Shown: positions 1 to 64,000 of the stretch, in pieces
Layout: every line of letters begins with the position of its first letter
Position numbering within the stretch: position 1 is the stretch's first letter
Assembly (NCBI RefSeq): GCF_019396345.1
Contig: NZ_JAHKRM010000028.1
Coordinates: forward strand, 69,498 to 133,497
Length of the DNA stretch: 64,000 nucleotides
Source: Nonomuraea guangzhouensis
GTDB lineage: Bacteria > Actinomycetota > Actinomycetes > Streptosporangiales > Streptosporangiaceae
Reading direction: 5' to 3'
Notes under the pieces: generated by a model
Seen by the model: the letters and a program-made list of their open reading frames with translations, nothing else
Databases searched by the model: none
What the model was told of the DNA's origin: nothing
Translations under genes and position numbers: made by a program

Positions 1-482
1 GACTCGACCAGGTCCCCGTCACGCGACAGGTACAGCTCGGGCGAGGCCGACACCACGCTCAGCCCGGGCACCTGGACGACGGCCGCGTAGGGGGCCGGGT
101 TGCCGACGGCCAGGCGGGCGGCCAGGGCCAGCGGGTCGGCGTCGTGGGGCACCGGCGCGGTCAGGACGCGGCAGAGGTTCGCCTGGTAGACCTCGCCCTG
201 CTCGATGTAGTCGCGGATGGCCTGGACACCGCGCTCGTAGGCGGCCTGATCGAGGGAGCTGTGCCACTGGTCGGAGGCGGGGCCGTGCCACGCGGTCCTG
301 GGTGTGGGCAGGGGTGCCTGGCGTACGTGGTCGAACCGGGCGCACGTCACCTTGCCCTCGTAGCCGACCACGACCGCCCACCAGCCGTCGCCGTCGAGGG
401 CGGCGAGGTCGGTCGTCAGGTCGCGCAGGCCGGTGGCGAGGAGGTCGCCTACGCGGGCGTAGCCGTCGTACACACCTGCCAT
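1..482 (-). CDS. pabB: Chorismate-binding enzyme, aminodeoxychorismate synthase component I-like (partial)
   Basis: The gene runs off the left edge, so only the first ~160 residues are visible. They hold hallmarks of the anthranilate synthase I/PabB family: the block IRDYIEQGEVYQANLCR and, near the edge, the SPELYLSRDGDLVES stretch that precedes the chorismate-binding core. The enzyme would aminate chorismate for folate (pABA) synthesis with a glutamine amidotransferase partner. The ATG at 482 overlaps the 3' end of the upstream LysR gene by 34 bases, so the two may be cotranscribed. Anthranilate or isochorismate synthase cannot be excluded without the C-terminal catalytic part. Confidence 0.85.
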   Translation of the reverse strand, partial: MAGVYDGYARVGDLLATGLRDLTTDLAALDGDGWWAVVVGYEGKVTCARFDHVRQAPLPTPRTAWHGPASDQWHSSLDQAAYERGVQAIRDYIEQGEVYQANLCRVLTAPVPHDADPLALAARLAVGNPAPYAAVVQVPGLSVVSASPELYLSRDGDLVE

Positions 483-1366
483 TCTCCCAGCAATCGGACG
501 AACTCCTGCGCGGCGGCCAGAGGCGCCTCGGGCAGGGCCGCGTAGACCTTCCGCGCGGGGGCCAGCCCGCGCAGGGGCCGCAACACCAGATTCGCCGGTA
601 CGGCCCGCGCCGCCAGCTCCGGCACCAGCGTCACCCCGAGCCCGGCGGCGACGAAGCCGAACTTCCCCGTCCATTCCGCCACCCGCAGCCCGCTACGCGG
701 CGTGAACCCGGCGGCGGCGCAGGCGGTGACCAGCAGCGTCGGCTGCCCGCGCGGCGCGGCCTCGATCCACGTCTCGTCGGCCAGGTCGCGCAGGTCCACG
801 TCGGGCTCCGCGGCCAGCCGGTGCGACTGCGGCAGCGCCACCAGCAGCCGGTCCTCGCGCAGCGGCACGATCCGGTCGCATTCGGCGGTCAGTCCCGCGG
901 GGTAGTCGCTGATCACCGCGACGTCCAGCGCTCCGGCCCGCAGCCGCTCGATCAGCCGGTTCGTCAGCCCCTCGACCAGCCGCAGGCCGACGTTCGGCCG
1001 CCGCTCGGCGAACCGTTTGAGGGTCATGGGCACGAGATCGACGTTGGCCGTGGCGAACGCGCCGACCCGCAGCGTGCCGCCACTGCCGCCGTGGATCGCG
1101 GCCAGTTCCTCACTCGCGCGTTCGAGCCGGTCGAGCACGGCGATGGCGTGCCGGTGCAGCGAGACTCCGGCCGGTGTCAGGCGTACGCCCCTGGCCAGCC
1201 GCTCGAACAACGGCCCTCCGGTGGCCCGCTCAAGGGCGGCGACGCGCCGGGAGACCGCCGACTGGGTGTATCCGAGCAGCTCAGCGGCTGCGGTGAAGGA
1301 GCCGCTCCTGGCCACCTCGTCGAAGAGGATGAGCGCGCCGGTGTCGAAGGCATTCATGTCTGTCAT
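449..1366 (-). CDS. LysR family transcriptional regulator
   Basis: This 305-residue protein has a typical LysR N-terminal winged helix-turn-helix: the segment around residues 10-60 (FDEVARSGSFTAAAELLGY, then SQ-type AVSRRVAALE) matches the family. An effector-binding domain follows from about residue 90. It is divergent from the dehydrogenase-RidA fusion at 1424 with only 57 bases between them, the usual arrangement of a LysR gene and its target. An 8-bp inverted repeat lies in that gap. The 3' end runs 34 bases into the pabB-like gene. The inducer cannot be read from the sequence. Confidence 0.9.
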   Translation of the reverse strand: MTDMNAFDTGALILFDEVARSGSFTAAAELLGYTQSAVSRRVAALERATGGPLFERLARGVRLTPAGVSLHRHAIAVLDRLERASEELAAIHGGSGGTLRVGAFATANVDLVPMTLKRFAERRPNVGLRLVEGLTNRLIERLRAGALDVAVISDYPAGLTAECDRIVPLREDRLLVALPQSHRLAAEPDVDLRDLADETWIEAAPRGQPTLLVTACAAAGFTPRSGLRVAEWTGKFGFVAAGLGVTLVPELAARAVPANLVLRPLRGLAPARKVYAALPEAPLAAAQEFVRLLGEWQVCTTATPA

Positions 1367-1373
1367 GGCTGGT

Positions 1374-1433
1374 ATGCAATCTAGTCGCTGGCGGAATGTC
1401 TCGCATCTCGCTTAACTGGGCGGGTGATTGCAT
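1374..1433. promoter_or_regulatory. Inverted repeat between divergent LysR gene and fusion gene
   Basis: ATGCAATC (1374-1381) is repeated as its exact reverse complement GATTGCAT (1426-1433). The arms' centres are 52 bp apart, close to five helical turns, and the right arm covers the start codon at 1424. Paired sites on one DNA face are typical for LysR tetramers. The regulatory role is inferred. Confidence 0.4.
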
Positions 1434-2590
1434 TTATCGGACAGGGACGCATGGGCGTCCCGATGGCCCGGCGGCTCATCGAGGCCGAGCACACGATCGG
1501 GCACAAGGTGACGACATGGCGGCGCGGGACCGGGGTCACGGTCGCCGAGGCGGTGGCCGGCGCGGAGCTGGTCATCACGATGCTGCGCGACCCGGCCGCC
1601 GTGCGCGAGGTGCTGACGGCCGCGCTGCCGGGGCTGCGGCCCGACGCGACGGTGGTGGAGATGTCCACGATCGGCCCGGACGCGATCGGGGAGCTGCGCG
1701 CGCTGCTGCCCGCCTCCGTCAGGCTCGTGGACGCGCCCGTGCTGGGCAGCGTCGCGCCGGCGGCCGACGGCACGCTGACCGTGCTGGCGGGCGGCGACCT
1801 GGCGGGCCTGGGTGACGTGCTGTCGGTGTTCGGCACGGTACGCGAGTGCGGGCCGCTGGGGGCGGGCGCGGCGATGAAGATCGCCGTCATGAGCGCGCTC
1901 GTGCCGGCCCAGGTGCTGATCGCGGAGACGTACGCGTACGGCGAGGCGCACGGGGTGGACCGCGACGCGCTGGCCGACGTGCTGTCGGGCACTCCCCTGG
2001 GTGTCCTGGCCGAACGGCTGCGGACGCCCGCCCCCGAGACCCGCTACGCGCTCGGCCTGGCGGCCAAGGACCTGGCGCTGGCGGCCTGGCCGGACGCCAC
2101 GCTCGCCGCCGCCGGGCGTAAGCGCCTGCAGGAGGCGGAGGCGGCCGGGCTCGGCGACCAGGACGTGACCGCGATCGCCGCGCACGTGGGCGGGCGGCCC
2201 GCGCACCGGGCCGTGCCGGTCAACCCCGCGACCGTTCCGGCCACGAACGGCTTCTACTCCCATGCCGTACGGGTCGGCGACATGCTGTACGTCTCCGGGC
2301 AGGCGGCCTTCGACTCGCGCGGGGAGGTGGTCGGGGCGGGGGACATGACGGTGCAGGCCGAGCACGTGTTCCAGTGCCTGGCTCGGATCCTCGCCGATCA
2401 GGGGGCGGGGTTCGAGGATGTGGTGTTCGTCCGGACGTACCTCACGAACATGGACGATCGTGTCGCGTACGGGCAGGTGCGCCGGAAGTACTTCCCGGGG
2501 ACGCCGCCCGCGAGCACGACCGTGGAGGTGTCGAAGCTGTTCATGCCCGGGTTGCTGCTGGAGGTGGACGCGATCGTCGCGCTGCCGTAG
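1424..2590 (+). CDS. Fusion of NAD(P)-binding beta-hydroxyacid dehydrogenase-like domain and RidA (YjgF) domain
   Basis: This 388-residue protein combines two families. Residues 1-255 resemble 3-hydroxyisobutyrate dehydrogenases and imine reductases: FIGQGRMGVPMARRL is the dinucleotide-binding loop, and GAGAAMKIAVMS carries the usual catalytic Lys (K152), although the Asn normally four residues later is Met. Residues ~262-388 are a complete RidA/YER057c domain (from NPATVPATNGFYSHAV to the end). The Arg that defines imine-hydrolysing RidA proteins (PARS motif) is Ser364 here (PPAST), as in Rid subgroups without that activity. Reduction and hydrolysis of an imine or enamine may be coupled (inference). 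The GTG start is set by the glycine-rich loop, which begins four residues later. Confidence 0.85.
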   Translation: MIAFIGQGRMGVPMARRLIEAEHTIGHKVTTWRRGTGVTVAEAVAGAELVITMLRDPAAVREVLTAALPGLRPDATVVEMSTIGPDAIGELRALLPASVRLVDAPVLGSVAPAADGTLTVLAGGDLAGLGDVLSVFGTVRECGPLGAGAAMKIAVMSALVPAQVLIAETYAYGEAHGVDRDALADVLSGTPLGVLAERLRTPAPETRYALGLAAKDLALAAWPDATLAAAGRKRLQEAEAAGLGDQDVTAIAAHVGGRPAHRAVPVNPATVPATNGFYSHAVRVGDMLYVSGQAAFDSRGEVVGAGDMTVQAEHVFQCLARILADQGAGFEDVVFVRTYLTNMDDRVAYGQVRRKYFPGTPPASTTVEVSKLFMPGLLLEVDAIVALP

Positions 2591-2596
2591 CGCGGG

Positions 2597-2661
2597 CCGC
2601 CGTACGCGGCTCGCGCTACGCGCCGACGCCCGGGGCCGAGACCGCGGGCGTCGTACGGCGG
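2597..2661. terminator. Nested hairpin between convergent genes
   Basis: The outer arms CCGCCGTACG (2597-2606) and CGTACGGCGG (2652-2661) are perfectly complementary. They enclose a second perfect stem, GACGCCCG (2625-2632) with CGGGCGTC (2645-2652). No T-run follows on the plus strand, but the position between convergent 3' ends suits a bidirectional terminator. Confidence 0.5.
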
Positions 2662-2680
2662 GCGGAAATATCGCGAAAAA

Positions 2681-4231
2681 TTACGCCAGGGGGCCGGTGA
2701 CGGACTCGGCGGCGGTGACCACGCCGCCCTCGGCGACCAGGTGGACGGCGGACTCGATCTCCGGGGCCAGGAAGCGGTCGGGGCCGGGGCCGGGGACGGT
2801 CTCGCGCAGCGCCCGCACCACCGCGCCGGTGGCGGGGGCGGGCTCCAGCGGGGCGCGCAGGTCGAGGGCGCGGGCGGCGGTGAGCACCTCGACGGCCAGC
2901 ACCCTGGTGAGGCCGTCGACCGACTTACGCAGCTTGCGGGCCGCCGACCAGCCCATCGAGACGTGGTCCTCCTGCATGGCCGAGCTGGGGATCGAGTCCA
3001 CGCTGGCGGGTACGGCCAGCCGCTTGAGCTCGGAGACGATGGCCGCCTGGGTGTACTGGGCGATCATGTGGCCGGAGTCGACGCCGGGATCGTCGGCCAG
3101 GAACGCCGGCAGGCCATGGTTGCGCGCCACGTCCAGGAAGCGGTCGGTGCGGCGTTCGGACATCGAGGCCAGGTCGGCGGCGACGATGGCCAGGAAGTCC
3201 AGCACGTAGGCGACGGGGGCGCCGTGGAAGTTGCCGTTGGACTCGACGCGGCCGTCGGAGAGCACGGCGGGGTTGTCCACGGCACTGGCCAGCTCCCAGG
3301 TGGCCACGTTCGCGGCGTGGCTGATCGTGTCGCGGGCGGCTCCGGCCACCTGGGGAGCGCAGCGCAAAGAGTAGGCGTCCTGGACGCGGGTGCACGCGGT
3401 CGGGTCGCGGTGGCTCGCCATGATGCCCGAGCTATCCAGAATTTTCGTCATATTGGCGGCGGAGAGGGCCTGGCCCGGCTGCGGCCGGAGCGCCTGCAGC
3501 TCGGGGGCGAAGACGCGGTCGGTGCCCAGCAGCGCCTCGACGCTCATCGCGGCGCTCACGTCGGCGGTCCTGACCAGCCTGGTCAGGTCGTCGATGGCCA
3601 GGATGAGCATGCCGAGCATGCCGTCCGTGCCGTTGATGAGCGCGAGTCCCTCCTTCGCGGCGAGCTCGACGGGCTCGATGCCCGCCTGCTTGAGCGCCTC
3701 CTCCGCTGCGGTGACATTTCCGTACTTGTCCCGTACTACGCCCTCACCCATGAGCGTGAGCGCCACGTGCGCCAGCGGCGCCAGGTCGCCCGAGCAGCCG
3801 AGGCTGCCGAACTCGTGCACGACCGGCGTGATGCCCTCGCTGAGAAGCGCGGCCAGCGTCTTCGCGGTGGTCGGCCGGATGCCGGTGTGACCCGTGGCGA
3901 GGGTGTGCAGCCGCAGCAGCATGAGCGCGCGCACCACCTCGGTCTCGACCTCGGGGCCGTTGCCCGCGGCGTGACTGCGTACCAGCGAGCGCTGGAGCTG
4001 GGCGCGCAGCGCCGGGTCGATGTGCCGCGTGGCCAGCGCCCCGAACCCGGTCGAGATCCCGTAGGAGGGCACCGGGCTCTCGGCCAGCTCGTCGACGCGC
4101 TGACGGGCCGCGGAGATCGCGGCCATGGCGTCGTCGGTGAGCCGCACGGCGGCGCCGTGACGGGCCACCCTGATGACGTCGTCGAAGGTGAGGGGTTCGG
4201 GACCGACGTTCACGACTCCGTTGTCGCCCAT
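2681..4231 (-). CDS. hutH: Histidine ammonia-lyase
   Basis: HutH deaminates L-histidine to urocanate, the first step of histidine breakdown. The 516-residue length fits the family. The segment GSLGCSGDLAPLAH (142-155) contains the residues that cyclise into the MIO cofactor; here they are Cys146-Ser147-Gly148 instead of the commoner Ala-Ser-Gly. YGISTGFG (57-64) and the SSAMQEDHVSMGWSA block also match the family. No hutU, hutI or hutG lies in the window, so the rest of the pathway must be elsewhere. An ArsR-like regulator ends 16 bases upstream on the same strand and may control it. A tyrosine or phenylalanine lyase is possible but less likely. Confidence 0.9.
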   Translation of the reverse strand: MGDNGVVNVGPEPLTFDDVIRVARHGAAVRLTDDAMAAISAARQRVDELAESPVPSYGISTGFGALATRHIDPALRAQLQRSLVRSHAAGNGPEVETEVVRALMLLRLHTLATGHTGIRPTTAKTLAALLSEGITPVVHEFGSLGCSGDLAPLAHVALTLMGEGVVRDKYGNVTAAEEALKQAGIEPVELAAKEGLALINGTDGMLGMLILAIDDLTRLVRTADVSAAMSVEALLGTDRVFAPELQALRPQPGQALSAANMTKILDSSGIMASHRDPTACTRVQDAYSLRCAPQVAGAARDTISHAANVATWELASAVDNPAVLSDGRVESNGNFHGAPVAYVLDFLAIVAADLASMSERRTDRFLDVARNHGLPAFLADDPGVDSGHMIAQYTQAAIVSELKRLAVPASVDSIPSSAMQEDHVSMGWSAARKLRKSVDGLTRVLAVEVLTAARALDLRAPLEPAPATGAVVRALRETVPGPGPDRFLAPEIESAVHLVAEGGVVTAAESVTGPLA

Positions 4232-4247
4232 GATGTGACTCTCTCGC

Positions 4248-4961
4248 TTAGGTAACCGGCGTATGCGATGTTAGCTCCTTACCGGAGAACAGCGCGGTCA
4301 GCCCCTCCTTGCCTTCGTCGGTCAGCACCACCGCCCGGGGAATCGTCCCCTGCCGGTACCACCCGCGCTCCAGCAGCACGCCGGTCACCGCCGCGCCGAG
4401 AGCCCCGCCGAGATGGGCCCGGCGCTCGGTCCAGTCGAGGCATTCTGGGGCGAACCGGCGCCTGGCCTTCCGCACCCCCGCCACGTCCACCCCGAGCCGG
4501 CCCAGCAGCCGCTCGCCCTTGTCCGTGACCTCCTGGTTCACCAGGAATCCGCCCTGGACCAGCTGGTCGAGCAGCGCCACCCCGGCCCGTCCGGCCAGGT
4601 GGTCGTAGCAGGTACGCGCCTCCTCCAGCAGTCTGGCCTGGCGCGACTGGCGCAGGGAGCGGATCGGCGGCCGGGCGCTCACCCTGGCCAGCACCTCCAG
4701 CACCTCGGCGACCTCGTGCCCGGCCAGGCGGTAGTAGCGGTGGCGGCCCTGGCGTACGACATCGACGAGGCGGCCGTCGAGCAGCCGGGACAGATGCGCG
4801 CTCGCGGTGGCGGCGCTCACACCGGAGAGCCTGGCGAGCTCCCCTGCGGCCAGCGCGCGACCGCCCAGCAGGGCGGTGAGGATGGCCGCCCTGGTGGGAT
4901 CGGCTATGAGCGCCGCGACGGGCGCGATGTCGGAGTCGTGCGCGATGTATTCGGCGGCCAT
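4248..4961 (-). CDS. ArsR-type winged-helix transcriptional regulator
   Basis: This ~237-residue protein starts with an ArsR-like winged helix: PVAALIADPTRAAILTALLGG, then LARLSGVSAATASAHLSRL as the recognition helix, then the wing LVDVVRQGRHRYYRLAG. A ~140-residue C-terminal domain is longer than in metal-sensing ArsR proteins, and no Cys metal motif is visible. This layout is common in actinomycete 'ArsR/GntR-like' regulators whose C-terminus binds an unknown ligand. Start: ATG at 4961 (MAAEYIAHDSDIAPV), because translation further upstream no longer looks like protein. It lies just before hutH in the same direction. Confidence 0.85.
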   Translation of the reverse strand: MAAEYIAHDSDIAPVAALIADPTRAAILTALLGGRALAAGELARLSGVSAATASAHLSRLLDGRLVDVVRQGRHRYYRLAGHEVAEVLEVLARVSARPPIRSLRQSRQARLLEEARTCYDHLAGRAGVALLDQLVQGGFLVNQEVTDKGERLLGRLGVDVAGVRKARRRFAPECLDWTERRAHLGGALGAAVTGVLLERGWYRQGTIPRAVVLTDEGKEGLTALFSGKELTSHTPVT

Positions 4962-5008
4962 ACCTGACGCTAACCCACGAACGTTTCGCCGCCCGTCGAA
5001 GCATCGCC

Positions 5009-5461
5009 TCAGCGGGAGCTCTTGCTCTTCGCGGTGCCGCGGGCCAGTGCCAGCCCCAGCACGACCATGCCGAGGCCGAGGACGAAGTGCAGCCAGTTGT
5101 CGGCCGTGTTGACCGGCACGAAGTTGGCCGCGCTCGCCTGGTCGATGATCAAGCCGTAGAGCCACAGCAGCAGGTAGATCGCGCCACCGCAAATGAGGAA
5201 GTACCGGGCGCCCGACCAGGTGCGCGACAGCACGATGCCGGCGATGCCGTAGATCAGGTGGACGATGTTGTGCAGGATGGAGACCTGGAAGATGCCCAGC
5301 AGCATCGCGCCGGAGTGGTGGCCGATGAACACCATGGCGCGGTAGCCGGTGGTGATGCCGGGAATGAAGCCCAGCACGCCGGCCAGCAGGAACACCGCTC
5401 CTACGATGAGCGCCGCGACTTGCACGGCCGATCGTGCCGTCCCGGTGTGCGGGGTGTTCAT
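5009..5461 (-). CDS. DUF4383 family integral membrane protein
   Basis: A 150-residue membrane protein with four hydrophobic segments (roughly residues 15-38, 52-76, 84-108 and 120-142). The motif SILHNIVHLIYGIAGI and a C-terminal NWLHFVLGLGMV segment are typical of DUF4383 proteins, common in actinomycetes and of unknown function. Start: in ...GGGGGAGGATGTCGAACATG the second ATG (5461) is nine bases from the GGAGG, whereas the first is fused to it, so MNTPHTG is the likely N-terminus. The downstream gene on this strand is the ArsR-like regulator, 47 bases away. Confidence 0.8.
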   Translation of the reverse strand: MNTPHTGTARSAVQVAALIVGAVFLLAGVLGFIPGITTGYRAMVFIGHHSGAMLLGIFQVSILHNIVHLIYGIAGIVLSRTWSGARYFLICGGAIYLLLWLYGLIIDQASAANFVPVNTADNWLHFVLGLGMVVLGLALARGTAKSKSSR

Positions 5462-5584
5462 GTTCGACATCCTCCCCCGGTAGATTCTGGTTTTTCTCCG
5501 GCTACCCTCGTTGATGTCACGGAATGCTCTGCGGGCGGCCAAATCTCTCTGGGCTCCCGGGTGGGCCTAACCATGGAGGTCCCG

Positions 5585-6334
5585 TTGGCAGCAGGAGACG
5601 GCGTCGCACTGGTGACCGGAGCGTCCCGCGGACTGGGCGCCGTGATCGCCCGCAGGCTGGGCGCCGACGGCCATACCGTGGCCGTCAACTACCATTCCGA
5701 CCGCGAGAACGCCCAGCAGGTGGCCGCCGGCATCCGCGCCGCCGGTGGATCCGCCGAGGCGTTCGCCGGCGACGTCACCGACGAGAGCGCGACGGCCGAA
5801 CTGGTCGCCCAGGTCACCGACCGGCTGGGCCCCGTGGCGGTGCTGGTGCTCAACGCGACCGGCCCGCAACCGAAGGTCGCGTTCGAGGATCTCACCTGGC
5901 AGACGCACCTCGACCAGCTCCACTTCTTCGTCAAGAGCCCCACGCTGCTCCTGCAGGCGGCGCTGCCGGGCATGAAGGCGCGGGGCGGTGGCCGCGTGAT
6001 CCAGATCGGCTCGGACATCGTGGACCGCGCCCTGCCCGGCATGTCCGCCTACATCGCCGCGAAAGCCGCCCAGCACGAGCTCACCCGGGCATGGGCCCGC
6101 GAGCTGGGCCCGTACGGCGTCACGGTGAACCTCGTCGCGCCCGGCTTCATCCCCGTCGAACGGCACGCCGACATCGGCGCGGAGGAGCTCGCGACCTACC
6201 GGGCGCACGTCCCGCTCGGCCGGATGGGCACGCCGGACGACGTGGCGGGCGCGGTGTCCTTCCTGGCCTCGGACGCGGCGGCGTTCGTCACCGGCGAACG
6301 CATCACCGTCAACGGCGGCCACACCATCGGCTGA
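5585..6334 (+). CDS. Short-chain dehydrogenase/reductase (3-oxoacyl-ACP reductase-like)
   Basis: A classical SDR of about 250 residues that uses NAD(P)H to oxidise or reduce a small alcohol/ketone. VTGASRGLGAVIARRL is the cofactor loop, SAYIAAKAAQHE holds the Tyr-x-x-x-Lys pair, and the end (GERITVNGGHTIG) is FabG-like. Start choice: an ATG at 5573 has no ribosome site, but that ATG is part of GGAGGT (5575-5580), which sits five bases before a TTG at 5585, so TTG is preferred. The substrate is unknown, and the DUF4383 gene is divergent from it. Confidence 0.85.
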   Translation: MAAGDGVALVTGASRGLGAVIARRLGADGHTVAVNYHSDRENAQQVAAGIRAAGGSAEAFAGDVTDESATAELVAQVTDRLGPVAVLVLNATGPQPKVAFEDLTWQTHLDQLHFFVKSPTLLLQAALPGMKARGGGRVIQIGSDIVDRALPGMSAYIAAKAAQHELTRAWARELGPYGVTVNLVAPGFIPVERHADIGAEELATYRAHVPLGRMGTPDDVAGAVSFLASDAAAFVTGERITVNGGHTIG

Positions 6335-6420
6335 CCGCGCGGCGGCTCCACCGTCGCGACCTCAACAGGGCGACCACACTTAGACACCCGCCCAACCATT
6401 ACTCGGCCACGATCGACCAC

Positions 6421-6909
6421 ATGACGAACAACGACCACATGACGGACAACCCCGCACTGCTCGTCGCCGCAGCGGTCGACCGCTGTCTCACCCTCGCCGA
6501 AACCTGGCTCGCCTGGGACGGCACCCCCATCGTCACCGACGGCGCGAACCTGTGGACCCCGGCCAAAGCCGTACGCCGCGTCCAGGACCACCTCATCGAC
6601 CACCTCGCCGAAGTCGAGGCCCTCCTGGCGGGCGCCACCCCGCAGGAGGAGCACTGGCACGGCCGGATGGTGACGCTGGACGCCGACTGGGCCCGCTTCA
6701 CCGAACTCGACCTGGCCGAGGCCCGCGCCCGCTGGACCCGCCTGGGTCAGTCGTACGTGAACCGCTACGCCACGGCCCCGGACGCCTGGGATCTGCCCCG
6801 CACCCCCAACTGGACCCTGCGCGAGATCGCCGAGCACGTGGCCGGGATCACCTGGTACGCCGAACAGGTGGGAACGCTCCGGTTTGGGGACTCGGCCAGG
6901 ATTCGCTAG
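6421..6909 (+). CDS. DinB-like hypothetical protein
   Basis: A 162-residue soluble protein. The pattern of helices with WTPAKAVRRVQDHLIDHLAEVEALL near residues 45-70 and NWTLREIAEHVAGITWYAEQVG at ~132-153 resembles DinB/YfiT four-helix-bundle proteins, where such His residues bind a metal. I cannot name a substrate. Starts are possible at 6421 or 6439 (both ATG), and neither has a convincing ribosome site, so a leaderless message is possible. The three-tRNA cluster begins 34 bases after the stop codon. Confidence 0.6.
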   Translation: MTNNDHMTDNPALLVAAAVDRCLTLAETWLAWDGTPIVTDGANLWTPAKAVRRVQDHLIDHLAEVEALLAGATPQEEHWHGRMVTLDADWARFTELDLAEARARWTRLGQSYVNRYATAPDAWDLPRTPNWTLREIAEHVAGITWYAEQVGTLRFGDSARIR

Positions 6910-6943
6910 AGTTCTCTCGTCGCCGCACACCAGCGGAGACGAC

Positions 6944-7015
6944 GCGGAAGTGGCTCAGTGGTAGAGCATCACCTTGCCAAGGTGAGGGTCGCGGGTTCGA
7001 ATCCCGTCTTCCGCT
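6944..7015 (+). tRNA. tRNA-Gly (GCC)
   Basis: A 72-nt cloverleaf. The acceptor stem is GCGGAAG paired with CTTCCGC, the anticodon stem-loop is TCACC-TTGCCAA-GGTGA with anticodon GCC, and the T-loop is GGTTCGAATCC. The CCA end is not encoded. Confidence 0.97.
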
Positions 7016-7030
7016 CGGAGCTTCCGGCTC

Positions 7031-7101
7031 GGTGGAGTGGCCGAGAGGCGAGGCAACGGCCTGCAAAGCCGTCTACACGGGTTCAAATCCCGTCTCCACC
7101 T
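7031..7101 (+). tRNA. tRNA-Cys (GCA)
   Basis: A 71-nt cloverleaf. The acceptor stem is GGTGGAG with CTCCACC, the anticodon stem-loop is ACGGC-CTGCAAA-GCCGT with anticodon GCA, and the discriminator base is T, as required for tRNA-Cys. CCA is not encoded. It starts 15 bases after tRNA-Gly. Confidence 0.97.
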
Positions 7102-7105
7102 CCAA

Positions 7106-7177
7106 GGACGATTAGCTCAGCGGGAGAGCGCTTCCCTGACACGGAAGAGGTCACTGGTTCAATCCCAGTATCGTCCA
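7106..7177 (+). tRNA. tRNA-Val (GAC)
   Basis: A 72-nt cloverleaf. The acceptor stem is GGACGAT with ATCGTCC, and the anticodon stem-loop is CTTCC-CTGACAC-GGAAG with anticodon GAC. Unlike its two neighbours, the discriminator A is followed directly by CCA in the DNA (7178-7180). It lies four bases after tRNA-Cys, so the three are probably one transcript. Confidence 0.97.
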
Positions 7178-7189
7178 CCACGCTGTCAC

Positions 7190-7229
7190 AGCCCCAGCTC
7201 ACGGCACATGCCGGGAGTCTGGGGCTTTT
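7190..7229 (+). terminator. Rho-independent terminator of the tRNA operon
   Basis: AGCCCCAG (7190-7197) pairs perfectly with CTGGGGCT (7219-7226), followed by TTT. It lies just after tRNA-Val. Confidence 0.8.
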
Positions 7230-7270
7230 CACTGTTCGCGCCCTCGGGGTGATCGGACTCCGAGGCGCGG

Positions 7271-7780
7271 TCAGGCCTGGCCGGGTGCGCAGGCGGTTTC
7301 GTGCGGCCGTCCGTCCTCGACTCTCGCGATCGGTTCGCCGACGAGATCTCGCAACGCGCCCTTCAGAGCGGTCCGCAGCGAGGGGGCGAGGTCGGCCAGG
7401 AGCCGGTCCTCGATCGCCTCGATGTCGCCGCGGGCGGCCTTGAGGGCGCGGCTCCCTTCAGGGGTGACCTCGATGATGCGCGCCCTGCGGTCGGCGGGGT
7501 CCGGACGACGCCGCACCAGGCCGGCGCCCTCCAGCTCGTCGAGGATCAGCACCAGCTTGCTCTTGTCGACCGAGACGGCCTGGGCGAGGACGAGCTGGGT
7601 GCGGGCGGGGACTTCGACGATCGCCATCAACACCGTGTAGCCCCACAGCGTCATGCCGTGCTCGCGCACGGCCGCGGTCTCGGCCGTGGCCAGACCTTGC
7701 TTCAGCCGCGCGAACAGCCAGTGCAGGTCCTGGTGCAACCAGCTGCCGGGTGCGCCGTCGGGGTCGGGAGAGATGGCCAT
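7271..7780 (-). CDS. MarR family transcriptional regulator
   Basis: A ~169-residue winged-helix repressor. The helix-turn-helix ...TQLVLAQAVSVDKSKLVLILDELEGAGLV is followed by the wing RRPDPADRRARIIEVTPEG, whose DxRxR pattern is diagnostic of MarR. It is divergent from a quinone/azo reductase gene, a common arrangement in which the repressor senses quinones or other electrophiles. No Cys lies in the DNA-binding part, so simple thiol sensing there is unlikely. Start: ATG at 7780; an in-frame TTG at 7801 is less likely. Confidence 0.9.
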   Translation of the reverse strand: MAISPDPDGAPGSWLHQDLHWLFARLKQGLATAETAAVREHGMTLWGYTVLMAIVEVPARTQLVLAQAVSVDKSKLVLILDELEGAGLVRRRPDPADRRARIIEVTPEGSRALKAARGDIEAIEDRLLADLAPSLRTALKGALRDLVGEPIARVEDGRPHETACAPGQA

Positions 7781-7808
7781 GGCAGCATGATAGCAAGCCA
7801 AGATGTTC

Positions 7809-7836
7809 TTGACTCACAACTATCTTGCTCTATATT
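7809..7836 (+). promoter_or_regulatory. Promoter and possible MarR operators upstream of azoreductase gene
   Basis: TTGACT (7809-7814), 16 bases, then TATATT (7831-7836) is a strong sigma-70-like promoter for the gene at 7877. ATCTTG recurs at 7822, 7854 and 7872, and AAGAT/ATCTT inverted pairs flank the -35 element. These are candidate MarR half-sites (inference). Confidence 0.55.
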
Positions 7837-7876
7837 GATTGTGAATCCAGATCATCTTGAATGTGAGGCAAATCTT

Positions 7877-8542
7877 GTGACGCATCTTCTGCACCTGGAC
7901 GCCAGCGGACGCGGCGACTCCTTCTCGCGCAGGCTCGGCAGGACCTTCGTGACCGACTGGCGGGCCGCCCATCCCGAGGGGATCTACACCTACCGCGACC
8001 TGGTGACGGACCCGGTGCCGCCCATCGACGAGGACCGCGTCCGGCTCGCCACCCAGTCATCCGTGAACGGGGTGCGCGACATCGAGGCCATGGACGAGGT
8101 CGCCGCCGGCGCCCCCGAGCTGGCCAGCAGCTGGGCGGCCACCCGCCCGCTGGTGGAGCAGCTGCTCGCGGCCGACGTCCTGCTCCTGGGCGTACCTATG
8201 TACAACTTCACGGTGCCCGCCGCGCTCAAGGCCTGGATCGACCGCGTGACCCTGCCCTGGCTGCCGCTCAAGGGAAAGTCGGCCGTGGTGCTCAGCGCGC
8301 GCGGCGGGGGCTACGGGCCGGGCACGCCCCGCGAGCGGTTCGACTTCCAGGAGCCCTACCTGCGCGCCTACTTCTCCGTGCTCGGGTTGGACGACGTGGA
8401 GTTCGTCCATACCGAGCTCACCCACGCCACGGTCATGCCTTTCCTCGCACAGTTCCGCGAGCAGCACGAGGCCTCCCACAAAGCTGCGCTCGACGCGGTG
8501 CGCACCCTGGCGACCCGGGTGCGCGCCGAGACACCGTCCTGA
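7877..8542 (+). CDS. FMN-dependent NAD(P)H quinone/azo oxidoreductase (AzoR family)
   Basis: A 221-residue flavodoxin-like protein. The N-terminal HLDASGRGDSFSRRL forms the FMN phosphate loop, and VPMYNFTVPAALKAWIDRV is the AzoR signature in which Tyr-Asn-Phe contacts the flavin. Members reduce quinones and azo compounds by two electrons using NAD(P)H, a detoxification role in the cytoplasm. The GTG start at 7877 has TGAGG eight bases upstream and is set by the conserved N-terminal strand. Its own promoter and the divergent MarR gene suggest electrophile-inducible control. The SDR gene 36 bases downstream may be cotranscribed. Confidence 0.9.
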   Translation: MTHLLHLDASGRGDSFSRRLGRTFVTDWRAAHPEGIYTYRDLVTDPVPPIDEDRVRLATQSSVNGVRDIEAMDEVAAGAPELASSWAATRPLVEQLLAADVLLLGVPMYNFTVPAALKAWIDRVTLPWLPLKGKSAVVLSARGGGYGPGTPRERFDFQEPYLRAYFSVLGLDDVEFVHTELTHATVMPFLAQFREQHEASHKAALDAVRTLATRVRAETPS

Positions 8543-8578
8543 CCCTCCATCCGATCAGCGAAGACGAAGAGGACAACC

Positions 8579-9367
8579 ATGAACACGGATCTCACCGGCC
8601 GCGTGGTCCTGATCACCGGCGCGTCGACCGGGATCGGCGCCGCGACCGCCCGCGCCTACGGGCGCGAAGGCGCCCGGGTGGCGATCACCTATCGCGACCA
8701 CCGGGACAGCGCGGAGAAGGTGGCCGCCGATGTCGAGGCCGCCGGCGGGCAGGCGTACGTCGTCCGGCTCGACCTTGAGGACCTGACGACCGTCGACCAC
8801 GCCGTCGCGAGCGTCGTCGAACGCTGGGGCGGGATCGACGTCCTCGTCGCCAACGCCGTGCGCTGGGGCGGCGACGGTCCGCCCGACCCGAGCCTGCGGT
8901 TCGAGGACGTGTCACTGCAGGAGTGGGACGCGATGATCAGCGCCAACCTGATCGGGACGGCGGCCTCGGTCCGCGCCGTCCTGCCGAGCATGCGCGCCAG
9001 GGGCTGGGGCCGCATCGTGCTGATCTCCTCGAGCGTCGCGGAAGAGGGCCTGCCCGGGCCCGGCCCCTATGGGACCGCCAAATCCGGCCTGTACGGCCTC
9101 GCCCGCAGCCTGGCCTGGAACGGCGGCCGGGACGGGATCCTGGTCAACGTCGTGGCACCCGGCTTCACCCTCACCGACAGCCGCCCCGACATCCCGGCGT
9201 TCGTCACCGACGCCCTCGCCGCCGCCACCCCCACGCACCGGCTCTCCCACTCCGACGACGTGGCCAACCTCATCGTCTTCCTGGGCTCGGGAGCCAACGG
9301 CAACCTCACCGGTGAGGTGATCCGGGACGGCTCCGCCGCCGCCCGCGCACCGCATATCGGCGGATAG
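8579..9367 (+). CDS. Short-chain dehydrogenase/reductase
   Basis: A 262-residue SDR. ITGASTGIGAATARAYG is the glycine-rich cofactor loop, NAVRWGG replaces the usual NNAG, and YGTAKSGLYGLARSLAW holds the catalytic Tyr and Lys. The C-terminus (GEVIRDGSAAARAPHIGG) is unlike the FabG WxGG ending. GAAGAGGA lies at the right distance from the ATG. It follows the azoreductase gene in the same direction and precedes a strong terminator, so these two genes probably form the MarR-controlled unit. Substrate unknown. Confidence 0.85.
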   Translation: MNTDLTGRVVLITGASTGIGAATARAYGREGARVAITYRDHRDSAEKVAADVEAAGGQAYVVRLDLEDLTTVDHAVASVVERWGGIDVLVANAVRWGGDGPPDPSLRFEDVSLQEWDAMISANLIGTAASVRAVLPSMRARGWGRIVLISSSVAEEGLPGPGPYGTAKSGLYGLARSLAWNGGRDGILVNVVAPGFTLTDSRPDIPAFVTDALAAATPTHRLSHSDDVANLIVFLGSGANGNLTGEVIRDGSAAARAPHIGG

Positions 9368-9377
9368 CAGGCCGAAC

Positions 9378-9413
9378 CCCGCTTCCCGTCCGACCATGCG
9401 AGCGGGAAGCGGG
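9378..9413 (+). terminator. Strong hairpin after azoreductase-SDR unit
   Basis: CCCGCTTCCCG (9378-9388) pairs perfectly over 11 bp with CGGGAAGCGGG (9403-9413). There is no T-run, as is common for actinomycete terminators. Confidence 0.7.
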
Positions 9414-9517
9414 CATGCCGGCTCCTTCAGTGGAGAGGTCGCTGATTTGCCCCATCTTGGCGGTGCATGACCGTTTATCAGCAGAAGTTTGACCGATCGC
9501 TTCATATCCTCAATGGA

Positions 9518-10591
9518 ATGGAGAAGCTGACAAGGATCGCAGGGTCGGTTGCGCTCACCGCCCTCGCCTTGGCTGCCTCCGCCGCTGCCGGCCTGGGCGG
9601 CACCGCGATATTGACCCGCGACGACGTGCCGCAGAGCCCGCCGATCACGGCGTCCATCTCCGGCTCGGGCTCGAGCGCGCAGCAGGGCGCGATGGACGCC
9701 TGGCGTGCCGAGTTCCACTGGATCCACCCCGACCTGCGGGTGGACTACCGGGCCAACGGGTCCGGGGCCGGCATCCGCGACTTCATCGCGGGCGCCACGG
9801 CGTTCGCCGGCTCAGATGTCGCGATGCAACCCCACGAACAGGCACTGGCCGACAGGCGCTGCGGCAGCCGCGCGGTGCATCTGCCCATGGTGGTCGGCCC
9901 GATCGCGCTGGCCTACAACCTGCCGTCCACGCCGGAGCTGAGGCTCTCGCCCACCACCCTGACCGGCATCTTCAGCGGGCGGATCACCCGCTGGGACGAC
10001 TCGGAGATCGCCGCCGACAACCGTGGCGGTCGCCTGCCGAACACCGCCATCCGGCTCTTCCACCGCTCCGACGAGTCGGGCACGACCCACAACTTCACCA
10101 CCTATCTCAAGGCGGCGGGCCGCTGGCCGTACCAGCCGTCCAGGAAGTGGGCCGGTCCCGGGCAGGGGGTCGCCGGCTCCTCCGGAATCACCGAGGCCGT
10201 CCAGCGCACCACGGGTGCCATCGGGTACGTGGAGTACGGGTTCGCCAGCAATGCCGGCCTGCGCACCGCCAAGGTACGCAACGCCGCCGGCCAGTTCGTC
10301 ACGCTCTCGCCCCAGGGTGCCACCAATGCCCTGGAAGGCGCCCGGATCGTCGGCGAGAATGATGATCTGGTGGTTAAGTTCGACTATCTGACGAAAAGCA
10401 AGGATGTCTACCCCATCATCCTGATCACCTATGAGATCGTCTGCTCCAAGAGCTCCGACCCGCTGGTGCGCACCTTCCTGCGGTACACCGCGGGCGACAG
10501 CGGCCAGTCCTACCTCTCCCTGTACGGCTACGCCCCGCTGCCGCGCGATCTCCTCGCCAAGGTACGTGCCCTGCTCGGCGTCCCGAGCTGA
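9518..10591 (+). CDS. PstS-like periplasmic phosphate-binding protein
   Basis: This ~357-residue exported protein has an N-terminal signal segment (KLTRIAGSVALTALALAASAAA). The binding fold shows PstS motifs: ISGSGSSAQQGAMDAW, RANGSGAGIRDFIAG, SPTTLTGIFSGRITRWDD and RSDESGTTHNFTTYL. PstS binds phosphate outside the membrane for PstCAB, but no pstC, pstA or pstB follows, and the signal lacks a lipobox Cys. It may therefore be a stand-alone or cell-wall phosphate binder (inference). The ATG at 9518 starts a normal signal peptide; an upstream in-frame ATG at 9467 would add 17 residues. Confidence 0.85.
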   Translation: MEKLTRIAGSVALTALALAASAAAGLGGTAILTRDDVPQSPPITASISGSGSSAQQGAMDAWRAEFHWIHPDLRVDYRANGSGAGIRDFIAGATAFAGSDVAMQPHEQALADRRCGSRAVHLPMVVGPIALAYNLPSTPELRLSPTTLTGIFSGRITRWDDSEIAADNRGGRLPNTAIRLFHRSDESGTTHNFTTYLKAAGRWPYQPSRKWAGPGQGVAGSSGITEAVQRTTGAIGYVEYGFASNAGLRTAKVRNAAGQFVTLSPQGATNALEGARIVGENDDLVVKFDYLTKSKDVYPIILITYEIVCSKSSDPLVRTFLRYTAGDSGQSYLSLYGYAPLPRDLLAKVRALLGVPS

Positions 10592-10638
10592 GTGAACGCC
10601 ACGCCAGAGATACCCGTCCAAGCGAAGGGACGCCGACG

Positions 10639-11028
10639 ATGCGGACGACCGGTCCTGAAACGATCATCGCCTCCCATGCCAAGCCGGGTGAGTCCGTACG
10701 GACGGCGTTCACCGCCTACGTCAACGCCGGACTACGACGACGCGTCATAGGTGCGACCGACCGCAGACTGATCGTGGTCCGCAGCGGCTATTTCTCCTTG
10801 TCCGACAAGGGACTGTTATGGGCGGACCCCATCGACCAGGTAGCCCTGTACGGCTCCTACACCGTGTGGCGCAATTCCGGCCTCAACACCGGCAACGCCT
10901 ACGTCCGCATCCGGCGCGCGGACGGCAGCACGGTGACCTTCAACCCACGCGACAGCTTCATCGGCCAGACCGGCTCGGCCGAGGCCAACATCAAGAAGTT
11001 GTTCGCCCTGATCTCCGGCCGGGTCTGA
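10639..11028 (+). CDS. Small PH-like domain protein of unknown function
   Basis: A 129-residue soluble protein. The order (short helix, YVNAGLRRRVIGATDRRLIVVRSG, a strand-rich middle with ALYGSYTVWRNSG, and a C-terminal helix ending ANIKKLFALISG) resembles bacterial PH/YokE-like domains. Function unknown. AAGGGA eight bases before the ATG supports the start. Its last 38 bases overlap the 3' end of the convergent DUF4235 gene. Confidence 0.7.
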   Translation: MRTTGPETIIASHAKPGESVRTAFTAYVNAGLRRRVIGATDRRLIVVRSGYFSLSDKGLLWADPIDQVALYGSYTVWRNSGLNTGNAYVRIRRADGSTVTFNPRDSFIGQTGSAEANIKKLFALISGRV

Positions 11029-11317
11029 GCGAGCGGGTTCGCGTCGCGTCGCGCCGGTCGTCGGCCGGCCAGCGGCCGGTCACCTTGCGGACGCCGTGTG
11101 CGCCGGCACGTTGAACGGCCGCTTTCACCAGGCCGAAGACGGCGCCCTGCAACATGGCGGACACCAGCACCTCCTGCCAGGTGTAGTCCGGGTCGTCGGC
11201 GTCAGGAGGCTCATCCTCCCACGCGATGATCTTCCACACCTGCTTGAACAGCATGCCGGCGATCAGCCCGCCCAGCATGCCGAACAGCAGCGGCAGTGGT
11301 TTGTACAGCAGGGTCAT
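10991..11317 (-). CDS. DUF4235 family small membrane protein
   Basis: A 108-residue protein with an N-terminal membrane segment (LLYKPLPLLFGMLGGLIAGMLF), a charged stretch rich in Asp/Glu/Pro, then WQEVLVSAMLQGAVFGLVKAAVQRAG, followed by an Arg-rich tail. This is the usual layout of DUF4235, an actinomycete family of unknown role often found near stress genes. The ATG at 11317 has GAGG four bases upstream, while the GTG just before it is too close. It overlaps convergently with the PH-like gene. Confidence 0.8.
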   Translation of the reverse strand: MTLLYKPLPLLFGMLGGLIAGMLFKQVWKIIAWEDEPPDADDPDYTWQEVLVSAMLQGAVFGLVKAAVQRAGAHGVRKVTGRWPADDRRDATRTRSLRPGRRSGRTTS

Positions 11318-11466
11318 CACACCTCATCCCGTTTCTGCCTACCCTGCCCCGCAAAACCCGCAGCATGTACCCGCGACATTGATGAGATGCACTCATGTTT
11401 GGGTCTTGTTGCCGGGACCTAGGCGGCGGATGCTGACGGCAGGCCCCCCAGCCGTGCGAGGTGTCC

Positions 11467-13038
11467 ATGATGCGCCGCCGATCCATCGCCGTCGTCCTCC
11501 TCCTGCTGACCGCCTCGCTGATCTCTCCGGGGGGCAGATCGGCAGCGGCATCCGATGTTCGCGGCTTCGTCGACGCGCACAGTCACCTGTTCTCGTACGA
11601 GGCGTTCGGCGGCATGCTGCTGTGCGGCAAGCCGTTCGACCCCGCCGGCATCGCCCAGGCCCTGACGGACTGCCCTGATCACTACCCCCACGGCGAACTG
11701 GCCTGGTTCGAGAACTTCACCCGGACCGGCTCCCCCACCGGCACCCACGACCCGGTGGGCTGGCCCACGTTCCGCGACTGGCCGGCGCACGACTCGCTGA
11801 CCCACCAGCAGGCGTACTACACGTGGGTGGAGCGGGCCTGGCGCGGCGGGCTCCGGATCATGGTCAACGACCTGGTGGCCAACCGCCAGCTATGCGCGAT
11901 CTACCCGTTGAGGAAGAACTCCTGCGACGAGATGGCCACGCTCAGGCTGGAGGCGCAGCGGGCCACTGAGCTGCAGGACTACATCGACGCCCAGTACGGC
12001 GGGCCCGGACAGGGCTGGTTCAGGATCGTGCGCGACCCGGCCGAGGCCAGGCGGACGGTCGAGGCGGGCAAGCTCGCCGTTGTCCTGGGCGTCGAGACCT
12101 CCGAGCCGTTCGGCTGCCGCCAGATCCTCGGCATCCCGCAGTGCACCCGGGCGCAGATCGACCGCGGGCTGGACGAGATGCACGCGCTCGGCGTACGGAG
12201 CATGTTCGTCTGCCACAAGTACGACAACGCCCTGTGCGGGGTGCGCTTCGACTCCGGCACCCAGGGCGCCATCGTCAACCTGGGCAACCTGCTCAGCACC
12301 GGCTCCTTCTGGCAGGCGCGTACCTGCACCGGGCCTGAGCACGACAATCCCATCGATCCGGGCGGGGTGCTGCCCGACCAGCTCGCCGGGCTGCTGCCTC
12401 CTGGGGTCTCGCTGCCGGTCTATCCCCCCGCGCCGCACTGCAACACCAAGGGGCTGACCGCCCTGGGCGAGTACATGGTCCAGGGAATGATCCGCCGGGG
12501 CATGCTGGTGGAGGTCGACCACATGAGCGCGAAGGCCGCCGGTCGTACGCTCACCCTCCTCGAAGCGGCCGGCTACCCGGGCGTGATCTCCTCCCACAGC
12601 TGGGCGGATCCGAGCTACTTCGACCGGATCTACGCCCTTGGCGGGATGATCACCCAGTACGGGCACAACGCGCAGGACTTCGTCGCGGAGTGGCGCCGCA
12701 CCCAGCCGCTCAGGCAGGCGCACCAGATCCCCGGCTACGGCTACGGCCTGGACGTCAACGGCCTGGGCAAGCTCCCCGGCCCCCGCGCCGGCAACTCCGC
12801 GAACCCGGTGACGTACCCCTTCACGTCCTTCGACGGGAGCGTGACCCTGGACCGGCTGCGCACCGGCGACCGGGTCTGGGACGTCAACACGGACGGCGTC
12901 GCCAACTACGGCCTGGTGCCCGACTGGATCGAGGACATGCGGATCCTCGCCGGTCCGGACATCGTCCGCGACCTGGCCGCGGGCGCCGAGTCCTACCTGC
13001 GTACGTGGGCGGCCGCCACCGCCCGGCGCGCCCCATAG
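11467..13038 (+). CDS. Secreted membrane dipeptidase-like metallohydrolase
   Basis: A ~523-residue exported protein with an Arg-rich N-terminus and hydrophobic signal (MMRRRSIAVVLLLLTASL). Metal-ligand motifs of the peptidase M19/amidohydrolase barrel are present: DAHSHL (His-x-His) right after the signal, LGVET in the middle, VEVDHMSAK and ISSHSW. It is clearly longer than ordinary M19 dipeptidases because of insertions with several Cys. Such enzymes cleave dipeptides or D-amino-acid conjugates outside the cell; the true substrate is unknown. GAGG five bases before the ATG at 11467 decides the start over the GTG at 11461. Confidence 0.75.
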   Translation: MMRRRSIAVVLLLLTASLISPGGRSAAASDVRGFVDAHSHLFSYEAFGGMLLCGKPFDPAGIAQALTDCPDHYPHGELAWFENFTRTGSPTGTHDPVGWPTFRDWPAHDSLTHQQAYYTWVERAWRGGLRIMVNDLVANRQLCAIYPLRKNSCDEMATLRLEAQRATELQDYIDAQYGGPGQGWFRIVRDPAEARRTVEAGKLAVVLGVETSEPFGCRQILGIPQCTRAQIDRGLDEMHALGVRSMFVCHKYDNALCGVRFDSGTQGAIVNLGNLLSTGSFWQARTCTGPEHDNPIDPGGVLPDQLAGLLPPGVSLPVYPPAPHCNTKGLTALGEYMVQGMIRRGMLVEVDHMSAKAAGRTLTLLEAAGYPGVISSHSWADPSYFDRIYALGGMITQYGHNAQDFVAEWRRTQPLRQAHQIPGYGYGLDVNGLGKLPGPRAGNSANPVTYPFTSFDGSVTLDRLRTGDRVWDVNTDGVANYGLVPDWIEDMRILAGPDIVRDLAAGAESYLRTWAAATARRAP

Positions 13039-13089
13039 CCGCACGCCGCCCGGCATCGAGGACTCTGCCAGGCGGACCAGGAGGTCGCG

Positions 13090-13287
13090 CGGTTCCTGCC
13101 GTGGGAGGCGAGAATCCCGTATGCCCCGGGACCTCGGGCTCTGCTGCCCGGGATCGGGGACGGCGACCGTGAGAGCGGCAACGACACAGTCACGTCCGCA
13201 GGAGACACCCCATGGACATCCGCACCGCCTCCCGCGTCGCAGGCGCAGTCTCGCTGATCATCGGATCGTTGGCCATCGCCATCCCGA
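13090..13287 (+). repeat. Duplicated leader, copy A (intact)
   Basis: This stretch covers ~120 bases of leader and the first ~25 codons of the gene at 13212. It recurs at 16900-17089 with about 90 percent identity and one ~8-base gap. The shared block includes GCAGGAGACACCCC, the ribosome site before the start codon. It is the parent-like copy because its reading frame is intact. Confidence 0.85.
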
Positions 13288-13898
13288 TCGAGATCACCGA
13301 CGAGGACGCCCCGATCGCGGCCCAGCTCCAGGACTACGCGCAGCACCCCGCTCTCGCGATGCTGTCGAACCTCGTCCTCCTTCCCGTGATCTTGATGGTC
13401 CCCGCGGTGATCTATGCCGCCCGGCTGGCCCGCCGCGGTGCGCCGCGCCTGGCCTTCGTCGGTGGTGGGCTGTCGGCGCTCGGCTGGATCGCCGGCGCCA
13501 TGAGCATCGGCGCGGGACAGATCGCGCTCTACCAGGGCTCCCAGCTCGCCGACCAGGCAGGCGCGGCGGCGCTGATCGACAGGATGAACGGCGATCCGGT
13601 GTACGGCACGCTCGTGGGCGCCTTCGTCCTCGGGCACGCGATCGGCATGATCGTTCTCGGCGTCGGGCTGTGGCGCTCGCGAGCGGTCGCGCCCTGGGCC
13701 GCCGCGTTGTTCGTCGCTTACCCGGTCGGGCACGTCGTCGGGCACGCGATCAGCCCGGTCGTCGACACGGTCTCCGGCGTGTTCCTGCTGGTCAGCGCCG
13801 TGGCCGTGGCAGCCGCAGTCCTGCGTACGCCGAACGAGCAGTGGGACCTGCCGGCGGGCAAGGCCGCGGCCGAGCCCGTGGCGGCCCAGACCCCGTGA
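13212..13898 (+). CDS. Membrane protein preceding a two-component system
   Basis: A 228-residue protein with about six membrane segments (starts near residues 10, 48, 80, 130, 160 and 180) and a short polar C-terminus. I do not recognise the family; it resembles small actinomycete integral proteins of the DUF4386/DoxX sort in layout only. AGGAG lies eight bases before the ATG. The next gene, a histidine kinase, may start at a GTG overlapping this stop (GTGA), so the three genes probably form one operon and this protein could be an input partner or target. Its leader has been duplicated downstream. Confidence 0.8.
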   Translation: MDIRTASRVAGAVSLIIGSLAIAIPIEITDEDAPIAAQLQDYAQHPALAMLSNLVLLPVILMVPAVIYAARLARRGAPRLAFVGGGLSALGWIAGAMSIGAGQIALYQGSQLADQAGAAALIDRMNGDPVYGTLVGAFVLGHAIGMIVLGVGLWRSRAVAPWAAALFVAYPVGHVVGHAISPVVDTVSGVFLLVSAVAVAAAVLRTPNEQWDLPAGKAAAEPVAAQTP

Positions 13899-13954
13899 TC
13901 TCCGACCCGGATGCGACTTCCCCGCGACCCGCCGTTGGCCCACAATCGACGCTG

Positions 13955-15916
13955 ATGGCTTCCAAGCTCAGACCCGTCGTATCGGTCATGGTGACGCTGG
14001 CCGTGCTCTTCGCTGCCGCCGGCGCGGCTCTGATCGGCACCGGCCGGCTGAGCTGGCTGTCGATCCTGATCTCGGTAACCGCGGTGGTGTACCTGGCGGT
14101 CGCCTTCGTCGCCGCGGCGATCCTGCGCACGCGGCCGCGCAGCCGTACCGGCTGGATCTTCCTCGTCTCGGGTACGGCGGCGCCGGTCGCGGCCGCGCTC
14201 ACCGCCGCCGCCGACATCGGGGCGCACACCGGCAGGATCGACGCCGCCTCCTGGATCTACGTAGTGCAGACCCCGTTCAGCCTGCTCAGCGTCCCGGTGA
14301 TGGCGACCTTCGGGATCCTGCTCTTCCCCGACCGCCGCCTGGACACGCGGCGCCGGCGGGTGCTCGGGCTGGTCTTCGCCGTCGATCTGCTCGTGCTACT
14401 GGTGTGGGCGCTGCTCACGCCGGACCCGGTGGCGGTGGCGGGGCTCTACAACCCCATCGCGGTGCCGGGCGCCGACGGGCTGGTGATCAGCATCCTGCTC
14501 TTCGGGCCGCTCAGCCTGCTGGCCTGCGTCTCGCTGTGGCGCTTCGCCCGGCGCGACACCGGCCCGTACGCACCCGCCCTGCGTACAGCGGCGCGGGTGT
14601 CGTTCGTCGTCCCCGCCTCCTACTTCGCGTGCGTGATCGCGGGATTCACCTCCGGAGACACGGCGCCCATCGCGGTCCTGGAGAACTGCGCGGCGATCGC
14701 GGTCGGAGCCGCGGCGTGGATCGGCATCGCCAGGCACGGGCTGTTCGACACCCGGGCGGTGCTCAACCGGGCGCTGGTGTACGGGTTCCTGAGCCTGGCG
14801 CTCGTCGCGGTCTACCTCGTCGCGGTCGTCTCGCTCGGCCTGGTCTTCGGCGGGCTGGTGCCGCAGGTCGTCGCCGCGGTCATGGCCGCCCTGGCCGTGC
14901 TGCCGCTGCGCGACCTGGTGCAACGCCGGATCAACCAGCTCGTCTACGGGCTCCGGGACGATCCGGCCGCCGCGTTCGCCCGGCTCGGCGACCGGCTGGA
15001 CGCGGCCGGTGCGCCCGAGGACATCCTCCCGGCCGCCGTCCGTACGGTCGCCGAGGCCCTTCGCCTGCCGTACGTCGCGATCGAGGCGGGCGGCGAGGTG
15101 CTGTGCCGTCACGGCCGCGCGCTTCCCGGCCAGACGCAGGCGCTGCCGCTGCCTTTCGCCGGCGAGACGATCGGCCACCTGATGCTGCAGACCCGCAGCG
15201 GCGGCGACTTCTCGGCCGACGAGCGGCGGCTGCTGGCGGACCTGACCAAGCAGGTGGCCGTGGCGGCCCGCGCGGTCGTGCTGACCCAGGCGCTGCAGTC
15301 CTCGCGGCAGCGCCTGGTGACGACGCGCGAAGAGGAGAGGCGGCGGCTGCGCCGCGACCTGCACGACGGGCTCGGCCCCACGCTCGCCGGCATCGCCCTG
15401 GGCATCGACACAGTACGCCGGGCGACCCCGCCGGACGGGTCTCTCGCGGAGCTGCTGACCAGGCTCCGCGAAGCCACCGAATCGGCGGTCGACGACATCC
15501 GCCGCCTCGTCTACGACCTGCGGCCGCCGATCCTCGACGAGCTGGGCCTGGCCGGGGCCGTACGGGAACAGGCGGTACGGCTGGGTGTGGCGAGCATCGA
15601 CGTTCCCGAGGCGCTCCCGTCGCTGCCCGCCGCGGTGGAGGTGGCGGCCTACCGCATCGCCGTCGAGGCCCTGACCAACGCGGTGCGCCACGCGCCGGGA
15701 ACACCCGTGTCGGTCCAGCTCGCGGTGAACAGCCGCCTGGAGCTGTCGATCGCCGACGGCGGCGCCGGCCTGCCGGACGGATACCGCGCGGGCGTCGGCC
15801 TGAACTCCATGCGGGAGCGGGCCGCGGAGCTCGGCGGCGTGTGCGTGGTGCGCCGGCGTGACCCGTGCGGGACGCTCGTGCGCGCAGAGTTCCCGCTGTT
15901 CGAGGAGGCGCTGTGA
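13955..15916 (+). CDS. Membrane sensor histidine kinase (NarL/LuxR-type, HisKA_3)
   Basis: A 653-residue sensor. The N-terminal ~310 residues hold about eight hydrophobic segments, then comes a GAF-like region (~350-450). The dimerisation helix REEERRRLRRDLHDGLGP has the phosphoacceptor His470, and an ATPase domain contains a degenerate N-box (EALTNAVRHAPG) and DGGAGLPDG. It would phosphorylate the response regulator encoded by the next gene, which overlaps by four bases. ATG at 13955 begins the first membrane helix; an in-frame GTG at 13895 overlapping the previous stop would add 20 residues and is a real alternative. Confidence 0.9.
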   Translation: MASKLRPVVSVMVTLAVLFAAAGAALIGTGRLSWLSILISVTAVVYLAVAFVAAAILRTRPRSRTGWIFLVSGTAAPVAAALTAAADIGAHTGRIDAASWIYVVQTPFSLLSVPVMATFGILLFPDRRLDTRRRRVLGLVFAVDLLVLLVWALLTPDPVAVAGLYNPIAVPGADGLVISILLFGPLSLLACVSLWRFARRDTGPYAPALRTAARVSFVVPASYFACVIAGFTSGDTAPIAVLENCAAIAVGAAAWIGIARHGLFDTRAVLNRALVYGFLSLALVAVYLVAVVSLGLVFGGLVPQVVAAVMAALAVLPLRDLVQRRINQLVYGLRDDPAAAFARLGDRLDAAGAPEDILPAAVRTVAEALRLPYVAIEAGGEVLCRHGRALPGQTQALPLPFAGETIGHLMLQTRSGGDFSADERRLLADLTKQVAVAARAVVLTQALQSSRQRLVTTREEERRRLRRDLHDGLGPTLAGIALGIDTVRRATPPDGSLAELLTRLREATESAVDDIRRLVYDLRPPILDELGLAGAVREQAVRLGVASIDVPEALPSLPAAVEVAAYRIAVEALTNAVRHAPGTPVSVQLAVNSRLELSIADGGAGLPDGYRAGVGLNSMRERAAELGGVCVVRRRDPCGTLVRAEFPLFEEAL

Positions 15917-16578
15917 CGGTACGAGTCGTCGTGGCCGATGACCATCCGCTGTTCCGGGAGGGGCTGCGGTCCCTCATCTGCGACGCGGCCGAGACCGAGC
16001 TGGCCGGGGTGGCCGCCGATGGCAACGACGCCGTCGCCGTCACGCTCGAGCAGCGCCCCGACGTGGTCGTCATGGACCTGCGGATGCCGGGTCTCAACGG
16101 CGTCGACGCGACCCGCAGGATCGTCGCCGCGCTGCCCGACGTCGCCGTGCTGGTGCTGACAATGGTGGAGGAGGACGCCTCGATCTTCGCGGCGATGCGC
16201 GCCGGCGCCCGGGGTTACGTCCTCAAGGGCGCCGAACCCGAGACCATCCTGCGCTCGATCCTCGTGGTCGCGGCGGGAGAGGTGATCTTCGGTTCCGCGG
16301 TCGCGGCGCGCCTGACCCAGTTCTTCGCGGTCGGCGCCGACGCCACCGTGACGCCCTTCCCCAACCTCACCGGCCGCGAGCGCGACATCCTCGCGCTCAT
16401 GGCGACGGGCGCGAACAACAGGACGATCGCGCTGCGCATCGGGGTGACCGAGAAGACCGTGCGCAACAACGTGTCGAACATCTTCGCCAAGCTGCACGTC
16501 GCGGACCGGGCGGCGGCCGTGGCGCGGGCGCGTGACGCCGGGCTGGGTTCGGTGCCACAGGACCGGCCTGGAAGGTGA
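15913..16578 (+). CDS. LuxR/NarL-family response regulator
   Basis: A 221-residue regulator. The receiver domain (1-120) carries the acidic pair in VVADDHPLF, the phosphorylation site Asp55 (VVMDLRMPG), the conserved Thr in VLTMVEED and the Lys in YVLKGA. The C-terminal LuxR helix-turn-helix (from about residue 150) reads LTGRERDILALMATGANNRTIALRIGVTEKTVRNNVSNI. GTG at 15913 overlaps the kinase stop codon and has GGAGG four bases upstream. Cognate to the kinase before it. Its targets could include the duplicated leader sequences on both sides of the operon (inference). Confidence 0.92.
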   Translation: MTVRVVVADDHPLFREGLRSLICDAAETELAGVAADGNDAVAVTLEQRPDVVVMDLRMPGLNGVDATRRIVAALPDVAVLVLTMVEEDASIFAAMRAGARGYVLKGAEPETILRSILVVAAGEVIFGSAVAARLTQFFAVGADATVTPFPNLTGRERDILALMATGANNRTIALRIGVTEKTVRNNVSNIFAKLHVADRAAAVARARDAGLGSVPQDRPGR

Positions 16579-16594
16579 GACGTGGGGCAGCCGC

Positions 16595-16710
16595 GGGCAC
16601 GACCACGCGATCTCCCGGCCGGATGCGGGTGACCTGGCTTCCTACCTCCCCGGCGACGCCGATGGGCTCGTGGCCATGGTGCGCCTGCCGTGCCAGGTGA
16701 CCGCCTTCAT
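16595..16710 (-). pseudogene. Remnant of a zinc-containing alcohol/formaldehyde dehydrogenase gene
   Basis: On the minus strand an ATG at 16710, preceded by GGAGAAGACG, encodes MKAVTWHGRR, the classic start of glutathione-independent formaldehyde-dehydrogenase-like MDR enzymes. That frame stops soon after. In another frame the DNA encodes HEPIGVAGEVGSQ followed by VTRIRPGDRVVVP, the zinc-ligand region that normally lies ~50 residues further on. So ~50 codons are missing and the frame is broken, and nothing of the catalytic or Rossmann domain follows. It is a dead fragment. Confidence 0.75.
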
Positions 16711-16888
16711 CGTCTTCTCCTCGATCGCGTGAACCATCCGCATTCCCCACGCGGGCGCGTCAAACGGCCCGAGCTCGCGCCCTTGGCCGCACAGGCGCTC
16801 GCCCCGAAACGCCCTGATCTGGACTGATAGCGGCTCTGGTAGTTGGCCGGCCACGCCGCGGCTGTCAGGCGCGTCGGCATGGGCCGGA

Positions 16889-16908
16889 CAGGAACCGCTC
16901 GGTTCCTG
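16889..16908. promoter_or_regulatory. Perfect inverted repeat at the edge of the duplicated leader
   Basis: CAGGAACCG (16889-16897) and CGGTTCCTG (16900-16908) are exact reverse complements, two bases apart. In copy A only the right arm CGGTTCCTG (13090-13098) is kept in full. Spacing and symmetry fit a dimeric regulator site; the role is inferred. Confidence 0.4.
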
Positions 16909-17089
16909 CCGTGTGAGCCGAGAATCCCGCATGCGCCGGGACTTCCGGCTCTGCTGCCCGGGATCGGAGACGGCGAGTGTGAGAGCGGCAACAACACCGT
17001 CACGTCCGCAGGAGACACCCCATTGGACATCCGCACCGCCTCCCGCGTCGCAGGCGCAGTCTCGCGGATCGTCGGCCATCGCCACCCCG
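16900..17089 (+). pseudogene. Duplicated leader, copy B (truncated copy of the 13212 gene start)
   Basis: This stretch matches 13090-13287: the leader, the GCAGGAGACACC ribosome site and the first ~20 codons are kept. The start ATG has become ATTG by one inserted T (a TTG remains in frame), a ~8-base deletion shifts the frame, and similarity ends near 17089. No membrane protein can be made. It lies after the response-regulator gene, so the operon is flanked by an intact and a decayed copy of its own leader. Confidence 0.75.
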
Positions 17090-17171
17090 CGCCCACGGCG
17101 CCGACGTGCTGCAGGCCACCTGCTCCGATCGCTCCAACCAGATCTGGCGCCTGCGAACCTCGCCATCCTGA
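17082..17171 (+). pseudogene. C-terminal remnant of a ricin-type beta-trefoil lectin gene
   Basis: Reading from 17082, the frame gives PPRAHGADVLQATC followed by SDRSNQIWRLRTSPS and a TGA at 17169-17171. The pattern (VLQ, Cys, then NQIWRLR) is the last QxW repeat of RICIN carbohydrate-binding domains common in secreted actinomycete glycosidases. It is joined directly to the broken leader copy, and no upstream lectin or catalytic sequence is present. It is therefore the surviving tail of a lost gene. Confidence 0.6.
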
Positions 17172-17296
17172 GCTCGGTCGGTCGAGGAAACCCGCTCCAG
17201 GAACGTCGGAAGCGCTTTGAGCAGGGGCGGAAGCAGGTCGCCCGCCTTCCAGGCGCTCTATGTGATCACGCACACACCACACATTGGAGGAGAACC

Positions 17297-17989
17297 ATGA
17301 AGACATGGGTCAAGGCATCGGGGATGGCCGCCGCCGGCTTCCTGGCGGTGACGGCGATCGGCGCGTCGCCCGCCGGGGCGTCGAGAGCGGGGTCATCGCC
17401 TGACACCTGCAGGACCGGGTACGTCTGGCGCGGCGCCCAGAACAGCGACCACGTGTGCGTCACCCCAGCTGCTCGCGACCGCACCGCCCGCGAGAACGCC
17501 ACGGGTGTCTGGCACGCCTGCACCCAGGGCTTCGTCTGGCGTGAGGCCTACCGGGGCGACTTCAGGTGCGTCGTGCCGAGCTCGCGGACCCAGGCGCGCC
17601 TGGACAACGAGGTCGCGCCGTACCGGCTGGCCTGGGTGATCATGACGAGGACCCGGCACGATCCGGATTCGACGAGCTGCGACGGCGGCTCCTGCTCCAC
17701 CACGAACGAGTCGACGTACTACACGGCCGGCGTCCGGGGCTACTACCTCGCCCCCGGCGCGCGGGTCAGCGTCAAGATCGTGGCCGACGGGGCGACCGTC
17801 TGGAGCAAGATTGCGTACGCAGGGGCGGGCAAGGACCCTGGAGGCAACTACAGTCTCGACACCGGCAACGTGCTGTGCGGCGGGGGTACGTTCGCCAAGC
17901 CGTACAACGCCTACGTCCAGGTACGCGAGAACGACGGCCCCTGGTCACCACGCGTCCCCATCTCCTATCGCAAGTGCAACAACCTCTGA
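17297..17989 (+). CDS. Secreted protein with two Cys-rich repeats, function unknown
   Basis: A 230-residue exported protein: signal peptide KTWVKASGMAAAGFLAVTAIGASPAGA, then two ~33-residue repeats starting near residues 37 and 72, each with the pattern C-x-x-G-(Y/F)-V-W-R ... C-V-x-P and then Arg/Ala-rich. A C-terminal ~120-residue part carries four Cys in two pairs (CDGGSC; a lone C in VLCGGG; CNN near the end). Similar repeats occur in other actinomycete secreted proteins; their role is not known to me. GGAGGAG sits six bases before the ATG. It stands alone after the pseudogene region. Confidence 0.8.
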   Translation: MKTWVKASGMAAAGFLAVTAIGASPAGASRAGSSPDTCRTGYVWRGAQNSDHVCVTPAARDRTARENATGVWHACTQGFVWREAYRGDFRCVVPSSRTQARLDNEVAPYRLAWVIMTRTRHDPDSTSCDGGSCSTTNESTYYTAGVRGYYLAPGARVSVKIVADGATVWSKIAYAGAGKDPGGNYSLDTGNVLCGGGTFAKPYNAYVQVRENDGPWSPRVPISYRKCNNL

Positions 17990-18140
17990 ACCCACCGCCC
18001 GACGGCGTTTACCACTGTCAATGGCCACTTGGTGCGCCCCGCTCACACCACCGAATCCCTCCACCACGGCACGCGCCCACCATCACGCTGCGGCGAGCTC
18101 GCCGAGGACGGCCTGGTCGTGGAGGTGTCGCGGCACGACG

Positions 18141-18701
18141 CTAGCCACGGTCGTACCGCGACACCACCACCCGGGAGTCACAGGTGCGCGACGCGACGAG
18201 CCGCAGTTTGATCCGGTCCTCGCGGGGGACGAACAGCGGCTTGCCGCCGCCCAGCACGACCGGGTGCACCGCGACGTGGTACTCGTCGATCAGGCCGTGG
18301 TCGGTGAGGGCGGCGGCCAGGCGGGAGCCGCCGGTCAGCAGCAGGTCCTTGCCGGGCTGCCGCTTGAGCTCGGAGACCTCGGCGGCGAGGTTGTCGCCGA
18401 TGATCCTGGCGGCCCAGCCGTCCTCCTTCAGCGTGGTCGAGAAGACGATCTTCGGAGTCTCCCGCCAGAGGGGTGCGAACTTCAGGACGTGCGGGTGGTC
18501 CGAGAGCGACTCCGCGTTCGGCCAGAAGCTCGCCATCCCCTCCCACACGCCGCGCCCGTACAGGAAGGTGTCGGCCCTGTCGCTGAGCGCCTCGGAGTAG
18601 GCCGACAGTTCGTCACCCATCTCCGGCCAGTCGAACTCGCCCTGCGGCCCGTCGATGTGCCCGTCGATCGAGGTGTGCACCCAGTGAATGATCTTGCGCA
18701 T
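18141..18701 (-). CDS. Dihydrofolate reductase family protein (RibD C-terminal domain)
   Basis: A 186-residue protein. MRKIIHWVHTSIDGHIDGP is the first strand and loop of the RibD_C/DHFR-like fold, TFLYGRGVWEGM is the second conserved segment, and LLLTGGSRLAAALTDHGLIDEYHVAVHPVVLGGGKPLF is the C-terminal nucleotide-binding part. Stand-alone members are NADPH-binding reductases of unknown substrate, not true folate enzymes or RibD. GAGGAG seven bases before the ATG supports the start. A secreted protein gene lies 85 bases upstream on the same strand. Confidence 0.85.
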   Translation of the reverse strand: MRKIIHWVHTSIDGHIDGPQGEFDWPEMGDELSAYSEALSDRADTFLYGRGVWEGMASFWPNAESLSDHPHVLKFAPLWRETPKIVFSTTLKEDGWAARIIGDNLAAEVSELKRQPGKDLLLTGGSRLAAALTDHGLIDEYHVAVHPVVLGGGKPLFVPREDRIKLRLVASRTCDSRVVVSRYDRG

Positions 18702-18786
18702 GCCCGGCTCCTCGGTTCAGCGTTTTTCGCTTTCGAGGAAGGGTCGGAGCCGCGCACCCGTTCTTGACGTCCGGCCGGCCGGAGAC

Positions 18787-19245
18787 TCAGGGCATTTTGT
18801 ATTCCGCCGCCTTGCCGCAGTAGCTGATCCCGATCGGCGAGCTGCTGAACCGGCACACCTGGACGACCACGCGATCGATGGCGGTGACTCCCGCCGGATC
18901 CGACAGCGTGAAGGAGAGCGGGACCTGGGCGTCGTCCGCCTTGGCGGTCTCCGAGTCGACGAGGGCGGTGCCGTTGTAGGCGTTGAAGACGGCGGTGGAG
19001 TACATGCCGTCCCGGGTGCAGGGCGAGAGGTTGGCGTCGTCGGACAGGTAACCGTCGACCTTGACGGTCGGCCGGATCACGGGCCCCGTCAGCCAGTCCA
19101 GCGTCCCCGCGGTGCTGCCGCGAAGGCACGAGTCGCCGGAGTCGGCATAGAACTGCACCGCCGCCTGGGCCGACGCCACGGGCTGGACCGCCAGCAGACC
19201 GGCGGTGAACACGGCGCCCAGCGTCAGGAGAACAGATAAGCGCAT
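18787..19245 (-). CDS. Small secreted protein of unknown function
   Basis: A 152-residue protein with a clear signal peptide (MRLSVLLTLGAVFTAGLLA...ASAQA) and a mature part of about 120 residues containing four Cys, probably two disulfides, in an immunoglobulin-like strand pattern (LSFTLSDPAGVTAIDRVVVQVC). I recognise no family. GGAAGG nine bases before the ATG decides the start; reading further upstream gives low-complexity, non-protein-like sequence. It is divergent from the amino-compound cluster that starts at 19429. Confidence 0.75.
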   Translation of the reverse strand: MRLSVLLTLGAVFTAGLLAVQPVASAQAAVQFYADSGDSCLRGSTAGTLDWLTGPVIRPTVKVDGYLSDDANLSPCTRDGMYSTAVFNAYNGTALVDSETAKADDAQVPLSFTLSDPAGVTAIDRVVVQVCRFSSSPIGISYCGKAAEYKMP

Positions 19246-19346
19246 GAAATTTGACCTTCCCTGTTGATGGTGGATCCGGGCCTTCATCGTGAACGACGGA
19301 CCTGCGGTGCGCCACCCGCCCAGCCGGAGATCACCTCGGCGACCTC

Positions 19347-19403
19347 TTGACAGGTGGCCTGGCCAGTGGAAGTCTGCGTCCAAGAAATTGGTCAGGCCAC
19401 CTG
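19347..19403 (+). promoter_or_regulatory. Promoter region with inverted repeat upstream of the lyase cluster
   Basis: TTGACA (19347-19352) is a good -35 element; the -10 is not clear. Overlapping it, CAGGTGGCCTG (19351-19361) is repeated inverted as CAGGCCACCTG (19393-19403), centres 42 bp apart (four helical turns). The left arm also contains CTGGCCAG. A site for the cluster's GntR regulator is the obvious guess. Confidence 0.5.
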
Positions 19404-19428
19404 GCAACTTCTCCGATCTGGGGGATAC

Positions 19429-20721
19429 GTGACGGCAGCCATACCCATGCGCGACTCGCTGGGCGAAGTGCTGGTTCCAGCGGACGCTCTGTACGGGGCG
19501 CACACGGCCCGCGCGGCGGAGAACTTCGCGATACCCGGCCCCCGGTTGTGCGATCACCCCGAGCTGGTCCACGCGGTGGTGCACGTCAAGATCGCCGCGG
19601 CCCGCGCCAACGCCGAGCTGGGGGTAGTGGATCAGGCCGTCGCGGACGCGATCGTCGCGGCCGGGGTGGAGGTGCTGGCCGGGCGGCACGACCGGCACTT
19701 CATCCTCCCCGTCCTGCAAGGCGGGGGTGGCACCTCGACGCACATGAACGTCAACGAGGTCCTGGCGCGCCGGGCGAGCCAGATCCTGCAGAACGCCGAG
19801 ATCCACCCCAACGACCACGTGAACCGGGGCCAGTCCACCAACGACGTCATGCCGACGGCCATCGGGATCGCGGTCCACCCGGCCGCCATGGACGCGGTGG
19901 ACGCGCTGAACCGGCTGCGGGAGGCGCTGCTCGCCAAGGCCCACGAGTACGACACGCTCCAGCACCTGGGCCGTACCTGCCTGCAGGACGCGGTGCCGCT
20001 CCCGGTGAGCGCGGTGCACCGGTCCCAGGCGTACGGCATCGGCCAGGCGGTGGAGAATCTCGCCCTGACCGCGGAGCGGCTCCTCGCGGTCCCGCTGGGC
20101 GGCACGGCGGTGGGCACGGGGCTCGGCGCCGAGGACGGCTTCGCGGACCTGGCGGTACGGAACCTGGCCGCGGCCCTGGGAAAGCCGGTGCGCCGCGCGG
20201 AGGACCCGTACTACGGGCTGGCGTCGCTGGAGTCGCTGGCGGCCGTGACCGAGGCGATGAGCCGGGCCGGCCGGGTCGTCGCCCGAGTCGCCACCGACCT
20301 GCGGCTCCTGGCCTCCGGGCCGGACGGCGGCATCGGCGAGGTGATCCTGCCCAGCATGCAGGCGGGTAGTTCGATCATGCCGGGCAAGATCAATCCGGTC
20401 ATCCCGGAGCTGGCGATGCAGACCGCCTTCCAACTGGCCGGCGCGGCGACGACGGCCCATCTGGCCGTCAGCGCGGGAGAGCTGGAGGTCTCGGCGATGG
20501 CCCCGGTGGTCACCCTGAACCTGCTGACCGGATTACCAGCGCTCAGCGCCGCCACGCGGATCTTCGCCGACCGCTGCGTCGCCGGTCTGTCCTGGAACGA
20601 GACGGCGGTCGCGCGTAACCTCCACGGCTCGCTCGCCCCCGCCGTGACCTCCGCCACCACCAACGGCTACGAGGCGGCCGCGCGAGACGCGTACGCGCAC
20701 AGAGAGGCAACCGACCAGTGA
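19429..20721 (+). CDS. Aspartase/fumarase superfamily lyase, first gene of an amino-compound cluster
   Basis: A 430-residue lyase. SLGEVLVPADALYGAHTARAAENF (from residue 9), GGTSTHMNVNEVLA, RGQSTNDVMPTA and GSSIMPGKINPV (313-324, catalytic Ser315) place it with aspartate ammonia-lyases and class II fumarases, which split a fumarate-type product from an amine or water. The residue after GRT, His in fumarases and Bacillus AspB and Gln in E. coli AspA, is Cys184 here, so an N-substituted aspartate may be the substrate (inference). GTG at 19429 has GGGGGA just upstream. The stop overlaps the next gene's GTG. Confidence 0.85.
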   Translation: MTAAIPMRDSLGEVLVPADALYGAHTARAAENFAIPGPRLCDHPELVHAVVHVKIAAARANAELGVVDQAVADAIVAAGVEVLAGRHDRHFILPVLQGGGGTSTHMNVNEVLARRASQILQNAEIHPNDHVNRGQSTNDVMPTAIGIAVHPAAMDAVDALNRLREALLAKAHEYDTLQHLGRTCLQDAVPLPVSAVHRSQAYGIGQAVENLALTAERLLAVPLGGTAVGTGLGAEDGFADLAVRNLAAALGKPVRRAEDPYYGLASLESLAAVTEAMSRAGRVVARVATDLRLLASGPDGGIGEVILPSMQAGSSIMPGKINPVIPELAMQTAFQLAGAATTAHLAVSAGELEVSAMAPVVTLNLLTGLPALSAATRIFADRCVAGLSWNETAVARNLHGSLAPAVTSATTNGYEAAARDAYAHREATDQ

Positions 20722-21695
20722 CCACCCCCACCGCGGCGCCACCGCTCGCGCCGCTCATCACCGACCCGCTCTTCGACGGGGTCACCGACCCGGTCCTGGT
20801 GCGCGACCCCGCCACGTCCACGTGGTGGTGCGTCTTCGCCCACCGCCGCGCCAACGTCCGCCTGTCCGGCCCCGCCTCCATCGGCAGGTGCCACGGGACG
20901 CCGCTCGGGCTCGCGTCCTCCGACGACCACGGCGCGAGCTGGCTCTACCGGGGAACCCTCGACCTGCCCATCGAGCCCGGGCACAACACCTTCTGGGGTC
21001 CGGCGGTCGTCGCATCGGACGACGGCACGTATCACCTGTTCACCACGTTCATCCGGGGTGTGCCCGACGACCCGGCATGGGACACCCACGGCCGCCCCAG
21101 CCCGTGGCTGCGCCGGATCCACCATCTGAGCAGCACCGACCTGTGGACCTGGCGGCATCACGGGCGGCTGGATCTCGGCACCGACCACGCCGTGGACCCG
21201 TGCGTGGCACGTACCCCCGACGGGCTGTGGACCCTGTGGTTCAAGGACGAGGCGGCGGGCGGGGCCCTGCGTTCGGTCAGCAGCCGCCTGCTGGCGCCCG
21301 CGTCGTGGTCCGCCCCGGTGACCGTGCTGCCGCAGTGGCACGAGAGCCCGGTGGTGTTCCGGCTCGGCGGCTTCTGGTGGCTGGTTGCGGAGTCGCGGGC
21401 CGGCCTGACGTCATACCGGTCGGATGACGCGCTGACCTGGGAGGAGAGCGGCGCGTTCGTCGCGACCTCGGGCAGCCGGTTGGGGGATGGCGGGCCGGTC
21501 CGGTCCCCCGACGTGATCCCGGTCGGCGACTCGACCGCCTACCTCGTCTACTACACCCAGTCGGGACACGACAGCTTCGGCGACCAGGTCCCGACCTCCT
21601 CCCAGTCGTCCGTCGCCCAGGCGGCTCTCGTACGCGTCGAGGACGGGCGGCTGAGCTGCGACCGCGACGCCCCCTTCGACTTCAGACTCCCCTGA
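20718..21695 (+). CDS. Glycosidase-like five-bladed beta-propeller protein
   Basis: A 325-residue protein without signal peptide. The repeated blade pattern (DPVLVRDPATSTWWCVFAHR, TFWGPAVVASDDGTYHLFTTF, DPCVARTPDGLWTLWFKDE, ESPVVFRLGGFWWLVAESR, SPDVIPVGDSTAYLVYYT) resembles GH43/GH32-type propellers. Acidic residues lie at the right places in blades 1 and 3 (Asp in TDPV, Asp in VDPC). It is translationally coupled to the lyase (GTGA overlap), odd for a sugar enzyme in an amino-acid cluster. It may remove a sugar from a conjugated substrate, or be non-catalytic. Confidence 0.7.
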   Translation: MTTPTAAPPLAPLITDPLFDGVTDPVLVRDPATSTWWCVFAHRRANVRLSGPASIGRCHGTPLGLASSDDHGASWLYRGTLDLPIEPGHNTFWGPAVVASDDGTYHLFTTFIRGVPDDPAWDTHGRPSPWLRRIHHLSSTDLWTWRHHGRLDLGTDHAVDPCVARTPDGLWTLWFKDEAAGGALRSVSSRLLAPASWSAPVTVLPQWHESPVVFRLGGFWWLVAESRAGLTSYRSDDALTWEESGAFVATSGSRLGDGGPVRSPDVIPVGDSTAYLVYYTQSGHDSFGDQVPTSSQSSVAQAALVRVEDGRLSCDRDAPFDFRLP

Positions 21696-21799
21696 GTCCC
21701 GATCACCGACCATGACGTGCGCACGAGCGCCGGTGCGCAACGCGAACGGCGCAGGAGCCTGTCTGCTTCAAGTCCCACACCCCCCAAGGAGTAAGCACC

Positions 21800-22861
21800 A
21801 TGTCCCACAAGCGTAGGTGTCGTTCCCTGTCCTTCCTCACAGCCGCCGGCCTGCTGGCCCTGACCGCCTGCGGCGCCCCCACCGGCGGCTCACCGGCCAC
21901 CGGCGGCGCCTCGGCCACCGGATCATCTCCGGCCGCCCCGCCGAAGATCCCGGCGGTGCCCGAGGTCCAGGCGCTCGTCCCCGACAAGTACAAGTCCAGC
22001 GGCGAGCTGGTCTTCGCGACCAATGCCCCCTATGCACCGCTTGAGTTCTTCAAGGACGACAACAAGACCCTCACCGGCTTCGACATCGACCTCGGGACCG
22101 CGATCGCCGCGACCATGGGCCTGAAGGCCCGCTGGGAGAACATCTCCTTCGACTCGATCATCCCGGGGCTCCAGGCGGCCAAGTACGACGTCGGCATGGC
22201 GGGCTTCAGCGTCGAGCACGAACGGCTGGACGCGATGGACTTCGTCTCCTACTACCTGTCCGGCGGCGGATTCCTCATCAAGAAGGGTTCGGGCATCGAG
22301 GTCAACGCCTTCGACCAGCTCTGCGGCTACCGCGTGGCGGTCCAGAAGGGCGTCAGCCAGGTCGACGCGGTCACCGAGGCCAGCGCCACCTGCACCAAGA
22401 ACGGCAAGAAACCCGTCACGGTCCTGCAGATCCCCGACCAGAACGTCGTGGTGCTCACCCTGCAGTCCGGCCGGGCCGACATCGCGGTCGGAGACAAGCC
22501 CCAGGTCGAATACGCCGCGGCTCACTCCGGCAACGCGATGTGCGTGATCAGTACGTACCAGACCAGCCACAGCATCGCCGGCATCGCGGTCCCCAAGGGC
22601 AACACCCCGCTGCTCAAGGCCCTGCAGGCCAGCATCAACTCCCTGATCAAATCCGGCGGTTACGCCGAGATCGCCAAGACCTGGGGCACGGGTGTCGCCG
22701 TCGAGGGGGCCACGCTGAGCGCGGACTACGAGAAGGTCTCGGCTCCCTGGGGCGTGGGACCGGACGGGACGGTGATCGAGTCCAAGATCTTCACCGATCC
22801 CGACGAGATCAAGGCCGGCCACACGTACTACTTCCAGCCGGTGATGAAGGGCTGCGCCTAG
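21800..22861 (+). CDS. Polar amino acid ABC transporter substrate-binding lipoprotein
   Basis: A 353-residue lipoprotein: signal with lipobox LTAC (Cys24), Gly/Ser/Thr-rich linker, then a family 3 solute-binding fold ([51 protein letters not shown]). A conserved Arg/Asp pair that grips amino-acid alpha-groups is consistent with amino-acid-like cargo. A ~45-residue C-terminal extension (after EIAKTWGTG) is longer than usual and ends in KGCA. AAGGAG lies before the ATG. It feeds the permease and ATPase encoded next. Confidence 0.92.
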
Positions 22862-22864
22862 ACC

Positions 22865-23767
22865 ATGGCGTACCCATCAGATCGCCCCGACCTCACCATC
22901 AAGGCGGTCCCGCAACGGCACCCCTTCCGCTGGCTGGCGGCGGGACTGACCGCGATCCTGCTCGTCGGCGTCGTGTCCTCCGCCTTCACCAACCCCCGCT
23001 ACCAGTGGGACGTGGTGGCGCGGTGGCTGACGGACGGGACCATCATCTCCGGCCTGCTGCTGACGCTCCAGCTCACCTGCGTGTCCATGGTGATCGGCGT
23101 CCTGATGGGCATCGTCCTCGCCGTGATGAAGGGGTCGAGGAACAAGCTGCTGTCCGCCACCTCGAGCGGCTACATCTGGTTCTTCCGCGGCACTCCGCTC
23201 CTGGTCCAGCTGGTCTTCTGGTTCAACATCAGCGCGCTGTACCCGAGGATCGCCGTGGGCCTTCCGTTCGGCGGCCCGGATCTGCTCTCCCTGGACGCCA
23301 ACCAGGTCATCACCCCGATGACGGCGGCCATCCTGGGGCTGGCCCTCAACGAGGCGGCGTACATGGCGGAGATCGTCCGGGCCGGGATCCTGTCCGTGCC
23401 GCCCGGCCAGATCCAGGCGGCCAACGCGCTGGGCATGACCGGGCTGCAGACCACCCGGAAGATCGTCCTTCCCCAGGCGATGCGGGTCATCATCCCGCCG
23501 ACCGGCAACCAGACGATCTCCATGCTCAAGACCAGCTCCCTGGTCAGCGTGCTGGCCATCCCGGACCTGCTCTACAGCGCCCAGATCGTCTATTCGCGAA
23601 CCTTCCAGACCATCCCCCTGCTGATCGTGGCCAGTCTGTGGTACCTGCTCGTGACCTCCCTGCTCACCGTCGCGCAGAGTTTCGTCGAGCGGCACTTCTC
23701 GCCCGACGCCGACCGCCCGGACCGGCGCTTCCGCCGGTCGCGGCCTCGCCAGGAGGGACTGACATGA
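22865..23767 (+). CDS. Amino acid ABC transporter permease (HisM/GlnP family)
   Basis: A 300-residue inner-membrane protein with about five or six membrane helices. [20 protein letters not shown] opens the transport domain, and [30 protein letters not shown] is the EAA loop that docks to the ATPase. It has a longer soluble N-terminus (~35 residues) than E. coli HisM. Only one permease is present, so it would act as a homodimer. It starts three bases after the binding-protein stop and overlaps the ATPase gene by four bases. Confidence 0.93.
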
Positions 23768-24531
23768 CCGGGGAACCGCTGCTGCGGGCCGAGCGCGTAC
23801 GCAAGAGCTACGGTCGTCACCAGGTGCTCAAGGGCATCGACCTGGAGGTCCGTCGCGGAGAGGTCATGTGCGTCATCGGCCCGTCGGGGTCGGGGAAGAG
23901 CACCTTCCTGCGGTGCGTCAACCACCTGGAGCGCATCCAGTCCGGCCGGATCTGGGTCGACGGCGAACTGATCGGCTACCGCCAGTCGGGAGACCGGCTG
24001 CACGATTTGTCCGCCCGCGAGCTCAGCCGCCAGCGGGCCGAGATCGGCATGGTGTTCCAGGACTTCAACCTCTTCTCCCACTACACCGCGGTGGAGAACG
24101 TGATGGCCGGCCCCGTCATGGTGCGGGGAGAGCCGCGGGAGTCCGCCCGCGACCGGGCGGTGGAGCTGCTGCGCCGGGTCGGCCTCGGCGACAAGCTCGA
24201 CGCCTACCCACGCAGGCTGTCGGGAGGCCAGCAGCAACGCGTCGCCATCGCCCGCGCCCTGTCCATGCGACCCAAACTCATGCTGTTCGACGAGCCCACC
24301 TCGGCCCTGGACCCCGAACTGGTCGGCGAGGTCCTCGACGTCATGCGCGACCTGGCGAGCGAAGGCCTGACCATGATCATCGTCACGCACGAGATCGGCT
24401 TCGCCCGCGAAGTGGGCGACACCCTGGTCTTCATGGACGACGGCGTGGTCGTCGAATCCGGGGCGCCCGCGCAGGTCATCGGCAATCCCGTGCACGACAG
24501 GACCAAGGCGTTCCTGTCCAAAGTGCTCTAG
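23764..24531 (+). CDS. Amino acid ABC transporter ATP-binding protein (GlnQ/HisP family)
   Basis: A 255-residue ATPase powering the permease above. The Walker A is GPSGSGKST, the Q-loop is [13 protein letters not shown], the signature is [15 protein letters not shown], the Walker B with catalytic Glu is [14 protein letters not shown], and the switch His is in VTHE. It uses the ATGA overlap with the permease stop. Full conservation indicates an active importer; PAAT family by sequence order. Confidence 0.95.
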
Positions 24532-24552
24532 CACCACCAGGAGTCCTCCCTC

Positions 24553-25707
24553 ATGACCATCCGCAACACCTACGACATAGCAGTGCTCGGGCTCGGCGCC
24601 ATGGGCTCCATGGCCGCCTGGCGCGCGGCCGCCCGAGGTGCCTCGGTGCTCGGCATAGAGCAGTACGGCATCGCCCACGACCGAGGTTCCTCGCACGGCG
24701 GTTCCCGGATCTTCCGCAAGACCCTCTTCGAAGGCCGCGAGTACATCCCGGTCGTCGAGCGCGCGCACACCCTCTGGCAGCGGCTGGAGGCCGAGTCGGG
24801 GACCACGCTGTTCCGCCGCTCCGGCGGGCTGTGCATCGGCCCCCGCGACGGCGCGCTCATCGACGACGCACTGCGCTGCGCCAAGGAGGCCGGCATCGAA
24901 CACCAGCTGCTGGAGCCGGACGAGCTCGCCGCCCGCTACCCCCAGCACGCCACCATCGCCGGCGATGTGGCCGTGCTGGAGCCCGGAGCCGGGGTCCTCG
25001 ACCCCGAGGCGGCCATCGCCGCCGCCCTGCGCCGCGCCTCGGCGGCCGGCGCCCGGTTGCACTTCCAGACCCAGGTGACGGCGCTGCGCCACGACGACGA
25101 CGGCGTACGGGTGGAGACCAGCGACGACACCTTTCACGCCCGGCGCGCCATCGTGGCCACCGGGGCCTGGTTCACCGACCTGCTGCCCGACCTGGCCCTT
25201 CCCCTGCGTGTGCAACGCTCGCTGCTCTCCTGGTTCACCGGCCCGGACCGCGAGGCGTACCGGCCCGAGGTGTTTCCCGTCTTCATCCGGGAGAGCGGGA
25301 CGGTCGACGGCTGGGGCATTCCGGATGTCGATGGCAGGGGGGTGAAGGTGGGCGCGGGTCCCACCGCGCCCAAGCGGTGGCTCGACCACGCCCGCGACAA
25401 CGACCACCCGGTGAGCGAGAGCGACCTGCGGCCGGCCGAGGACTTCTGCCGAACCGCGTTCCCCGGCCTCACCCCGCGTGCCGTCACGGCCGCCGCCTGC
25501 ATGAACTCCAAGACCCCCGACGGTGACTTCGTCATCGGCGTTCCCTCCGGCGCGCCCACCCTGGTCCTGGCCGGGGGGATGTCCGGCCACGGCTTCAAGC
25601 ACGCGGCCGGGATCGGGGACATCACCGTCGACCTCGCCCTCGACGGGGCCTGCGACATCCCGCTCGACCGGTTCTCACCGGACCGGTTCGCCGGGAAGGA
25701 GAGCTGA
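24553..25707 (+). CDS. FAD-dependent amine oxidase, monomeric sarcosine oxidase/N-methyltryptophan oxidase-like
   Basis: A 384-residue flavoenzyme. DIAVLGLGAMGSMAAWRAAARG is the FAD-binding loop, RGSSHGGSRIFRK resembles the MSOX substrate/FAD segment, and AACMNSKTPDGDF places Cys316 where MSOX and SolA carry the covalently flavinylated Cys315. Such enzymes oxidise secondary or N-methyl amines of amino acids with O2, giving an aldehyde or imine and H2O2. Position in the cluster suggests it acts after the importer and lyase on an N-alkyl amino acid (inference). Confidence 0.88.
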   Translation: MTIRNTYDIAVLGLGAMGSMAAWRAAARGASVLGIEQYGIAHDRGSSHGGSRIFRKTLFEGREYIPVVERAHTLWQRLEAESGTTLFRRSGGLCIGPRDGALIDDALRCAKEAGIEHQLLEPDELAARYPQHATIAGDVAVLEPGAGVLDPEAAIAAALRRASAAGARLHFQTQVTALRHDDDGVRVETSDDTFHARRAIVATGAWFTDLLPDLALPLRVQRSLLSWFTGPDREAYRPEVFPVFIRESGTVDGWGIPDVDGRGVKVGAGPTAPKRWLDHARDNDHPVSESDLRPAEDFCRTAFPGLTPRAVTAAACMNSKTPDGDFVIGVPSGAPTLVLAGGMSGHGFKHAAGIGDITVDLALDGACDIPLDRFSPDRFAGKES

Positions 25708-25709
25708 TC

Positions 25710-26708
25710 GTGGAGTACCGCCCTCTCGGCCGCTCGGGGCTGCGCGTCAGCCCCGTCGCCCTCGGCACCATGAACTTCGGCCCCGAGACCTCCGAGGCCG
25801 ACTCCCGCGTCATCATGGACGCCGCCGTCGACGCGGGAGTCAACCTCTTCGACACCGCGGACGTCTACGGCGCCGACGCGAACCGCACCATCGCCGACCA
25901 CGATCCCGCCAAAGGGCTCACCGAGCAGATCATCGGCCGCTGGCTGGCCGACCGTCCGGGCCGGCGCGACCAGATCGTGCTGCTCTCCAAGGCGTACGGC
26001 CGCATGGGACCGGGCCCGAACGACATGTACCTGTCGGCCCGGCATATCCGGCGAGCCTGCGAGGCGTCACTCCGCCGGTTGAACACCGACCACCTCGACA
26101 TCTTCCTGCTGCACCATGTCGACCGCGCCACCGGCTGGCCGGAGATCTGGGAGGCGCTCACCGACCTGCGGCAGGCGGGCAAGATCCGGTACGCGGGCAC
26201 CAGCAACTTCGCCGCCTGGCAGATCGTGCAAGGGCAGGAGGCCGCGCGGGCCCGCGGGCTGTTCGGCCTGGTGGCCGAGGAGAGCATCTACAACCTCATG
26301 GAGCGCACGGCGGAGCTGGAAATCCTGCCCGCCTGCCGCGCCTATGGCATCGGCGTGCTCCCGTACAGCCCGCTCAACTCCGGGCTGCTCGGCGGGATCC
26401 TCGCCAAGACCCGCACCGCCGCCCGCAGCGCCAGCTCGCGAGCCACCACCCAGCTCGACCGCCGACGCGACCGCATCGCCGCCTATGAGGTGCTGTGCGG
26501 CGAACTCGGTCACCCACCCGCCACCGTCGCCCAGGCCTGGCTGTGTCACCAGCCCGGAGTGACCGCTCCCGTCGTCGGCGCCCGCACCCTGGCGCACCTG
26601 CGGGACGGGCTGGCCGCCGCCGAACTGCACCTGTCCCCCTCAGACCTGGCCGCGCTCGACGCCGTCTTCCCCGCGTCCGGCCCCGCACCGGAGGCATACG
26701 CATGGTGA
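25710..26708 (+). CDS. Aldo/keto reductase
   Basis: A 332-residue NADPH-dependent reductase. FDTADVYG carries catalytic Asp48 and Tyr53, LLSKAYG the Lys and IFLLHHVD the His, completing the tetrad; the C-terminus (TAPVVGARTLAHL) matches the cofactor-binding end. It would reduce or oxidise a carbonyl produced by the neighbouring flavoenzyme (inference). Its GTG start follows the oxidase stop by two bases, and its 3' end overlaps the aminotransferase gene by seven, so the cluster is tightly coupled. Confidence 0.9.
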   Translation: MEYRPLGRSGLRVSPVALGTMNFGPETSEADSRVIMDAAVDAGVNLFDTADVYGADANRTIADHDPAKGLTEQIIGRWLADRPGRRDQIVLLSKAYGRMGPGPNDMYLSARHIRRACEASLRRLNTDHLDIFLLHHVDRATGWPEIWEALTDLRQAGKIRYAGTSNFAAWQIVQGQEAARARGLFGLVAEESIYNLMERTAELEILPACRAYGIGVLPYSPLNSGLLGGILAKTRTAARSASSRATTQLDRRRDRIAAYEVLCGELGHPPATVAQAWLCHQPGVTAPVVGARTLAHLRDGLAAAELHLSPSDLAALDAVFPASGPAPEAYAW

Positions 26709-27862
26709 ACACCTCGCCGCCATACCAGCGCTTCGAGCTGGAGAACTGGCAGTCCGACTACGAGCAGACCGTACGGTTCAACCTCTCCGACAGCACCATC
26801 GACCCGGTCTCGCTCGCCGAACTCCTCGGCCCGGACGCCGACCTCGGGGCGCTGCTCGCCACCGAGCTGTACTACCCCGAGGTCAACGGCGAGCGGGAGC
26901 TCCGCGAGCTCATCGCGGCCGGTTATCCCGGCGGTGACCTCACGGCGGACAACGTCCTGGTCACCGTCGGCGCCTCCGAGGCCAACGCCGCCATCGTCGA
27001 CGCCTACTGCCCGCCCGGCTCCCGGGTCATCGTCATGGAGCCCGGATACCAGCAGGTCTGGGGTCTGGCCAGGAATCGGGGCTGTGACGTACGCGCCTTC
27101 CGGCTCGATCCCGAGCGCGGCTGGCGGCCGGACCTGCAGGCTCTCAGCGACCTGGCGGTCCCCGGCACCTCGGTCATCTACGTCTGCAACCCCAACAACC
27201 CGGTCGGCTACATCCTCGACGAGGACGAGATGACCGCCATCGTGGAGATCGCCGAGCGTTGCGGCGCCTGGCTGATCGCCGACGAGGTCTACCACGGCAG
27301 CGAGCACGACCCGGCCGCCCCCGCCCGTACCTTCGTCGGCCGCTATGACCGGGTCATCGGCGTCAACAGCATGTCCAAGTCGTACGGACTGTCGGGCCTG
27401 CGCGTCGGCTGGGCAGCCGGTCCGCCCGCCGTCATCCGGGAGCTGTGGCGGCGTCACGAGTACACGGCCATCGCGACCGGGCGCCTGGACAACGTCCTGG
27501 CCGCCCTCGCGCTGCGGAAGGACACCGCGGCCCGCATCCTCGGCCGCAACCGCGCGGCGATGGGCGAGGGATGGGCCCTGTTCGAGGGCTGGAAGCGGTC
27601 GCTCGGGGGCCTCGTCACGGCGCACCGGCCGATGGCCACTCCCCTGGCCTTCGTCCGCTTCGCCACCGCGCTTGACTCCGTCGAGGTCGGGCATCGTCTA
27701 CGTATCGACGCCTCCACGCTGGTCTGCCCGGGGGTGTATTTCGGGTGTGAAGGTTATCTCCGGATGAACGTCGGATTCGGCCGCGACTACGTGGCCCAGG
27801 CACTCGAGGCCATGGCACCGGTGGTGCGCGCCATGGCCGAACAGGATCCCGCCCATGACTGA
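26702..27862 (+). CDS. PLP-dependent aminotransferase, class I/II
   Basis: A 386-residue fold-type I enzyme. YPEVNGERELRELIAAGYP and VTVGASEANAAIVDA are the N-terminal PLP pocket, IYVCNPNNPVGY the Asn that binds PLP, WLIADEVYHGSE the Asp/Tyr pair, and SMSKSYGLSGLRVGW the Schiff-base Lys. The Asp-Leu-Ser N-terminal part differs from AspC, so the substrate is not obvious; it is closer to bacterial 'aminotransferase or lyase' groups that include beta-eliminating enzymes. ATG at 26702 lies inside the previous gene's end. Confidence 0.88.
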   Translation: MVNTSPPYQRFELENWQSDYEQTVRFNLSDSTIDPVSLAELLGPDADLGALLATELYYPEVNGERELRELIAAGYPGGDLTADNVLVTVGASEANAAIVDAYCPPGSRVIVMEPGYQQVWGLARNRGCDVRAFRLDPERGWRPDLQALSDLAVPGTSVIYVCNPNNPVGYILDEDEMTAIVEIAERCGAWLIADEVYHGSEHDPAAPARTFVGRYDRVIGVNSMSKSYGLSGLRVGWAAGPPAVIRELWRRHEYTAIATGRLDNVLAALALRKDTAARILGRNRAAMGEGWALFEGWKRSLGGLVTAHRPMATPLAFVRFATALDSVEVGHRLRIDASTLVCPGVYFGCEGYLRMNVGFGRDYVAQALEAMAPVVRAMAEQDPAHD

Positions 27863-28268
27863 GACCTCACCGGCCCCGCCGCGCGTGACCTTGCGGGTGC
27901 TTCCCGAGACGTACGCGGTGTGCCGCATGAACCCCGCGACCGAGCACACCGTCCCGGTCGCGGGAACGGGCTCGCTCTACTGCCTCACCAGGACGGCCGA
28001 CGAGCTGTCCCTCGTCTGCCCCGAGGCTCTCGCCCCACGGGCGGAGGCCAGGGTCGAGCCCGGCTGGACCTGCCTGGTGGTGGCGGGTCCGCTGGACTTC
28101 TCCCTGACGGGCATCCTCGCGTCGATCGCCGGGCCGCTCACCGAAGCCAATATCCCGATCTTCGTGGTCTCGACCTATGACACGGACTACGTTCTGGTCA
28201 GGTCCGAACAGGCCGATGCCGCGTTCGCGACCCTCGCCGCAGCGGGTCACACCGTCACTCCGGTATAG
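27855..28268 (+). CDS. ACT domain-containing protein
   Basis: A 137-residue protein of two short ACT-like halves. The C-terminal half, TGILASIAGPLTEANIPIFVVSTYDTDYVLV, is the diagnostic ACT beta-alpha-beta segment also seen in aspartokinase and CASTOR-type amino-acid sensors. It has no catalytic domain, so it probably binds an amino acid and signals to, or feeds, the cluster enzymes (inference). It overlaps the aminotransferase stop by eight bases and precedes the GntR gene. Confidence 0.82.
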   Translation: MTETSPAPPRVTLRVLPETYAVCRMNPATEHTVPVAGTGSLYCLTRTADELSLVCPEALAPRAEARVEPGWTCLVVAGPLDFSLTGILASIAGPLTEANIPIFVVSTYDTDYVLVRSEQADAAFATLAAAGHTVTPV

Positions 28269-28309
28269 CCGGTCTGCCGGACATGCCCTCCCTTCACGAT
28301 GGATGTGAG

Positions 28310-29053
28310 ATGAACACCGAACCCCCTGACGATCTGTTCGCCCCGGTCGTGGTACGCAGTGCGGCCGCGCAGGTCGCGGACCGGATCGTCACGGCCATCC
28401 GGGACCAGCCGATCGAGCGGTATGAGCGCCTGCCCTCGGAGCGCGAGCTCGCCCAGCGGCTGGGGGTCAGCCGCCCCACGCTCCGCGAGGCTCTCGCCGC
28501 CCTGGAACTCGCCGGCATCATCCAGTCCTATCAGGGGCGGGGCAACGTCGTCGTCGCCACCGCGTCGCATGTGGAGAACTGGGGCATCGAGCTGCTGCCG
28601 ACCCAGGTCTTCGAGGCCCGGCTCGCCGTGGAACCACAGCTCGCCGAGCTCGCCGCGGCCAAGCGCTACCCCGAGGACATCGAACAACTGAAGGCCATCG
28701 GCCGAGCGCTCGAAGAGGAGTTCCGCACGACCGGCCACTACCAGAGCGACCTGCCGGTTCACCGGGCCATCGCCCGCGCCGCCCGCAACCCGATCCTGGA
28801 GCGGGCCCTGGAGGAAGCTCTGCGCTACACCGAATCGCCACGCTGGGTGGCGCTCCGCTCCCAGGCGCTGATCCCCGACCACACCCGCAAGGGCCACATG
28901 GACGAGGCGCGGATGGTGATCCAGTACATCGAGGCCGGCGACGCCGAGCAGGCGGGCGAGATCTGGCGGCAGCATCTGCGGTTCTTCCGTGACGAGATGC
29001 TCGCCGGCCTCAAAGCACGCCCCTTGCCTGTGGACGACGCTTCCGGCCCCTAG
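28310..29053 (+). CDS. FCD-domain GntR family transcriptional regulator
   Basis: A 247-residue regulator. The winged helix occupies residues ~15-80 (QPIERYERLPSERELAQRLGVSRPTLREALAALELAGII), and the FCD ligand-binding helices follow (FEARLAVEPQLAELAA, LPVHRAIARAARNPI, HMDEARMVIQYIEAGDAEQA) with the His/Asp residues that usually bind a metal and carboxylate effector. It is the last gene of the cluster and probably senses its substrate. The ATG at 28310 begins the family-like N-terminus; an ATG at 28283 is possible. Confidence 0.9.
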   Translation: MNTEPPDDLFAPVVVRSAAAQVADRIVTAIRDQPIERYERLPSERELAQRLGVSRPTLREALAALELAGIIQSYQGRGNVVVATASHVENWGIELLPTQVFEARLAVEPQLAELAAAKRYPEDIEQLKAIGRALEEEFRTTGHYQSDLPVHRAIARAARNPILERALEEALRYTESPRWVALRSQALIPDHTRKGHMDEARMVIQYIEAGDAEQAGEIWRQHLRFFRDEMLAGLKARPLPVDDASGP

Positions 29054-29082
29054 GGACACTTCAGGCCAGGAGATTCACCGGC

Positions 29083-29454
29083 CTGGCCCTGCAGAACGCC
29101 GCCTTCGCCGGGATCATCGCGATCCGCCTCGCGCTCGCCCACGACAGCACGGCGAGCTCGGGGCTCTGGGGGTTGCACGGCGCGCTGTTCACCCTCAACG
29201 GCACCTTCCTGGCCCTGGCCATGCTCGGCCTGTCGATCGGCGGCCTGCGTGCCGGTCTCATCCGGTCATGGCATGGCACCTGGGGGCTGGTGTCGGCCGC
29301 GCTGATGTTCGGCTCGGCCACCCTCGCCCCCTTGGTCATCGACCACGAGGGTCCGCTTGGCCTGCTCGGTCTGCTGGGCTGGCTGATGTGGGTGGTCTGG
29401 ATCATCACGTACGGCATCACGCTGATCCGCCTCAACCGTGACCAGGCGCGCTAG
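29083..29454 (+). CDS. Small membrane protein with no standard start codon
   Basis: The frame encodes a four-helix membrane protein (ALQNAAFAGIIAIRLALAH, then WGLHGALFTLNGTFLALAMLGL, LVSAALMFGSATLAPL, GLLGWLMWVVWIITYGITLI). Protein-like sequence starts by ~29080, yet between the preceding in-frame stop (28990) and there is no ATG, GTG or TTG. The first is a TTG at 29173, which would cut off helix 1. A CTG at 29083 has AGGAG ten bases upstream and is my guess. A 5'-truncated gene is the alternative. Its stop overlaps the convergent SARP gene by four bases. Confidence 0.5.
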   Translation: MALQNAAFAGIIAIRLALAHDSTASSGLWGLHGALFTLNGTFLALAMLGLSIGGLRAGLIRSWHGTWGLVSAALMFGSATLAPLVIDHEGPLGLLGLLGWLMWVVWIITYGITLIRLNRDQAR

Positions 29455-32400
29455 CGCCGCCGTACGGCCTGGATCGCGGCGTCCCGGGTGAGCGCGGCGG
29501 CACTGTCGTAGGCCGAGGCGAACGCCGCGTCGCCGAGCAGGGCACGGGCGCGTTCGGCGGGCCGCAGCAGATTGTCGTACCCGCTGAGATCCGTTGTCCC
29601 GCGCAGCGCGGTGGCCAGGCCGAGCAGGTGGGCGGCTCGCGCGGGTTCGCCGTCGGCCAGCGCGAGCGCGGCGCACAGGTGTGCCGCACCGGCCAGGGCC
29701 GGCATGTCCGCCGCGTCGGCGGCCAGCTCGATCGCCGTGTCGAGCGGCGGCCGGGCGCCGGCCACGTCGCCGTCGAGCAGGGCGGCCATCGCCCGGTAGC
29801 AGCCGGCCGACGCGCGGACCGGAGAGTGCGGGGTCGCGGCTTCCACCGCGTCGAGCTCGCGCAGAGCGGCCGCCCGCTCGCCGCGTCTGAGCAGGACCTC
29901 GGCCCGCGCCAGCCGGACGTACTCGATGCCTTCCTGCTTACGCAGCCGCGTCACGAACTCCCAGGCCGCCTCCATGTCGGCCTGGGCCTGGTCGAGTTCG
30001 CCGAGCCGGGCGCGCGTGATCGCGAGGTAGGCCAGGATGGCGGCCTGATCTTCGACGATGCCGAGCTCGCCGGCCAGGCGGAGCGCCTCCAGCCGCGCCT
30101 CGATCGAGGCGGCCAGGTCGCCTTGGCGGGCCTGGTGTTCGGCGAGCATGCGCAACGCCGAGGACAGGGCCCAGCGCTCGCCGAGGGCCAGCAGCCCCTG
30201 GCGGGCCTCCCCCAACAGGGTGAAGGCCCGGGTGATGTCGCCCTCGCTCTCCGCCATGATCGACAGCATCAGCAGCGTCGTCGCCCGCTCCCACCCGGTG
30301 ATTCGCGGCAGCATCCGTTCGGCGGCCCGCGCGGCCCCCGCCGGATCGCCCAGCCACACGGGCGCGAACAGCAGCAGGACCCGCCCGGACAGCTCGCCGC
30401 CCAGCCGGTCACGCAGCTCGATGCCGGTGTCGACCGCCTGCCGGGCCGCCTCGACCGCGCCGAGCCCGTGGTGGGCGAACCCCTCCAGCACCAGCCGCAC
30501 CGGGCGCTGCGCGTCGGGCACCTCGCCGGGCAGGTCCAGGATGCCGCGCGCCCAGTGCATGCCCTCGATGTTGCGGCCCTGCAAGTACCAGAACCACCAC
30601 AGGGCCGCCAGAAGCCGCACGCCCAGCTCCGCGTCCCCGGCCTCGGCCGCGAACCGCAGCGCGGCCAGGAGGTTGTCGTCCTCGGCCCGCAGCCGCGCCA
30701 TCCAGCCGAGCTGGTCCGCCGCGCGCAGCTCGGCGTCGGCGGTCTCGGCGAGCCGCAGGAAGTGGCGGGCGTGCCGGTCGCGGACCGCCCGGTCCTGTCC
30801 GGCCTCGATCAGCCGGGCCATCCCGTACGACCGGACGGTCTCCTGCATGCGGTAGCGCTCGCCGGAGAGCTCCACCAGGGACTTGTCCACCAGCGCGGTG
30901 AGGGCGTCGAGCACGTCGGCGGCCTCCGGCCCGCTGACCGCTTCGAGCGCGTCGAGCGTGGCGCCACCGGGGAAGGCGGCCAGGAGCATCGCGAGGTCGC
31001 GTTCGCGGACGGACAGCAGGTCCCAGCTCCAGTCGACGACGGCCTGCAGGGTCCGGTGCCGTGGCAGGGCCGTACGGCTGCCGCTGGTGAGCAGGCGGAA
31101 GCGGTCGTCGAGCTTGGCCGCGATCTGCTCGACGCTCAGCGCGCGCATCCGCGCGGCGGCCAGCTCGATCGCCAGCGGCATCCCGTCGAGCCGTGCGCAG
31201 ATCTCGATGACGGTGGCGAGGCCGCCCTCGTCCGGCACGAAGCCGGGGCGGACCGAGACCGCGCGCTCGATGAAGAGCCGCACGGCCGGGTAGGTCCGCG
31301 GATCGTCGACCGTGACCGCCGGCCACTCCAGGGGCGGGATGGGGTAGAGGCTCTCGCCTCCGATGGCCAGGGACTCCCTGCTCGTGGCCAGGATGCGCAG
31401 GTCGGGGCAGGCGCCCAGCAGGCGGTCGGCCAGCACGGCGACGGCCGACACGACGTGCTCGCAGTTGTCCAGGACCAGCAGCACGCGCCGCCCCTCCAGC
31501 GCCTCGGCCAGCCGGCCGGCCGGGTCACGATGCGCCGCGGCGCCCTCGGACTCGAACCGGCCGGCGTCCCTGGCGCCGATCGCCGTGAGCACGGCGTGGG
31601 CGACGTCGAGCGGCTCGGTCACCGCTGCCAGCTCGACCAGCCAGACGCCGTCGGGCGCCAGCTCGGCGGCCCGGTCGGCGACCTCGGCGGCGAGCCGCGT
31701 CTTGCCCGCGCCGCCCGGCCCGACGACGGTGACCAGCCGACCGGCTTCCAGCGCCTTCGCGAGCTGCGCGAGCTCCTGCTCCCGGCCGACGAAACTGGTC
31801 ACCTGGGCGCGCAGGTTGGTGCGCCGGGTCTGGCTGCGGGACTGGTGGCGCGGATCGTGGCGGAGGATCGCCAGGTGGAGCTCGGCCAGCTCCGCCGACG
31901 GATCGACACCGAGCTCGTCGGACAGCGTGCGCCGGGTCCGCTCGTAGGCGTCGAGCGCGTCCGCCTGCCGGCCGGCCGCGTAGAGGGCGCGCATCAGCAG
32001 GCCCTGCAGGCGTTCGCGCAAGGGGTGCGCGGCGGCCAGCGGCCGTAGCTCGCCGAGGACGTCGGTGCCTTCGGCGAGCTCCAGCTCCAGCCGCTCTTCC
32101 GTGGCCGACAACCGCAGCTCGGCCAGCCGTACCCCTGCGGGGGCGGCGAACGGCAGGTCGGCGAGATCCGCGAGCGCGGGCCCCCGCCACAGGCTTTCGG
32201 CCGCGCGGAGCGCCGCGAGGCTGCCGGCGGCCGTCAGCCGCTCGAAGCGGGTGACGTCGACGTCGTCGGGCTCGATCGCCAGCCGGTAGCCGGGCGGCCG
32301 CGACTCGATCGCCGTGGCGCCGAGCAGCCGGCGGGAGCGGGAGACCAGGGACTGCAGGGCGTTGGCGCTGCCCGCCGGCGGTTCATCGCCCCAGATGGCC

Positions 32401-32543
32401 GCGGTGAGAACGTCGATCGCCACGACCCGGCCGGGTTCGAGCGCGAGCCTGGCCAGCAGCGCGCGCACTCTCGTGCCGGGGATCTCGACCGGCCGGCCTT
32501 CGTCGTCGCGTATCTCGAACCGGCCGAGCAGCATCACACGCAC
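29451..32543 (-). CDS. AfsR/SARP-type regulator with BTAD, NB-ARC ATPase and TPR domains
   Basis: A 1030-residue multidomain regulator. An OmpR-type winged helix (about 1-90) and a BTAD domain (95-235, ELRLSATEERLELELAEG) form a SARP module. An NB-ARC/STAND ATPase (255-560) follows with Walker A GPGGAGKTRL and Walker B VLLVLDNCEHV. The C-terminal ~450 residues are TPR-like helices. Such proteins often activate secondary-metabolite genes, but no biosynthetic cluster is visible here. The ATG at 32543 begins MRVMLLGRFEIRDDEG, a standard SARP N-terminus. Confidence 0.92.
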   Translation of the reverse strand: MRVMLLGRFEIRDDEGRPVEIPGTRVRALLARLALEPGRVVAIDVLTAAIWGDEPPAGSANALQSLVSRSRRLLGATAIESRPPGYRLAIEPDDVDVTRFERLTAAGSLAALRAAESLWRGPALADLADLPFAAPAGVRLAELRLSATEERLELELAEGTDVLGELRPLAAAHPLRERLQGLLMRALYAAGRQADALDAYERTRRTLSDELGVDPSAELAELHLAILRHDPRHQSRSQTRRTNLRAQVTSFVGREQELAQLAKALEAGRLVTVVGPGGAGKTRLAAEVADRAAELAPDGVWLVELAAVTEPLDVAHAVLTAIGARDAGRFESEGAAAHRDPAGRLAEALEGRRVLLVLDNCEHVVSAVAVLADRLLGACPDLRILATSRESLAIGGESLYPIPPLEWPAVTVDDPRTYPAVRLFIERAVSVRPGFVPDEGGLATVIEICARLDGMPLAIELAAARMRALSVEQIAAKLDDRFRLLTSGSRTALPRHRTLQAVVDWSWDLLSVRERDLAMLLAAFPGGATLDALEAVSGPEAADVLDALTALVDKSLVELSGERYRMQETVRSYGMARLIEAGQDRAVRDRHARHFLRLAETADAELRAADQLGWMARLRAEDDNLLAALRFAAEAGDAELGVRLLAALWWFWYLQGRNIEGMHWARGILDLPGEVPDAQRPVRLVLEGFAHHGLGAVEAARQAVDTGIELRDRLGGELSGRVLLLFAPVWLGDPAGAARAAERMLPRITGWERATTLLMLSIMAESEGDITRAFTLLGEARQGLLALGERWALSSALRMLAEHQARQGDLAASIEARLEALRLAGELGIVEDQAAILAYLAITRARLGELDQAQADMEAAWEFVTRLRKQEGIEYVRLARAEVLLRRGERAAALRELDAVEAATPHSPVRASAGCYRAMAALLDGDVAGARPPLDTAIELAADAADMPALAGAAHLCAALALADGEPARAAHLLGLATALRGTTDLSGYDNLLRPAERARALLGDAAFASAYDSAAALTRDAAIQAVRRR

Positions 32544-32582
32544 GCCCCAAGCTTGCCATCCGGCGGACGGCGGTGGCGCCGA

Positions 32583-33761
32583 TCATCGCGCGCGAGCCAG
32601 CCGGCGGCCGAGGCGCTGCATGGGCTGCTCCAGGAATCGGTAGGTCAGCCAGCTGCCCGGCAGGACCACGCTCATGACGAACAGGCCGATGCCGATCTGC
32701 ATCGGCCACGGCGACCAGCGCATCTCGCCCACCACCTCGATGACGAGGGTGAGGATCGGCAGGTGCATCAGGTAGAGGGAGTAGCTGATCACGCCGAGCC
32801 AGGTGAGGACGTACGGCACGCGCCGCCTACGCCAGGCCATGCCCCCCGCGAACGTCAGGGCCGCCAGGACGATGGTCAACGCCCACACCTGAGGCCGCAC
32901 CCACCACCACCCGGCGTTGATCGCCCAGAAGGGCGACAGCGTCACCAGCGTCGCGGCGAGCGCCACCGGCCACAGAGCGCCCTGCCCACGCTCCCACCGA
33001 TGGATCGCCGTGCCGATGAACATCACCGCGAGCATCGCGGCGCCGAACCACGGCACGCGGCTGCTCAGCAACAGCAGCGCCAGCGCCATCACCCCCAGCG
33101 CGCAGCACGCGGCCGTCCGCATCCGGCCGGAGATCACACACACCAGGCCGGCGGCGAACCCCGCGAACGACACCCAGGCCAGCCACCCGCCGGTCAGCGG
33201 CGTGCCGGACAGCGCGAGGCCGGTGATGACGGCGGCCAGCCCGAACGCGACCGCGAGCAGCCCGCGACCACCGCGCGTCCCGGTAGCGAACAGGGCGGCG
33301 ACCAGCAGGTAGAAGACCATCTCGTACGACAGCGTCCACATGGTGTTCACCACGGCACCGGAGCCGACCACGTCCATCAGCATGGTCGCGTGCGCGGCCA
33401 CCGAAGCGGGATCCCGGGGCACCTCGACGCGCACCGGGATCCACCACGACAGGGCCAGGACCAGGCCGACGACCGCGAGGTAGAGCGGATACAGGCGGAA
33501 GAGGCGGCCGATCCAGAAGGCCCGCACGTCGCCGTGCCGTTCCAGCGAGATCGGGATGACGTACCCGCTGACCAGGAAGAACACCAGCACGCCGTACATG
33601 CCGAGGTTGAACGAGGTGGGCCGTAACCAGGGCAAGGCCCAGGTCATCAGGTGCTCACCCACGACCGCGAGCGCCCCGATGCCGCGCAGTGCGTCCAGCC
33701 AGGCGAGTCTGGGCAGCGCCGGTTGAACGACTTGGGAGGCCTCGAGGTGAGAAGTCGTCAT
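32583..33761 (-). CDS. Acyltransferase 3 family membrane protein (OafA/YrhL-like)
   Basis: A 392-residue protein with about ten membrane helices. LAWLDALRGIGALAVVGEHL near the N-terminus carries the family's D..RG.A motif and the catalytic His, followed by FFLVSGYVIPISLERHG and FWIGRLFRLYPLYL. It would transfer an acyl group (acetyl or similar) from inside to a surface glycan or lipid. ATG at 33761 follows CAT; no clear ribosome site is seen, so it may be leaderless. It is divergent from the CNNM genes, and the SARP gene follows 39 bases after its stop. Confidence 0.88.
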   Translation of the reverse strand: MTTSHLEASQVVQPALPRLAWLDALRGIGALAVVGEHLMTWALPWLRPTSFNLGMYGVLVFFLVSGYVIPISLERHGDVRAFWIGRLFRLYPLYLAVVGLVLALSWWIPVRVEVPRDPASVAAHATMLMDVVGSGAVVNTMWTLSYEMVFYLLVAALFATGTRGGRGLLAVAFGLAAVITGLALSGTPLTGGWLAWVSFAGFAAGLVCVISGRMRTAACCALGVMALALLLLSSRVPWFGAAMLAVMFIGTAIHRWERGQGALWPVALAATLVTLSPFWAINAGWWWVRPQVWALTIVLAALTFAGGMAWRRRRVPYVLTWLGVISYSLYLMHLPILTLVIEVVGEMRWSPWPMQIGIGLFVMSVVLPGSWLTYRFLEQPMQRLGRRLARAR

Positions 33762-33830
33762 ATGGTCCAACGTATCGAAACGGTGACTCCGCCAGACACA
33801 CTTGTCTTCCCCTGGTGCTAGCTTTCGGCC

Positions 33831-35144
33831 ATGGTCCTGGATGTGGTCTTCCTGCTCGGGGCGCTGGCCTTGATCCTGGCCAACGGGATCTTCGTCGCGG
33901 CGGAGTTCTCCCTGGTGACCGTCGAACGCGTACGGGTCCACCAGCTGGCGCAGGCCGGGGACCGGGGCGCGCAGGGGATCGAGGCCGCGGTGCGGCGGCT
34001 GTCGTTCCACCTGTCCGGGGCGCAGCTCGGCATCACCGTCACGTCCTTGCTGCTCGGCGTCGTGGCCGAGCCGGCCATCGCCGACCTGCTCGAACCGCTG
34101 CTGGAGGACGTTCCGGCCGGTCGTGGCGCCTCCGTCGTCCTGGCGATCGTCATCTCCACGGTGGCGCAGATGGTCCTGGGCGAGCTGGTGCCCAAGAACG
34201 CCGCCCTATCCAAGCCGATGGCCGTGGCCAGGCTGGCGACGCCGCCGCAGCGGGTGTTCTCCGCGGCGTTCGGGCCGCTGATCAAGGTGTGCAACGCGGT
34301 GGCCGACGGCATCGTCCGCCGGCTGGGGGCCGAGCCGCAGGAGGAGCTCGCCTCGGCCCGCTCCCCCGAGGAGCTGGGCCTGCTGGTGCGGCTCTCGGCC
34401 GAGGCCGGGGTGCTGCGGCCGAGCACGGCCGCCATGCTCCACCGGGCGATGCGCTTCGGCGGCAAGATCGCGGCCGAGGCGATGACCCCGCGTACGGACT
34501 GCGTGACCATAGCCGGATCCACCAGCGTCGCGGAGTTCCTCAAGCTGGCCCGCCGCACCCGGCACCTGCGCATCCCGGTGGGCGGCGCGGAGCTGGACGA
34601 CATCCTCGGCGTGGCCAGCGTCCCCCGCGCCTGCGCCGTGCCGGTGGCGGAGCGGGAAGGGACGCCGGTGAGCGCGATCGCCAGGCCGGCGGTCACGGTG
34701 CCCGAGTCGGTGAACCTGGAGGTGGTCCAGGAACGGCTCAGCTCGACGGGGGTCGAGATGGCCGTGGTGATCGACGAGTACGGCGGCTTCGCGGGCATCG
34801 TCACCGTGGAAGACCTGGTGGAGGAGCTGATCGGCGACATCGCCGACGAGTACGACCTGCCCGAGGAGGAGTCGGCGGAGCCCACGGCCGCGCTGCTCGC
34901 GCCGGGCGCCTCGATCAGCGCGCCGGCCGTGCTGCGGGCGGACGAGGTCGAGGAACGCACCGGGTTCCGCATGCCCGAAGGGCCTTACGAGACGCTCGCG
35001 GGCCTGGTCATGGCCCGGCTCGGCCGCATCCCCGATCCGGACGACGAAGTCGAGGTCGACGGGTGGACGCTCCGGGTGGAATCCATGCGTAACCGGCGCA
35101 TCGAGCAGATCACCCTCACCGCGCCGAGTCAGGACCTCTCATGA
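33831..35144 (+). CDS. CNNM/CBS-domain membrane protein (hemolysin C/CorC-type), first paralogue
   Basis: A 437-residue protein: CNNM transmembrane domain at 1-200 (ILANGIFVAAEFSLVTVERVRVHQLA, LGITVTSLLLGVVAEPAIADLL, LGELVPKNAALSKP), then two CBS repeats (AEAMTPRTDCVTIAG; MAVVIDEYGGFAGIVTVEDLVEELIGDIADEYD), and a CorC_HlyC transporter-associated domain at the C-terminus. Family members move or sense Mg2+ and related cations. ATGA overlap with the second paralogue indicates coexpression and probably a heteromer. Confidence 0.92.
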   Translation: MVLDVVFLLGALALILANGIFVAAEFSLVTVERVRVHQLAQAGDRGAQGIEAAVRRLSFHLSGAQLGITVTSLLLGVVAEPAIADLLEPLLEDVPAGRGASVVLAIVISTVAQMVLGELVPKNAALSKPMAVARLATPPQRVFSAAFGPLIKVCNAVADGIVRRLGAEPQEELASARSPEELGLLVRLSAEAGVLRPSTAAMLHRAMRFGGKIAAEAMTPRTDCVTIAGSTSVAEFLKLARRTRHLRIPVGGAELDDILGVASVPRACAVPVAEREGTPVSAIARPAVTVPESVNLEVVQERLSSTGVEMAVVIDEYGGFAGIVTVEDLVEELIGDIADEYDLPEEESAEPTAALLAPGASISAPAVLRADEVEERTGFRMPEGPYETLAGLVMARLGRIPDPDDEVEVDGWTLRVESMRNRRIEQITLTAPSQDLS

Positions 35145-36154
35145 CCATCACCGACGGCTTGGTCCTCGTACTGCTCCTGGCCGTCAACGGGTTCTTCGTG
35201 GGCGCCGAGTTCGCCCTCATCTCCGCGCGCCGCACCCAGCTCGAGCCGCAGGCGCAGGCGGGCTCACGCCGGGCGCAGGCGGTGCTCGCCGCCATGAACA
35301 CGATGCCCACGATGCTGGCGGCCGCCCAGCTCGGCGTGACGCTGGCCTCGCTGATGCTCGGCGCCTTCGGCGAACCGGTCGTGGCACGTGCCCTGGAGCC
35401 GCTCTTCGCCGCCGTGGGCCTGTCGGAGAAGATGCTGCATCCGGTCGCCTTCGCCCTGGCGCTGCTCCTGGTGGTCTCCGCGCACGTGATCATCGGTGAG
35501 ATGGTGCCGAAGAACCTCGCGCTGTCCGGCCCGAACACGGCGGCGCTGTGGCTGGTGCCCGCCCTGTTCGTTCTCGCCCGAGCGATACGCCCGCTGCTCA
35601 CCCTGGTCAAGGCCATGTCGGACGTGGTGCTGCGGTTGCTGCGCATCCCGCCGACCGACGAGATCCGCACCGTCTACACCTCGGAGGAGCTCCCGGTGCT
35701 GATCGAGGAGTCGCGTCAGCACAAACTGCTCCGCCAGGACGAGCGCGACCGGATGATCGCCACGCTCGCGTTGCACGCTCGCCCGGTCAGCACGGTCATG
35801 GTGCCGATCGACGAGGTGGTGAGCGTCCCCGCGACGATCGACAGCCTCGGGCTGCAGGAGTACGCGGGCCGCTACGGTCACTCCCGGTTCCCGGTGCACG
35901 GCGACAGCCCCGCCGAGCTGCGCGGCTACCTGCACGTCCTGGACGCGCTCAACGGGCACGGCTCCCGTCAGCCGCTGCCGATCCGCGCCCTGCCGGTGCT
36001 CGGCGAGACGGCGACGCTCGCGGACGTCCTGGCGACCATGCGTAAGCGACGGGCCCAGCTCGCCGCCGTGACCGGTGCCGGCGGGCAGATGCTCGGCGTG
36101 GTCACTCTGGACGACGTACTCAGCGGTATCGTCCGCCAACCTCCGAATTTGTGA
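35141..36154 (+). CDS. CNNM/CBS-domain membrane protein, second paralogue
   Basis: A 337-residue protein with the same architecture as its upstream neighbour but without the C-terminal CorC_HlyC domain. The CNNM part is NGFFVGAEFALISARRTQLEPQA, LGVTLASLMLGAFGEPVV and IGEMVPKNLALSGP; CBS repeats follow (VSTVMVPIDEVVSVPATIDSL; AAVTGAGGQMLGVVTLDDVLSGIV). The two genes overlap by four bases. A pair of full-length and short CNNM proteins is a recurrent arrangement in actinomycetes. A cation transport or sensing role is inferred from the family. Confidence 0.92.
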   Translation: MTITDGLVLVLLLAVNGFFVGAEFALISARRTQLEPQAQAGSRRAQAVLAAMNTMPTMLAAAQLGVTLASLMLGAFGEPVVARALEPLFAAVGLSEKMLHPVAFALALLLVVSAHVIIGEMVPKNLALSGPNTAALWLVPALFVLARAIRPLLTLVKAMSDVVLRLLRIPPTDEIRTVYTSEELPVLIEESRQHKLLRQDERDRMIATLALHARPVSTVMVPIDEVVSVPATIDSLGLQEYAGRYGHSRFPVHGDSPAELRGYLHVLDALNGHGSRQPLPIRALPVLGETATLADVLATMRKRRAQLAAVTGAGGQMLGVVTLDDVLSGIVRQPPNL

Positions 36155-36252
36155 CGAACGTAGGCACAGATCCAGTTTTGTGGGTGACAGCGCGATATAA
36201 GGCCGGGAGACTGGGCTGGACTCACATAGGCGACAAAAGAGGAGAAGGTTTC

Positions 36253-37074
36253 GTGTCTGATGAACCCTCGCAAACCGATCCGGCACTGCCTTCCAAAATC
36301 GACGCCACCCAGCCGCATCAGGCCCGGGTGTGGAATTACTGGCTGGGCGGAAAGGACAACTACCCGGTAGACCGCGAGCACGCCGAACAACTGCGGCAGA
36401 TCTACCCGGGCATGGAGGACATCGCCCGCCACGCCCGCGCTTTTCTGGGACGCGCCGTCCGATACCTTGCCGAAGAGGCAGGTATCCGGCAATTCCTGGA
36501 CATCGGCACCGGACTGCCGACAGTCGACAACACCCATGAGGTCGCCCAGCGCGTCGACCCGGCCTGCCGCATCGTCTATGTCGACAACGACCCCCTGGTG
36601 CTGGTGCACGCCCAGGCGCTGCTGACCAGCGATCCCCGGGGCACCTGCGACTACATCGAGGCCGACGTGCGCGACCCCGACACGATCCTCGACTACGCGG
36701 CCAAGACGCTGGACCTCAACCAGCCCACCGCGCTCATGATGCTCGGCGTCATGGGGACGATCTTCGACGACGACCAGGCGCACGCCCTGACGCGGCAGCT
36801 GCTGGACGCGCTGCCGTCAGGCAGCTATCTGGTGTTCGAGGACGGCACGAACACCATCAAACCCGATGCGGCCGCGGAAGCCGGCCGGCTCCACGACGAA
36901 GAGCAGTCCTACTCCTACCGCCTGCGCACCCCCGAGGAGATCGCCCACTTCTTCGACGGCCTCGAGCTGGTGGATCCGGGCGTCGTCTCGGTCTCCCGCT
37001 GGCGGGTGGAAGCCGCCGTGTTCGGCGTCCCCGACGAGGTGGACGCCTTCTGCGCCGTGGCCCGCAAGCCGTAG
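36253..37074 (+). CDS. DUF574 family SAM-dependent methyltransferase
   Basis: A 273-residue protein. HQARVWNYWLGGKDNYPVDRE at ~20-40 is the signature of actinomycete DUF574 (Methyltransf_19) proteins. QFLDIGTGLPTVDNTHEVAQ is the SAM-binding loop, and IVYVDNDPLVLVHA holds the acidic ribose ligand. Substrates are unknown. GTG at 36253 has GGAGAAGG just upstream and gives the family's standard N-terminus. It is convergent with the XRE/DUF5753 gene, with two bases between the stops. Confidence 0.9.
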   Translation: MSDEPSQTDPALPSKIDATQPHQARVWNYWLGGKDNYPVDREHAEQLRQIYPGMEDIARHARAFLGRAVRYLAEEAGIRQFLDIGTGLPTVDNTHEVAQRVDPACRIVYVDNDPLVLVHAQALLTSDPRGTCDYIEADVRDPDTILDYAAKTLDLNQPTALMMLGVMGTIFDDDQAHALTRQLLDALPSGSYLVFEDGTNTIKPDAAAEAGRLHDEEQSYSYRLRTPEEIAHFFDGLELVDPGVVSVSRWRVEAAVFGVPDEVDAFCAVARKP

Positions 37075-37076
37075 AC

Positions 37077-37991
37077 CTACTCCTCGTCCGGCTCGCCGAT
37101 GATCTGGTCGAGGATCGCCCGGGTCGCGGCCGACGGCTGCGCGTGGATGCCCAGCTCGTCCATCAGATGGTGGTACGGGTGCACGTCGGATCGCCTGGTG
37201 AGGTACTGCGCGCTGGCGATCTGTTCGAGGTAGACCACGTCGTCGAGCTCGGCTTGGGCGAAGCGCAGGATGGTGATGGGGCCGACCCCGCCGATGTGAC
37301 CGCAGTAGCTGAACGGCAGCACCTGGATGGTGACGAGGGGGCGGTCGGCCATCTTCTTGAGATGCTCGAGCTGCGCGCGCATCGTGGCGGCGTCGCCGAC
37401 CTGACGGCGCAGCGCCCCCTCGTCCAGCACCACCCAGAATTTGGGCGCCGTGGCCATCCGGAGAAGCCGCTGGCGGCGCATCCGGAGCGCGACCCGGCGC
37501 TCGATCTCCTCCTCCGGGCTGTCCGGATCGCCGCACGTGATCACCGCGCGGGCGTAGTCCTCCGTCTGGAGCAGGCTGGGGATGTGCTGGACCGCGTACG
37601 TACGGATCATCGCCGCGTCCTGCTCCAGCCCGAGGTAGTCCTCGAACCAGTCGGGCACCACGTCGCGGTAGTCGTGCCACCAGCCGGGAGCGTTGGCCTG
37701 CCTGGTCAGCGAGAGCACGACCGCGCGTTCGGCCTCCTCGACCACGCCGTAGAGGGTGAGCAGATCTTCCACGTCGCGCAGCTTGAAACTGGTCCGCCCG
37801 CATTCCAGACGGCTGATTTTGGAATGCGAACTGCGGATCGCGTATCCCGCGGCGTCACGAGTGATGCCCTGTGACTCCCGCAGCCGGCGCAGTTGCCTGC
37901 CCACCAATATCCGCAGCGCCGTCGGCCCGGACTGACGATACTCCAAACCGGAAATTCCGGTCAGATCATCAATCTCCCGAGCATTCGGCAT
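37077..37991 (-). CDS. XRE helix-turn-helix regulator with DUF5753 domain
   Basis: A 304-residue protein: an XRE DNA-binding domain (LRILVGRQLRRLRESQGITRDAAGYAIRSSHSKISRLECG, residues ~26-65) and a DUF5753 domain (VPDWFEDYLGLEQDAAMIRTYAVQHIPSLLQTEDYARAVI onward). Actinomycetes carry many such regulators, usually beside a small DUF397 protein; none is visible here, and the neighbour is a DUF574 methyltransferase. Many control development or antibiotic production. Target and ligand unknown. Confidence 0.9.
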   Translation of the reverse strand: MPNAREIDDLTGISGLEYRQSGPTALRILVGRQLRRLRESQGITRDAAGYAIRSSHSKISRLECGRTSFKLRDVEDLLTLYGVVEEAERAVVLSLTRQANAPGWWHDYRDVVPDWFEDYLGLEQDAAMIRTYAVQHIPSLLQTEDYARAVITCGDPDSPEEEIERRVALRMRRQRLLRMATAPKFWVVLDEGALRRQVGDAATMRAQLEHLKKMADRPLVTIQVLPFSYCGHIGGVGPITILRFAQAELDDVVYLEQIASAQYLTRRSDVHPYHHLMDELGIHAQPSAATRAILDQIIGEPDEE

Positions 37992-38177
37992 ATACGCTCC
38001 TAGATCGGCAAACTGTAGCAGTCTGACGCTTCCGACAATCCTGCCACGCTAGCCAGCTTCGCCGCCATGAGGCGGGTTAATCGGGGGAATACCAGGTCGC
38101 GGCACCGGATACGCGGCACACCCGCCCACAGCCACCGCCGATCTGGCGATAGCATTCGGGCCGGGAACGGAGCTCGC

Positions 38178-38828
38178 ATGAAAGTCATCATCTTCGGCGC
38201 CACCGGCATGGTCGGGCAGGGCGCACTACGGGAATGCCTGGCCGACGACCGGGTGGAGGCTGTTCTCACGGTCGGCCGCACCCCCACCGGCCGGACCCAC
38301 GGCAAGCTGCGCGAGATCACGCACAGTGACCTGCTGGACCTCACCCCGATCGAGGCAGATCTGTCCGGCTATGACGCGTGCTTCTTCTGTCTCGGGGTCT
38401 CCTCGGCGGGCATGAGCGAGAAGGACTACCGGCGCGTCACCTACGACTACACGCTGACGGCCGGTGACACCCTCGCGCGGCTCAGCCCCGGCTCGACGTT
38501 CGTCTACGTGTCCGGGGTGGGCACCGACGAGCACGGCCGGGCGATGTGGGCGCGGGTCAAGGGCCAGACCGAGAACGCGCTGCTGGCCCTGCCGCTCGAG
38601 GCGTACATGTTCCGGCCCGGCTACATCCAGCCCATGCACGGCATCACGTCGCGGACGACCTGGTACCGGCTGGCGTACGTGGTGATGGCGCCGCTCTATC
38701 CGGTGGTGCGGCGGCTCTTCCCCACGGCGGTGACCACGACCGAGCAGATCGGCAGAGCCATGATCACCGTGGCGGAGCGCGGGGCGCCCCAGCGGGTGCT
38801 CGGACCGCTGGAGATCAACGCCCTCTGA
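38178..38828 (+). CDS. NAD(P)-binding epimerase-like protein
   Basis: A 216-residue Rossmann protein of the atypical SDR kind. KVIIFGATGMVGQGALRECLAD is the cofactor loop, and FVYVSGVGTDEHG and MFRPGYIQPMHG are family positions. The Tyr-x-x-x-Lys pair is absent (RAMWARVKGQTE keeps only the Lys), as in YbjT/HTATIP2-like proteins that bind NADP but may not catalyse. Alone, with ~186 bases of promoter-sized space shared with the divergent XRE gene. Confidence 0.8.
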   Translation: MKVIIFGATGMVGQGALRECLADDRVEAVLTVGRTPTGRTHGKLREITHSDLLDLTPIEADLSGYDACFFCLGVSSAGMSEKDYRRVTYDYTLTAGDTLARLSPGSTFVYVSGVGTDEHGRAMWARVKGQTENALLALPLEAYMFRPGYIQPMHGITSRTTWYRLAYVVMAPLYPVVRRLFPTAVTTTEQIGRAMITVAERGAPQRVLGPLEINAL

Positions 38829-38903
38829 ACGTACGGAATAATCTCGGGCCACCCGCCGCTTGGGCGGTTGTTGAACTTTCAATAGTAAGGGGCGGTGAGC
38901 GAT

Positions 38904-39980
38904 ATGCAGTTCGGGATCTTCAGCGTGGGCGACGTGACCATGGACCCCACCACCGGCAGGACGCCGACGGAGCATGAGCGGATCAAGGCGATGGTGGCCA
39001 TCGCGCTCAAGGCCGAGGAGGTGGGGCTGGACGTGTTCGCGACCGGGGAGCATCACAACCCGCCGTTCGTGCCGTCGTCGCCGACCACCATGCTCGGCTA
39101 CATCGCGGCCAGGACCGAGCGGCTCACCCTGTCCACGGCCACGACGCTGATCACGACCAACGACCCGGTCAAGATCGCCGAGGACTTCGCCATGCTGCAG
39201 CACCTGGCCGACGGCCGGGTCGACCTGATGCTGGGCCGGGGCAACACCGGGCCCGTGTATCCGTGGTTCGGGCAGGACATCCGGCAGGGCATCCCGCTGG
39301 CCGTCGAGAACTACGCGCTGCTCCACAAGCTCTGGCGCGAGGACGTGGTCGACTGGGAGGGCCGTTTCCGTACGCCGCTGCAGGGCTTCACCGCCACGCC
39401 GCGGCCGCTGGACGGGGTGCCGCCCTTCGTGTGGCACGGCTCGATCCGCAGCCCGGAGATCGCCGAGCAGGCCGCGTACTACGGTGACGGGTTCTTCGCC
39501 AACAACATCTTCTGGCCGAAGGACCACTTCATCCGGCTGATCACCCTCTACCGCCAGCGGTACGCCCATTACGGGCACGGCACGCCCGAGCAGGCCATCG
39601 TGGGGCTCGGCGGCCAGGTGTTCATGCGGAAGAACTCGCAGGACGCGGTCCGCGAGTTCCGCCCGTACTTCGACAACGCGCCCGTGTACGGACACGGGCC
39701 GTCGCTGGAGGAGTTCGCCGAGGAGACGCCGCTGACGGTGGGCAGTCCGCAGGAGGTCATCGACAAGACGCTGACCTTCCGGGAGTCGTTCGGCGACTAC
39801 CAGCGGCAGTTGTTCCTGATGGACCACGCGGGGTTGCCGCTGAAGACGGTCCTGGAGCAGCTCGACATCCTCGGTGAGGAGGTCGTGCCGGTGCTGCGCC
39901 GGGAGTTCGCCGCGAACCGGCCGGCCGACGTCCCCGACGGCCCCGTCCACACCACCCGCGCCGCCGGAATAGTCGCCTGA
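38904..39980 (+). CDS. FMN-dependent luciferase-like monooxygenase, CE1758 family
   Basis: A 358-residue flavin monooxygenase barrel. GLDVFATGEHHNPPFVPSSPTTMLGYIAARTERL, LADGRVDLMLGRGNTGPVY and PFVWHGSIRSPEIAEQAAYYGDGFF match the group often encoded beside a CE1759-type FMN reductase. That gene follows here after 63 bases, so the pair should form a two-component monooxygenase; the substrate is unknown. ATG at 38904 gives the family's MQFGIF start; a GTG at 38895 is the alternative. Confidence 0.9.
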   Translation: MQFGIFSVGDVTMDPTTGRTPTEHERIKAMVAIALKAEEVGLDVFATGEHHNPPFVPSSPTTMLGYIAARTERLTLSTATTLITTNDPVKIAEDFAMLQHLADGRVDLMLGRGNTGPVYPWFGQDIRQGIPLAVENYALLHKLWREDVVDWEGRFRTPLQGFTATPRPLDGVPPFVWHGSIRSPEIAEQAAYYGDGFFANNIFWPKDHFIRLITLYRQRYAHYGHGTPEQAIVGLGGQVFMRKNSQDAVREFRPYFDNAPVYGHGPSLEEFAEETPLTVGSPQEVIDKTLTFRESFGDYQRQLFLMDHAGLPLKTVLEQLDILGEEVVPVLRREFAANRPADVPDGPVHTTRAAGIVA

Positions 39981-39990
39981 GAGCCGCCCG

Positions 39991-40030
39991 AAGTCATCGG
40001 AAGTCGTCGTAAGTCGTCTTAAGTCGTCGG
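39991..40030. repeat. Four 10-bp tandem repeats between monooxygenase and FMN reductase genes
   Basis: Four exactly adjacent decamers: GAAGTCATCG, GAAGTCGTCG, TAAGTCGTCT and TAAGTCGTCG. They begin ten bases after the monooxygenase stop and end just before the AAAAGGAG of the reductase gene. The 10-bp period puts every copy on the same face of the helix. Confidence 0.8.
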
Positions 40031-40043
40031 AAAAGGAGCATTC

Positions 40044-40649
40044 ATGAAGCTTGTCGTCGTGACGGCGGGTCTGACCCAGCCGTCGTCCACCCGCCTGCTC
40101 GCCGACCGCCTGACCGAGGCGACCGTACGGCGGCTCGACGACCACACGCCCGAGGTGCGGGTGATCGAGCTGCGCGACCTGGCCGTCGACATCGCGAACA
40201 ACTTCGTCACCGGCTTCCCCGGCGCCCGGCTGCGCGAGGCGATCGAGGCGCTGACGGAGGCCGACGGCCTGATCGCGGTCACCCCCGTCTTCAGCGCCTC
40301 CTACAGCGGCCTGTTCAAGTCGTTCTTCGACGTCCTGGACCCCGCCGCGCTGGCGGGCAAGCCGGTGCTCATCGCGGCGACCGGCGGGACGGCGCGGCAC
40401 TCGCTGGCGTTGGAGCACGCGTTGCGCCCGCTGTTCGCGCACTTGCGGGCCGTGGTGGCGCCGACCGCCGTCTACGCGGCGTCGGAGGACTGGGGTGGCG
40501 GTGGTGACGACTTCACGGACGGCCTGGCGGAGCGGATCGACCGCGCCGCGGGTGAGCTGGCCGACCTGGCGCGCAACCGTACCCCGGCACCAGAGCCGAT
40601 CGAGCCGGTCGTCCCCTTCGAACAGCAGCTCGCCGCACTACGCCGGTAA
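40044..40649 (+). CDS. NAD(P)H-dependent FMN reductase, CE1759 family
   Basis: A 201-residue flavodoxin-like reductase. VVVTAGLTQPSSTRLLADRL is the FMN phosphate loop, VTPVFSASYSGLFKSFFDVLDP the second flavin contact, and LIAATGGTARHSLALEHALRPLFAHL the C-terminal part. It would supply reduced FMN to the luciferase-like monooxygenase encoded upstream. AAAAGGAG lies eight bases before the ATG. The 10-bp repeat array sits directly upstream of its ribosome site. Confidence 0.9.
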   Translation: MKLVVVTAGLTQPSSTRLLADRLTEATVRRLDDHTPEVRVIELRDLAVDIANNFVTGFPGARLREAIEALTEADGLIAVTPVFSASYSGLFKSFFDVLDPAALAGKPVLIAATGGTARHSLALEHALRPLFAHLRAVVAPTAVYAASEDWGGGGDDFTDGLAERIDRAAGELADLARNRTPAPEPIEPVVPFEQQLAALRR

Positions 40650-40704
40650 GGGGCCCAAATTTCACAACATAGACCCCATAAGGTTACTCCTGTGAGTATG
40701 GTTC

Positions 40705-40723
40705 GTTAGGAATCTTTCCTAAC
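40705..40723. promoter_or_regulatory. Palindromic operator of the chitosanase gene
   Basis: GTTAGGAA (40705-40712) and TTCCTAAC (40716-40723) form a perfect 8-bp inverted repeat around TCT. It lies 16 bases before the start codon. A very similar palindrome upstream of Streptomyces chitosanase genes is bound by the ROK-family repressor CsnR (from memory). TATGGT at ~40698 may be the -10. Confidence 0.75.
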
Positions 40724-40739
40724 CAAGCAGGAGATCACG

Positions 40740-41525
40740 TTGCTCCGGACCACTCTCGTCTCACTGGTCACCTTAGCCACCACTCTCGCGCTCACGGGCA
40801 CCAGCCAGGCCGCGGTCGACCTCACCGACCCGCACAAGAAGGACATCGCCATGCAGCTGGTGTCCAGCGCCGAGAACTCCTCGCTCGACTGGAAGGCGCA
40901 GTACGGCTACATCGAGGACATCGACGACGGCCGCGGCTACACGGCCGGAATCATCGGCTTCTGCTCCGGCACCAGCGACATGCTCGCCCTCGTCGAGCTC
41001 TACACCAACCGTAAGCCCGGCAATGTCCTGGCCAAATACCTGCCCGCGCTCCGCAAGGTCAACGGCACCGACTCGCACAAGGGCCTCGACCCGAACTTCA
41101 CCAAGGACTGGAAGACCGCCGCCAAGGACACCGCCTTCCAGACGGCGCAGAACGACGAGCGCGACCGCGTGTACTTCAACCCGTCGGTCAAGCAGGCCAA
41201 GACGGACGGCCTGCGGGCGCTGGGTCAGTTCATCTACTACGACGCGATCGTCATGCACGGCCCCGGCACCGACAAGCTCAGCTTCGGCGGCATCAGGAAG
41301 ACCGCGATGTCCAAGGCCAAGACCCCCGCGCAGGGCGGCAACGAGACGACGTACCTCAACGCGTTCCTGGACGCCCGCAAGGCCGCGATGAAGGCCGAAG
41401 AGGCGCACGAGGACACCACCCGGGTCGACACCGAGCAGCGCGTCTTCCTCAAGAACGGCAACCTCGACCTGAACCCGCCGCTGACCTGGAAGGTCTACGG
41501 CGACAGCTACACGATCAAGTCCTAA
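40740..41525 (+). CDS. csn: Secreted chitosanase, glycoside hydrolase family 46
   Basis: A 261-residue endo-enzyme that cuts beta-1,4 bonds in chitosan outside the cell. A signal peptide covers residues 1-24 (ending SQAA). The catalytic region holds SAENSSLDWKAQYGYIED and IDDGRGYTAGIIGFCSG; Glu45 and Asp63 match Glu22 and Asp40 of the Streptomyces N174 enzyme, so catalysis should be intact. TTG start at 40740 with AGGAG six bases upstream. A CsnR-type operator lies just before it. Confidence 0.95.
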   Translation: MLRTTLVSLVTLATTLALTGTSQAAVDLTDPHKKDIAMQLVSSAENSSLDWKAQYGYIEDIDDGRGYTAGIIGFCSGTSDMLALVELYTNRKPGNVLAKYLPALRKVNGTDSHKGLDPNFTKDWKTAAKDTAFQTAQNDERDRVYFNPSVKQAKTDGLRALGQFIYYDAIVMHGPGTDKLSFGGIRKTAMSKAKTPAQGGNETTYLNAFLDARKAAMKAEEAHEDTTRVDTEQRVFLKNGNLDLNPPLTWKVYGDSYTIKS

Positions 41526-41581
41526 CAGGTCCTCATAGGTCCTCATAGACGGACGACCGGCGCCTCTGCCACGCTCTGATC

Positions 41582-42574
41582 ATGACCCACGATGGCACGG
41601 TCTTATTGACAGGGGCGACGGGTGGCATCGGCTCGGCCATCGCCAGAGCGCTGCTGGACGCGGGCTACCGGGTCTTGGCCGTGGTCCGCGACCCCTCCCA
41701 CCTGGGCGCCCTCGGCTCCCTCGACGAGCGCTGCGGGGCTGATGACGCCACCGGGCCGGGCGGGCGCGCGCACAAGGCCATCGGCTCGGGCCTGCCCGGC
41801 GCGGTGGACGAGATCGCCCGGCCGGGCGGACCCACGGAAGAGGCCGCCGGGCCGGGCGAGCCGACGGAACAGGGCACCAGCTCGGTCGGGCTGACGGAAC
41901 AGGCCGCCGGGTCGAGCGGGCCCGGTGCCGTGGACGACATCGCCCGTCTGGGCGAGATCACCCCGATGGCGGCGAACCTCCCCTGGCCGGGCATGATGAC
42001 CCCGGCCACCCCGTCCGCCGGCGCCACCCCCACAGGTGTCACCATCGTCGTGGCGGATCTGGCTCGGCCGGAGACACTGGCCACGGCTCTACCGGACATC
42101 GGGGAGCTGGACGCGTTCGTGCACTGCGCGGGGATCGCCGAGGTGGCGGCGACCGCGGACAGCCCGGTGGAGCTGTGGCGTGACACGTTCAACGTCAATG
42201 TGGTCTCGGCCGCCGAGCTCCTGCGCCTCCTGCTGCCCGCCCTGCGCAGGCGCCGTGGCCGGGTGGTCCTCATCAACGCCGCGCCCGGCCTGAGCCCCCG
42301 CGGCTGGCCCGCGTACGCGGCCAGCAAGGCGGCCCTGCGCGAGCTGGGCGACGCCGTACGGGCCGAGGAAGACCCGCACGGCATCCGGGTCACCACGATC
42401 TACCCAGGCGGCACGGCCACCGAGCTGCTACGCAAGGTCAGGGCCGACTTCGGCTCGCCGTACGACCCCGACCAATGCCTGCGCCCGTCCACGGTCGCCG
42501 CGCTGGTCCTGACCGCTCTCACCACCTCACCGGACGCCCACCTCACAGAACTCTCCGTCGGCTCGGCCGGCTGA
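41582..42574 (+). CDS. Short-chain dehydrogenase with a repetitive ~100-residue insertion
   Basis: A 330-residue SDR, ~100 longer than normal. TGATGGIGSAIARALLDAGY is the cofactor loop, FVHCAGIAEVA replaces NNAG, and YAASKAALRELGDAV holds Tyr and Lys. Residues ~50-152 (41729-42037) interrupt the fold between strands 2 and 3 and consist of Gly/Pro/Glu-rich repeats: PGAVDEIAR and PGAVDDIAR, and repeated GPTEEAAGPGEPTEQ-like units. The frame is open throughout. The insertion lies where NADP specificity is set, so activity is uncertain. Confidence 0.8.
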   Translation: MTHDGTVLLTGATGGIGSAIARALLDAGYRVLAVVRDPSHLGALGSLDERCGADDATGPGGRAHKAIGSGLPGAVDEIARPGGPTEEAAGPGEPTEQGTSSVGLTEQAAGSSGPGAVDDIARLGEITPMAANLPWPGMMTPATPSAGATPTGVTIVVADLARPETLATALPDIGELDAFVHCAGIAEVAATADSPVELWRDTFNVNVVSAAELLRLLLPALRRRRGRVVLINAAPGLSPRGWPAYAASKAALRELGDAVRAEEDPHGIRVTTIYPGGTATELLRKVRADFGSPYDPDQCLRPSTVAALVLTALTTSPDAHLTELSVGSAG

Positions 42575-42674
42575 CCGGCAACCCCAGGAGCCTTCAACTC
42601 CGGGGCACGACCCCGACGGGCAGGCCGGGCGTGCGGGGCGTACGAACCGTCCGCCACCTCAACCGGCGCGCCCA

Positions 42675-44831
42675 TCAACCCGCAGCGTGCCGCCCGTCCG
42701 CCACCTCGACCGACAGACCGGGTGGAAGGCCCGTGACCTCGGCCCTGCCGGAGCGGTCGATCGACACAGTGACGTCGGCGCCCGCCACTCGCAGGCCACG
42801 CACCGTGACCGCGCCGAGTGGGGCTCCCGCGAGTGGACGCAGCAGGACCTTGCCGCCGGGTACATCCGGATACAGGCCCACAGCCGCGTGCAGCAGTGTC
42901 ACGGCGGCGGCGGCCGACCATGCCTGGGGGCGGCAGGCCGCCGGGTAGGCCACCGGGCGGCCGACCGTGTCCCGGTCGTCGCCCGCGTGGAGTTCGGGCA
43001 GACGGTAGTCGAAACCCTCCGCCGCCGCCAGCAGGCCCTGCGCCAGGTCCGCCGCCAGCCGCCCATGACCGGTCCTGGCGAGGCCGGCGAGGACGATGGC
43101 GGTGTCGTGCGACCAGACGGACCCGCAGTGGTAGGACAGCGGGCTGAACGCCACGTCATCGGCCGACATCGTCCGGAGCCCGAAGGCGCCGGACATCGCC
43201 GGGGTGCCGAGCAACTCCGCCACTCTCGCCTCCTCCCCCGCCGACAGCAGGCCCGTGCCGAGGAGGTGGCCGATGTTGCTGGTCAGCGAGTCGACCGGCT
43301 GTTTGGCTCCGTCGAGGGCCAATGCGGGATAGCTGTCCTCACGACCAGTGACCGACGCGGAAAAGCCACCCCCAGGGGCGGGGCCGGTGACCCAGAAGCG
43401 GGCGCGGAAGCGGTCGGTCATCGTGCCCGCGTAGTCCAGCCACCGTTCGGCCCCCCGGCGGCCGAACGCCGTCAGCAGGGCGGCGCCCTGGCGGGCGGCG
43501 GCGCAGGCGTACCCCTGGACTTCCGCCAGCGCGATGGGCGGTTCGGCCTGGCGGCCGTCGTGGAAGCGGACGGCGTCGCCCGAGTCCTTCCACCCCTGGT
43601 TGGCCAGGCCGTGGCCGGTCAGGTCGATGTACTCCAGGAAGCCGTCCCCGTCAGGGTCCGCATGATCGCCGAGCCAGCCGAGCGCCGCCTCCAGGGCCGG
43701 GAGCAGAGGTTCGACCTGGGCGGCGGGCATGCCCCAGCGCCAGGCGTCGTACAGCAGGCCGATCCAGAGCGGGGTGGCGTCGATGGTGCCGTAGTAGGCG
43801 GCGGGCAGCCGCAGCCCGCCGCCGCTGTGTTCGTGGCGGCGCAGCTCGTGCATGATCTTGCCGGGCGCCTCGCCGGTGGCCGGGTCGACGCGGGTGCCCT
43901 GCCGCCGGGCCAGGACACGGAGGGTGCTCGCCGCCAGGTCGGTGCCCAGAGGCAGCAGCATCCTGGCGGCCCAGAGGCTGTCACGCCCGAACAGCGTCAG
44001 GAACCACGGCACCCCCGCGCCCAGGAACGTGTCCCCCGGCTCCCCGGGCTCGGCCAGCCTGAGGGAGCGCAGGTCTTCGAGCGAACGCGCCGCCAGGCGT
44101 ACGAGCCGGGTGTCGTCGGCCGTCACCTCGGGGACGCTCCACTCCAGCGGCCTGGCCGGCGCGGTGACCACCGCGTCCGGGTCGTCGATCACGGCGGCCC
44201 ACCGCAGCGTGACCCGCTCGCCGGGCGCGAGCGAGATCTCCCACCGCAGCCGCCCGCCGACCCCACGGGGATCTCCCGGCGCCTCGGGGTGTGGCTCCAC
44301 CGTCGCGTTCTCGCCGGTCGCCCGCACTCGGATGCGGCCGGATCGCCACTCCAGGGACCCGCCGTCAGCGGACGGGACGAGCGAGGCGGCGGCCGGCGGG
44401 GCGGTGCCGCCGGACTTCACCAGCTCGATCGGGGCGAAATCGCAGCTCAGGTCCACTGTGACGGTGGCCGTCACGGGGCGGGTCGCGGTGGAGGCGATCT
44501 CGATGAGCTCCGCCATCCGTCCGGGAGTGACCTCGCGCGTACGGTCGACACGGACCGTGGGGTCCGCGATCGGGTCGCCCAGCCGGCGGACCAGCGACAC
44601 GAACCTGGTACGCCCCGCGGCCTGCGCGGCATGCCCCACGGCCTCCGGTTCCCAGCCGTCCACGGCCAGTGTGACCTGGGACAATGCCCGCGCGTCCGCA
44701 TGGAACAGACCCTGCACCCCGGCCGCCCTGATCTGCCCGTCGGTGCCGCTCAGCGCGGTCGTCGGTGCCAGGACGGTGCTGACGAGGTCGTGCAGCAACG
44801 GCTGCAGGCGGTGCGTGGCTTGGTCGAGCAC
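42675..44831 (-). CDS. Glycogen-debranching/amylo-alpha-1,6-glucosidase-like glycosidase
   Basis: A ~718-residue cytoplasmic protein. The N-terminal beta-sandwich (LHDLVSTVLAP, GVQGLFHADARALSQ) matches the 'glycogen debranching enzyme N-terminal' domain. The C-terminal (alpha/alpha)6 barrel has GAGVPWFLTLFGRDSLWAARM, GLANQGWKDSGDAVRF and YHCGSVWSHDTAI, which contain the acidic catalytic candidates. It would trim sugars taken up by the ABC system nearby. GTG at 44831 is preferred (GGGGG six bases before); a TTG at 44867 lacks a site. Divergent from lacI. Confidence 0.85.
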   Translation of the reverse strand: MLDQATHRLQPLLHDLVSTVLAPTTALSGTDGQIRAAGVQGLFHADARALSQVTLAVDGWEPEAVGHAAQAAGRTRFVSLVRRLGDPIADPTVRVDRTREVTPGRMAELIEIASTATRPVTATVTVDLSCDFAPIELVKSGGTAPPAAASLVPSADGGSLEWRSGRIRVRATGENATVEPHPEAPGDPRGVGGRLRWEISLAPGERVTLRWAAVIDDPDAVVTAPARPLEWSVPEVTADDTRLVRLAARSLEDLRSLRLAEPGEPGDTFLGAGVPWFLTLFGRDSLWAARMLLPLGTDLAASTLRVLARRQGTRVDPATGEAPGKIMHELRRHEHSGGGLRLPAAYYGTIDATPLWIGLLYDAWRWGMPAAQVEPLLPALEAALGWLGDHADPDGDGFLEYIDLTGHGLANQGWKDSGDAVRFHDGRQAEPPIALAEVQGYACAAARQGAALLTAFGRRGAERWLDYAGTMTDRFRARFWVTGPAPGGGFSASVTGREDSYPALALDGAKQPVDSLTSNIGHLLGTGLLSAGEEARVAELLGTPAMSGAFGLRTMSADDVAFSPLSYHCGSVWSHDTAIVLAGLARTGHGRLAADLAQGLLAAAEGFDYRLPELHAGDDRDTVGRPVAYPAACRPQAWSAAAAVTLLHAAVGLYPDVPGGKVLLRPLAGAPLGAVTVRGLRVAGADVTVSIDRSGRAEVTGLPPGLSVEVADGRHAAG

Positions 44832-44895
44832 AAGCGGCCCCCAAATCTTGACAGGCGAATCGTCCAAGGGAGATAGTGCGTAACACTCCGTTTAC

Positions 44896-44938
44896 TTGAA
44901 CGATCCAATCCTGCCATACGGCGATTTGAACGTTCAAA
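44896..44938. promoter_or_regulatory. LacI-type operators between glycosidase and regulator genes
   Basis: TTTGAACGTTCAAA (44925-44938) is a perfect 14-bp palindrome with the central CG typical of LacI-family sites. A second, imperfect copy TTGAACGATCCAA lies at 44896-44908, about three helical turns away. Both sit in the 125-base gap between the divergent genes. Confidence 0.75.
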
Positions 44939-44956
44939 CCATTAGAAAGAGACATG

Positions 44957-45919
44957 ATGCCTGAAAAGGTGACGATCGCCGACGTCGCGCGGCGGGCCAG
45001 CGTCTCCCGGCAGACCGTCTCGAACGTTCTGAACTCCCCCGACCTCGTCCGCGAAGAGACCCGCGAGCGCGTACGGCAGGCGGTCGAAGAGCTCGGCTAC
45101 CGGGTGAACCAGGCCGCGCGGCGCATGCGGACCGGCCGGTCGCGGCTGCTGGCCGTGCGGATCGAGCAGACGCAGGATGGCATGAACGTCTTCGACCGGT
45201 TCCTGCATGGGCTGACCGACTCGGCGGCCAAGGCGGGATATCGGGTGATCCTTTACACGGCCGACGACGACCGGTCGGAGATCGCCACGTTCGACGACCT
45301 GCTGGGGGCGTACGAACCGGATGCGTTCGTGCTGACCGGCACGCATTACGGTGATGTGCGTACCTCGTGGCTGGCCGAGCGGGAGCTGGCGTTCGTCACG
45401 TTCGGCCGGCCGTGGGGCATGCCGGAGGGCGGCGCCCATCCGTGGGTGGACGTGGACGGCGCGGCCGGCACGGCCGCCGCCACCCGGCACCTGCTCGGCG
45501 CGGGTCATCGGCGGATCGGGTTCATCGGCTGGCCCGAGGGCTCCGGCGTCGGTGACGACCGCAGGAGCGGATGGGCCCGAGCGCTTGACGACACGGGCGC
45601 GCTGGAGCGGCGGACCGATGGGTCCGCGGCCGAGGGTGAGGCGGCGGCGAGGGAGCTGATCGCGGCCGGCGCCACCGCCCTGGTGTGCGTGAGCGACTCC
45701 GTCGCCCTGGGCGCGTTGCAGGCCGGGCCGGTGCCCGTGATCGGGTTCGACGACACGCCCGTGGCGGCCGCGATCGGCCTGACCAGCCTCAGCCAGCCGC
45801 TGTCAGACGCCGCCGCGCGCTGCGTCGGCGTGCTGACCCGGCTCCTCGAAGACGACAGCCCGGACAAGCCGGATCACGTCCTGCTTGAGCCCTCCCTGGT
45901 CATCCGGCGTACAGCGTGA
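44957..45919 (+). CDS. LacI family transcriptional regulator
   Basis: A ~320-residue repressor. TIADVARRASVSRQTVSNVLNSP is the helix-turn-helix, VNQAARRMRTGRS the hinge, followed by a periplasmic-binding-like sugar domain (VILYTADDDRSE, IGFIGWPEGSG, VIGFDDTP). It probably senses the sugar carried by the ABC transporter that follows and binds the palindromes just upstream. ATG at 44957 has AAAGAG five bases upstream; the adjacent ATG at 44954 is possible. Confidence 0.92.
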   Translation: MPEKVTIADVARRASVSRQTVSNVLNSPDLVREETRERVRQAVEELGYRVNQAARRMRTGRSRLLAVRIEQTQDGMNVFDRFLHGLTDSAAKAGYRVILYTADDDRSEIATFDDLLGAYEPDAFVLTGTHYGDVRTSWLAERELAFVTFGRPWGMPEGGAHPWVDVDGAAGTAAATRHLLGAGHRRIGFIGWPEGSGVGDDRRSGWARALDDTGALERRTDGSAAEGEAAARELIAAGATALVCVSDSVALGALQAGPVPVIGFDDTPVAAAIGLTSLSQPLSDAAARCVGVLTRLLEDDSPDKPDHVLLEPSLVIRRTA

Positions 45920-45930
45920 AAGGAACCACG

Positions 45931-47157
45931 ATGAAACACCTCCCCCTGGCGGCGCTGGCCGTACTGGCGCTGGCCGCGACCGCGTGCGGCAGCGGCTTCG
46001 AGGACAAGCCGGCGGCCGCGCCGCAGAGCAGCGGCCCCGCCTCGCTGCGGATCCTCATCGCCTCCTCCGGCGACCCGGAGACGACCGCGGTCAAGCAGGC
46101 CGCGGACGCGTGGGCGAAGGCGAGTGGCAACCAGGCCACGGTCACCCCGGCGCAGGACATCCACCAGCAGCTCGGCCAGGCGTTCGCGGGCGGCACCCCG
46201 CCCGACGTCTTCTACGTGGACGCCTCGCGGTTCGCCGACTACGCCAGCGTCGGCGCGCTGGAGCCGTACGGGGACAAGATCTCGAACCCGGACGACTTCT
46301 ACCCGAGCCTGCGCACCACGTTCACCCGGGACGGCAAGTTCTACTGCGCGCCGAAGGACTTCTCCACGCTGGCGCTGATCGTCAACGACGGACTGTGGAA
46401 GAAGGCGGGCCTGGCGGCGTCCGACGTGCCGACCACCTGGGAGCAGCTCACCGCGGTGGCCGGCAAGCTCAAGGCCAAGGGCATCACCCCGCTGGCGATC
46501 GGCGACACCCGCGACCGGATCGGCGCGTTCATGGTGCAGGCCGGCGGCTGGATCACCAGCGCCGACGGCAAGCAGGCCACCGGCGACAGCCCCGAGAACC
46601 TCAAGGCCGTGGAGTACGTCAAGACACTGCTCAAGGACAAGCTGGCCGAGTACCCCAAGCAGCTCGGCGCGTCGTGGCCCGGTGAGGCGTTCGGCAAGGG
46701 CAAGGCCGCGATGACGATCGAGGGCAACTGGATCAAGGGCGCGCTGAAGGCCGACTACCCGGACATCCAGTACACCGCCCACCCGCTGCCCGCCGGGGCC
46801 AAGCAGGGCACGCTGTCGTTCACGAACTGCTGGGGCATCGCGGCCAAGAGCGCCAGCAAGACGGCGGCGATCGCCTTCGTCGAGGCGATGACCAAGGCCG
46901 ACCAGCAGCTCACGTTCGCCAAGGCGTTCGGGGTGATGCCGTCGCGGCAGTCGGCCAAGGACGCCTACGTCAAGGAGTTCCCCATGGACACGGCGTTCGT
47001 GGACGGCGCCGCCTACGCCCAGGGCCCGGTGAACGCCCCCAAGATGGACAGCGTCCTGGCCGACTTCGACGCCGGTCTCCAGCAGCTCACCACGCAGGAC
47101 CCGAAGGCGCTGCTGGCCAGGCTGCAGAAGAACACGCAGTCCGCCCTGGGTGAATGA
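45931..47157 (+). CDS. CUT1 sugar ABC transporter substrate-binding lipoprotein
   Basis: A 408-residue lipoprotein with lipobox ATAC (Cys19), then a family 1 solute-binding fold: ILIASSGDPETTAVKQAADAWAKASG, PPDVFYVDASRFADYASVGAL, YCAPKDFSTLALIVNDGLWKKAG and AAMTIEGNWIKGAL. Members bind oligosaccharides such as maltodextrins or cellodextrins; which one is not clear, though the debranching-type enzyme upstream hints at alpha-glucans. AAGGA lies before the ATG at 45931. It overlaps the first permease gene by four bases. Confidence 0.92.
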   Translation: MKHLPLAALAVLALAATACGSGFEDKPAAAPQSSGPASLRILIASSGDPETTAVKQAADAWAKASGNQATVTPAQDIHQQLGQAFAGGTPPDVFYVDASRFADYASVGALEPYGDKISNPDDFYPSLRTTFTRDGKFYCAPKDFSTLALIVNDGLWKKAGLAASDVPTTWEQLTAVAGKLKAKGITPLAIGDTRDRIGAFMVQAGGWITSADGKQATGDSPENLKAVEYVKTLLKDKLAEYPKQLGASWPGEAFGKGKAAMTIEGNWIKGALKADYPDIQYTAHPLPAGAKQGTLSFTNCWGIAAKSASKTAAIAFVEAMTKADQQLTFAKAFGVMPSRQSAKDAYVKEFPMDTAFVDGAAYAQGPVNAPKMDSVLADFDAGLQQLTTQDPKALLARLQKNTQSALGE

Positions 47158-48161
47158 TGCGCCGCAACCGGGTCAGGGATGACGTGACGGGGTGGCTGTT
47201 CGTCGCGCCGGTCGTGGTGATCCTCGGGGTGTTCCTGCTGCTGCCGATCCTGATGGCGATGTGGGTCAGCCTCACCTCGTGGAACGGCCAGGGCAGCCCG
47301 TTCAAGAGCGGCGTGCCGTTCGTCGGGCTGGAGAACTACGGGCGGCTGTTCACCCGCGACGACCTGGCCCGCGAGAACTTCATGATCAGCATCAGGAACA
47401 ACGCCTACTACGTGGCGATCGTCGTACCGCTGCAGACGGCGCTGGCGCTCGGCCTGGCCCTGATCGTGAACAGCCGCCTGCTCAAGGGCAAGTCGTTCTT
47501 CCGGAGCGCGTTCTACTTCCCGTCGGTCACCAGCTCGGTGGCGATCAGCGTGGTGTTCCTGTTCATCTTCAGCAACTCGGGGGCGCTCACGCAGTTGCTC
47601 GGCTTCTTCGGCATCCAGGGGCCGCAGTGGTTCTCCGACGCCCGAGGGGTCATCCACCTGCTGCTCGGCATGGACACGCCGCCGGCGGCGCTCGCCGGGG
47701 CGGGGCCGTTCGGCCTTTCGTGGTGGGAGTGGCTGTCGGGGCCGAGCGTGGCGATGTGCGCGATCATCGCGCTGGTCGTGTGGACGACGTCGGGGACGTT
47801 CATGCTGATGTTCCTGGCGGCGTTGCAGGACATCCCGGTGACGCTGGAGGAGGCGGCCATGCTCGACGGGGCCGGGCGGTGGCAGCGGTTCCGGTACGTG
47901 ACGCTGCCGATGCTCAAGCCGACGATGTTCCTGGTGCTGACGCTCGGGCTGATCGGGACCTGGCAGGTGTTCGACCAGATCTACGTGATGAGCCAGGGCG
48001 CGCCGGCCAAGACGACGCTGACCCCGGCGTTCCTGTCGTACCGGACGGCGTTCCGGGACTTCGACTATGGGGCGGGGACGGCGATCTCGTTCGTGCTGTT
48101 CCTCATCATCGTGCTGCTGACGCTGTTCCAGCGCCGGGTGATGCGGGAGAGGAGGGGCTGA
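47154..48161 (+). CDS. CUT1 sugar ABC transporter permease (MalF/UgpA-like)
   Basis: A 335-residue membrane protein with six or more helices. The N-terminal helix is GWLFVAPVVVILGVFLLLPILMAMWVSL, and the EAA loop is LEEAAMLDGAGRWQRFRYVTLPMLKP. It forms the import channel with the next gene's product. A periplasmic insert around residues 150-190 is longer than typical. Translationally coupled to the binding protein (ATGA) and one base before the second permease. Confidence 0.93.
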   Translation: MMRRNRVRDDVTGWLFVAPVVVILGVFLLLPILMAMWVSLTSWNGQGSPFKSGVPFVGLENYGRLFTRDDLARENFMISIRNNAYYVAIVVPLQTALALGLALIVNSRLLKGKSFFRSAFYFPSVTSSVAISVVFLFIFSNSGALTQLLGFFGIQGPQWFSDARGVIHLLLGMDTPPAALAGAGPFGLSWWEWLSGPSVAMCAIIALVVWTTSGTFMLMFLAALQDIPVTLEEAAMLDGAGRWQRFRYVTLPMLKPTMFLVLTLGLIGTWQVFDQIYVMSQGAPAKTTLTPAFLSYRTAFRDFDYGAGTAISFVLFLIIVLLTLFQRRVMRERRG

Positions 48162-48162
48162 G

Positions 48163-48993
48163 GTGCGCAAGCTCGCGAGCACCTTCACCGGCTACGCGAT
48201 CCTGATCTTCTTCGCGCTGGTGTTCATCTACCCGTTCGTCATCCAGATCGCGAACTCGTTCAAGACCGAGCCGGACGCGGCCGCCTCCCCGCTCTCGCCC
48301 ATCCCGCACCCGGGGACGCTGGCGGGGTTCGAGCGGGTGTTCAGCGGTACCGACCTGCCGGTGTGGCTGGGCAACTCGCTGCTGGTGACGGTCGTGCTGA
48401 CGGTCGGGCGGGTGTTCTTCGACTCACTGGCCGGGTACGCGCTGTCCAGGCTGCGGTTCCGGGGGCGGTCGGCGCTGTTCGGGGCGGTCATCGCGGTGAT
48501 GGCCGTGCCCGGCGTAGTCCTCTTTATCCCGAAATTTCTGGTCCTCAACCAGTTGGGGATGTATGACAGCTATCTGGCGTTGATCCTGCCGGTGATCGTG
48601 GACGCGGCGGGCGTGTTCATCATGAAGCAGTTCTTCGACTCGATCCCGGCGGGGGTGGAGGAGGCCGCACGGATCGACGGCGCGGGCACGTTCCGCACGT
48701 TCTGGTCGGTGGTGCTGCCGATGGCCCGGCCGGCGCTGATCACGCTGACGATCATCTCGTTCCAGGGGTCGTGGAACGAGTTCCCCCACACGCTGGTGGC
48801 CGTCCAGGACCCGGCACTGTTCACACTGCCCCGGGGGCTGGCCGATCTGGTCAGCGGGTCGCTGGGGGGCGGCACGCAGTACCCGCTCAAGCTGGGGGCG
48901 GCGCTGCTGGCGACGATTCCGGTGGCGGTGATTTTCGTGATCTTCCAGCGCAGGTTCGTCCGCGGCGCCAACGAGGGTAGCGACAAGGGCTGA
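48163..48993 (+). CDS. CUT1 sugar ABC transporter permease (MalG/UgpE-like)
   Basis: A 276-residue membrane protein with six helices. The EAA loop is VEEAARIDGAGTFRTFWSVVLPMARP, and GSWNEFPHTLVAVQDP is family-typical. It completes the channel with the preceding permease. No ATPase gene follows; actinomycete CUT1 systems commonly share the MsiK ATPase encoded elsewhere. GTG at 48163 with GGAGGGG upstream. Confidence 0.93.
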   Translation: MRKLASTFTGYAILIFFALVFIYPFVIQIANSFKTEPDAAASPLSPIPHPGTLAGFERVFSGTDLPVWLGNSLLVTVVLTVGRVFFDSLAGYALSRLRFRGRSALFGAVIAVMAVPGVVLFIPKFLVLNQLGMYDSYLALILPVIVDAAGVFIMKQFFDSIPAGVEEAARIDGAGTFRTFWSVVLPMARPALITLTIISFQGSWNEFPHTLVAVQDPALFTLPRGLADLVSGSLGGGTQYPLKLGAALLATIPVAVIFVIFQRRFVRGANEGSDKG

Positions 48994-49035
48994 ACCCGCA
49001 CCTGCCCGGGCGCCAACGCACAGGAGGCTGGGTGG

Positions 49036-50040
49036 TCAATGGTCGGTGATGAGGGCGTCCAGAGCGGCTGCCTTGTCGGCTTCGGAGGGCAGGGCGTAGC
49101 GCCGGGTGGTGTCCAGCGAGTCGTGGCCGAGGAGTTCGGCGACCAGGATGGGGTCTTTGCCGTCGCGGATGAGCTGGGTGGCGAAGGTGTGGCGCAGGAC
49201 GTGCGGGCTGAAGGATTCGGTGGGGTCGTCATTGAGGCCGACAGCGTCGCCGAGGCCGGTGATGATGTCGCGCGCGGAGCGGTCGCTCAGGCGGCCGCCG
49301 CGGTGGTTGAGGAACACCGCGGCGTGGGTGCCGGCCCCCTTCCAATCGGCGCGGGCTTCCAGCCAGTCGGTCAGGGCCTGGCGCAGGTCCGCATGGACGG
49401 GCAGCAGGCGGATCTTGCCGCCGTCACGGCCCTTTCCGCAGATGCGCAGTTCGCCCTTGCGGGCCGACAGGCGTACATCGGCCAGGTCGAGGCCAACGAC
49501 CTCGGAGATGCGCAGGCCGGCGTAGTAGGGCAGCAGGGCGATGGCCTTGTCGCGCGGGGATGCGGTGAGCTGGACGTGGCGGACGTAGCGGCGGGTGCGC
49601 GGGGCGTCCAGGGCGCGGGGTGCTGTGCGGCGGGTGTCGCGTTCGCGGCGGGCTTGGGGTTTGCCGAGGCTGCGGCGGGCGTAGAAGTCGTCGATGGCCG
49701 ACAGGTAGGTGTCGATGGTGTTGGGGGCGCGGCGGCCGTTCTTCAGATGCCGGCGGAAGTCGTTCACGGCGCCGGTGGCGGCGATGTGGTCGGCGAGCGG
49801 GTCGCCGTCCAGCATGCCGGCGTCGGCTTGGTCGGCCAGCCAGGCCAGGTAGCCGCGCAGCCGAGAGGCGTACTTGGTCTTGGTGGAGTCGGCCAGCGGG
49901 GCGTGCGCGAGTGCGGCGGTGTAGCCGGCCAGGACGGCGGCGTGGGGGGCGGAGAGCGGAAGGGCCCGCGACCGGCTTGTGTTTCCGGAAGCCGATCCGG
50001 CCGGTTGCGTGATCTCTGAGGGCGCGTTTCCGGAAGTCAC
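49036..50040 (-). CDS. Tyrosine recombinase (XerC/D-like integrase)
   Basis: A 334-residue site-specific recombinase: core-binding SAM-like domain at ~30-125 and catalytic domain at 145-334. The full set is present: Arg177 (AGLRISEV), a beta-hairpin Lys (203 or 209), His280 and Arg283 (HVLRHTFAT), His306 (LLGHDSL) and nucleophile Tyr315 (RRYALP). It should cut and join DNA, but no phage, plasmid or tRNA attachment site is nearby. GTG at 50040; TAAACT seven bases upstream and no ribosome site suggest a leaderless message. A 26-bp palindrome lies at 50053. Confidence 0.88.
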   Translation of the reverse strand: MTSGNAPSEITQPAGSASGNTSRSRALPLSAPHAAVLAGYTAALAHAPLADSTKTKYASRLRGYLAWLADQADAGMLDGDPLADHIAATGAVNDFRRHLKNGRRAPNTIDTYLSAIDDFYARRSLGKPQARRERDTRRTAPRALDAPRTRRYVRHVQLTASPRDKAIALLPYYAGLRISEVVGLDLADVRLSARKGELRICGKGRDGGKIRLLPVHADLRQALTDWLEARADWKGAGTHAAVFLNHRGGRLSDRSARDIITGLGDAVGLNDDPTESFSPHVLRHTFATQLIRDGKDPILVAELLGHDSLDTTRRYALPSEADKAAALDALITDH

Positions 50041-50052
50041 CCGTTCAGTTTA

Positions 50053-50078
50053 CTTCCGGAATTGCGCAATTCCGGAAG
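50053..50078. promoter_or_regulatory. Perfect 26-bp palindrome upstream of the integrase gene
   Basis: CTTCCGGAATTGC (50053-50065) is followed directly by its exact reverse complement GCAATTCCGGAAG (50066-50078). TTCCGGAA also occurs at 49983-49990 and 50028-50035, giving four copies in 95 bases. It overlaps the likely integrase promoter (TAAACT on the minus strand). It may be an operator or a recombinase-binding site. Confidence 0.8.
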
Positions 50079-50192
50079 CCATGCCGTACACTGAAGATAC
50101 CGAGGTCTTTTCGAGCGTTGGCATTCAGGTCTGCGTCGCCCGCGGCGAACCACCACTGGCCCTTTCGGAGGGCCTGGACAGGTCAGGCGACC

Positions 50193-50675
50193 ATGACGCC
50201 GACACTTCTTTCTCAACCCGCACCGCTCAGCTCCACCTCGTTCGCGATCCCTCGGGTCGATTCCGCGCTTCGGCTCAGTCTCCGCCCGGTGCCGAATCGG
50301 CGAGCGGTGGTGGACGGGGCCTGGTGGCCCTCCTCCCGTGACGCGGCCGCCGAGTTGCCCGGTCTCATCGCCGCCGTGGATCGGCTGCTTGATCGGGTCA
50401 CGCTCCGCATCAGCCTGCATGGCGACGCGTGGCAGAACATCCCGCGCCGCATCCCGGCGCGCGGGCGTCAGGTCCGTATCGGCTGGTTCCGCCACACCGA
50501 CCCGCGCGTGATCATTCTCAGCTTCGCCGCCGGTGAGCCGGTCGTCCTGCTGATCATCCCTTCGGGTACCTCCGAGGCCACGGCCGACGGCTCGGCCCGC
50601 TGGGAGGACGAGGGCGGGTCGGTCATCGGGCAGGTGACGCAGTCATTCATGGGACGGCCGACGACGTCGGAATGA
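50193..50675 (+). CDS. DUF5994 family protein
   Basis: A 160-residue soluble protein. RLSLRPVPNRRAVVDGAWWPSSRDAAAELPGL and GWFRHTDPRVIILSF are typical of DUF5994, an actinomycete family of unknown function often near STAS and stress proteins. The next gene is a STAS protein, 119 bases on. ATG at 50193 starts the family-like N-terminus; reading further upstream to 50118 is possible but less protein-like. Confidence 0.8.
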   Translation: MTPTLLSQPAPLSSTSFAIPRVDSALRLSLRPVPNRRAVVDGAWWPSSRDAAAELPGLIAAVDRLLDRVTLRISLHGDAWQNIPRRIPARGRQVRIGWFRHTDPRVIILSFAAGEPVVLLIIPSGTSEATADGSARWEDEGGSVIGQVTQSFMGRPTTSE

Positions 50676-50794
50676 CCCCGTGCCGCCTGCCGGCCGGATC
50701 GAGCGGTCCTGGCACCGCCCGTACTGGCGGCGGGCCGATCTTCGGCCGGCAGGTATCTCATGACCTTTCAGTTTCTCCCGTGAGGAGGACTTCC

Positions 50795-51118
50795 ATGACC
50801 GTCATCGACACCGCCCCGCTCGCCGGGGTGAGCGCCTCGGCGCCGACCCTCGTGCATCTGTCGGGGGACATCGACATCTTCACCACAGCCCGGCTGCGCA
50901 AGAGGCTGATCAACACCCTCGACCACAGCACCGACCTGCTCATCTTGGATCTGTCCCAGGTCACCTTCTGCGGGGCAGGCGGCTTGGGCGTGCTGATCGG
51001 CGTGCAAGGCCGTGCCCGGACACGGGGCATCACGCTGGCTCTGACCGGCGTTCCTCCGCGCATGGCCCGGCTGCTGCGCATCACCGGCCTGCACCACCGC
51101 TTCCCGATCATGGTGTGA
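50795..51118 (+). CDS. STAS-domain anti-anti-sigma factor-like protein
   Basis: A 107-residue single STAS domain (SpoIIAA/RsbV type) that would bind an anti-sigma kinase. LVHLSGDIDIFTTARLRKRL and LLILDLSQVTFCGAGGLGVL mark the fold. At the phosphorylation site the usual Asp-Ser-Ser is Gly60-Ala61-Gly62, so the Ser that is normally phosphorylated (Ser58 in SpoIIAA) is missing. It may be constitutively active or not a phosphoswitch. GAGGAGG before ATG. It overlaps the desaturase start (GTGA). Confidence 0.88.
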   Translation: MTVIDTAPLAGVSASAPTLVHLSGDIDIFTTARLRKRLINTLDHSTDLLILDLSQVTFCGAGGLGVLIGVQGRARTRGITLALTGVPPRMARLLRITGLHHRFPIMV

Positions 51119-52173
51119 CCGGCATGCCATGCACCCGCAAGCCCGCCGAGGCGGGCTATGACGGCAATACGCCGTTCCCCCGCCCCTCTGCGCCCGCGCG
51201 GGCCGGTATCGTCTCGGTAGCGCTGACCGCGGCGATCGTCATCGCGCCGTTCATCGCGCTGGGCGCCGGCATCTGGCTGGCGTGGGGAGGCGGGATCACC
51301 CTCACCGACCTGCTGCTGGCCACCGTCTTCTACGTGGTGACCGGGCTGGGGGTGACGGTGGGCTTCCACCGGCTGCTGACCCACCGCTCCTTCACCGCCC
51401 GCCCGTGGCTGCGCGTCGTCCTGGCCGTGGCCGGGTCGATGAGCTTTCAGGGCAACCTCATCGACTGGGTGGCCGTTCATCGCCGCCACCACGCCTTCAC
51501 CGACCGGCCCGGCGACCCACACTCCCCTTACCGCTACGGCACCGGCCTCAGAGGGCAACTGCGCGGCCTGGCCTACGCCCATCTGGGCTGGCTGTTTTCC
51601 AGCGCGCCCACCTCGGCCGCCCGGTATGCCCCCGACCTGCTGCACAACGATCCGGCCATGCTGCGGATCTCGCGCGCCTTCCCCGCCTGGTGCGCCGCCT
51701 CCCTGCTTCTGCCGTTCGCGGCGGGCTGGGCGATCAGCGGCAGCCTGTACGGCGCCCTGACGGCGTTCATCTGGGCCGGCCTGGTCCGCATCGCCCTGCT
51801 GCAGCACGTGACCTGGAGCGTCAACTCCCTGTGCCACATGATCGGCGAGCGGCCGCACAAAACCCGTCGCCATGACCGCTCCACCGACCTGTGGCCGCTG
51901 GCCCTGCTGTCCTTCGGGGAAAGCTGGCACAACGGTCACCACAGCCAGCCCAACTGCGCCCGGCACGGTCGCGGCCCCCGCCAGATCGACCCCTCGGCCG
52001 CGCTCATCGGCCTGTTCGAACGCCTGACCTGGGCCACCAACGTGCACTGGCAGCCCGCCGACGTCCTCGGCCACCATCGCGCGGTGGCCGGCAAACGCAC
52101 GCTGCGAGGCCCACCGGACTCCCGCCCGGCAGGGGGCCAGGGCGCCGCAGTCCGGCGCAGATACTCCCGATGA
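51115..52173 (+). CDS. Acyl-CoA/acyl-lipid delta-9-type fatty acid desaturase
   Basis: A 352-residue membrane di-iron enzyme that puts a double bond in fatty acyl chains. The three His boxes are intact: HRLLTH, HRRHH and HNGHH, plus NSLCHMIG. Four or more hydrophobic segments surround them. GTG at 51115 overlaps the STAS stop, suggesting coupled expression; an ATG at 51124 is the alternative. Pairing with a STAS protein suggests stress or temperature control of membrane fluidity (inference). Confidence 0.9.
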   Translation: MTGMPCTRKPAEAGYDGNTPFPRPSAPARAGIVSVALTAAIVIAPFIALGAGIWLAWGGGITLTDLLLATVFYVVTGLGVTVGFHRLLTHRSFTARPWLRVVLAVAGSMSFQGNLIDWVAVHRRHHAFTDRPGDPHSPYRYGTGLRGQLRGLAYAHLGWLFSSAPTSAARYAPDLLHNDPAMLRISRAFPAWCAASLLLPFAAGWAISGSLYGALTAFIWAGLVRIALLQHVTWSVNSLCHMIGERPHKTRRHDRSTDLWPLALLSFGESWHNGHHSQPNCARHGRGPRQIDPSAALIGLFERLTWATNVHWQPADVLGHHRAVAGKRTLRGPPDSRPAGGQGAAVRRRYSR

Positions 52174-52270
52174 TGCCGTCATCTCGCCTCTGACCAGGGT
52201 CGTTCGACCTCGGCCGCCGACATGGAAGACCGCCGTTTGCTCATCTTCCTGGCTGAGCGAGGGGTTTGGC

Positions 52271-52660
52271 CTAGGCTTCGGTCCGCTTCTCCAGTCGGCT
52301 GCCACGTGGCAGGGTGACGACCATGATGTTGCTGGGGATATCCAGCGCGATGCGGTGCCATCGCCCGCGCGGGACGATGGCCGCGGTTCCGGCCACCAGC
52401 CTGATCTCTTCCTCCTCTTGTCCCGCCTGCTCCGGACGGAGGTAGAGGCGAATCTTCCCGATGATGCAGGACACGACCTCCTCAGCCTCGGGGTGAACTT
52501 CCCAATGGTCGGCGTGGACGTCGGCGTCGGTCTTCGCATGGAAGGCCCTCAGCTGCCAGCCGTCCTGGTCGGAGTCCGTTGTTCTGCTCTCGGCGTGAAC
52601 CTTGCCGCCTTGGTGAAGGTGGATGGAGGACGCGAAGAGCTCGATCGAGGTAATAGTCAC
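52271..52660 (-). CDS. Small cupin-domain protein
   Basis: A 129-residue single-domain cupin. HADHWEVHPEAEEVVSCIIGKIRLYL is the first metal motif (H-x-H-like with Glu) and VAGTAAIVPRGRWHRIALD the second, ending with IMVVTLPRGS. The function is likely metal-dependent binding or isomerisation of a small molecule, not identifiable. GTG at 52660 overlaps the upstream MFS gene's TGA, so the pair is translationally coupled. GGAAGG lies ten bases before it. Confidence 0.82.
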   Translation of the reverse strand: MTITSIELFASSIHLHQGGKVHAESRTTDSDQDGWQLRAFHAKTDADVHADHWEVHPEAEEVVSCIIGKIRLYLRPEQAGQEEEEIRLVAGTAAIVPRGRWHRIALDIPSNIMVVTLPRGSRLEKRTEA

Positions 52661-54102
52661 GCCGAAACGACCTTCCTGCGGTGATCTTTCAACTCTTGTG
52701 GTGGGCTGGTCCGGCGCAGGACGGTGAGGGCGATGAGGGCGGCGACGGCCAGGAGGGCGGCGCTGAGGGTCAGGCCGAACGCGTATCCGTCGTTGAGGGT
52801 CTCGGGCGTGGCGAGCCGGCCGGTGCGGTGGGCGGCCGCGGTGCCGAGGGCGGCGAGTCCGAGTGAGGCGCCGATCTGGCGTGAGCTGTTGAGCAGGCCG
52901 GAGGCGGTTCCGGTCTCGTGGGGCGCGACGCCGCCGGTGGCGATGGAGACGACCGGTCCGAGGCAGAGCCCGAAGCCGACGCTGGCGATGATCGAGGGCC
53001 CCAGGACGTCGGTGATGAAGGCGCCGTCGGAGCTGATCAGGCCGAACCAGGCGAACCCGGTCGCGGTCAGGAGCCCGCCGATGACCAGCAGGGTCCGTGG
53101 AGCGAACCGGTAGCCGAGTTTGACGGCGAGCACGGCACCGGCGACCACACCGAGCGCGAACGGCAGGAACATGGTCCCGGTCAACGCCGGCCCCGTCCCC
53201 AGGACTCGTTGGAGGTAGAGGGACATGAAGTAGAAGGCCGCGGCCATGGCCGCACCGACCAGGAGGTTGTAGACGTTCGCGCCGGCTACCGAGCGGTTGG
53301 CGAACAGGCCGAGCCGGAGGAGCGGTTCGTGGGTGGTGGTCCGCTCGACGTGGACGAACGCGGCCAGCAGTACGGCGGCGACCGCCAGCGTCGCCAGGGT
53401 GATCGGCGAGGTCCACGCGTACTGATCGGTGCGGACGACGCCGAACACCAGCAGGGTCATGCCCGCCGTGGCCAGGACGGCGCCGAGCACGTCCGGACGG
53501 CCGCCGCGCGCGGCCGGCGGACCGGCGGCGATGCCGCGCCAGGCCAGGGCCAGCGTGCCCGCCACTATCGGCACGTTCACGAACATCACCCAGCGCCAGC
53601 TGACATACTCCGTCAGCACGCCGCCCAGCAGAACGCCGAGGGCGCCTCCCGCCGCGTTCATCGCGCTCCATACGCCGAAGGCCCGGACGCGGGCCTTGCC
53701 CGTGGGGAACGTCTCGGTCAGCAGCGCCAGCGCGGCTGGAGCCAGTGCGGCGGCCCCGATGCCCTGGGCGGCTCGGGCGGCGACAAGATGACCGGGGACC
53801 TGGGCGAAGCCGCCGACGAGGGAGGCGAGCCCGAACAGGCCGAGCCCGAGCAGCAGGACCCGCTTGCGGCCGTACCGGTCGGCGGCCTTGCCGCCCAGCA
53901 GGAGCAGCCCGCCGAAGGTGAGAGCGTAGGCGTGGATCACCCAGGTCAAGCCCACCGCGCTGAAGCCGAGACCGGCGGCGATCTGCGGGAGCCCGACGTT
54001 CACGACGGACAGGTCCAGCGACACGGTGAACTGCACGACGGCCACCACGGCGAGGGTCAGCCCCGGCCTGGCAGGTCCGTGGATGTACTGACGGGTTCTC
54101 AT
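52657..54102 (-). CDS. MFS multidrug efflux transporter, DHA2/EmrB-QacA family (14 helices)
   Basis: A 481-residue proton-driven exporter with about 14 hydrophobic segments. LTLAVVAVVQFTVSLDLSVVNVGLPQIAAGLGF is the family N-terminus (with the D..VVNVALP-like motif), GGKAADRYGRKRVLLLGL is motif A, and SAMNAAGGALGVLLGGVLTEYVSWRWVMFVNVP is motif C. It probably exports a drug or metabolite related to the coupled cupin. ATG at 54102 starts directly before helix 1; upstream sequence is not protein-like. Confidence 0.92.
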   Translation of the reverse strand: MRTRQYIHGPARPGLTLAVVAVVQFTVSLDLSVVNVGLPQIAAGLGFSAVGLTWVIHAYALTFGGLLLLGGKAADRYGRKRVLLLGLGLFGLASLVGGFAQVPGHLVAARAAQGIGAAALAPAALALLTETFPTGKARVRAFGVWSAMNAAGGALGVLLGGVLTEYVSWRWVMFVNVPIVAGTLALAWRGIAAGPPAARGGRPDVLGAVLATAGMTLLVFGVVRTDQYAWTSPITLATLAVAAVLLAAFVHVERTTTHEPLLRLGLFANRSVAGANVYNLLVGAAMAAAFYFMSLYLQRVLGTGPALTGTMFLPFALGVVAGAVLAVKLGYRFAPRTLLVIGGLLTATGFAWFGLISSDGAFITDVLGPSIIASVGFGLCLGPVVSIATGGVAPHETGTASGLLNSSRQIGASLGLAALGTAAAHRTGRLATPETLNDGYAFGLTLSAALLAVAALIALTVLRRTSPPQELKDHRRKVVSA

Positions 54103-54214
54103 GACCGCAATCGTCGTCCAGCGACTGCTCAGAGGCGTCGTACAAGTGGAGTGATCTGCCGCTACCACCTCGGGATCAACGACCGACCGGACTACGACGC
54201 CGGGAGTAGTTCCC

Positions 54215-55393
54215 TTAGCCGGGGAGGATGGTGGCTTCGGTGTCGGCAGCCGCTGCCTCGTCGACGCGGCCGAGCCGCCGCAGGCAGGCACTCAGGACGA
54301 TCAGGGCGTCGCGCAGGTCCTGCTCGGCTCGGCGGACCTCCGTCCGCGAGGACTTCAGCTCCTCGTGTCGCCGCTTGCGCACGTACGCCTCGGAGTAGCG
54401 GTGATCGTCGTCGTCCCAGTCGTCCTTCGCCTCCAGCTCCCGGTGCCGCTCCTGATGAGCGCGCGCCCTGTCGCGGTAGAGCTGTACCGCTTGCTCGCCG
54501 GCGGACAGCGCCGCCTTCGGCGCCCCTAACGCGAGCAGGCGGACGCCGAGGTTGTGCCAGGCCCCTGCCTGGTACGTGTCACGCTTACGGCGCCGCATCT
54601 TCCTCATCGCCTCGACGATGCACGCGCGCGCCTGATCGGTTTGCCCGCTCCGGACGAGCCGTTCGCTGTACAGGTCCAACGTCTGGAGGAACTGAACCGT
54701 CGAGTCGGCCTTCAGCCACCAATCCGCCATGACCTCGGCACTCACCTCGGCGGCTTCGGCGACGCGGCCGACCTTGTCCAGACGATCCGCGTAGGCCGTC
54801 AGCGCGTGGATGAGCTCGAAGCCGGCCGATGTGGCCCCAGTGTGCCGCAGCCGTCCGCGGATCTCGGTCACCGCCTCGGCCGCGGCCTCCACCGCCTCCT
54901 GGTCGCGACCGAGCCTGGCGAGGAGCAGCGTCCGCCAGTAGCGCGCATCCGGGGCCTCTACCTGCGCGGATCGGTTGGTTTCCGACAGCCGCAGGAGCTC
55001 CTCGACAACCTCAAGCGCTTCCTCATACCGCCTGCACTCCATGAGGCTGCGGCGTAACGCGGCCAAGGCATGGACGATCTTGTCACCGAACAAGCCCAGT
55101 CGGTCGGCGGACAATGTCCGATAAACCGCCAGCTCTTCCCGGCGAGCCAGGCAGGCGAGATCGTCCCATCCCAGCTCGGTCAGCCACTTGGCGAGCTGGT
55201 CCAGCGCCTCGGGTAAGGCGGTCGGCGAGGGCCACGTGTCCGGGGATCGCCCACGCAGCTGCCTGACCAGCTCAAGCTCGTCCGCCGCCCACCGCACGGT
55301 CTTGTCCGGCCGGACCACACCCCAGTAACGGGCTGGATCCACGGGACGTACGAGCATCGCAGGCTGGACCACTTCAGCGTCCGGCTCGTCCAT
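54215..55393 (-). CDS. TPR-repeat protein coupled to an unknown gene
   Basis: A 392-residue helical protein. The middle and C-terminal parts repeat the TPR pattern (IVHALAALRRSLMECRRYEEALEVVEELLRL; GAWHNLGVRLLALGAPKAALSAGEQAVQLY; RRAEQDLRDALIVLSACLRRLGRVDEAAAAD). The N-terminal ~90 residues resemble no family I know. No enzyme domain is visible, so it is probably a scaffold or sensor. ATG at 55393 overlaps the upstream stop by one base (TGATG), so it acts with that gene's product. Confidence 0.75.
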   Translation of the reverse strand: MDEPDAEVVQPAMLVRPVDPARYWGVVRPDKTVRWAADELELVRQLRGRSPDTWPSPTALPEALDQLAKWLTELGWDDLACLARREELAVYRTLSADRLGLFGDKIVHALAALRRSLMECRRYEEALEVVEELLRLSETNRSAQVEAPDARYWRTLLLARLGRDQEAVEAAAEAVTEIRGRLRHTGATSAGFELIHALTAYADRLDKVGRVAEAAEVSAEVMADWWLKADSTVQFLQTLDLYSERLVRSGQTDQARACIVEAMRKMRRRKRDTYQAGAWHNLGVRLLALGAPKAALSAGEQAVQLYRDRARAHQERHRELEAKDDWDDDDHRYSEAYVRKRRHEELKSSRTEVRRAEQDLRDALIVLSACLRRLGRVDEAAAADTEATILPG

Positions 55394-56088
55394 CACCCGT
55401 ATATACCACCTGTACATGGGTCGGCAGGGTGGCAGCGCGTGGGGGCGTGGCGGACCAGCCAGGCGGACAATGTGGCGAGCTTGTCCTCCTCATCGTCCCA
55501 GGAGTCCCAGGGGAGCCGGTCCCCCAGCAGGTCGGGCTCCCAGCGGGCCACCGATTCAGCCAGGCGCTGGTCGGCGACGGGATGGGCCAGCGTCTCCCAA
55601 GCGGCCAGCCACGGGTCGAGCGTGGCGGACGCCTCGGCGCACATCGCGAGCACCTCGTACGCGGGCACAGCGGCGTCGGCTGCGGTGAGGCTGTACGTCC
55701 ACCATGCGTGCAGGAAGGCCCAGACCGCCGCCACCTGCTCCGCGGGCCATTGCCGCCACTGACCGCGGGCGAAGGAGCGACCGACCTCCTCCATGCCGCA
55801 CCAAGGTTCCACATAACCGTCAACGAGGTCGGAGGCCAGCTGGGGCAGGATACGGCGCAGCACCGCCCCGTGGTCCTCCCAGTCGGTGGCCCGCCAGGTG
55901 CGGTCCAGGAGGTCGAGGCTCAGCCACACATCCGGCACCTTCAGCAGGGCGAGGTCTTCGGCGCTGCCCCAGTGGCACTCGCAGTTGTGCTCGTCGGGAC
56001 GAGCGGTCATACCGCGGAAGGTGGTGGCCAGCTCCTTCAGCGCCGCGTCGAGGCGAAGACCGGCGGGTGTCTGGTCGAAGTGCTTCAT
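55393..56088 (-). CDS. Unknown protein with CxCHWG motif
   Basis: A 231-residue soluble protein I do not recognise. The N-terminal part contains NCECHWGSAEDLALLKVPD (residues ~34-52), whose Cys-x-Cys-His could bind metal. The rest is Trp-rich and helical (WPAEQVAAVWAFLHAWWTYSL; LDPWLAAWETLAHPVADQRLAESVARW). It is the first gene of a two-gene unit with the TPR protein, tightly coupled (TGATG). There is a 73-base gap to the divergent esterase gene. Confidence 0.7.
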   Translation of the reverse strand: MKHFDQTPAGLRLDAALKELATTFRGMTARPDEHNCECHWGSAEDLALLKVPDVWLSLDLLDRTWRATDWEDHGAVLRRILPQLASDLVDGYVEPWCGMEEVGRSFARGQWRQWPAEQVAAVWAFLHAWWTYSLTAADAAVPAYEVLAMCAEASATLDPWLAAWETLAHPVADQRLAESVARWEPDLLGDRLPWDSWDDEEDKLATLSAWLVRHAPTRCHPADPCTGGIYG

Positions 56089-56161
56089 AGATGCACGCCT
56101 TTGAGGGCTCCGGCGGCTCGCGCCAGCCGAAGATCACTACTTTACCGGGGATCCTCCTGCT

Positions 56162-57628
56162 ATGAAGGTCGGCGTGACCAATGTTGCGACTCGTGCCGGT
56201 GCCGTCCGTGGCGTCGATCTCGGAGATGTGCTCATCTGGCAGGGGATCCCCTATGCCGCTCCCCCGGTAGGTGAGCTCCGGTTGCGGCCGCCGCAGCCTC
56301 CGGTGCCCTGGCAGGGCGTACGGGATGCCATCGAGCCGGGGAACGCGGCCATGCAGTCCGTCCTGCCGGGCCTGCCGGCGCCGGTCATGGACGAGGACTG
56401 CCTGTACGCGAACGTGGCGGCGCCTCCCCCCGACGGGCGGCTGCGGCCGGTGCTGGTCTGGGTGCATGGGGGTGGTTATCTCACCGGCAGCGGTGTGGAC
56501 ATGTACGGCGACGGCGGAGATTTCGTGCGTAGCCATGATCTTGTCGTGGTGAGCTTCAACTACCGCCTGGGCAGCCTGGGGTTCCTCGACATCGGTGACT
56601 CCTCCGGGGTGTCGGGGCTGCTCGATCAGGTTCAGGCGTTGCGGTGGGTACGGGAGAACATCGCCGCGTTCGGCGGGGATCCCGAGCGGGTGACCTTGTA
56701 CGGGCTGTCGGCCGGCGCCAAGAGCGTGGCCAATCTGCTGGCCACCCCGCTCACCCGTGGCCTGATCCACCGGGCCGCGTCCAGCAGCGGCGGCGGTGAT
56801 CATGTGGCCACCGAGGCGCAGGCCAAGGCCGTGGCCGGGCGGTTCCTGCGGGAGCTCGGCGTGGGTGCCGACCGGGTGCGCGAGGTGCCCGCCGCCGAGA
56901 TGGTCGCGGCGCAGGACGCCATCGCCACCGGGGTACGGGCGCTCTGGGTCTGGCGGCCGGTCATCGACGGGACCGTGCTGTCCGGGCGGCCCATCGACGC
57001 CATCGCCGCGGGTGCCGCCGCCGGTATCCCGCTGCTCGCGCAGACCTGCGGCAACGAGGGCGGCACCTTCCAGATGATGGACGGCGCCACGGCCGCGCAG
57101 GCGCCGCGGGTGCTGGCCGAGCTGTTCGGGGCGGAGGAGGCGGACAGGATGCTGGCCGCGTACCGCGAGAGCCGGCCGGAGCTCGACGACACGGCGCTCG
57201 GCCTGGCCGTCCTCGGTGACGAGCGGTACGGCATCCCCACCACCCGGCTGGCCGAGGCGCAGGCGCGGCATGCCCCGGTGTGGCGGTCCCGCTACGACGG
57301 GCCCTTCGCCGGGGTGCCCGCCACGACGCACCTGGGCAGGCTGCTGCGCGGCGGGCACGGCGCGGACGGGCCGATGATCTGGCGGTCGGCCCCGCTCACC
57401 GACGCCGCCGACCGGGCGTTGTCGGCGGAACTGCACGACACCTGGGGGCGCTTCGCCCGGGGCGACACGCCCGGCTGGGCGCCCTACGACACCGGCGCCC
57501 GCCAGACGATGATCTTCGACTCCGGCCGGAGCCGGGTCGAGCCCGATCCGCGCCCGATCGAACGCCGCGCCTGGGACGGCCGCACCTGGCCGTCAGGAAC
57601 TTGGTGGCACCTCGACGGCCTCACTTGA
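56162..57628 (+). CDS. Type B carboxylesterase (p-nitrobenzyl esterase-like)
   Basis: A 488-residue alpha/beta-hydrolase without signal peptide. The oxyanion hole is [13 protein letters not shown], and the nucleophile elbow is [11 protein letters not shown] with Ser183; family members usually have Gly-Glu-Ser-Ala-Gly, so the Glu is Leu here. [19 protein letters not shown] is the conserved N-terminus. It hydrolyses carboxyl esters in the cytoplasm; substrate unknown. Its last 36 bases overlap the convergent propeller gene. Confidence 0.88.
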
Positions 57629-58558
57629 ACCCGAAAAGCGCGGTGCCGGGATCGCGTTCACCGAGTACGGCGTGTCGGGGGTCGGGGTCGTGGTGAAGCG
57701 GGCGTTGGGCAGGTAGAGGCGGTTGCCGAAGGACGCCACGGTGGTGGGGACGTCGAAGCGCGGGTCCGTCAGCCGGTTCACGACCTGCCCGGAGGTTCCG
57801 GCGGCGTTGAGCCGGATGACGGTGACGGTGTTGAGCCGGTTCTGCACCGCGTACAGCGTCCGGCCGTCCAGCAGCAGGCCGTCGCCGTTGACCAGGGATT
57901 CGCCGCCCAGGTTCACCTCCGTGGTGACGCCGGTGGCGGGGTCGGCCCTGAACAGCTTGCCGACGTTGGACTGGACGATGAGCAGGCCCTTGCGGTCGGG
58001 GGTCGGGGCGATGCCGTTGGCGTTGTTGCCGGTCGTGTACTGGATGGCGCCGGTGAGCGGGACCGAGACGGCCTGGCCGGGCAGCGCGCCGTGGCGGCCG
58101 AGTGCCAGCTTGTACAGGACGGGGTTGGTGGAGTCGGTGAACCAGGCCGCGTCCCGCGTGACCACGACGTCGTTGACGAACGACGCCCCGGTGGCCAGCG
58201 TGTACGACTTGAGCACCGCGCCGGTGCGGGCGTCGATCACCCGGGCGGTCCCGGCGGTGCCACCGGCCACGAACAGGCGGTTACGCGAGTCGAGCTTGAG
58301 GCCGACCGAGGGGGTGCCGGGGCCCTTGCTGACGACGGCGCCTTGTCCGGTGCGCAGGTCGGCGCGGTAGATGTCGCCGTTCGCCAGGGAGCCTAGGTAG
58401 GCCACGGGCCGGCTGCCGATCGCTATCCCCTCCGGCCGGAAGCCGTTGGGGAGCGCGATCGTCTCCGGCGAAGGCGAAGGCGAAGTGGCGGCCTGCGCGG
58501 GCGTGCCGGCCAAAGCGAGGAGGGCGCAGAGTGCGGTCGTGAGGATCGCTGATCTCAT
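57593..58558 (-). CDS. Secreted SMP-30/gluconolactonase-like beta-propeller
   Basis: A 321-residue exported protein with signal [22 protein letters not shown]. Blade-like repeats follow ([112 protein letters not shown]), as in six-bladed SMP-30-type proteins. Lactonase ligands (Asn/Asp) may be present in NANGIAPT and NGDGLLLD. Role outside the cell unknown. The 3' end overlaps the esterase gene convergently by 36 bases. Confidence 0.8.
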
Positions 58559-58632
58559 GCGCCCCACGATGCCCCCGCCCCCGAGCCGCGCAAAGGCCCA
58601 AAGGGCGGGTTCACAGCCACCTCTGAGAAATG

Positions 58633-60048
58633 TCAGACCTCGATCAGCTCCACCCCCATGAGGTCCGCCACGGCACGCAGTTCGGCGGCCCGGTGCCCGA
58701 TGCCGAGGGACCAGTGGTGGGAGATGCCGGTGGCGCTCCAGTCGTCCGTCCACTCCCCGGGGTCGCGGCCGAAGTCGACACGGGACGTGGTGTTGCCGAT
58801 CTTGAGGTGCGGGCCGTCCACGGTCTCCCCCTCCGACACGACGAAGCCGAACCGGCCGTCCCGCCGCTGGAGCAGCCCGAACGCCGTCACCGGCCCGTGC
58901 GCGACGTCGAACTCGACCGACACGCCCCACCCGCGCTTGCCGTGGAAGACGCCCAGACCGCGCAGCAGCGGCTTGCGCGAGCTGATCGCCAGGTGGGCCG
59001 GACCGTCGTGACCCATCTCGACATGACCGCGCAGGAAGTCGAGCGCCTGCAGCTCGGTGAACGAGCCGCCGCCGCCCAGCCGATCCATGATCAGCATGGC
59101 CAGCGAGGTCCGCAGCTCGTACTCCCCCGCCGCCGGGACGCCCCGGGCGGTGAGCAGCGACGAGCCGAGGATCATGCCCGCGCCGAGCCGTTCGTGGATC
59201 TCGCCGTCGAGCCCGCGGTGGTAGTAGGCCAGGCTGTCGAGCTCGAAGTCGGCCACCAGCTGGTCCAGCCCGGCCGACACGCGCGCCGCCCACTCGAAGT
59301 CCTCGGGCACGACCGTGTCGGCCAGCTCGAACACCTCCCGAGCGAGCTCCATCCGCTCCTTGACCTGGGTGTCGGTGACCTTCTCGACCCGTACGCGCAG
59401 GTCGTCGAACTCCAGCACCTCCACGTGCCCGCCCAGGTTCACCGGCACCAGCGTGAGGTCGGTGGCGACGTCGAGCATGCCCGGGTACAGGTGGCCCATG
59501 AGCCCGTGCCGCCCGTTACGCAGCGTGGCCCGCACGCCCGCCGCCTTCACCCACCGCTCGATCCGCGCCCAGGCCCGCTCGTCCTCCAAATAGCCGGACA
59601 CGGAACGGAACGGGATCCCGGCCCTGGTGAACGTGTTGGCCATCTCCGGCAGCGGGCACGCGCCGCAGTAGGCCAGCCACTGCCCGGTGTCGAACGTCTC
59701 GTGGTCCATCGACTCCGACGGCTGCAGGTTGATCAGCAGCACCGGCGCGCCGCTGCGCTGCGCGATCGGGAGCAGCATGGTGGCGGTCATGTAGGTGGTG
59801 AGGAAGCCGACGATCAGGTCGCAGCCCGCCTCCCGCAGCCGTTCCGCGGCGGCCGCGCCCTGCTGGGCGTCGGAGATGAAGCCGACGTCGACCACTTCGC
59901 AGCCGAGTGTGCCCATGCGTTCGGAGACTCGCGCCGACGAACGCTCCAGCTGCGGCAGCAGGTCGGGGAACTGCGGCCAGTACGCGCCGAGCCCGCCCGC
60001 GACGAGCCCGACCCGGGTGGGACGGGCGGGGATTCGTTCGAGCGTCAT
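58633..60048 (-). CDS. L-fucose/L-arabinose isomerase family protein
   Basis: A 471-residue sugar isomerase-like protein, last gene of the rhamnose operon. VGLVAGGLGAYWPQFPDLLPQLE is the AraA/FucI-type start; CDLIVGFLTTYMTATMLLPI, NLQPSESMDHETFDTGQW and GHLYPGMLDVATDLTLV are later conserved blocks. Since rhamnose is handled by the operon's own isomerase, this protein may accept a second sugar (arabinose, fucose or similar). GAGGAG lies eight bases before the ATG. Tandem hairpins separate it from the upstream gene. Confidence 0.85.
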   Translation of the reverse strand: MTLERIPARPTRVGLVAGGLGAYWPQFPDLLPQLERSSARVSERMGTLGCEVVDVGFISDAQQGAAAAERLREAGCDLIVGFLTTYMTATMLLPIAQRSGAPVLLINLQPSESMDHETFDTGQWLAYCGACPLPEMANTFTRAGIPFRSVSGYLEDERAWARIERWVKAAGVRATLRNGRHGLMGHLYPGMLDVATDLTLVPVNLGGHVEVLEFDDLRVRVEKVTDTQVKERMELAREVFELADTVVPEDFEWAARVSAGLDQLVADFELDSLAYYHRGLDGEIHERLGAGMILGSSLLTARGVPAAGEYELRTSLAMLIMDRLGGGGSFTELQALDFLRGHVEMGHDGPAHLAISSRKPLLRGLGVFHGKRGWGVSVEFDVAHGPVTAFGLLQRRDGRFGFVVSEGETVDGPHLKIGNTTSRVDFGRDPGEWTDDWSATGISHHWSLGIGHRAAELRAVADLMGVELIEV

Positions 60049-60110
60049 GTCTTGATCTCCTCTTCAGGTCGCGGGTGAGGTGTCCCGCCGTTGCCCGCTG
60101 AGGCCCTCGG

Positions 60111-60193
60111 GGAGAACGCGCCCCAAGAGGGGGCGCGCGGATCTCGGGCTTCGGAGAACGCGCCTCCGAGGGGGCGCGCGGGTCTCAGGCTTC
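60111..60193. repeat. Tandem 41-42-bp repeat with hairpins inside the rhamnose operon
   Basis: Two adjacent units (60111-60152 and 60153-60193) both read GGAGAACGCGCC...GGGGGCGCGCGG.TCTC.GGCTTC. Each can fold: the first as GCGCCCC-aagag-GGGGCGC, the second with one mismatch. They lie in the 160-base gap between the aldolase stop and the isomerase-like start. Confidence 0.75.
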
Positions 60194-60208
60194 GGGGGAC
60201 GGAGGGGG

Positions 60209-62251
60209 TTAACGGAGGAAGGCGGCGGCCACTCCGGCGTCGACCGGGATGTGCAGCCCGGTGGTCAGCGACAGGTCGCCGCCGGTGAGCGCGAACACGG
60301 CCGCGGCCACGTGCTCCGGCAGCACCTCCTGCTTGAGCAGCGTGCGCTGGGCGTAGAACTCGCCCAGGCGCTCCTCCTCGACCCCGTAGACGGCCGCCCG
60401 GTTGGCGCCCCAGCCGGAGGCGAAGATCCCGGAGCCGCGTACGACGCCGTCGGGGTTGACGCCGTTGACCCGGATGCCGTGCGGGCCCAGTTCGGCCGCG
60501 AGGAGCCGCACCTGGTGGGCCTGGTCGGCCTTGGCCGCGCCGTAGGCGACGTTGTTCGGCCCGGCGAACACGGCGTTCTTGGAGGAGATGTAGACGAGGT
60601 CGCCGCCCATGCCCTGGCTCAGCAGGACCCGCGCGGCCTCCCTGGAGACCAGGAAGGAGCCGCGGGCCATCACGTCGTGCTGCAGGTTCCAGTCGTCGAG
60701 CGTGGTCTCCAGCAGCGAGCGCGACAGGGACAGGCCCGCGTTGTTGACGACCAGGTCGACGCCGCCGAAGGCGAGGACCGCCTGCCGTACCGCGTCGGTG
60801 ATCTGCTCCTCGGACGTCACGTCCACGCGTACGGCGATCGCGACGTCCTGCGGCCGGTACGCGGATCCGCCGAGCTCGGCGGCGACCTTGTCGGCGGCGG
60901 CGAGGTCGCGGTCGGCGACCACCACGCAGGCGCCCTCGGCGGCCAGGCGCCTGGCGGTGGCGGCGCCGATGCCGGAGCCGCCTCCGGTGACCAGCGCGAC
61001 GCGCCCGGCCAGCGGCTTGGGCGCGGGCAGGCGGCGCAGCTTGGCCTCCTCCAGCTCCCAGTACTCGATGCGGAACTTCTCCGACTCCTCGATCGGCCGG
61101 TAGCTGGACAGCGCCTCGGCGCCGCGCATCACGTTGATCGCGTTGACGTAGAACTCACCGGCGACCCGGGCGGTCTGCTTGTCCTTGCCGAAGCTGAACA
61201 TGCCGACCCCGGGCACCAGCACGATCGCCGGGTCGGCGCCGCGCATCGCGGGCGAGTCGGGGGCCGCGTGGCGCTGGTAGTAGGCGGCGTAGTCGGCGCG
61301 GTACTGGGTGTGCAGCTCGCCGAGCCGGGTCAGGACGTCCGCGAGCGGCGCGTCCGGCGGCAGGTCCAGGACGAGGGGGGCGACCTTGGTGCGCAGGAAG
61401 TGGTCGGGGCAGGAGGTGCCGAGCGCGGCCAGTCTGGGGTGCTCGGCGCGGGCCAGGAAGTCGAGCACCTCGGGCGAGTCGGTGTAGTGGCCGACCTGGC
61501 GGGCGTCGGTGCTCGCCAGGCCGCGGATCGCGGGGAAGAGCTCGGCCGCGCGGCGGTGCCTGGTCTCCTCGGGCAGGGGTTCGTGGACGACCGGGCCGAA
61601 CGGGTCGGGACGGCCGTGGTCGGCGATGTACTGTTCGGCGGTACGGATGATCTCCAGGGAGTTCGCCTGGCACTCGGCGCTCGTCTCGCCCCAGGCGGTG
61701 ATGCCGTGGCCGCCGAGGATGCAGCCGATGGCCTGCGGGTTCGCCGCCTTGATCGCGGAGATGTCGAGGCCGAGCTGGAAGCCGGGGCGCCGCCACGGCA
61801 CCCAGACGACCCGGTCGCCGAAGATCCGCGCGGTCAGCTCGGGGCCGTCGGCGGCGGTGGCGATCGCGATGCCGGAGTCGGGGTGCAGATGGTCGACGTG
61901 GGCGGACTCGACCAGGGCGTGCATGGCGGTGTCGATCGACGGTGCGGCGCCGCCCTTGCCGTGCAGGCAGAAGTCGAAGGCCGCCACCATCTCGTCCTCG
62001 CGCTCCTCGCCCGGGTAGACGCCGGTCAGCGCCCTGAACCGGTCCAGGCGCAGGACGGCCAGGCCGCCGGCGGTGAGCGTGCCCAGGTCGCCGCCGGAGC
62101 CCTTCACCCAGAGCAGCTCGACGTCCTGACCCGTCACCGGGTCGTTCTCGGTGCCCTTGGCGGAGGCGTTGCCGCCCGCGAAGTTGGTGTTGCGCGGATC
62201 GGAGCCGAGCGTGTGCGCTCTTTCGAGCAGTTCGTTCTTGGCGTTCGACAT
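60209..62251 (-). CDS. Bifunctional rhamnulose-1-phosphate/rhamnulose aldolase and short-chain dehydrogenase
   Basis: A 680-residue fusion. Residues 1-~400 are a class II aldolase/RhaD-like domain (FAGGNASAKG, VKGSGGDLGTL, and metal-binding HVDHLHPDSG and GGHGITAWG); residues ~420-680 an SDR (GRVALVTGGGSGIGAATARRL, YGAAKADQAHQVR) that would oxidise the lactaldehyde produced to lactate. This fusion is common in actinomycete L-rhamnose operons. Its ATG overlaps the rhamnose isomerase stop by one base (TGATG). Confidence 0.93.
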   Translation of the reverse strand: MSNAKNELLERAHTLGSDPRNTNFAGGNASAKGTENDPVTGQDVELLWVKGSGGDLGTLTAGGLAVLRLDRFRALTGVYPGEEREDEMVAAFDFCLHGKGGAAPSIDTAMHALVESAHVDHLHPDSGIAIATAADGPELTARIFGDRVVWVPWRRPGFQLGLDISAIKAANPQAIGCILGGHGITAWGETSAECQANSLEIIRTAEQYIADHGRPDPFGPVVHEPLPEETRHRRAAELFPAIRGLASTDARQVGHYTDSPEVLDFLARAEHPRLAALGTSCPDHFLRTKVAPLVLDLPPDAPLADVLTRLGELHTQYRADYAAYYQRHAAPDSPAMRGADPAIVLVPGVGMFSFGKDKQTARVAGEFYVNAINVMRGAEALSSYRPIEESEKFRIEYWELEEAKLRRLPAPKPLAGRVALVTGGGSGIGAATARRLAAEGACVVVADRDLAAADKVAAELGGSAYRPQDVAIAVRVDVTSEEQITDAVRQAVLAFGGVDLVVNNAGLSLSRSLLETTLDDWNLQHDVMARGSFLVSREAARVLLSQGMGGDLVYISSKNAVFAGPNNVAYGAAKADQAHQVRLLAAELGPHGIRVNGVNPDGVVRGSGIFASGWGANRAAVYGVEEERLGEFYAQRTLLKQEVLPEHVAAAVFALTGGDLSLTTGLHIPVDAGVAAAFLR

Positions 62252-63396
62252 CAGGCCCCCCAGCCTGCCTGGTTGCCGCCGACGCGGTCGGCGGCGATCT
62301 TCTCGAAGTATCCGGACTTGGCGTAGGCCGCCATCGGGTCGGGCGCGAGCCCCATCTCCTCCCGCAGCTCACCGAGCAGCGGGCGGACATCGGTGTTGTA
62401 CGCGTCCATCAGCACGGCGTTGGCGCCCAGCACGTCGCCCTCCCGCTGGGCGACGGCCAGCGCGTCGCGGTCGACGAGCAGCGCCTTGGCGGTGGCCTCC
62501 TGCACGTTCATCACCGAGCGGATCTGACCGGGGATCTTGGGCTCGATGTTGTGGCACTGGTCGAGCATGAAGGCCGTCTCGTTGGTGTACCCACCGCCGC
62601 CGATGACCTCGAACATGATGCGGAACAGCTGGAACGGGTCGGCCGCGCCCACCATCAGGTCGTCGTCGGCGTAGAAGCGCGAGTTGAAGTCGAACCCGCC
62701 GAGCTTCCCCTCCCGCAGCAGGAACGCGACGATGAACTCGATGTTGGTGCCGGGCGCGTGGTGCCCGGTGTCGACCACGACCTGCGCCTTCGGGCCGAGC
62801 TTGAGGCAGTGCGCGTAAGCGGTGCCCCAGTCGGGCAGGTCGGTCATGTAGAAGGCGGGCTCGAACAGCTTGTACTCCAGCAGGAACCGCTGCTCCTCAC
62901 CCAGCCGCTCGTACACCGCGGCGAGTGCTTCGGCGAGCCGGTCCTGCCGGGCCCTGATGTCGTCCTGGCCCGGGTAGTTGGTGCCGTCGGAGAACCACAG
63001 CTTCAGCGTGTCCGACCCGGTGGCGTCCATGATGTCGACACAGTCGAGCAGGTGCCGCAGCGCCTTGCGCCGCACCTCGGGATCGGGGTGGGTGACGCTG
63101 CCGAGCATGTAGTCGTTGTCCTGGAACACGTTGGAGTTGATCGCCCCGATGGTCACCCCCTGCTCGGTCGCGTGCCGGGCGAGGTCGGCGTAGTCGTCGA
63201 CCTTGTCCCACGGGATGTGCAGCGCCACGGTCGGCGCGACACCGGTGTAGCGGTGCACCTGCGCCGCGTCGGCCAGCTTCTCGTACGGGTCGCGCGGCAC
63301 GCCCTGCTGGGCGAACACCTTGAACCGCGTGCCGGAATTGCCGTACGCCCAGGAGGGCGTCTCTATGCGCTGCTGCCGCAGCTGATCCTTGATCAT
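62251..63396 (-). CDS. rhaI: L-rhamnose isomerase (RhaI type)
   Basis: A 381-residue TIM-barrel isomerase converting L-rhamnose to L-rhamnulose. SWAYGNSGTRFKVFAQQGVPRD is the characteristic N-terminus; metal and substrate residues fall in LLEYKLFEPAFY, VVVDTGHHAPGTNIEFIVA and GFDFNSRFYADDDLM. It follows the mutarotase gene by 12 bases, so the order is mutarotase, isomerase, aldolase/dehydrogenase. This is the Actinobacteria/Pseudomonas-type RhaI, not E. coli RhaA. Confidence 0.94.
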   Translation of the reverse strand: MIKDQLRQQRIETPSWAYGNSGTRFKVFAQQGVPRDPYEKLADAAQVHRYTGVAPTVALHIPWDKVDDYADLARHATEQGVTIGAINSNVFQDNDYMLGSVTHPDPEVRRKALRHLLDCVDIMDATGSDTLKLWFSDGTNYPGQDDIRARQDRLAEALAAVYERLGEEQRFLLEYKLFEPAFYMTDLPDWGTAYAHCLKLGPKAQVVVDTGHHAPGTNIEFIVAFLLREGKLGGFDFNSRFYADDDLMVGAADPFQLFRIMFEVIGGGGYTNETAFMLDQCHNIEPKIPGQIRSVMNVQEATAKALLVDRDALAVAQREGDVLGANAVLMDAYNTDVRPLLGELREEMGLAPDPMAAYAKSGYFEKIAADRVGGNQAGWGA

Positions 63397-63408
63397 TTTT
63401 CCCCGATT

Positions 63409-63720
63409 TCAATCCAGATGGAAAACTTCGGCCAGCGTGAACAGCGCCTCGTCGGGCCGTCCGGCCTCGAAGAAGGGAGCCATCTCCGCCTGCCAGCGGC
63501 TGTTGACATCGGTCTCGGCCATCGCCTGCTGCGCCGCCGCGAAGTCATCGGTCTCCAGATAACCCACCAGCAGCCCGTCATCGCTCAGGAACAGCGAGTA
63601 GTTACGCCACCCGGTCTTCGTCAGCGCATCGAGCATCTCGGGCCAGACGGCCCGGTGCCGCTCCTTGTACTCCTCGAGCCGCTCGGGCCGCACCCTCAAC
63701 AGAAAACAAACCCGCTCCAC
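63409..63720 (-). CDS. rhaM: L-rhamnose mutarotase
   Basis: A 103-residue RhaM/YiiL protein that interconverts alpha- and beta-L-rhamnose. CFLLRVRPERLEEYKERHRAVWPEML carries the catalytic His (RHRAVW), NYSLFLSDDGLLVGYLE the central strands, and DVNSRWQAEMAPFFE the Trp region. GTG at 63720 has GGAGG five bases upstream. It is the first gene of the rhamnose operon on this strand, and its promoter should lie between 63721 and ~63960. Confidence 0.93.
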   Translation of the reverse strand: MERVCFLLRVRPERLEEYKERHRAVWPEMLDALTKTGWRNYSLFLSDDGLLVGYLETDDFAAAQQAMAETDVNSRWQAEMAPFFEAGRPDEALFTLAEVFHLD

Positions 63721-63794
63721 ACCAACCTCCTCTCAACTGACCCACCACCGCTCTCCAGACGCCTGTCCTGCGCCCCTCCGGGCACCTCTTCGGA

Positions 63795-63836
63795 CACCTC
63801 TCCGGGCGCTTCACCAGGCACCTCTCCGGGCGCTTC
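63795..63836. repeat. 18-bp direct repeat in the rhamnose operon's upstream region
   Basis: CACCTCTCCGGGCGCTTC occurs at 63795-63812 and 63819-63836 (24-bp period); a partial third copy, CACCTCTTCGG, is at 63783. The repeat lies between the operon's first gene and the right edge. Confidence 0.7.
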
Positions 63837-63871
63837 TCGAGGCGCCGCGTCGGCGGGACGATGTGCGGCCG

Positions 63872-63899
63872 GGCCCGGCGCCCCTGACGGCGCCGGGCC
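63872..63899. terminator. Strong GC hairpin upstream of the rhamnose operon
   Basis: GGCCCGGCGCC (63872-63882) pairs perfectly with GGCGCCGGGCC (63889-63899) around CCTGAC. There is no T-run. It may end transcription from a neighbour or act as an attenuator. Confidence 0.45.
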
Positions 63900-63963
63900 T
63901 GATTCACGGAACCCGGCCAAGACTGCGCACGTCACGGAGCCCGACCACCTCCACCGGAGGAGC

Positions 63964-64000
63964 GTGCCCCTGGACAGACCCCAGCCCCGTAAGGCGGTTG
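63964..64000 (+). CDS. Possible start of a divergent gene, cut by the window edge
   Basis: A GTG at 63964 with GGAGG three bases upstream opens VPLDRPQPRKAV before the sequence ends. Divergence from the rhamnose operon would suit its LacI- or DeoR-type regulator, but 12 residues cannot show that. Confidence 0.3.
   Translation, partial: MPLDRPQPRKAV

Follow-up and report, generated by a model that had tools for sequence, protein, structure and literature searches.

The gene for a solitary tyrosine recombinase in Nonomuraea guangzhouensis starts amid a cluster of short repeats, which raises the questions of what these repeats do and how such a gene came to lie there. We analysed a 64-kb stretch of DNA containing the gene (the window, to which all coordinates refer unless a locus is named). 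A preliminary description of this sequence had read the repeats as an autoregulatory operator or the crossover site of the recombinase and had suggested a self-contained DNA-rearranging switch.

A composite site at the start of the recombinase gene

The start region contains the following features:

49036..50040, minus strand: gene for a TnpI-like tyrosine recombinase of 334 amino acids, with the GTG start as listed (PF00589, E 6.4e-32)
49983..49991, minus strand: DR2, direct arm copy, 45 bp past DR1, in codons 17-20
50028..50036, minus strand: DR1, direct arm copy CTTCCGGAA, 42 bp from IR1, in codons 2-5 of the ORF
50047..50052, minus strand: probable -10 element TAAACT of the recombinase gene
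50052..50062, no strand assigned: IR2, inner core arm, reading ATTCCGGAAGT on the minus strand
50053..50078, no strand assigned: perfect 26-bp palindrome made up of IR1, centre and IR2
50063..50068, no strand assigned: centre TGCGCA, 6 bp, presumed strand-exchange region
50069..50079, minus strand: IR1, outer core arm, reading GCTTCCGGAAT on the minus strand
50087..50092, plus strand: probable -10 element TACACT of the divergent DUF5994 operon, from sequence and alignment

The four TTCCGGAA boxes reported at the recombinase start were all observed, beginning at 49983, 50028, 50054 and 50070, and none occurs elsewhere in the window. This number is far above chance, with a mean expectation of 0.35 copies and four copies in none of 100 shuffles. 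The gap-free perfect palindrome of 26 bp was likewise confirmed at 50053-50078 (CTTCCGGAATTGCGCAATTCCGGAAG); it is the sole perfect palindrome of at least 18 bp in the window, and the longest palindrome in 60 first-order Markov simulations reached 22 bp. As also described, TAAACT adjoins the palindrome and the GTG (50040) lies 6 bases further on. Taken as a whole, the site consists of two inverted 11-bp arms around a 6-bp centre and two direct arm copies that lie 42 and 87 bp away from the first arm. The repeat unit is the 11-bp arm ACTTCCGGAAT rather than TTCCGGAA, whose self-palindromy is incidental because the arms in distant relatives are not self-palindromic.

Both DR1 and DR2 fall inside the listed recombinase ORF, which seems to be leaderless. 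Translation may instead start past DR2, and in L036 the frame running from DR1 reaches a stop shortly after DR2. Reading the translation by eye against a published motif (PMC5357621), we found the catalytic residues R-K-H-R-H-Y complete, in agreement with the full catalytic set claimed previously. The ORF is intact, and its pairwise dN/dS against 16 relatives was 0.23-0.37 with the first 24 codons excluded, values that mostly reflect family history and are no proof of present use. The absence of phage genes claimed earlier held for the ORFs of 44000-56000, a check made by eye, with a family scan covering four of the proteins.

Arm conservation and centre variation among related loci

We compared the site across 26 loci (the window, L002-L019, L021, L036, L038, L050, L055, L056 and L063), which share descent and are not independent samples. 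Left out of this set were L020, L022 and L074, where the start region is absent; L023 and L024, at 28% identity; second copies of the same contigs; and sites with no full-length or near-full-length recombinase beside them (L025, L026, L028, L029, L034, L037 and L041). The preliminary description had named absence of the palindrome in orthologues as evidence against its reading, and the arms proved to be present in all but one of the related loci: ACTTCCGGAAT and ATTCCGGAAGT are kept with at most two mismatches over 22 positions in 25 of 26, the second arm (IR2) being lost in L063. The centre is 6 bp long in 24 loci and 4 bp in L011, and takes 19 different sequences among the 25. Conserved arms around a free centre are the pattern of a tyrosine-recombinase core.

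The direct copies and the probable promoter element were mostly retained. DR1 is unchanged in 18 of the 26 loci, differs by one base in 5 and by two or three in 3; DR2 is unchanged in 14, differs by one base in 7 and shows at least three mismatches in the remaining 5 (L012, L013, L015, L019 and L038). The presumed -10 hexamer, TAGACT or a one-base variant, stands at the equivalent place in 24 of 26 loci, one base further on in L015, and is lacking in L063. Codon 4, which lies within DR1, is GGA in 16 of 17 open related ORFs versus 15 of 438 (3.4%) glycine codons past codon 24; L016 and L019 were dropped from the 19 sequences of this count because the chosen coordinates gave no open frame. This usage indicates that DR1 is constrained as DNA within the ORF.

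Among 12 distant recombinases of the genus, about 44-55% identical, seven (L065-L068, L071, L076 and L077) have at least two changed boxes like TTCCGAGA at the gene start, and the other five (L069, L070, L072, L073 and L124) have no such boxes there. All four changed boxes are present in L068 and L077, with IR1 and IR2 perfect. These two loci are 97% identical over 1.1 kb, and their homology ends exactly at IR1, beyond which the left flanks are unrelated; their centres differ and measure 7 and 8 bp.

We also scanned 14 start regions for the site with the offsets left free. Spacings of 42 (IR1-DR1) and 45 (DR1-DR2) were found for the window, Nocardiopsis, Alicyclobacillus and G123, and spacings of 43 or 44 and 45, with a 7-bp centre, in L109, L120 and L123. 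Shuffle controls were run for two regions with a hit. The Alicyclobacillus score was reached by none of 200 base shuffles; the best Halobacillus hit (L140) had another spacing and was equalled by 4 of 200. Seven of the 14 regions, namely L119, L124 and five of the seven plasmid records (L140-L144), yielded no good site; in a looser scan, hits in L140, L141 and L144 had other spacings only, and L142 had no hit. In L141, an Anoxybacillus plasmid, a related recombinase lies beside phage-like genes with no transposase annotated nearby, and a possible palindrome with two direct repeats was seen at about 4371-4480 at other spacings (51/47); this site is perhaps a plasmid resolution system.

Distribution of the site and recombinase

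The exact paired motif occurs at 17 places in 13 of 150 genomes drawn from the family; four genomes have it twice and 137 lack it. A recombinase match was detected in the fetched locus, with flanks of up to 1.5 kb, at 10 of the 17 places. The other seven (L025, L026, L028, L029, L034, L037 and L041) include the remnants L025 and L026 and two bare sites in G142. The bare sites (L114 9185-9278 and L115 9177-9270) are 87% identical over 94 bp, and the 18 kb retrieved around each contains no recombinase match; beyond them, only one 58-bp piece of the L115 flank was seen to match L114. We considered L026 (in G033) as a clean product retaining the left side without the recombinase, but its similarity to L129 runs about 35 bp past the palindrome on the recombinase side, so that it is probably a deletion remnant and was unused as evidence of recombination. 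The 28-bp match L028 (in G065) has no direct repeats and is probably a chance match. Counting distant relatives, a recombinase match with an E value of at most 1e-60 occurs in 26 of the 54 genomes of the genus.

In the N. guangzhouensis genome itself, a single place matches CTTCCGGAAN6-10TTCCGGAAG. No further place with at most three mismatches to the 24-bp core was found in the 127-contig assembly, and no site like an internal resolution site (irs) was found in the loci of the seven other tyrosine-recombinase matches.

Relatives of the recombinase in Tn3-type transposons

Related recombinases were observed in recognizable transposons. In G179, one (L109) lies at one end of an 8.2-kb insertion that is absent from G173. 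This element has perfect 46-bp inverted repeats and encodes, within them, a Tn3-type TnpA of 1,029 amino acids (PF01526, E 3.6e-133); by our own reading, its flanks are consistent with a 5-bp AGGTA duplication, provided that the outermost repeat base is a mismatch. Nonomuraea jiangxiensis (G169; L113) carries the desaturase-STAS-DUF5994-site-recombinase module that the window contains, and the two recombinases are 93% identical. Its copy is bounded by 35-bp inverted repeats (33 of 35 identical) with TACAT on both sides as a 5-bp target duplication. The TnpA inside these repeats is partial, matched only over residues 548-1009.

Seven plasmid records contain related recombinases. A Tn3 family transposase is annotated in four of these, and in a fifth (Alicyclobacillus) TnpA-like sequence comes after a DUF4158 protein; neither a Tn3 transposase nor a DUF4158 protein is annotated in the remaining two. 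The Priestia element has 34-bp repeats with TTATC on both sides, and the Halobacillus element has 90-bp repeats with unequal flanks. TnpA-like sequence was also detected within 4-kb flanks in 7 of 21 loci (L002, L003, L005, L006, L007, L009 and L020, out of L002-L022), whereas the larger stretches L121/L122, L125, L127, L129 and L130 contained none and L124 gave only a weak TnpA match about 5 kb off. Closely related resolvases adjoin TnpA types that are only about 22% identical to each other. A 31-bp inverted repeat in L003 seems to face the wrong way for a Tn3 end, and we draw no conclusion from it.

The window module and its passenger genes

To the right of the site, divergent from the recombinase gene, lie three passenger genes within a segment that we delimited by comparison with G187:

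48997..52267, no strand assigned: extent of the putative stranded module (homology to G187 stops at 48996 and resumes at 52268)
50100..50192, plus strand: highly conserved leader of the DUF5994 gene, from alignment
50193..50675, plus strand: DUF5994 gene, passenger (PF19457, E 6.4e-31)
50795..51118, plus strand: STAS-domain gene (anti-sigma-factor-antagonist-like), passenger (PF01740, E 3.4e-17)
51115..52173, plus strand: fatty-acid desaturase gene, passenger (PF00487, E 8.8e-17)

TnpA queries found nothing in the 64-kb window, and all 12 Tn3-type matches listed for the genome are on other contigs. The module yielded no terminal repeats and no match to the N. jiangxiensis repeat. We have filed the window copy as a remnant rather than a transposon because it lacks a Tn3-type transposase within terminal inverted repeats. 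The word orphan in the preliminary description is apt for this copy, which has neither TnpA nor ends, but does not extend to its relatives, which sit in Tn3-type transposons.

G187 is 97% identical to the window in the flanking transport operon and has a different 4.7-kb stretch (L105 3790-8533) in place of the module; the gap that follows the sugar-transport operon is possibly a hot spot.

The DUF5994 leader is strongly conserved and is possibly a regulatory RNA. In most loci it shares about 78-87% identity with the remnant in G033 (L116) over 84-139 bp, above the 68-76% of the STAS coding sequence in the same comparison. In the predicted fold, the terminal hairpin varies in length and three predicted pairs are changed on both sides; the overall covariation term of +0.12 gives the fold no net support. 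Nothing in Rfam matched at gathering score, the best being RsmW at 18.6 versus 52 bits, and an exact 19-base segment of the leader had no match in IMG/VR. A second DUF5994-STAS pair with the same leader occurs in L121 at about 10530-11521 with no recombinase match beside it. A literature search found no papers on DUF5994.

A probable resolution site and resolvase of Tn3-family descent

Site anatomy, conservation with a variable centre and changed arms in distant relatives were computed directly, as were the linkage of relatives to Tn3-type TnpA, their inverted repeats and target duplication. From these sequence comparisons, we consider it very probable that 49983-50079 is the irs of a TnpI-type Tn3-family resolvase, that 49036-50040 encodes this resolvase and that the module is a stranded remnant. 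The assignment to a transposon rests on the relatives, since the window copy has no TnpA and no recognisable terminal repeats; because neither was found in the window, the site, resolvase and passengers together are read as what remained of an element.

In an intact element, replicative transposition by a Tn3-type TnpA would join donor and target in a cointegrate that contains the element twice, in direct orientation. In each copy, the resolvase would bind the inverted arms IR1 and IR2, DR1 and DR2 would be bound as accessory sites limiting the reaction to correctly placed partners, and strand exchange in the 6-bp centre would separate the fused molecules. Bound resolvase would also repress both its own gene and the divergent DUF5994-STAS-desaturase operon, an expectation that follows from the core overlapping or abutting both probable promoters. 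With one known site in the genome, the window site should normally only autoregulate. The two readings offered at the outset, autoregulatory operator and own crossover site, both fit and are compatible, as TnpI/irs sites are described as being both (PMC7157771); by analogy, the window site is probably both operator and crossover point.

Alternative explanations

The boxes might instead be an operator only, through which the recombinase or another regulator controls the divergent promoters without recombination. The core abuts the recombinase -10 hexamer and lies just upstream of the second probable -10 on the other side, and the window copy lacks a transposase that could form cointegrates. We nevertheless regard this explanation as improbable, since a sequence-free 6-bp centre between conserved 11-bp arms is expected of a crossover site, the same four-part geometry occurs beside a Tn3-type TnpA in another phylum, and homology breaks at IR1 between elements otherwise 97% identical. 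An invertible or excisable switch with a second site elsewhere, in line with the suggested DNA-rearranging switch, would suit a perfect site and catalytic residues that are complete by eye. The genome search proposed with that suggestion returned one place only and no partner is known; no second site flanking a switchable segment was found in this genome, and the loci of seven other tyrosine-recombinase matches had none, although the 127 contigs make a partner in a gap possible. Because a single site was found in its own genome, the switch is not supported, and we judge it extremely improbable.

Two further recombination systems share parts of this geometry. One is a dif-like site at which a single Xer recombinase, as in XerS/difSL, would resolve chromosome dimers; the 11-6-11 geometry is the same as that of dif, xerS adjoins its site (PMC5357621), and the best NCBIfam matches of the recombinase were XerC and XerA, though both below cut-off. 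Against it, no more than 26 of 54 genus genomes contain the recombinase or a relative at E 1e-60, and the paired site, rather than being single on each chromosome throughout the lineage, occurs up to twice per genome and by exact motif is absent in 137 of 150. Flanks differ between genomes, extra direct repeats are present and relatives lie within Tn3-type inverted repeats, so we hold this explanation to be highly unlikely. An attI site consists of a core and two direct repeats. An integron-like site of this kind with cassettes to its left would share that makeup and could account for the differing left flanks of related recombinases. We give it next to no credence, because the integron-integrase model TIGR02249 scored 55.8 bits against a cut-off of 265 and the two elements found end in Tn3-type inverted repeats. 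Coupling sequences like those of Tn916 were considered for the variable centre and dropped on the grounds of Tn3-type ends and TnpA.

The irs as a possible port for cargo exchange

Within the resolvase reading, a doubtful but possible extension is that TnpI recombines the irs of different Tn3-type elements, exchanging everything left of IR1. Cargo and TnpA lineages would be swapped while the resolvase end stays, and different centres would be tolerated; the DUF5994-STAS-desaturase block of the window would be loaded cargo placed under the divergent control of the resolvase. This idea draws on the L068/L077 break at IR1, for which illegitimate events may also account, and on the dissimilar TnpA types beside close resolvases. 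Exchange between transposons at resolution sites has been proposed for the serine-resolvase res site of Tn5501.12 (PMC7157771). Whether resolution sites serve as exchange points for transposon cargo can be tested with this locus.

Comparison with known systems

Tn4430, Tn5401 and TnBth4 are Bacillus elements. To our knowledge, XerS/difSL and XerCD/dif have no accessory direct repeats. These Xer systems resemble the window site and its gene in the 11-6-11 core (dif) and in a gene beside the site (XerS), and differ in having no transposase link (PMC5357621).

The closest likeness in anatomy is to TnpI/irs. The irs of Tn4430 comprises IR1, IR2, DR1 and DR2 beside tnpI, with crossover at IR1-IR2; TnpI binding modulates promoters that lie within the site; and Tn5401 and TnBth4 carry toxin-antitoxin passenger genes directly upstream of the resolvase (PMC7157771). 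Within its Tn3-family library (a 190-member tree), the same source reports TnpI resolvases for three derivatives only, namely these three elements. With them the locus shares a tyrosine recombinase, a gene-adjacent IR1-IR2-DR1-DR2 array, a tie to Tn3-type TnpA, promoters within the site and passengers, as judged by published site anatomy. The window copy itself has the complete catalytic residues and all four site parts beside the gene. It differs in being actinobacterial and in having DR1 and DR2 inside the listed, seemingly leaderless resolvase ORF; in TnpA-bearing relatives, cargo lies between tnpA and the resolvase, whereas the window copy has no TnpA or ends. No actinobacterial TnpI system was reported among the literature matches listed (titles and abstract starts), which is weak evidence of absence.

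Two plasmid elements are also among the closest known systems. The Nocardiopsis flavescens plasmid (CP054934.1) has an annotated Tn3 family transposase, cargo and a recombinase 50% identical over residues 108-333, with arms CTTCTGGAA, 42/45 spacing and an annotated GTG start over DR1; its cargo is different and terminal repeats were not found. Plasmid p1 of Alicyclobacillus sp. SO9 (NZ_CP066340.1) encodes a recombinase 39% identical, with the DUF4158 protein and TnpA-like sequence directly after it, and its irs spacing of 42/45 is identical; its arms are TTCTAATAA and the whole site lies upstream of the annotated start codon. The window leads to a diverse actinobacterial branch of TnpI-like systems in which arms and accessory repeats have changed, and a Firmicutes member shares the geometry. 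The changed arms form a natural series for reading recombinase-site specificity, and the locus provides a candidate tyrosine recombinase/site pair for actinomycete genetics. Likeness to TnpI/irs also suggests where a solitary integrase gene with no other explanation may have come from.
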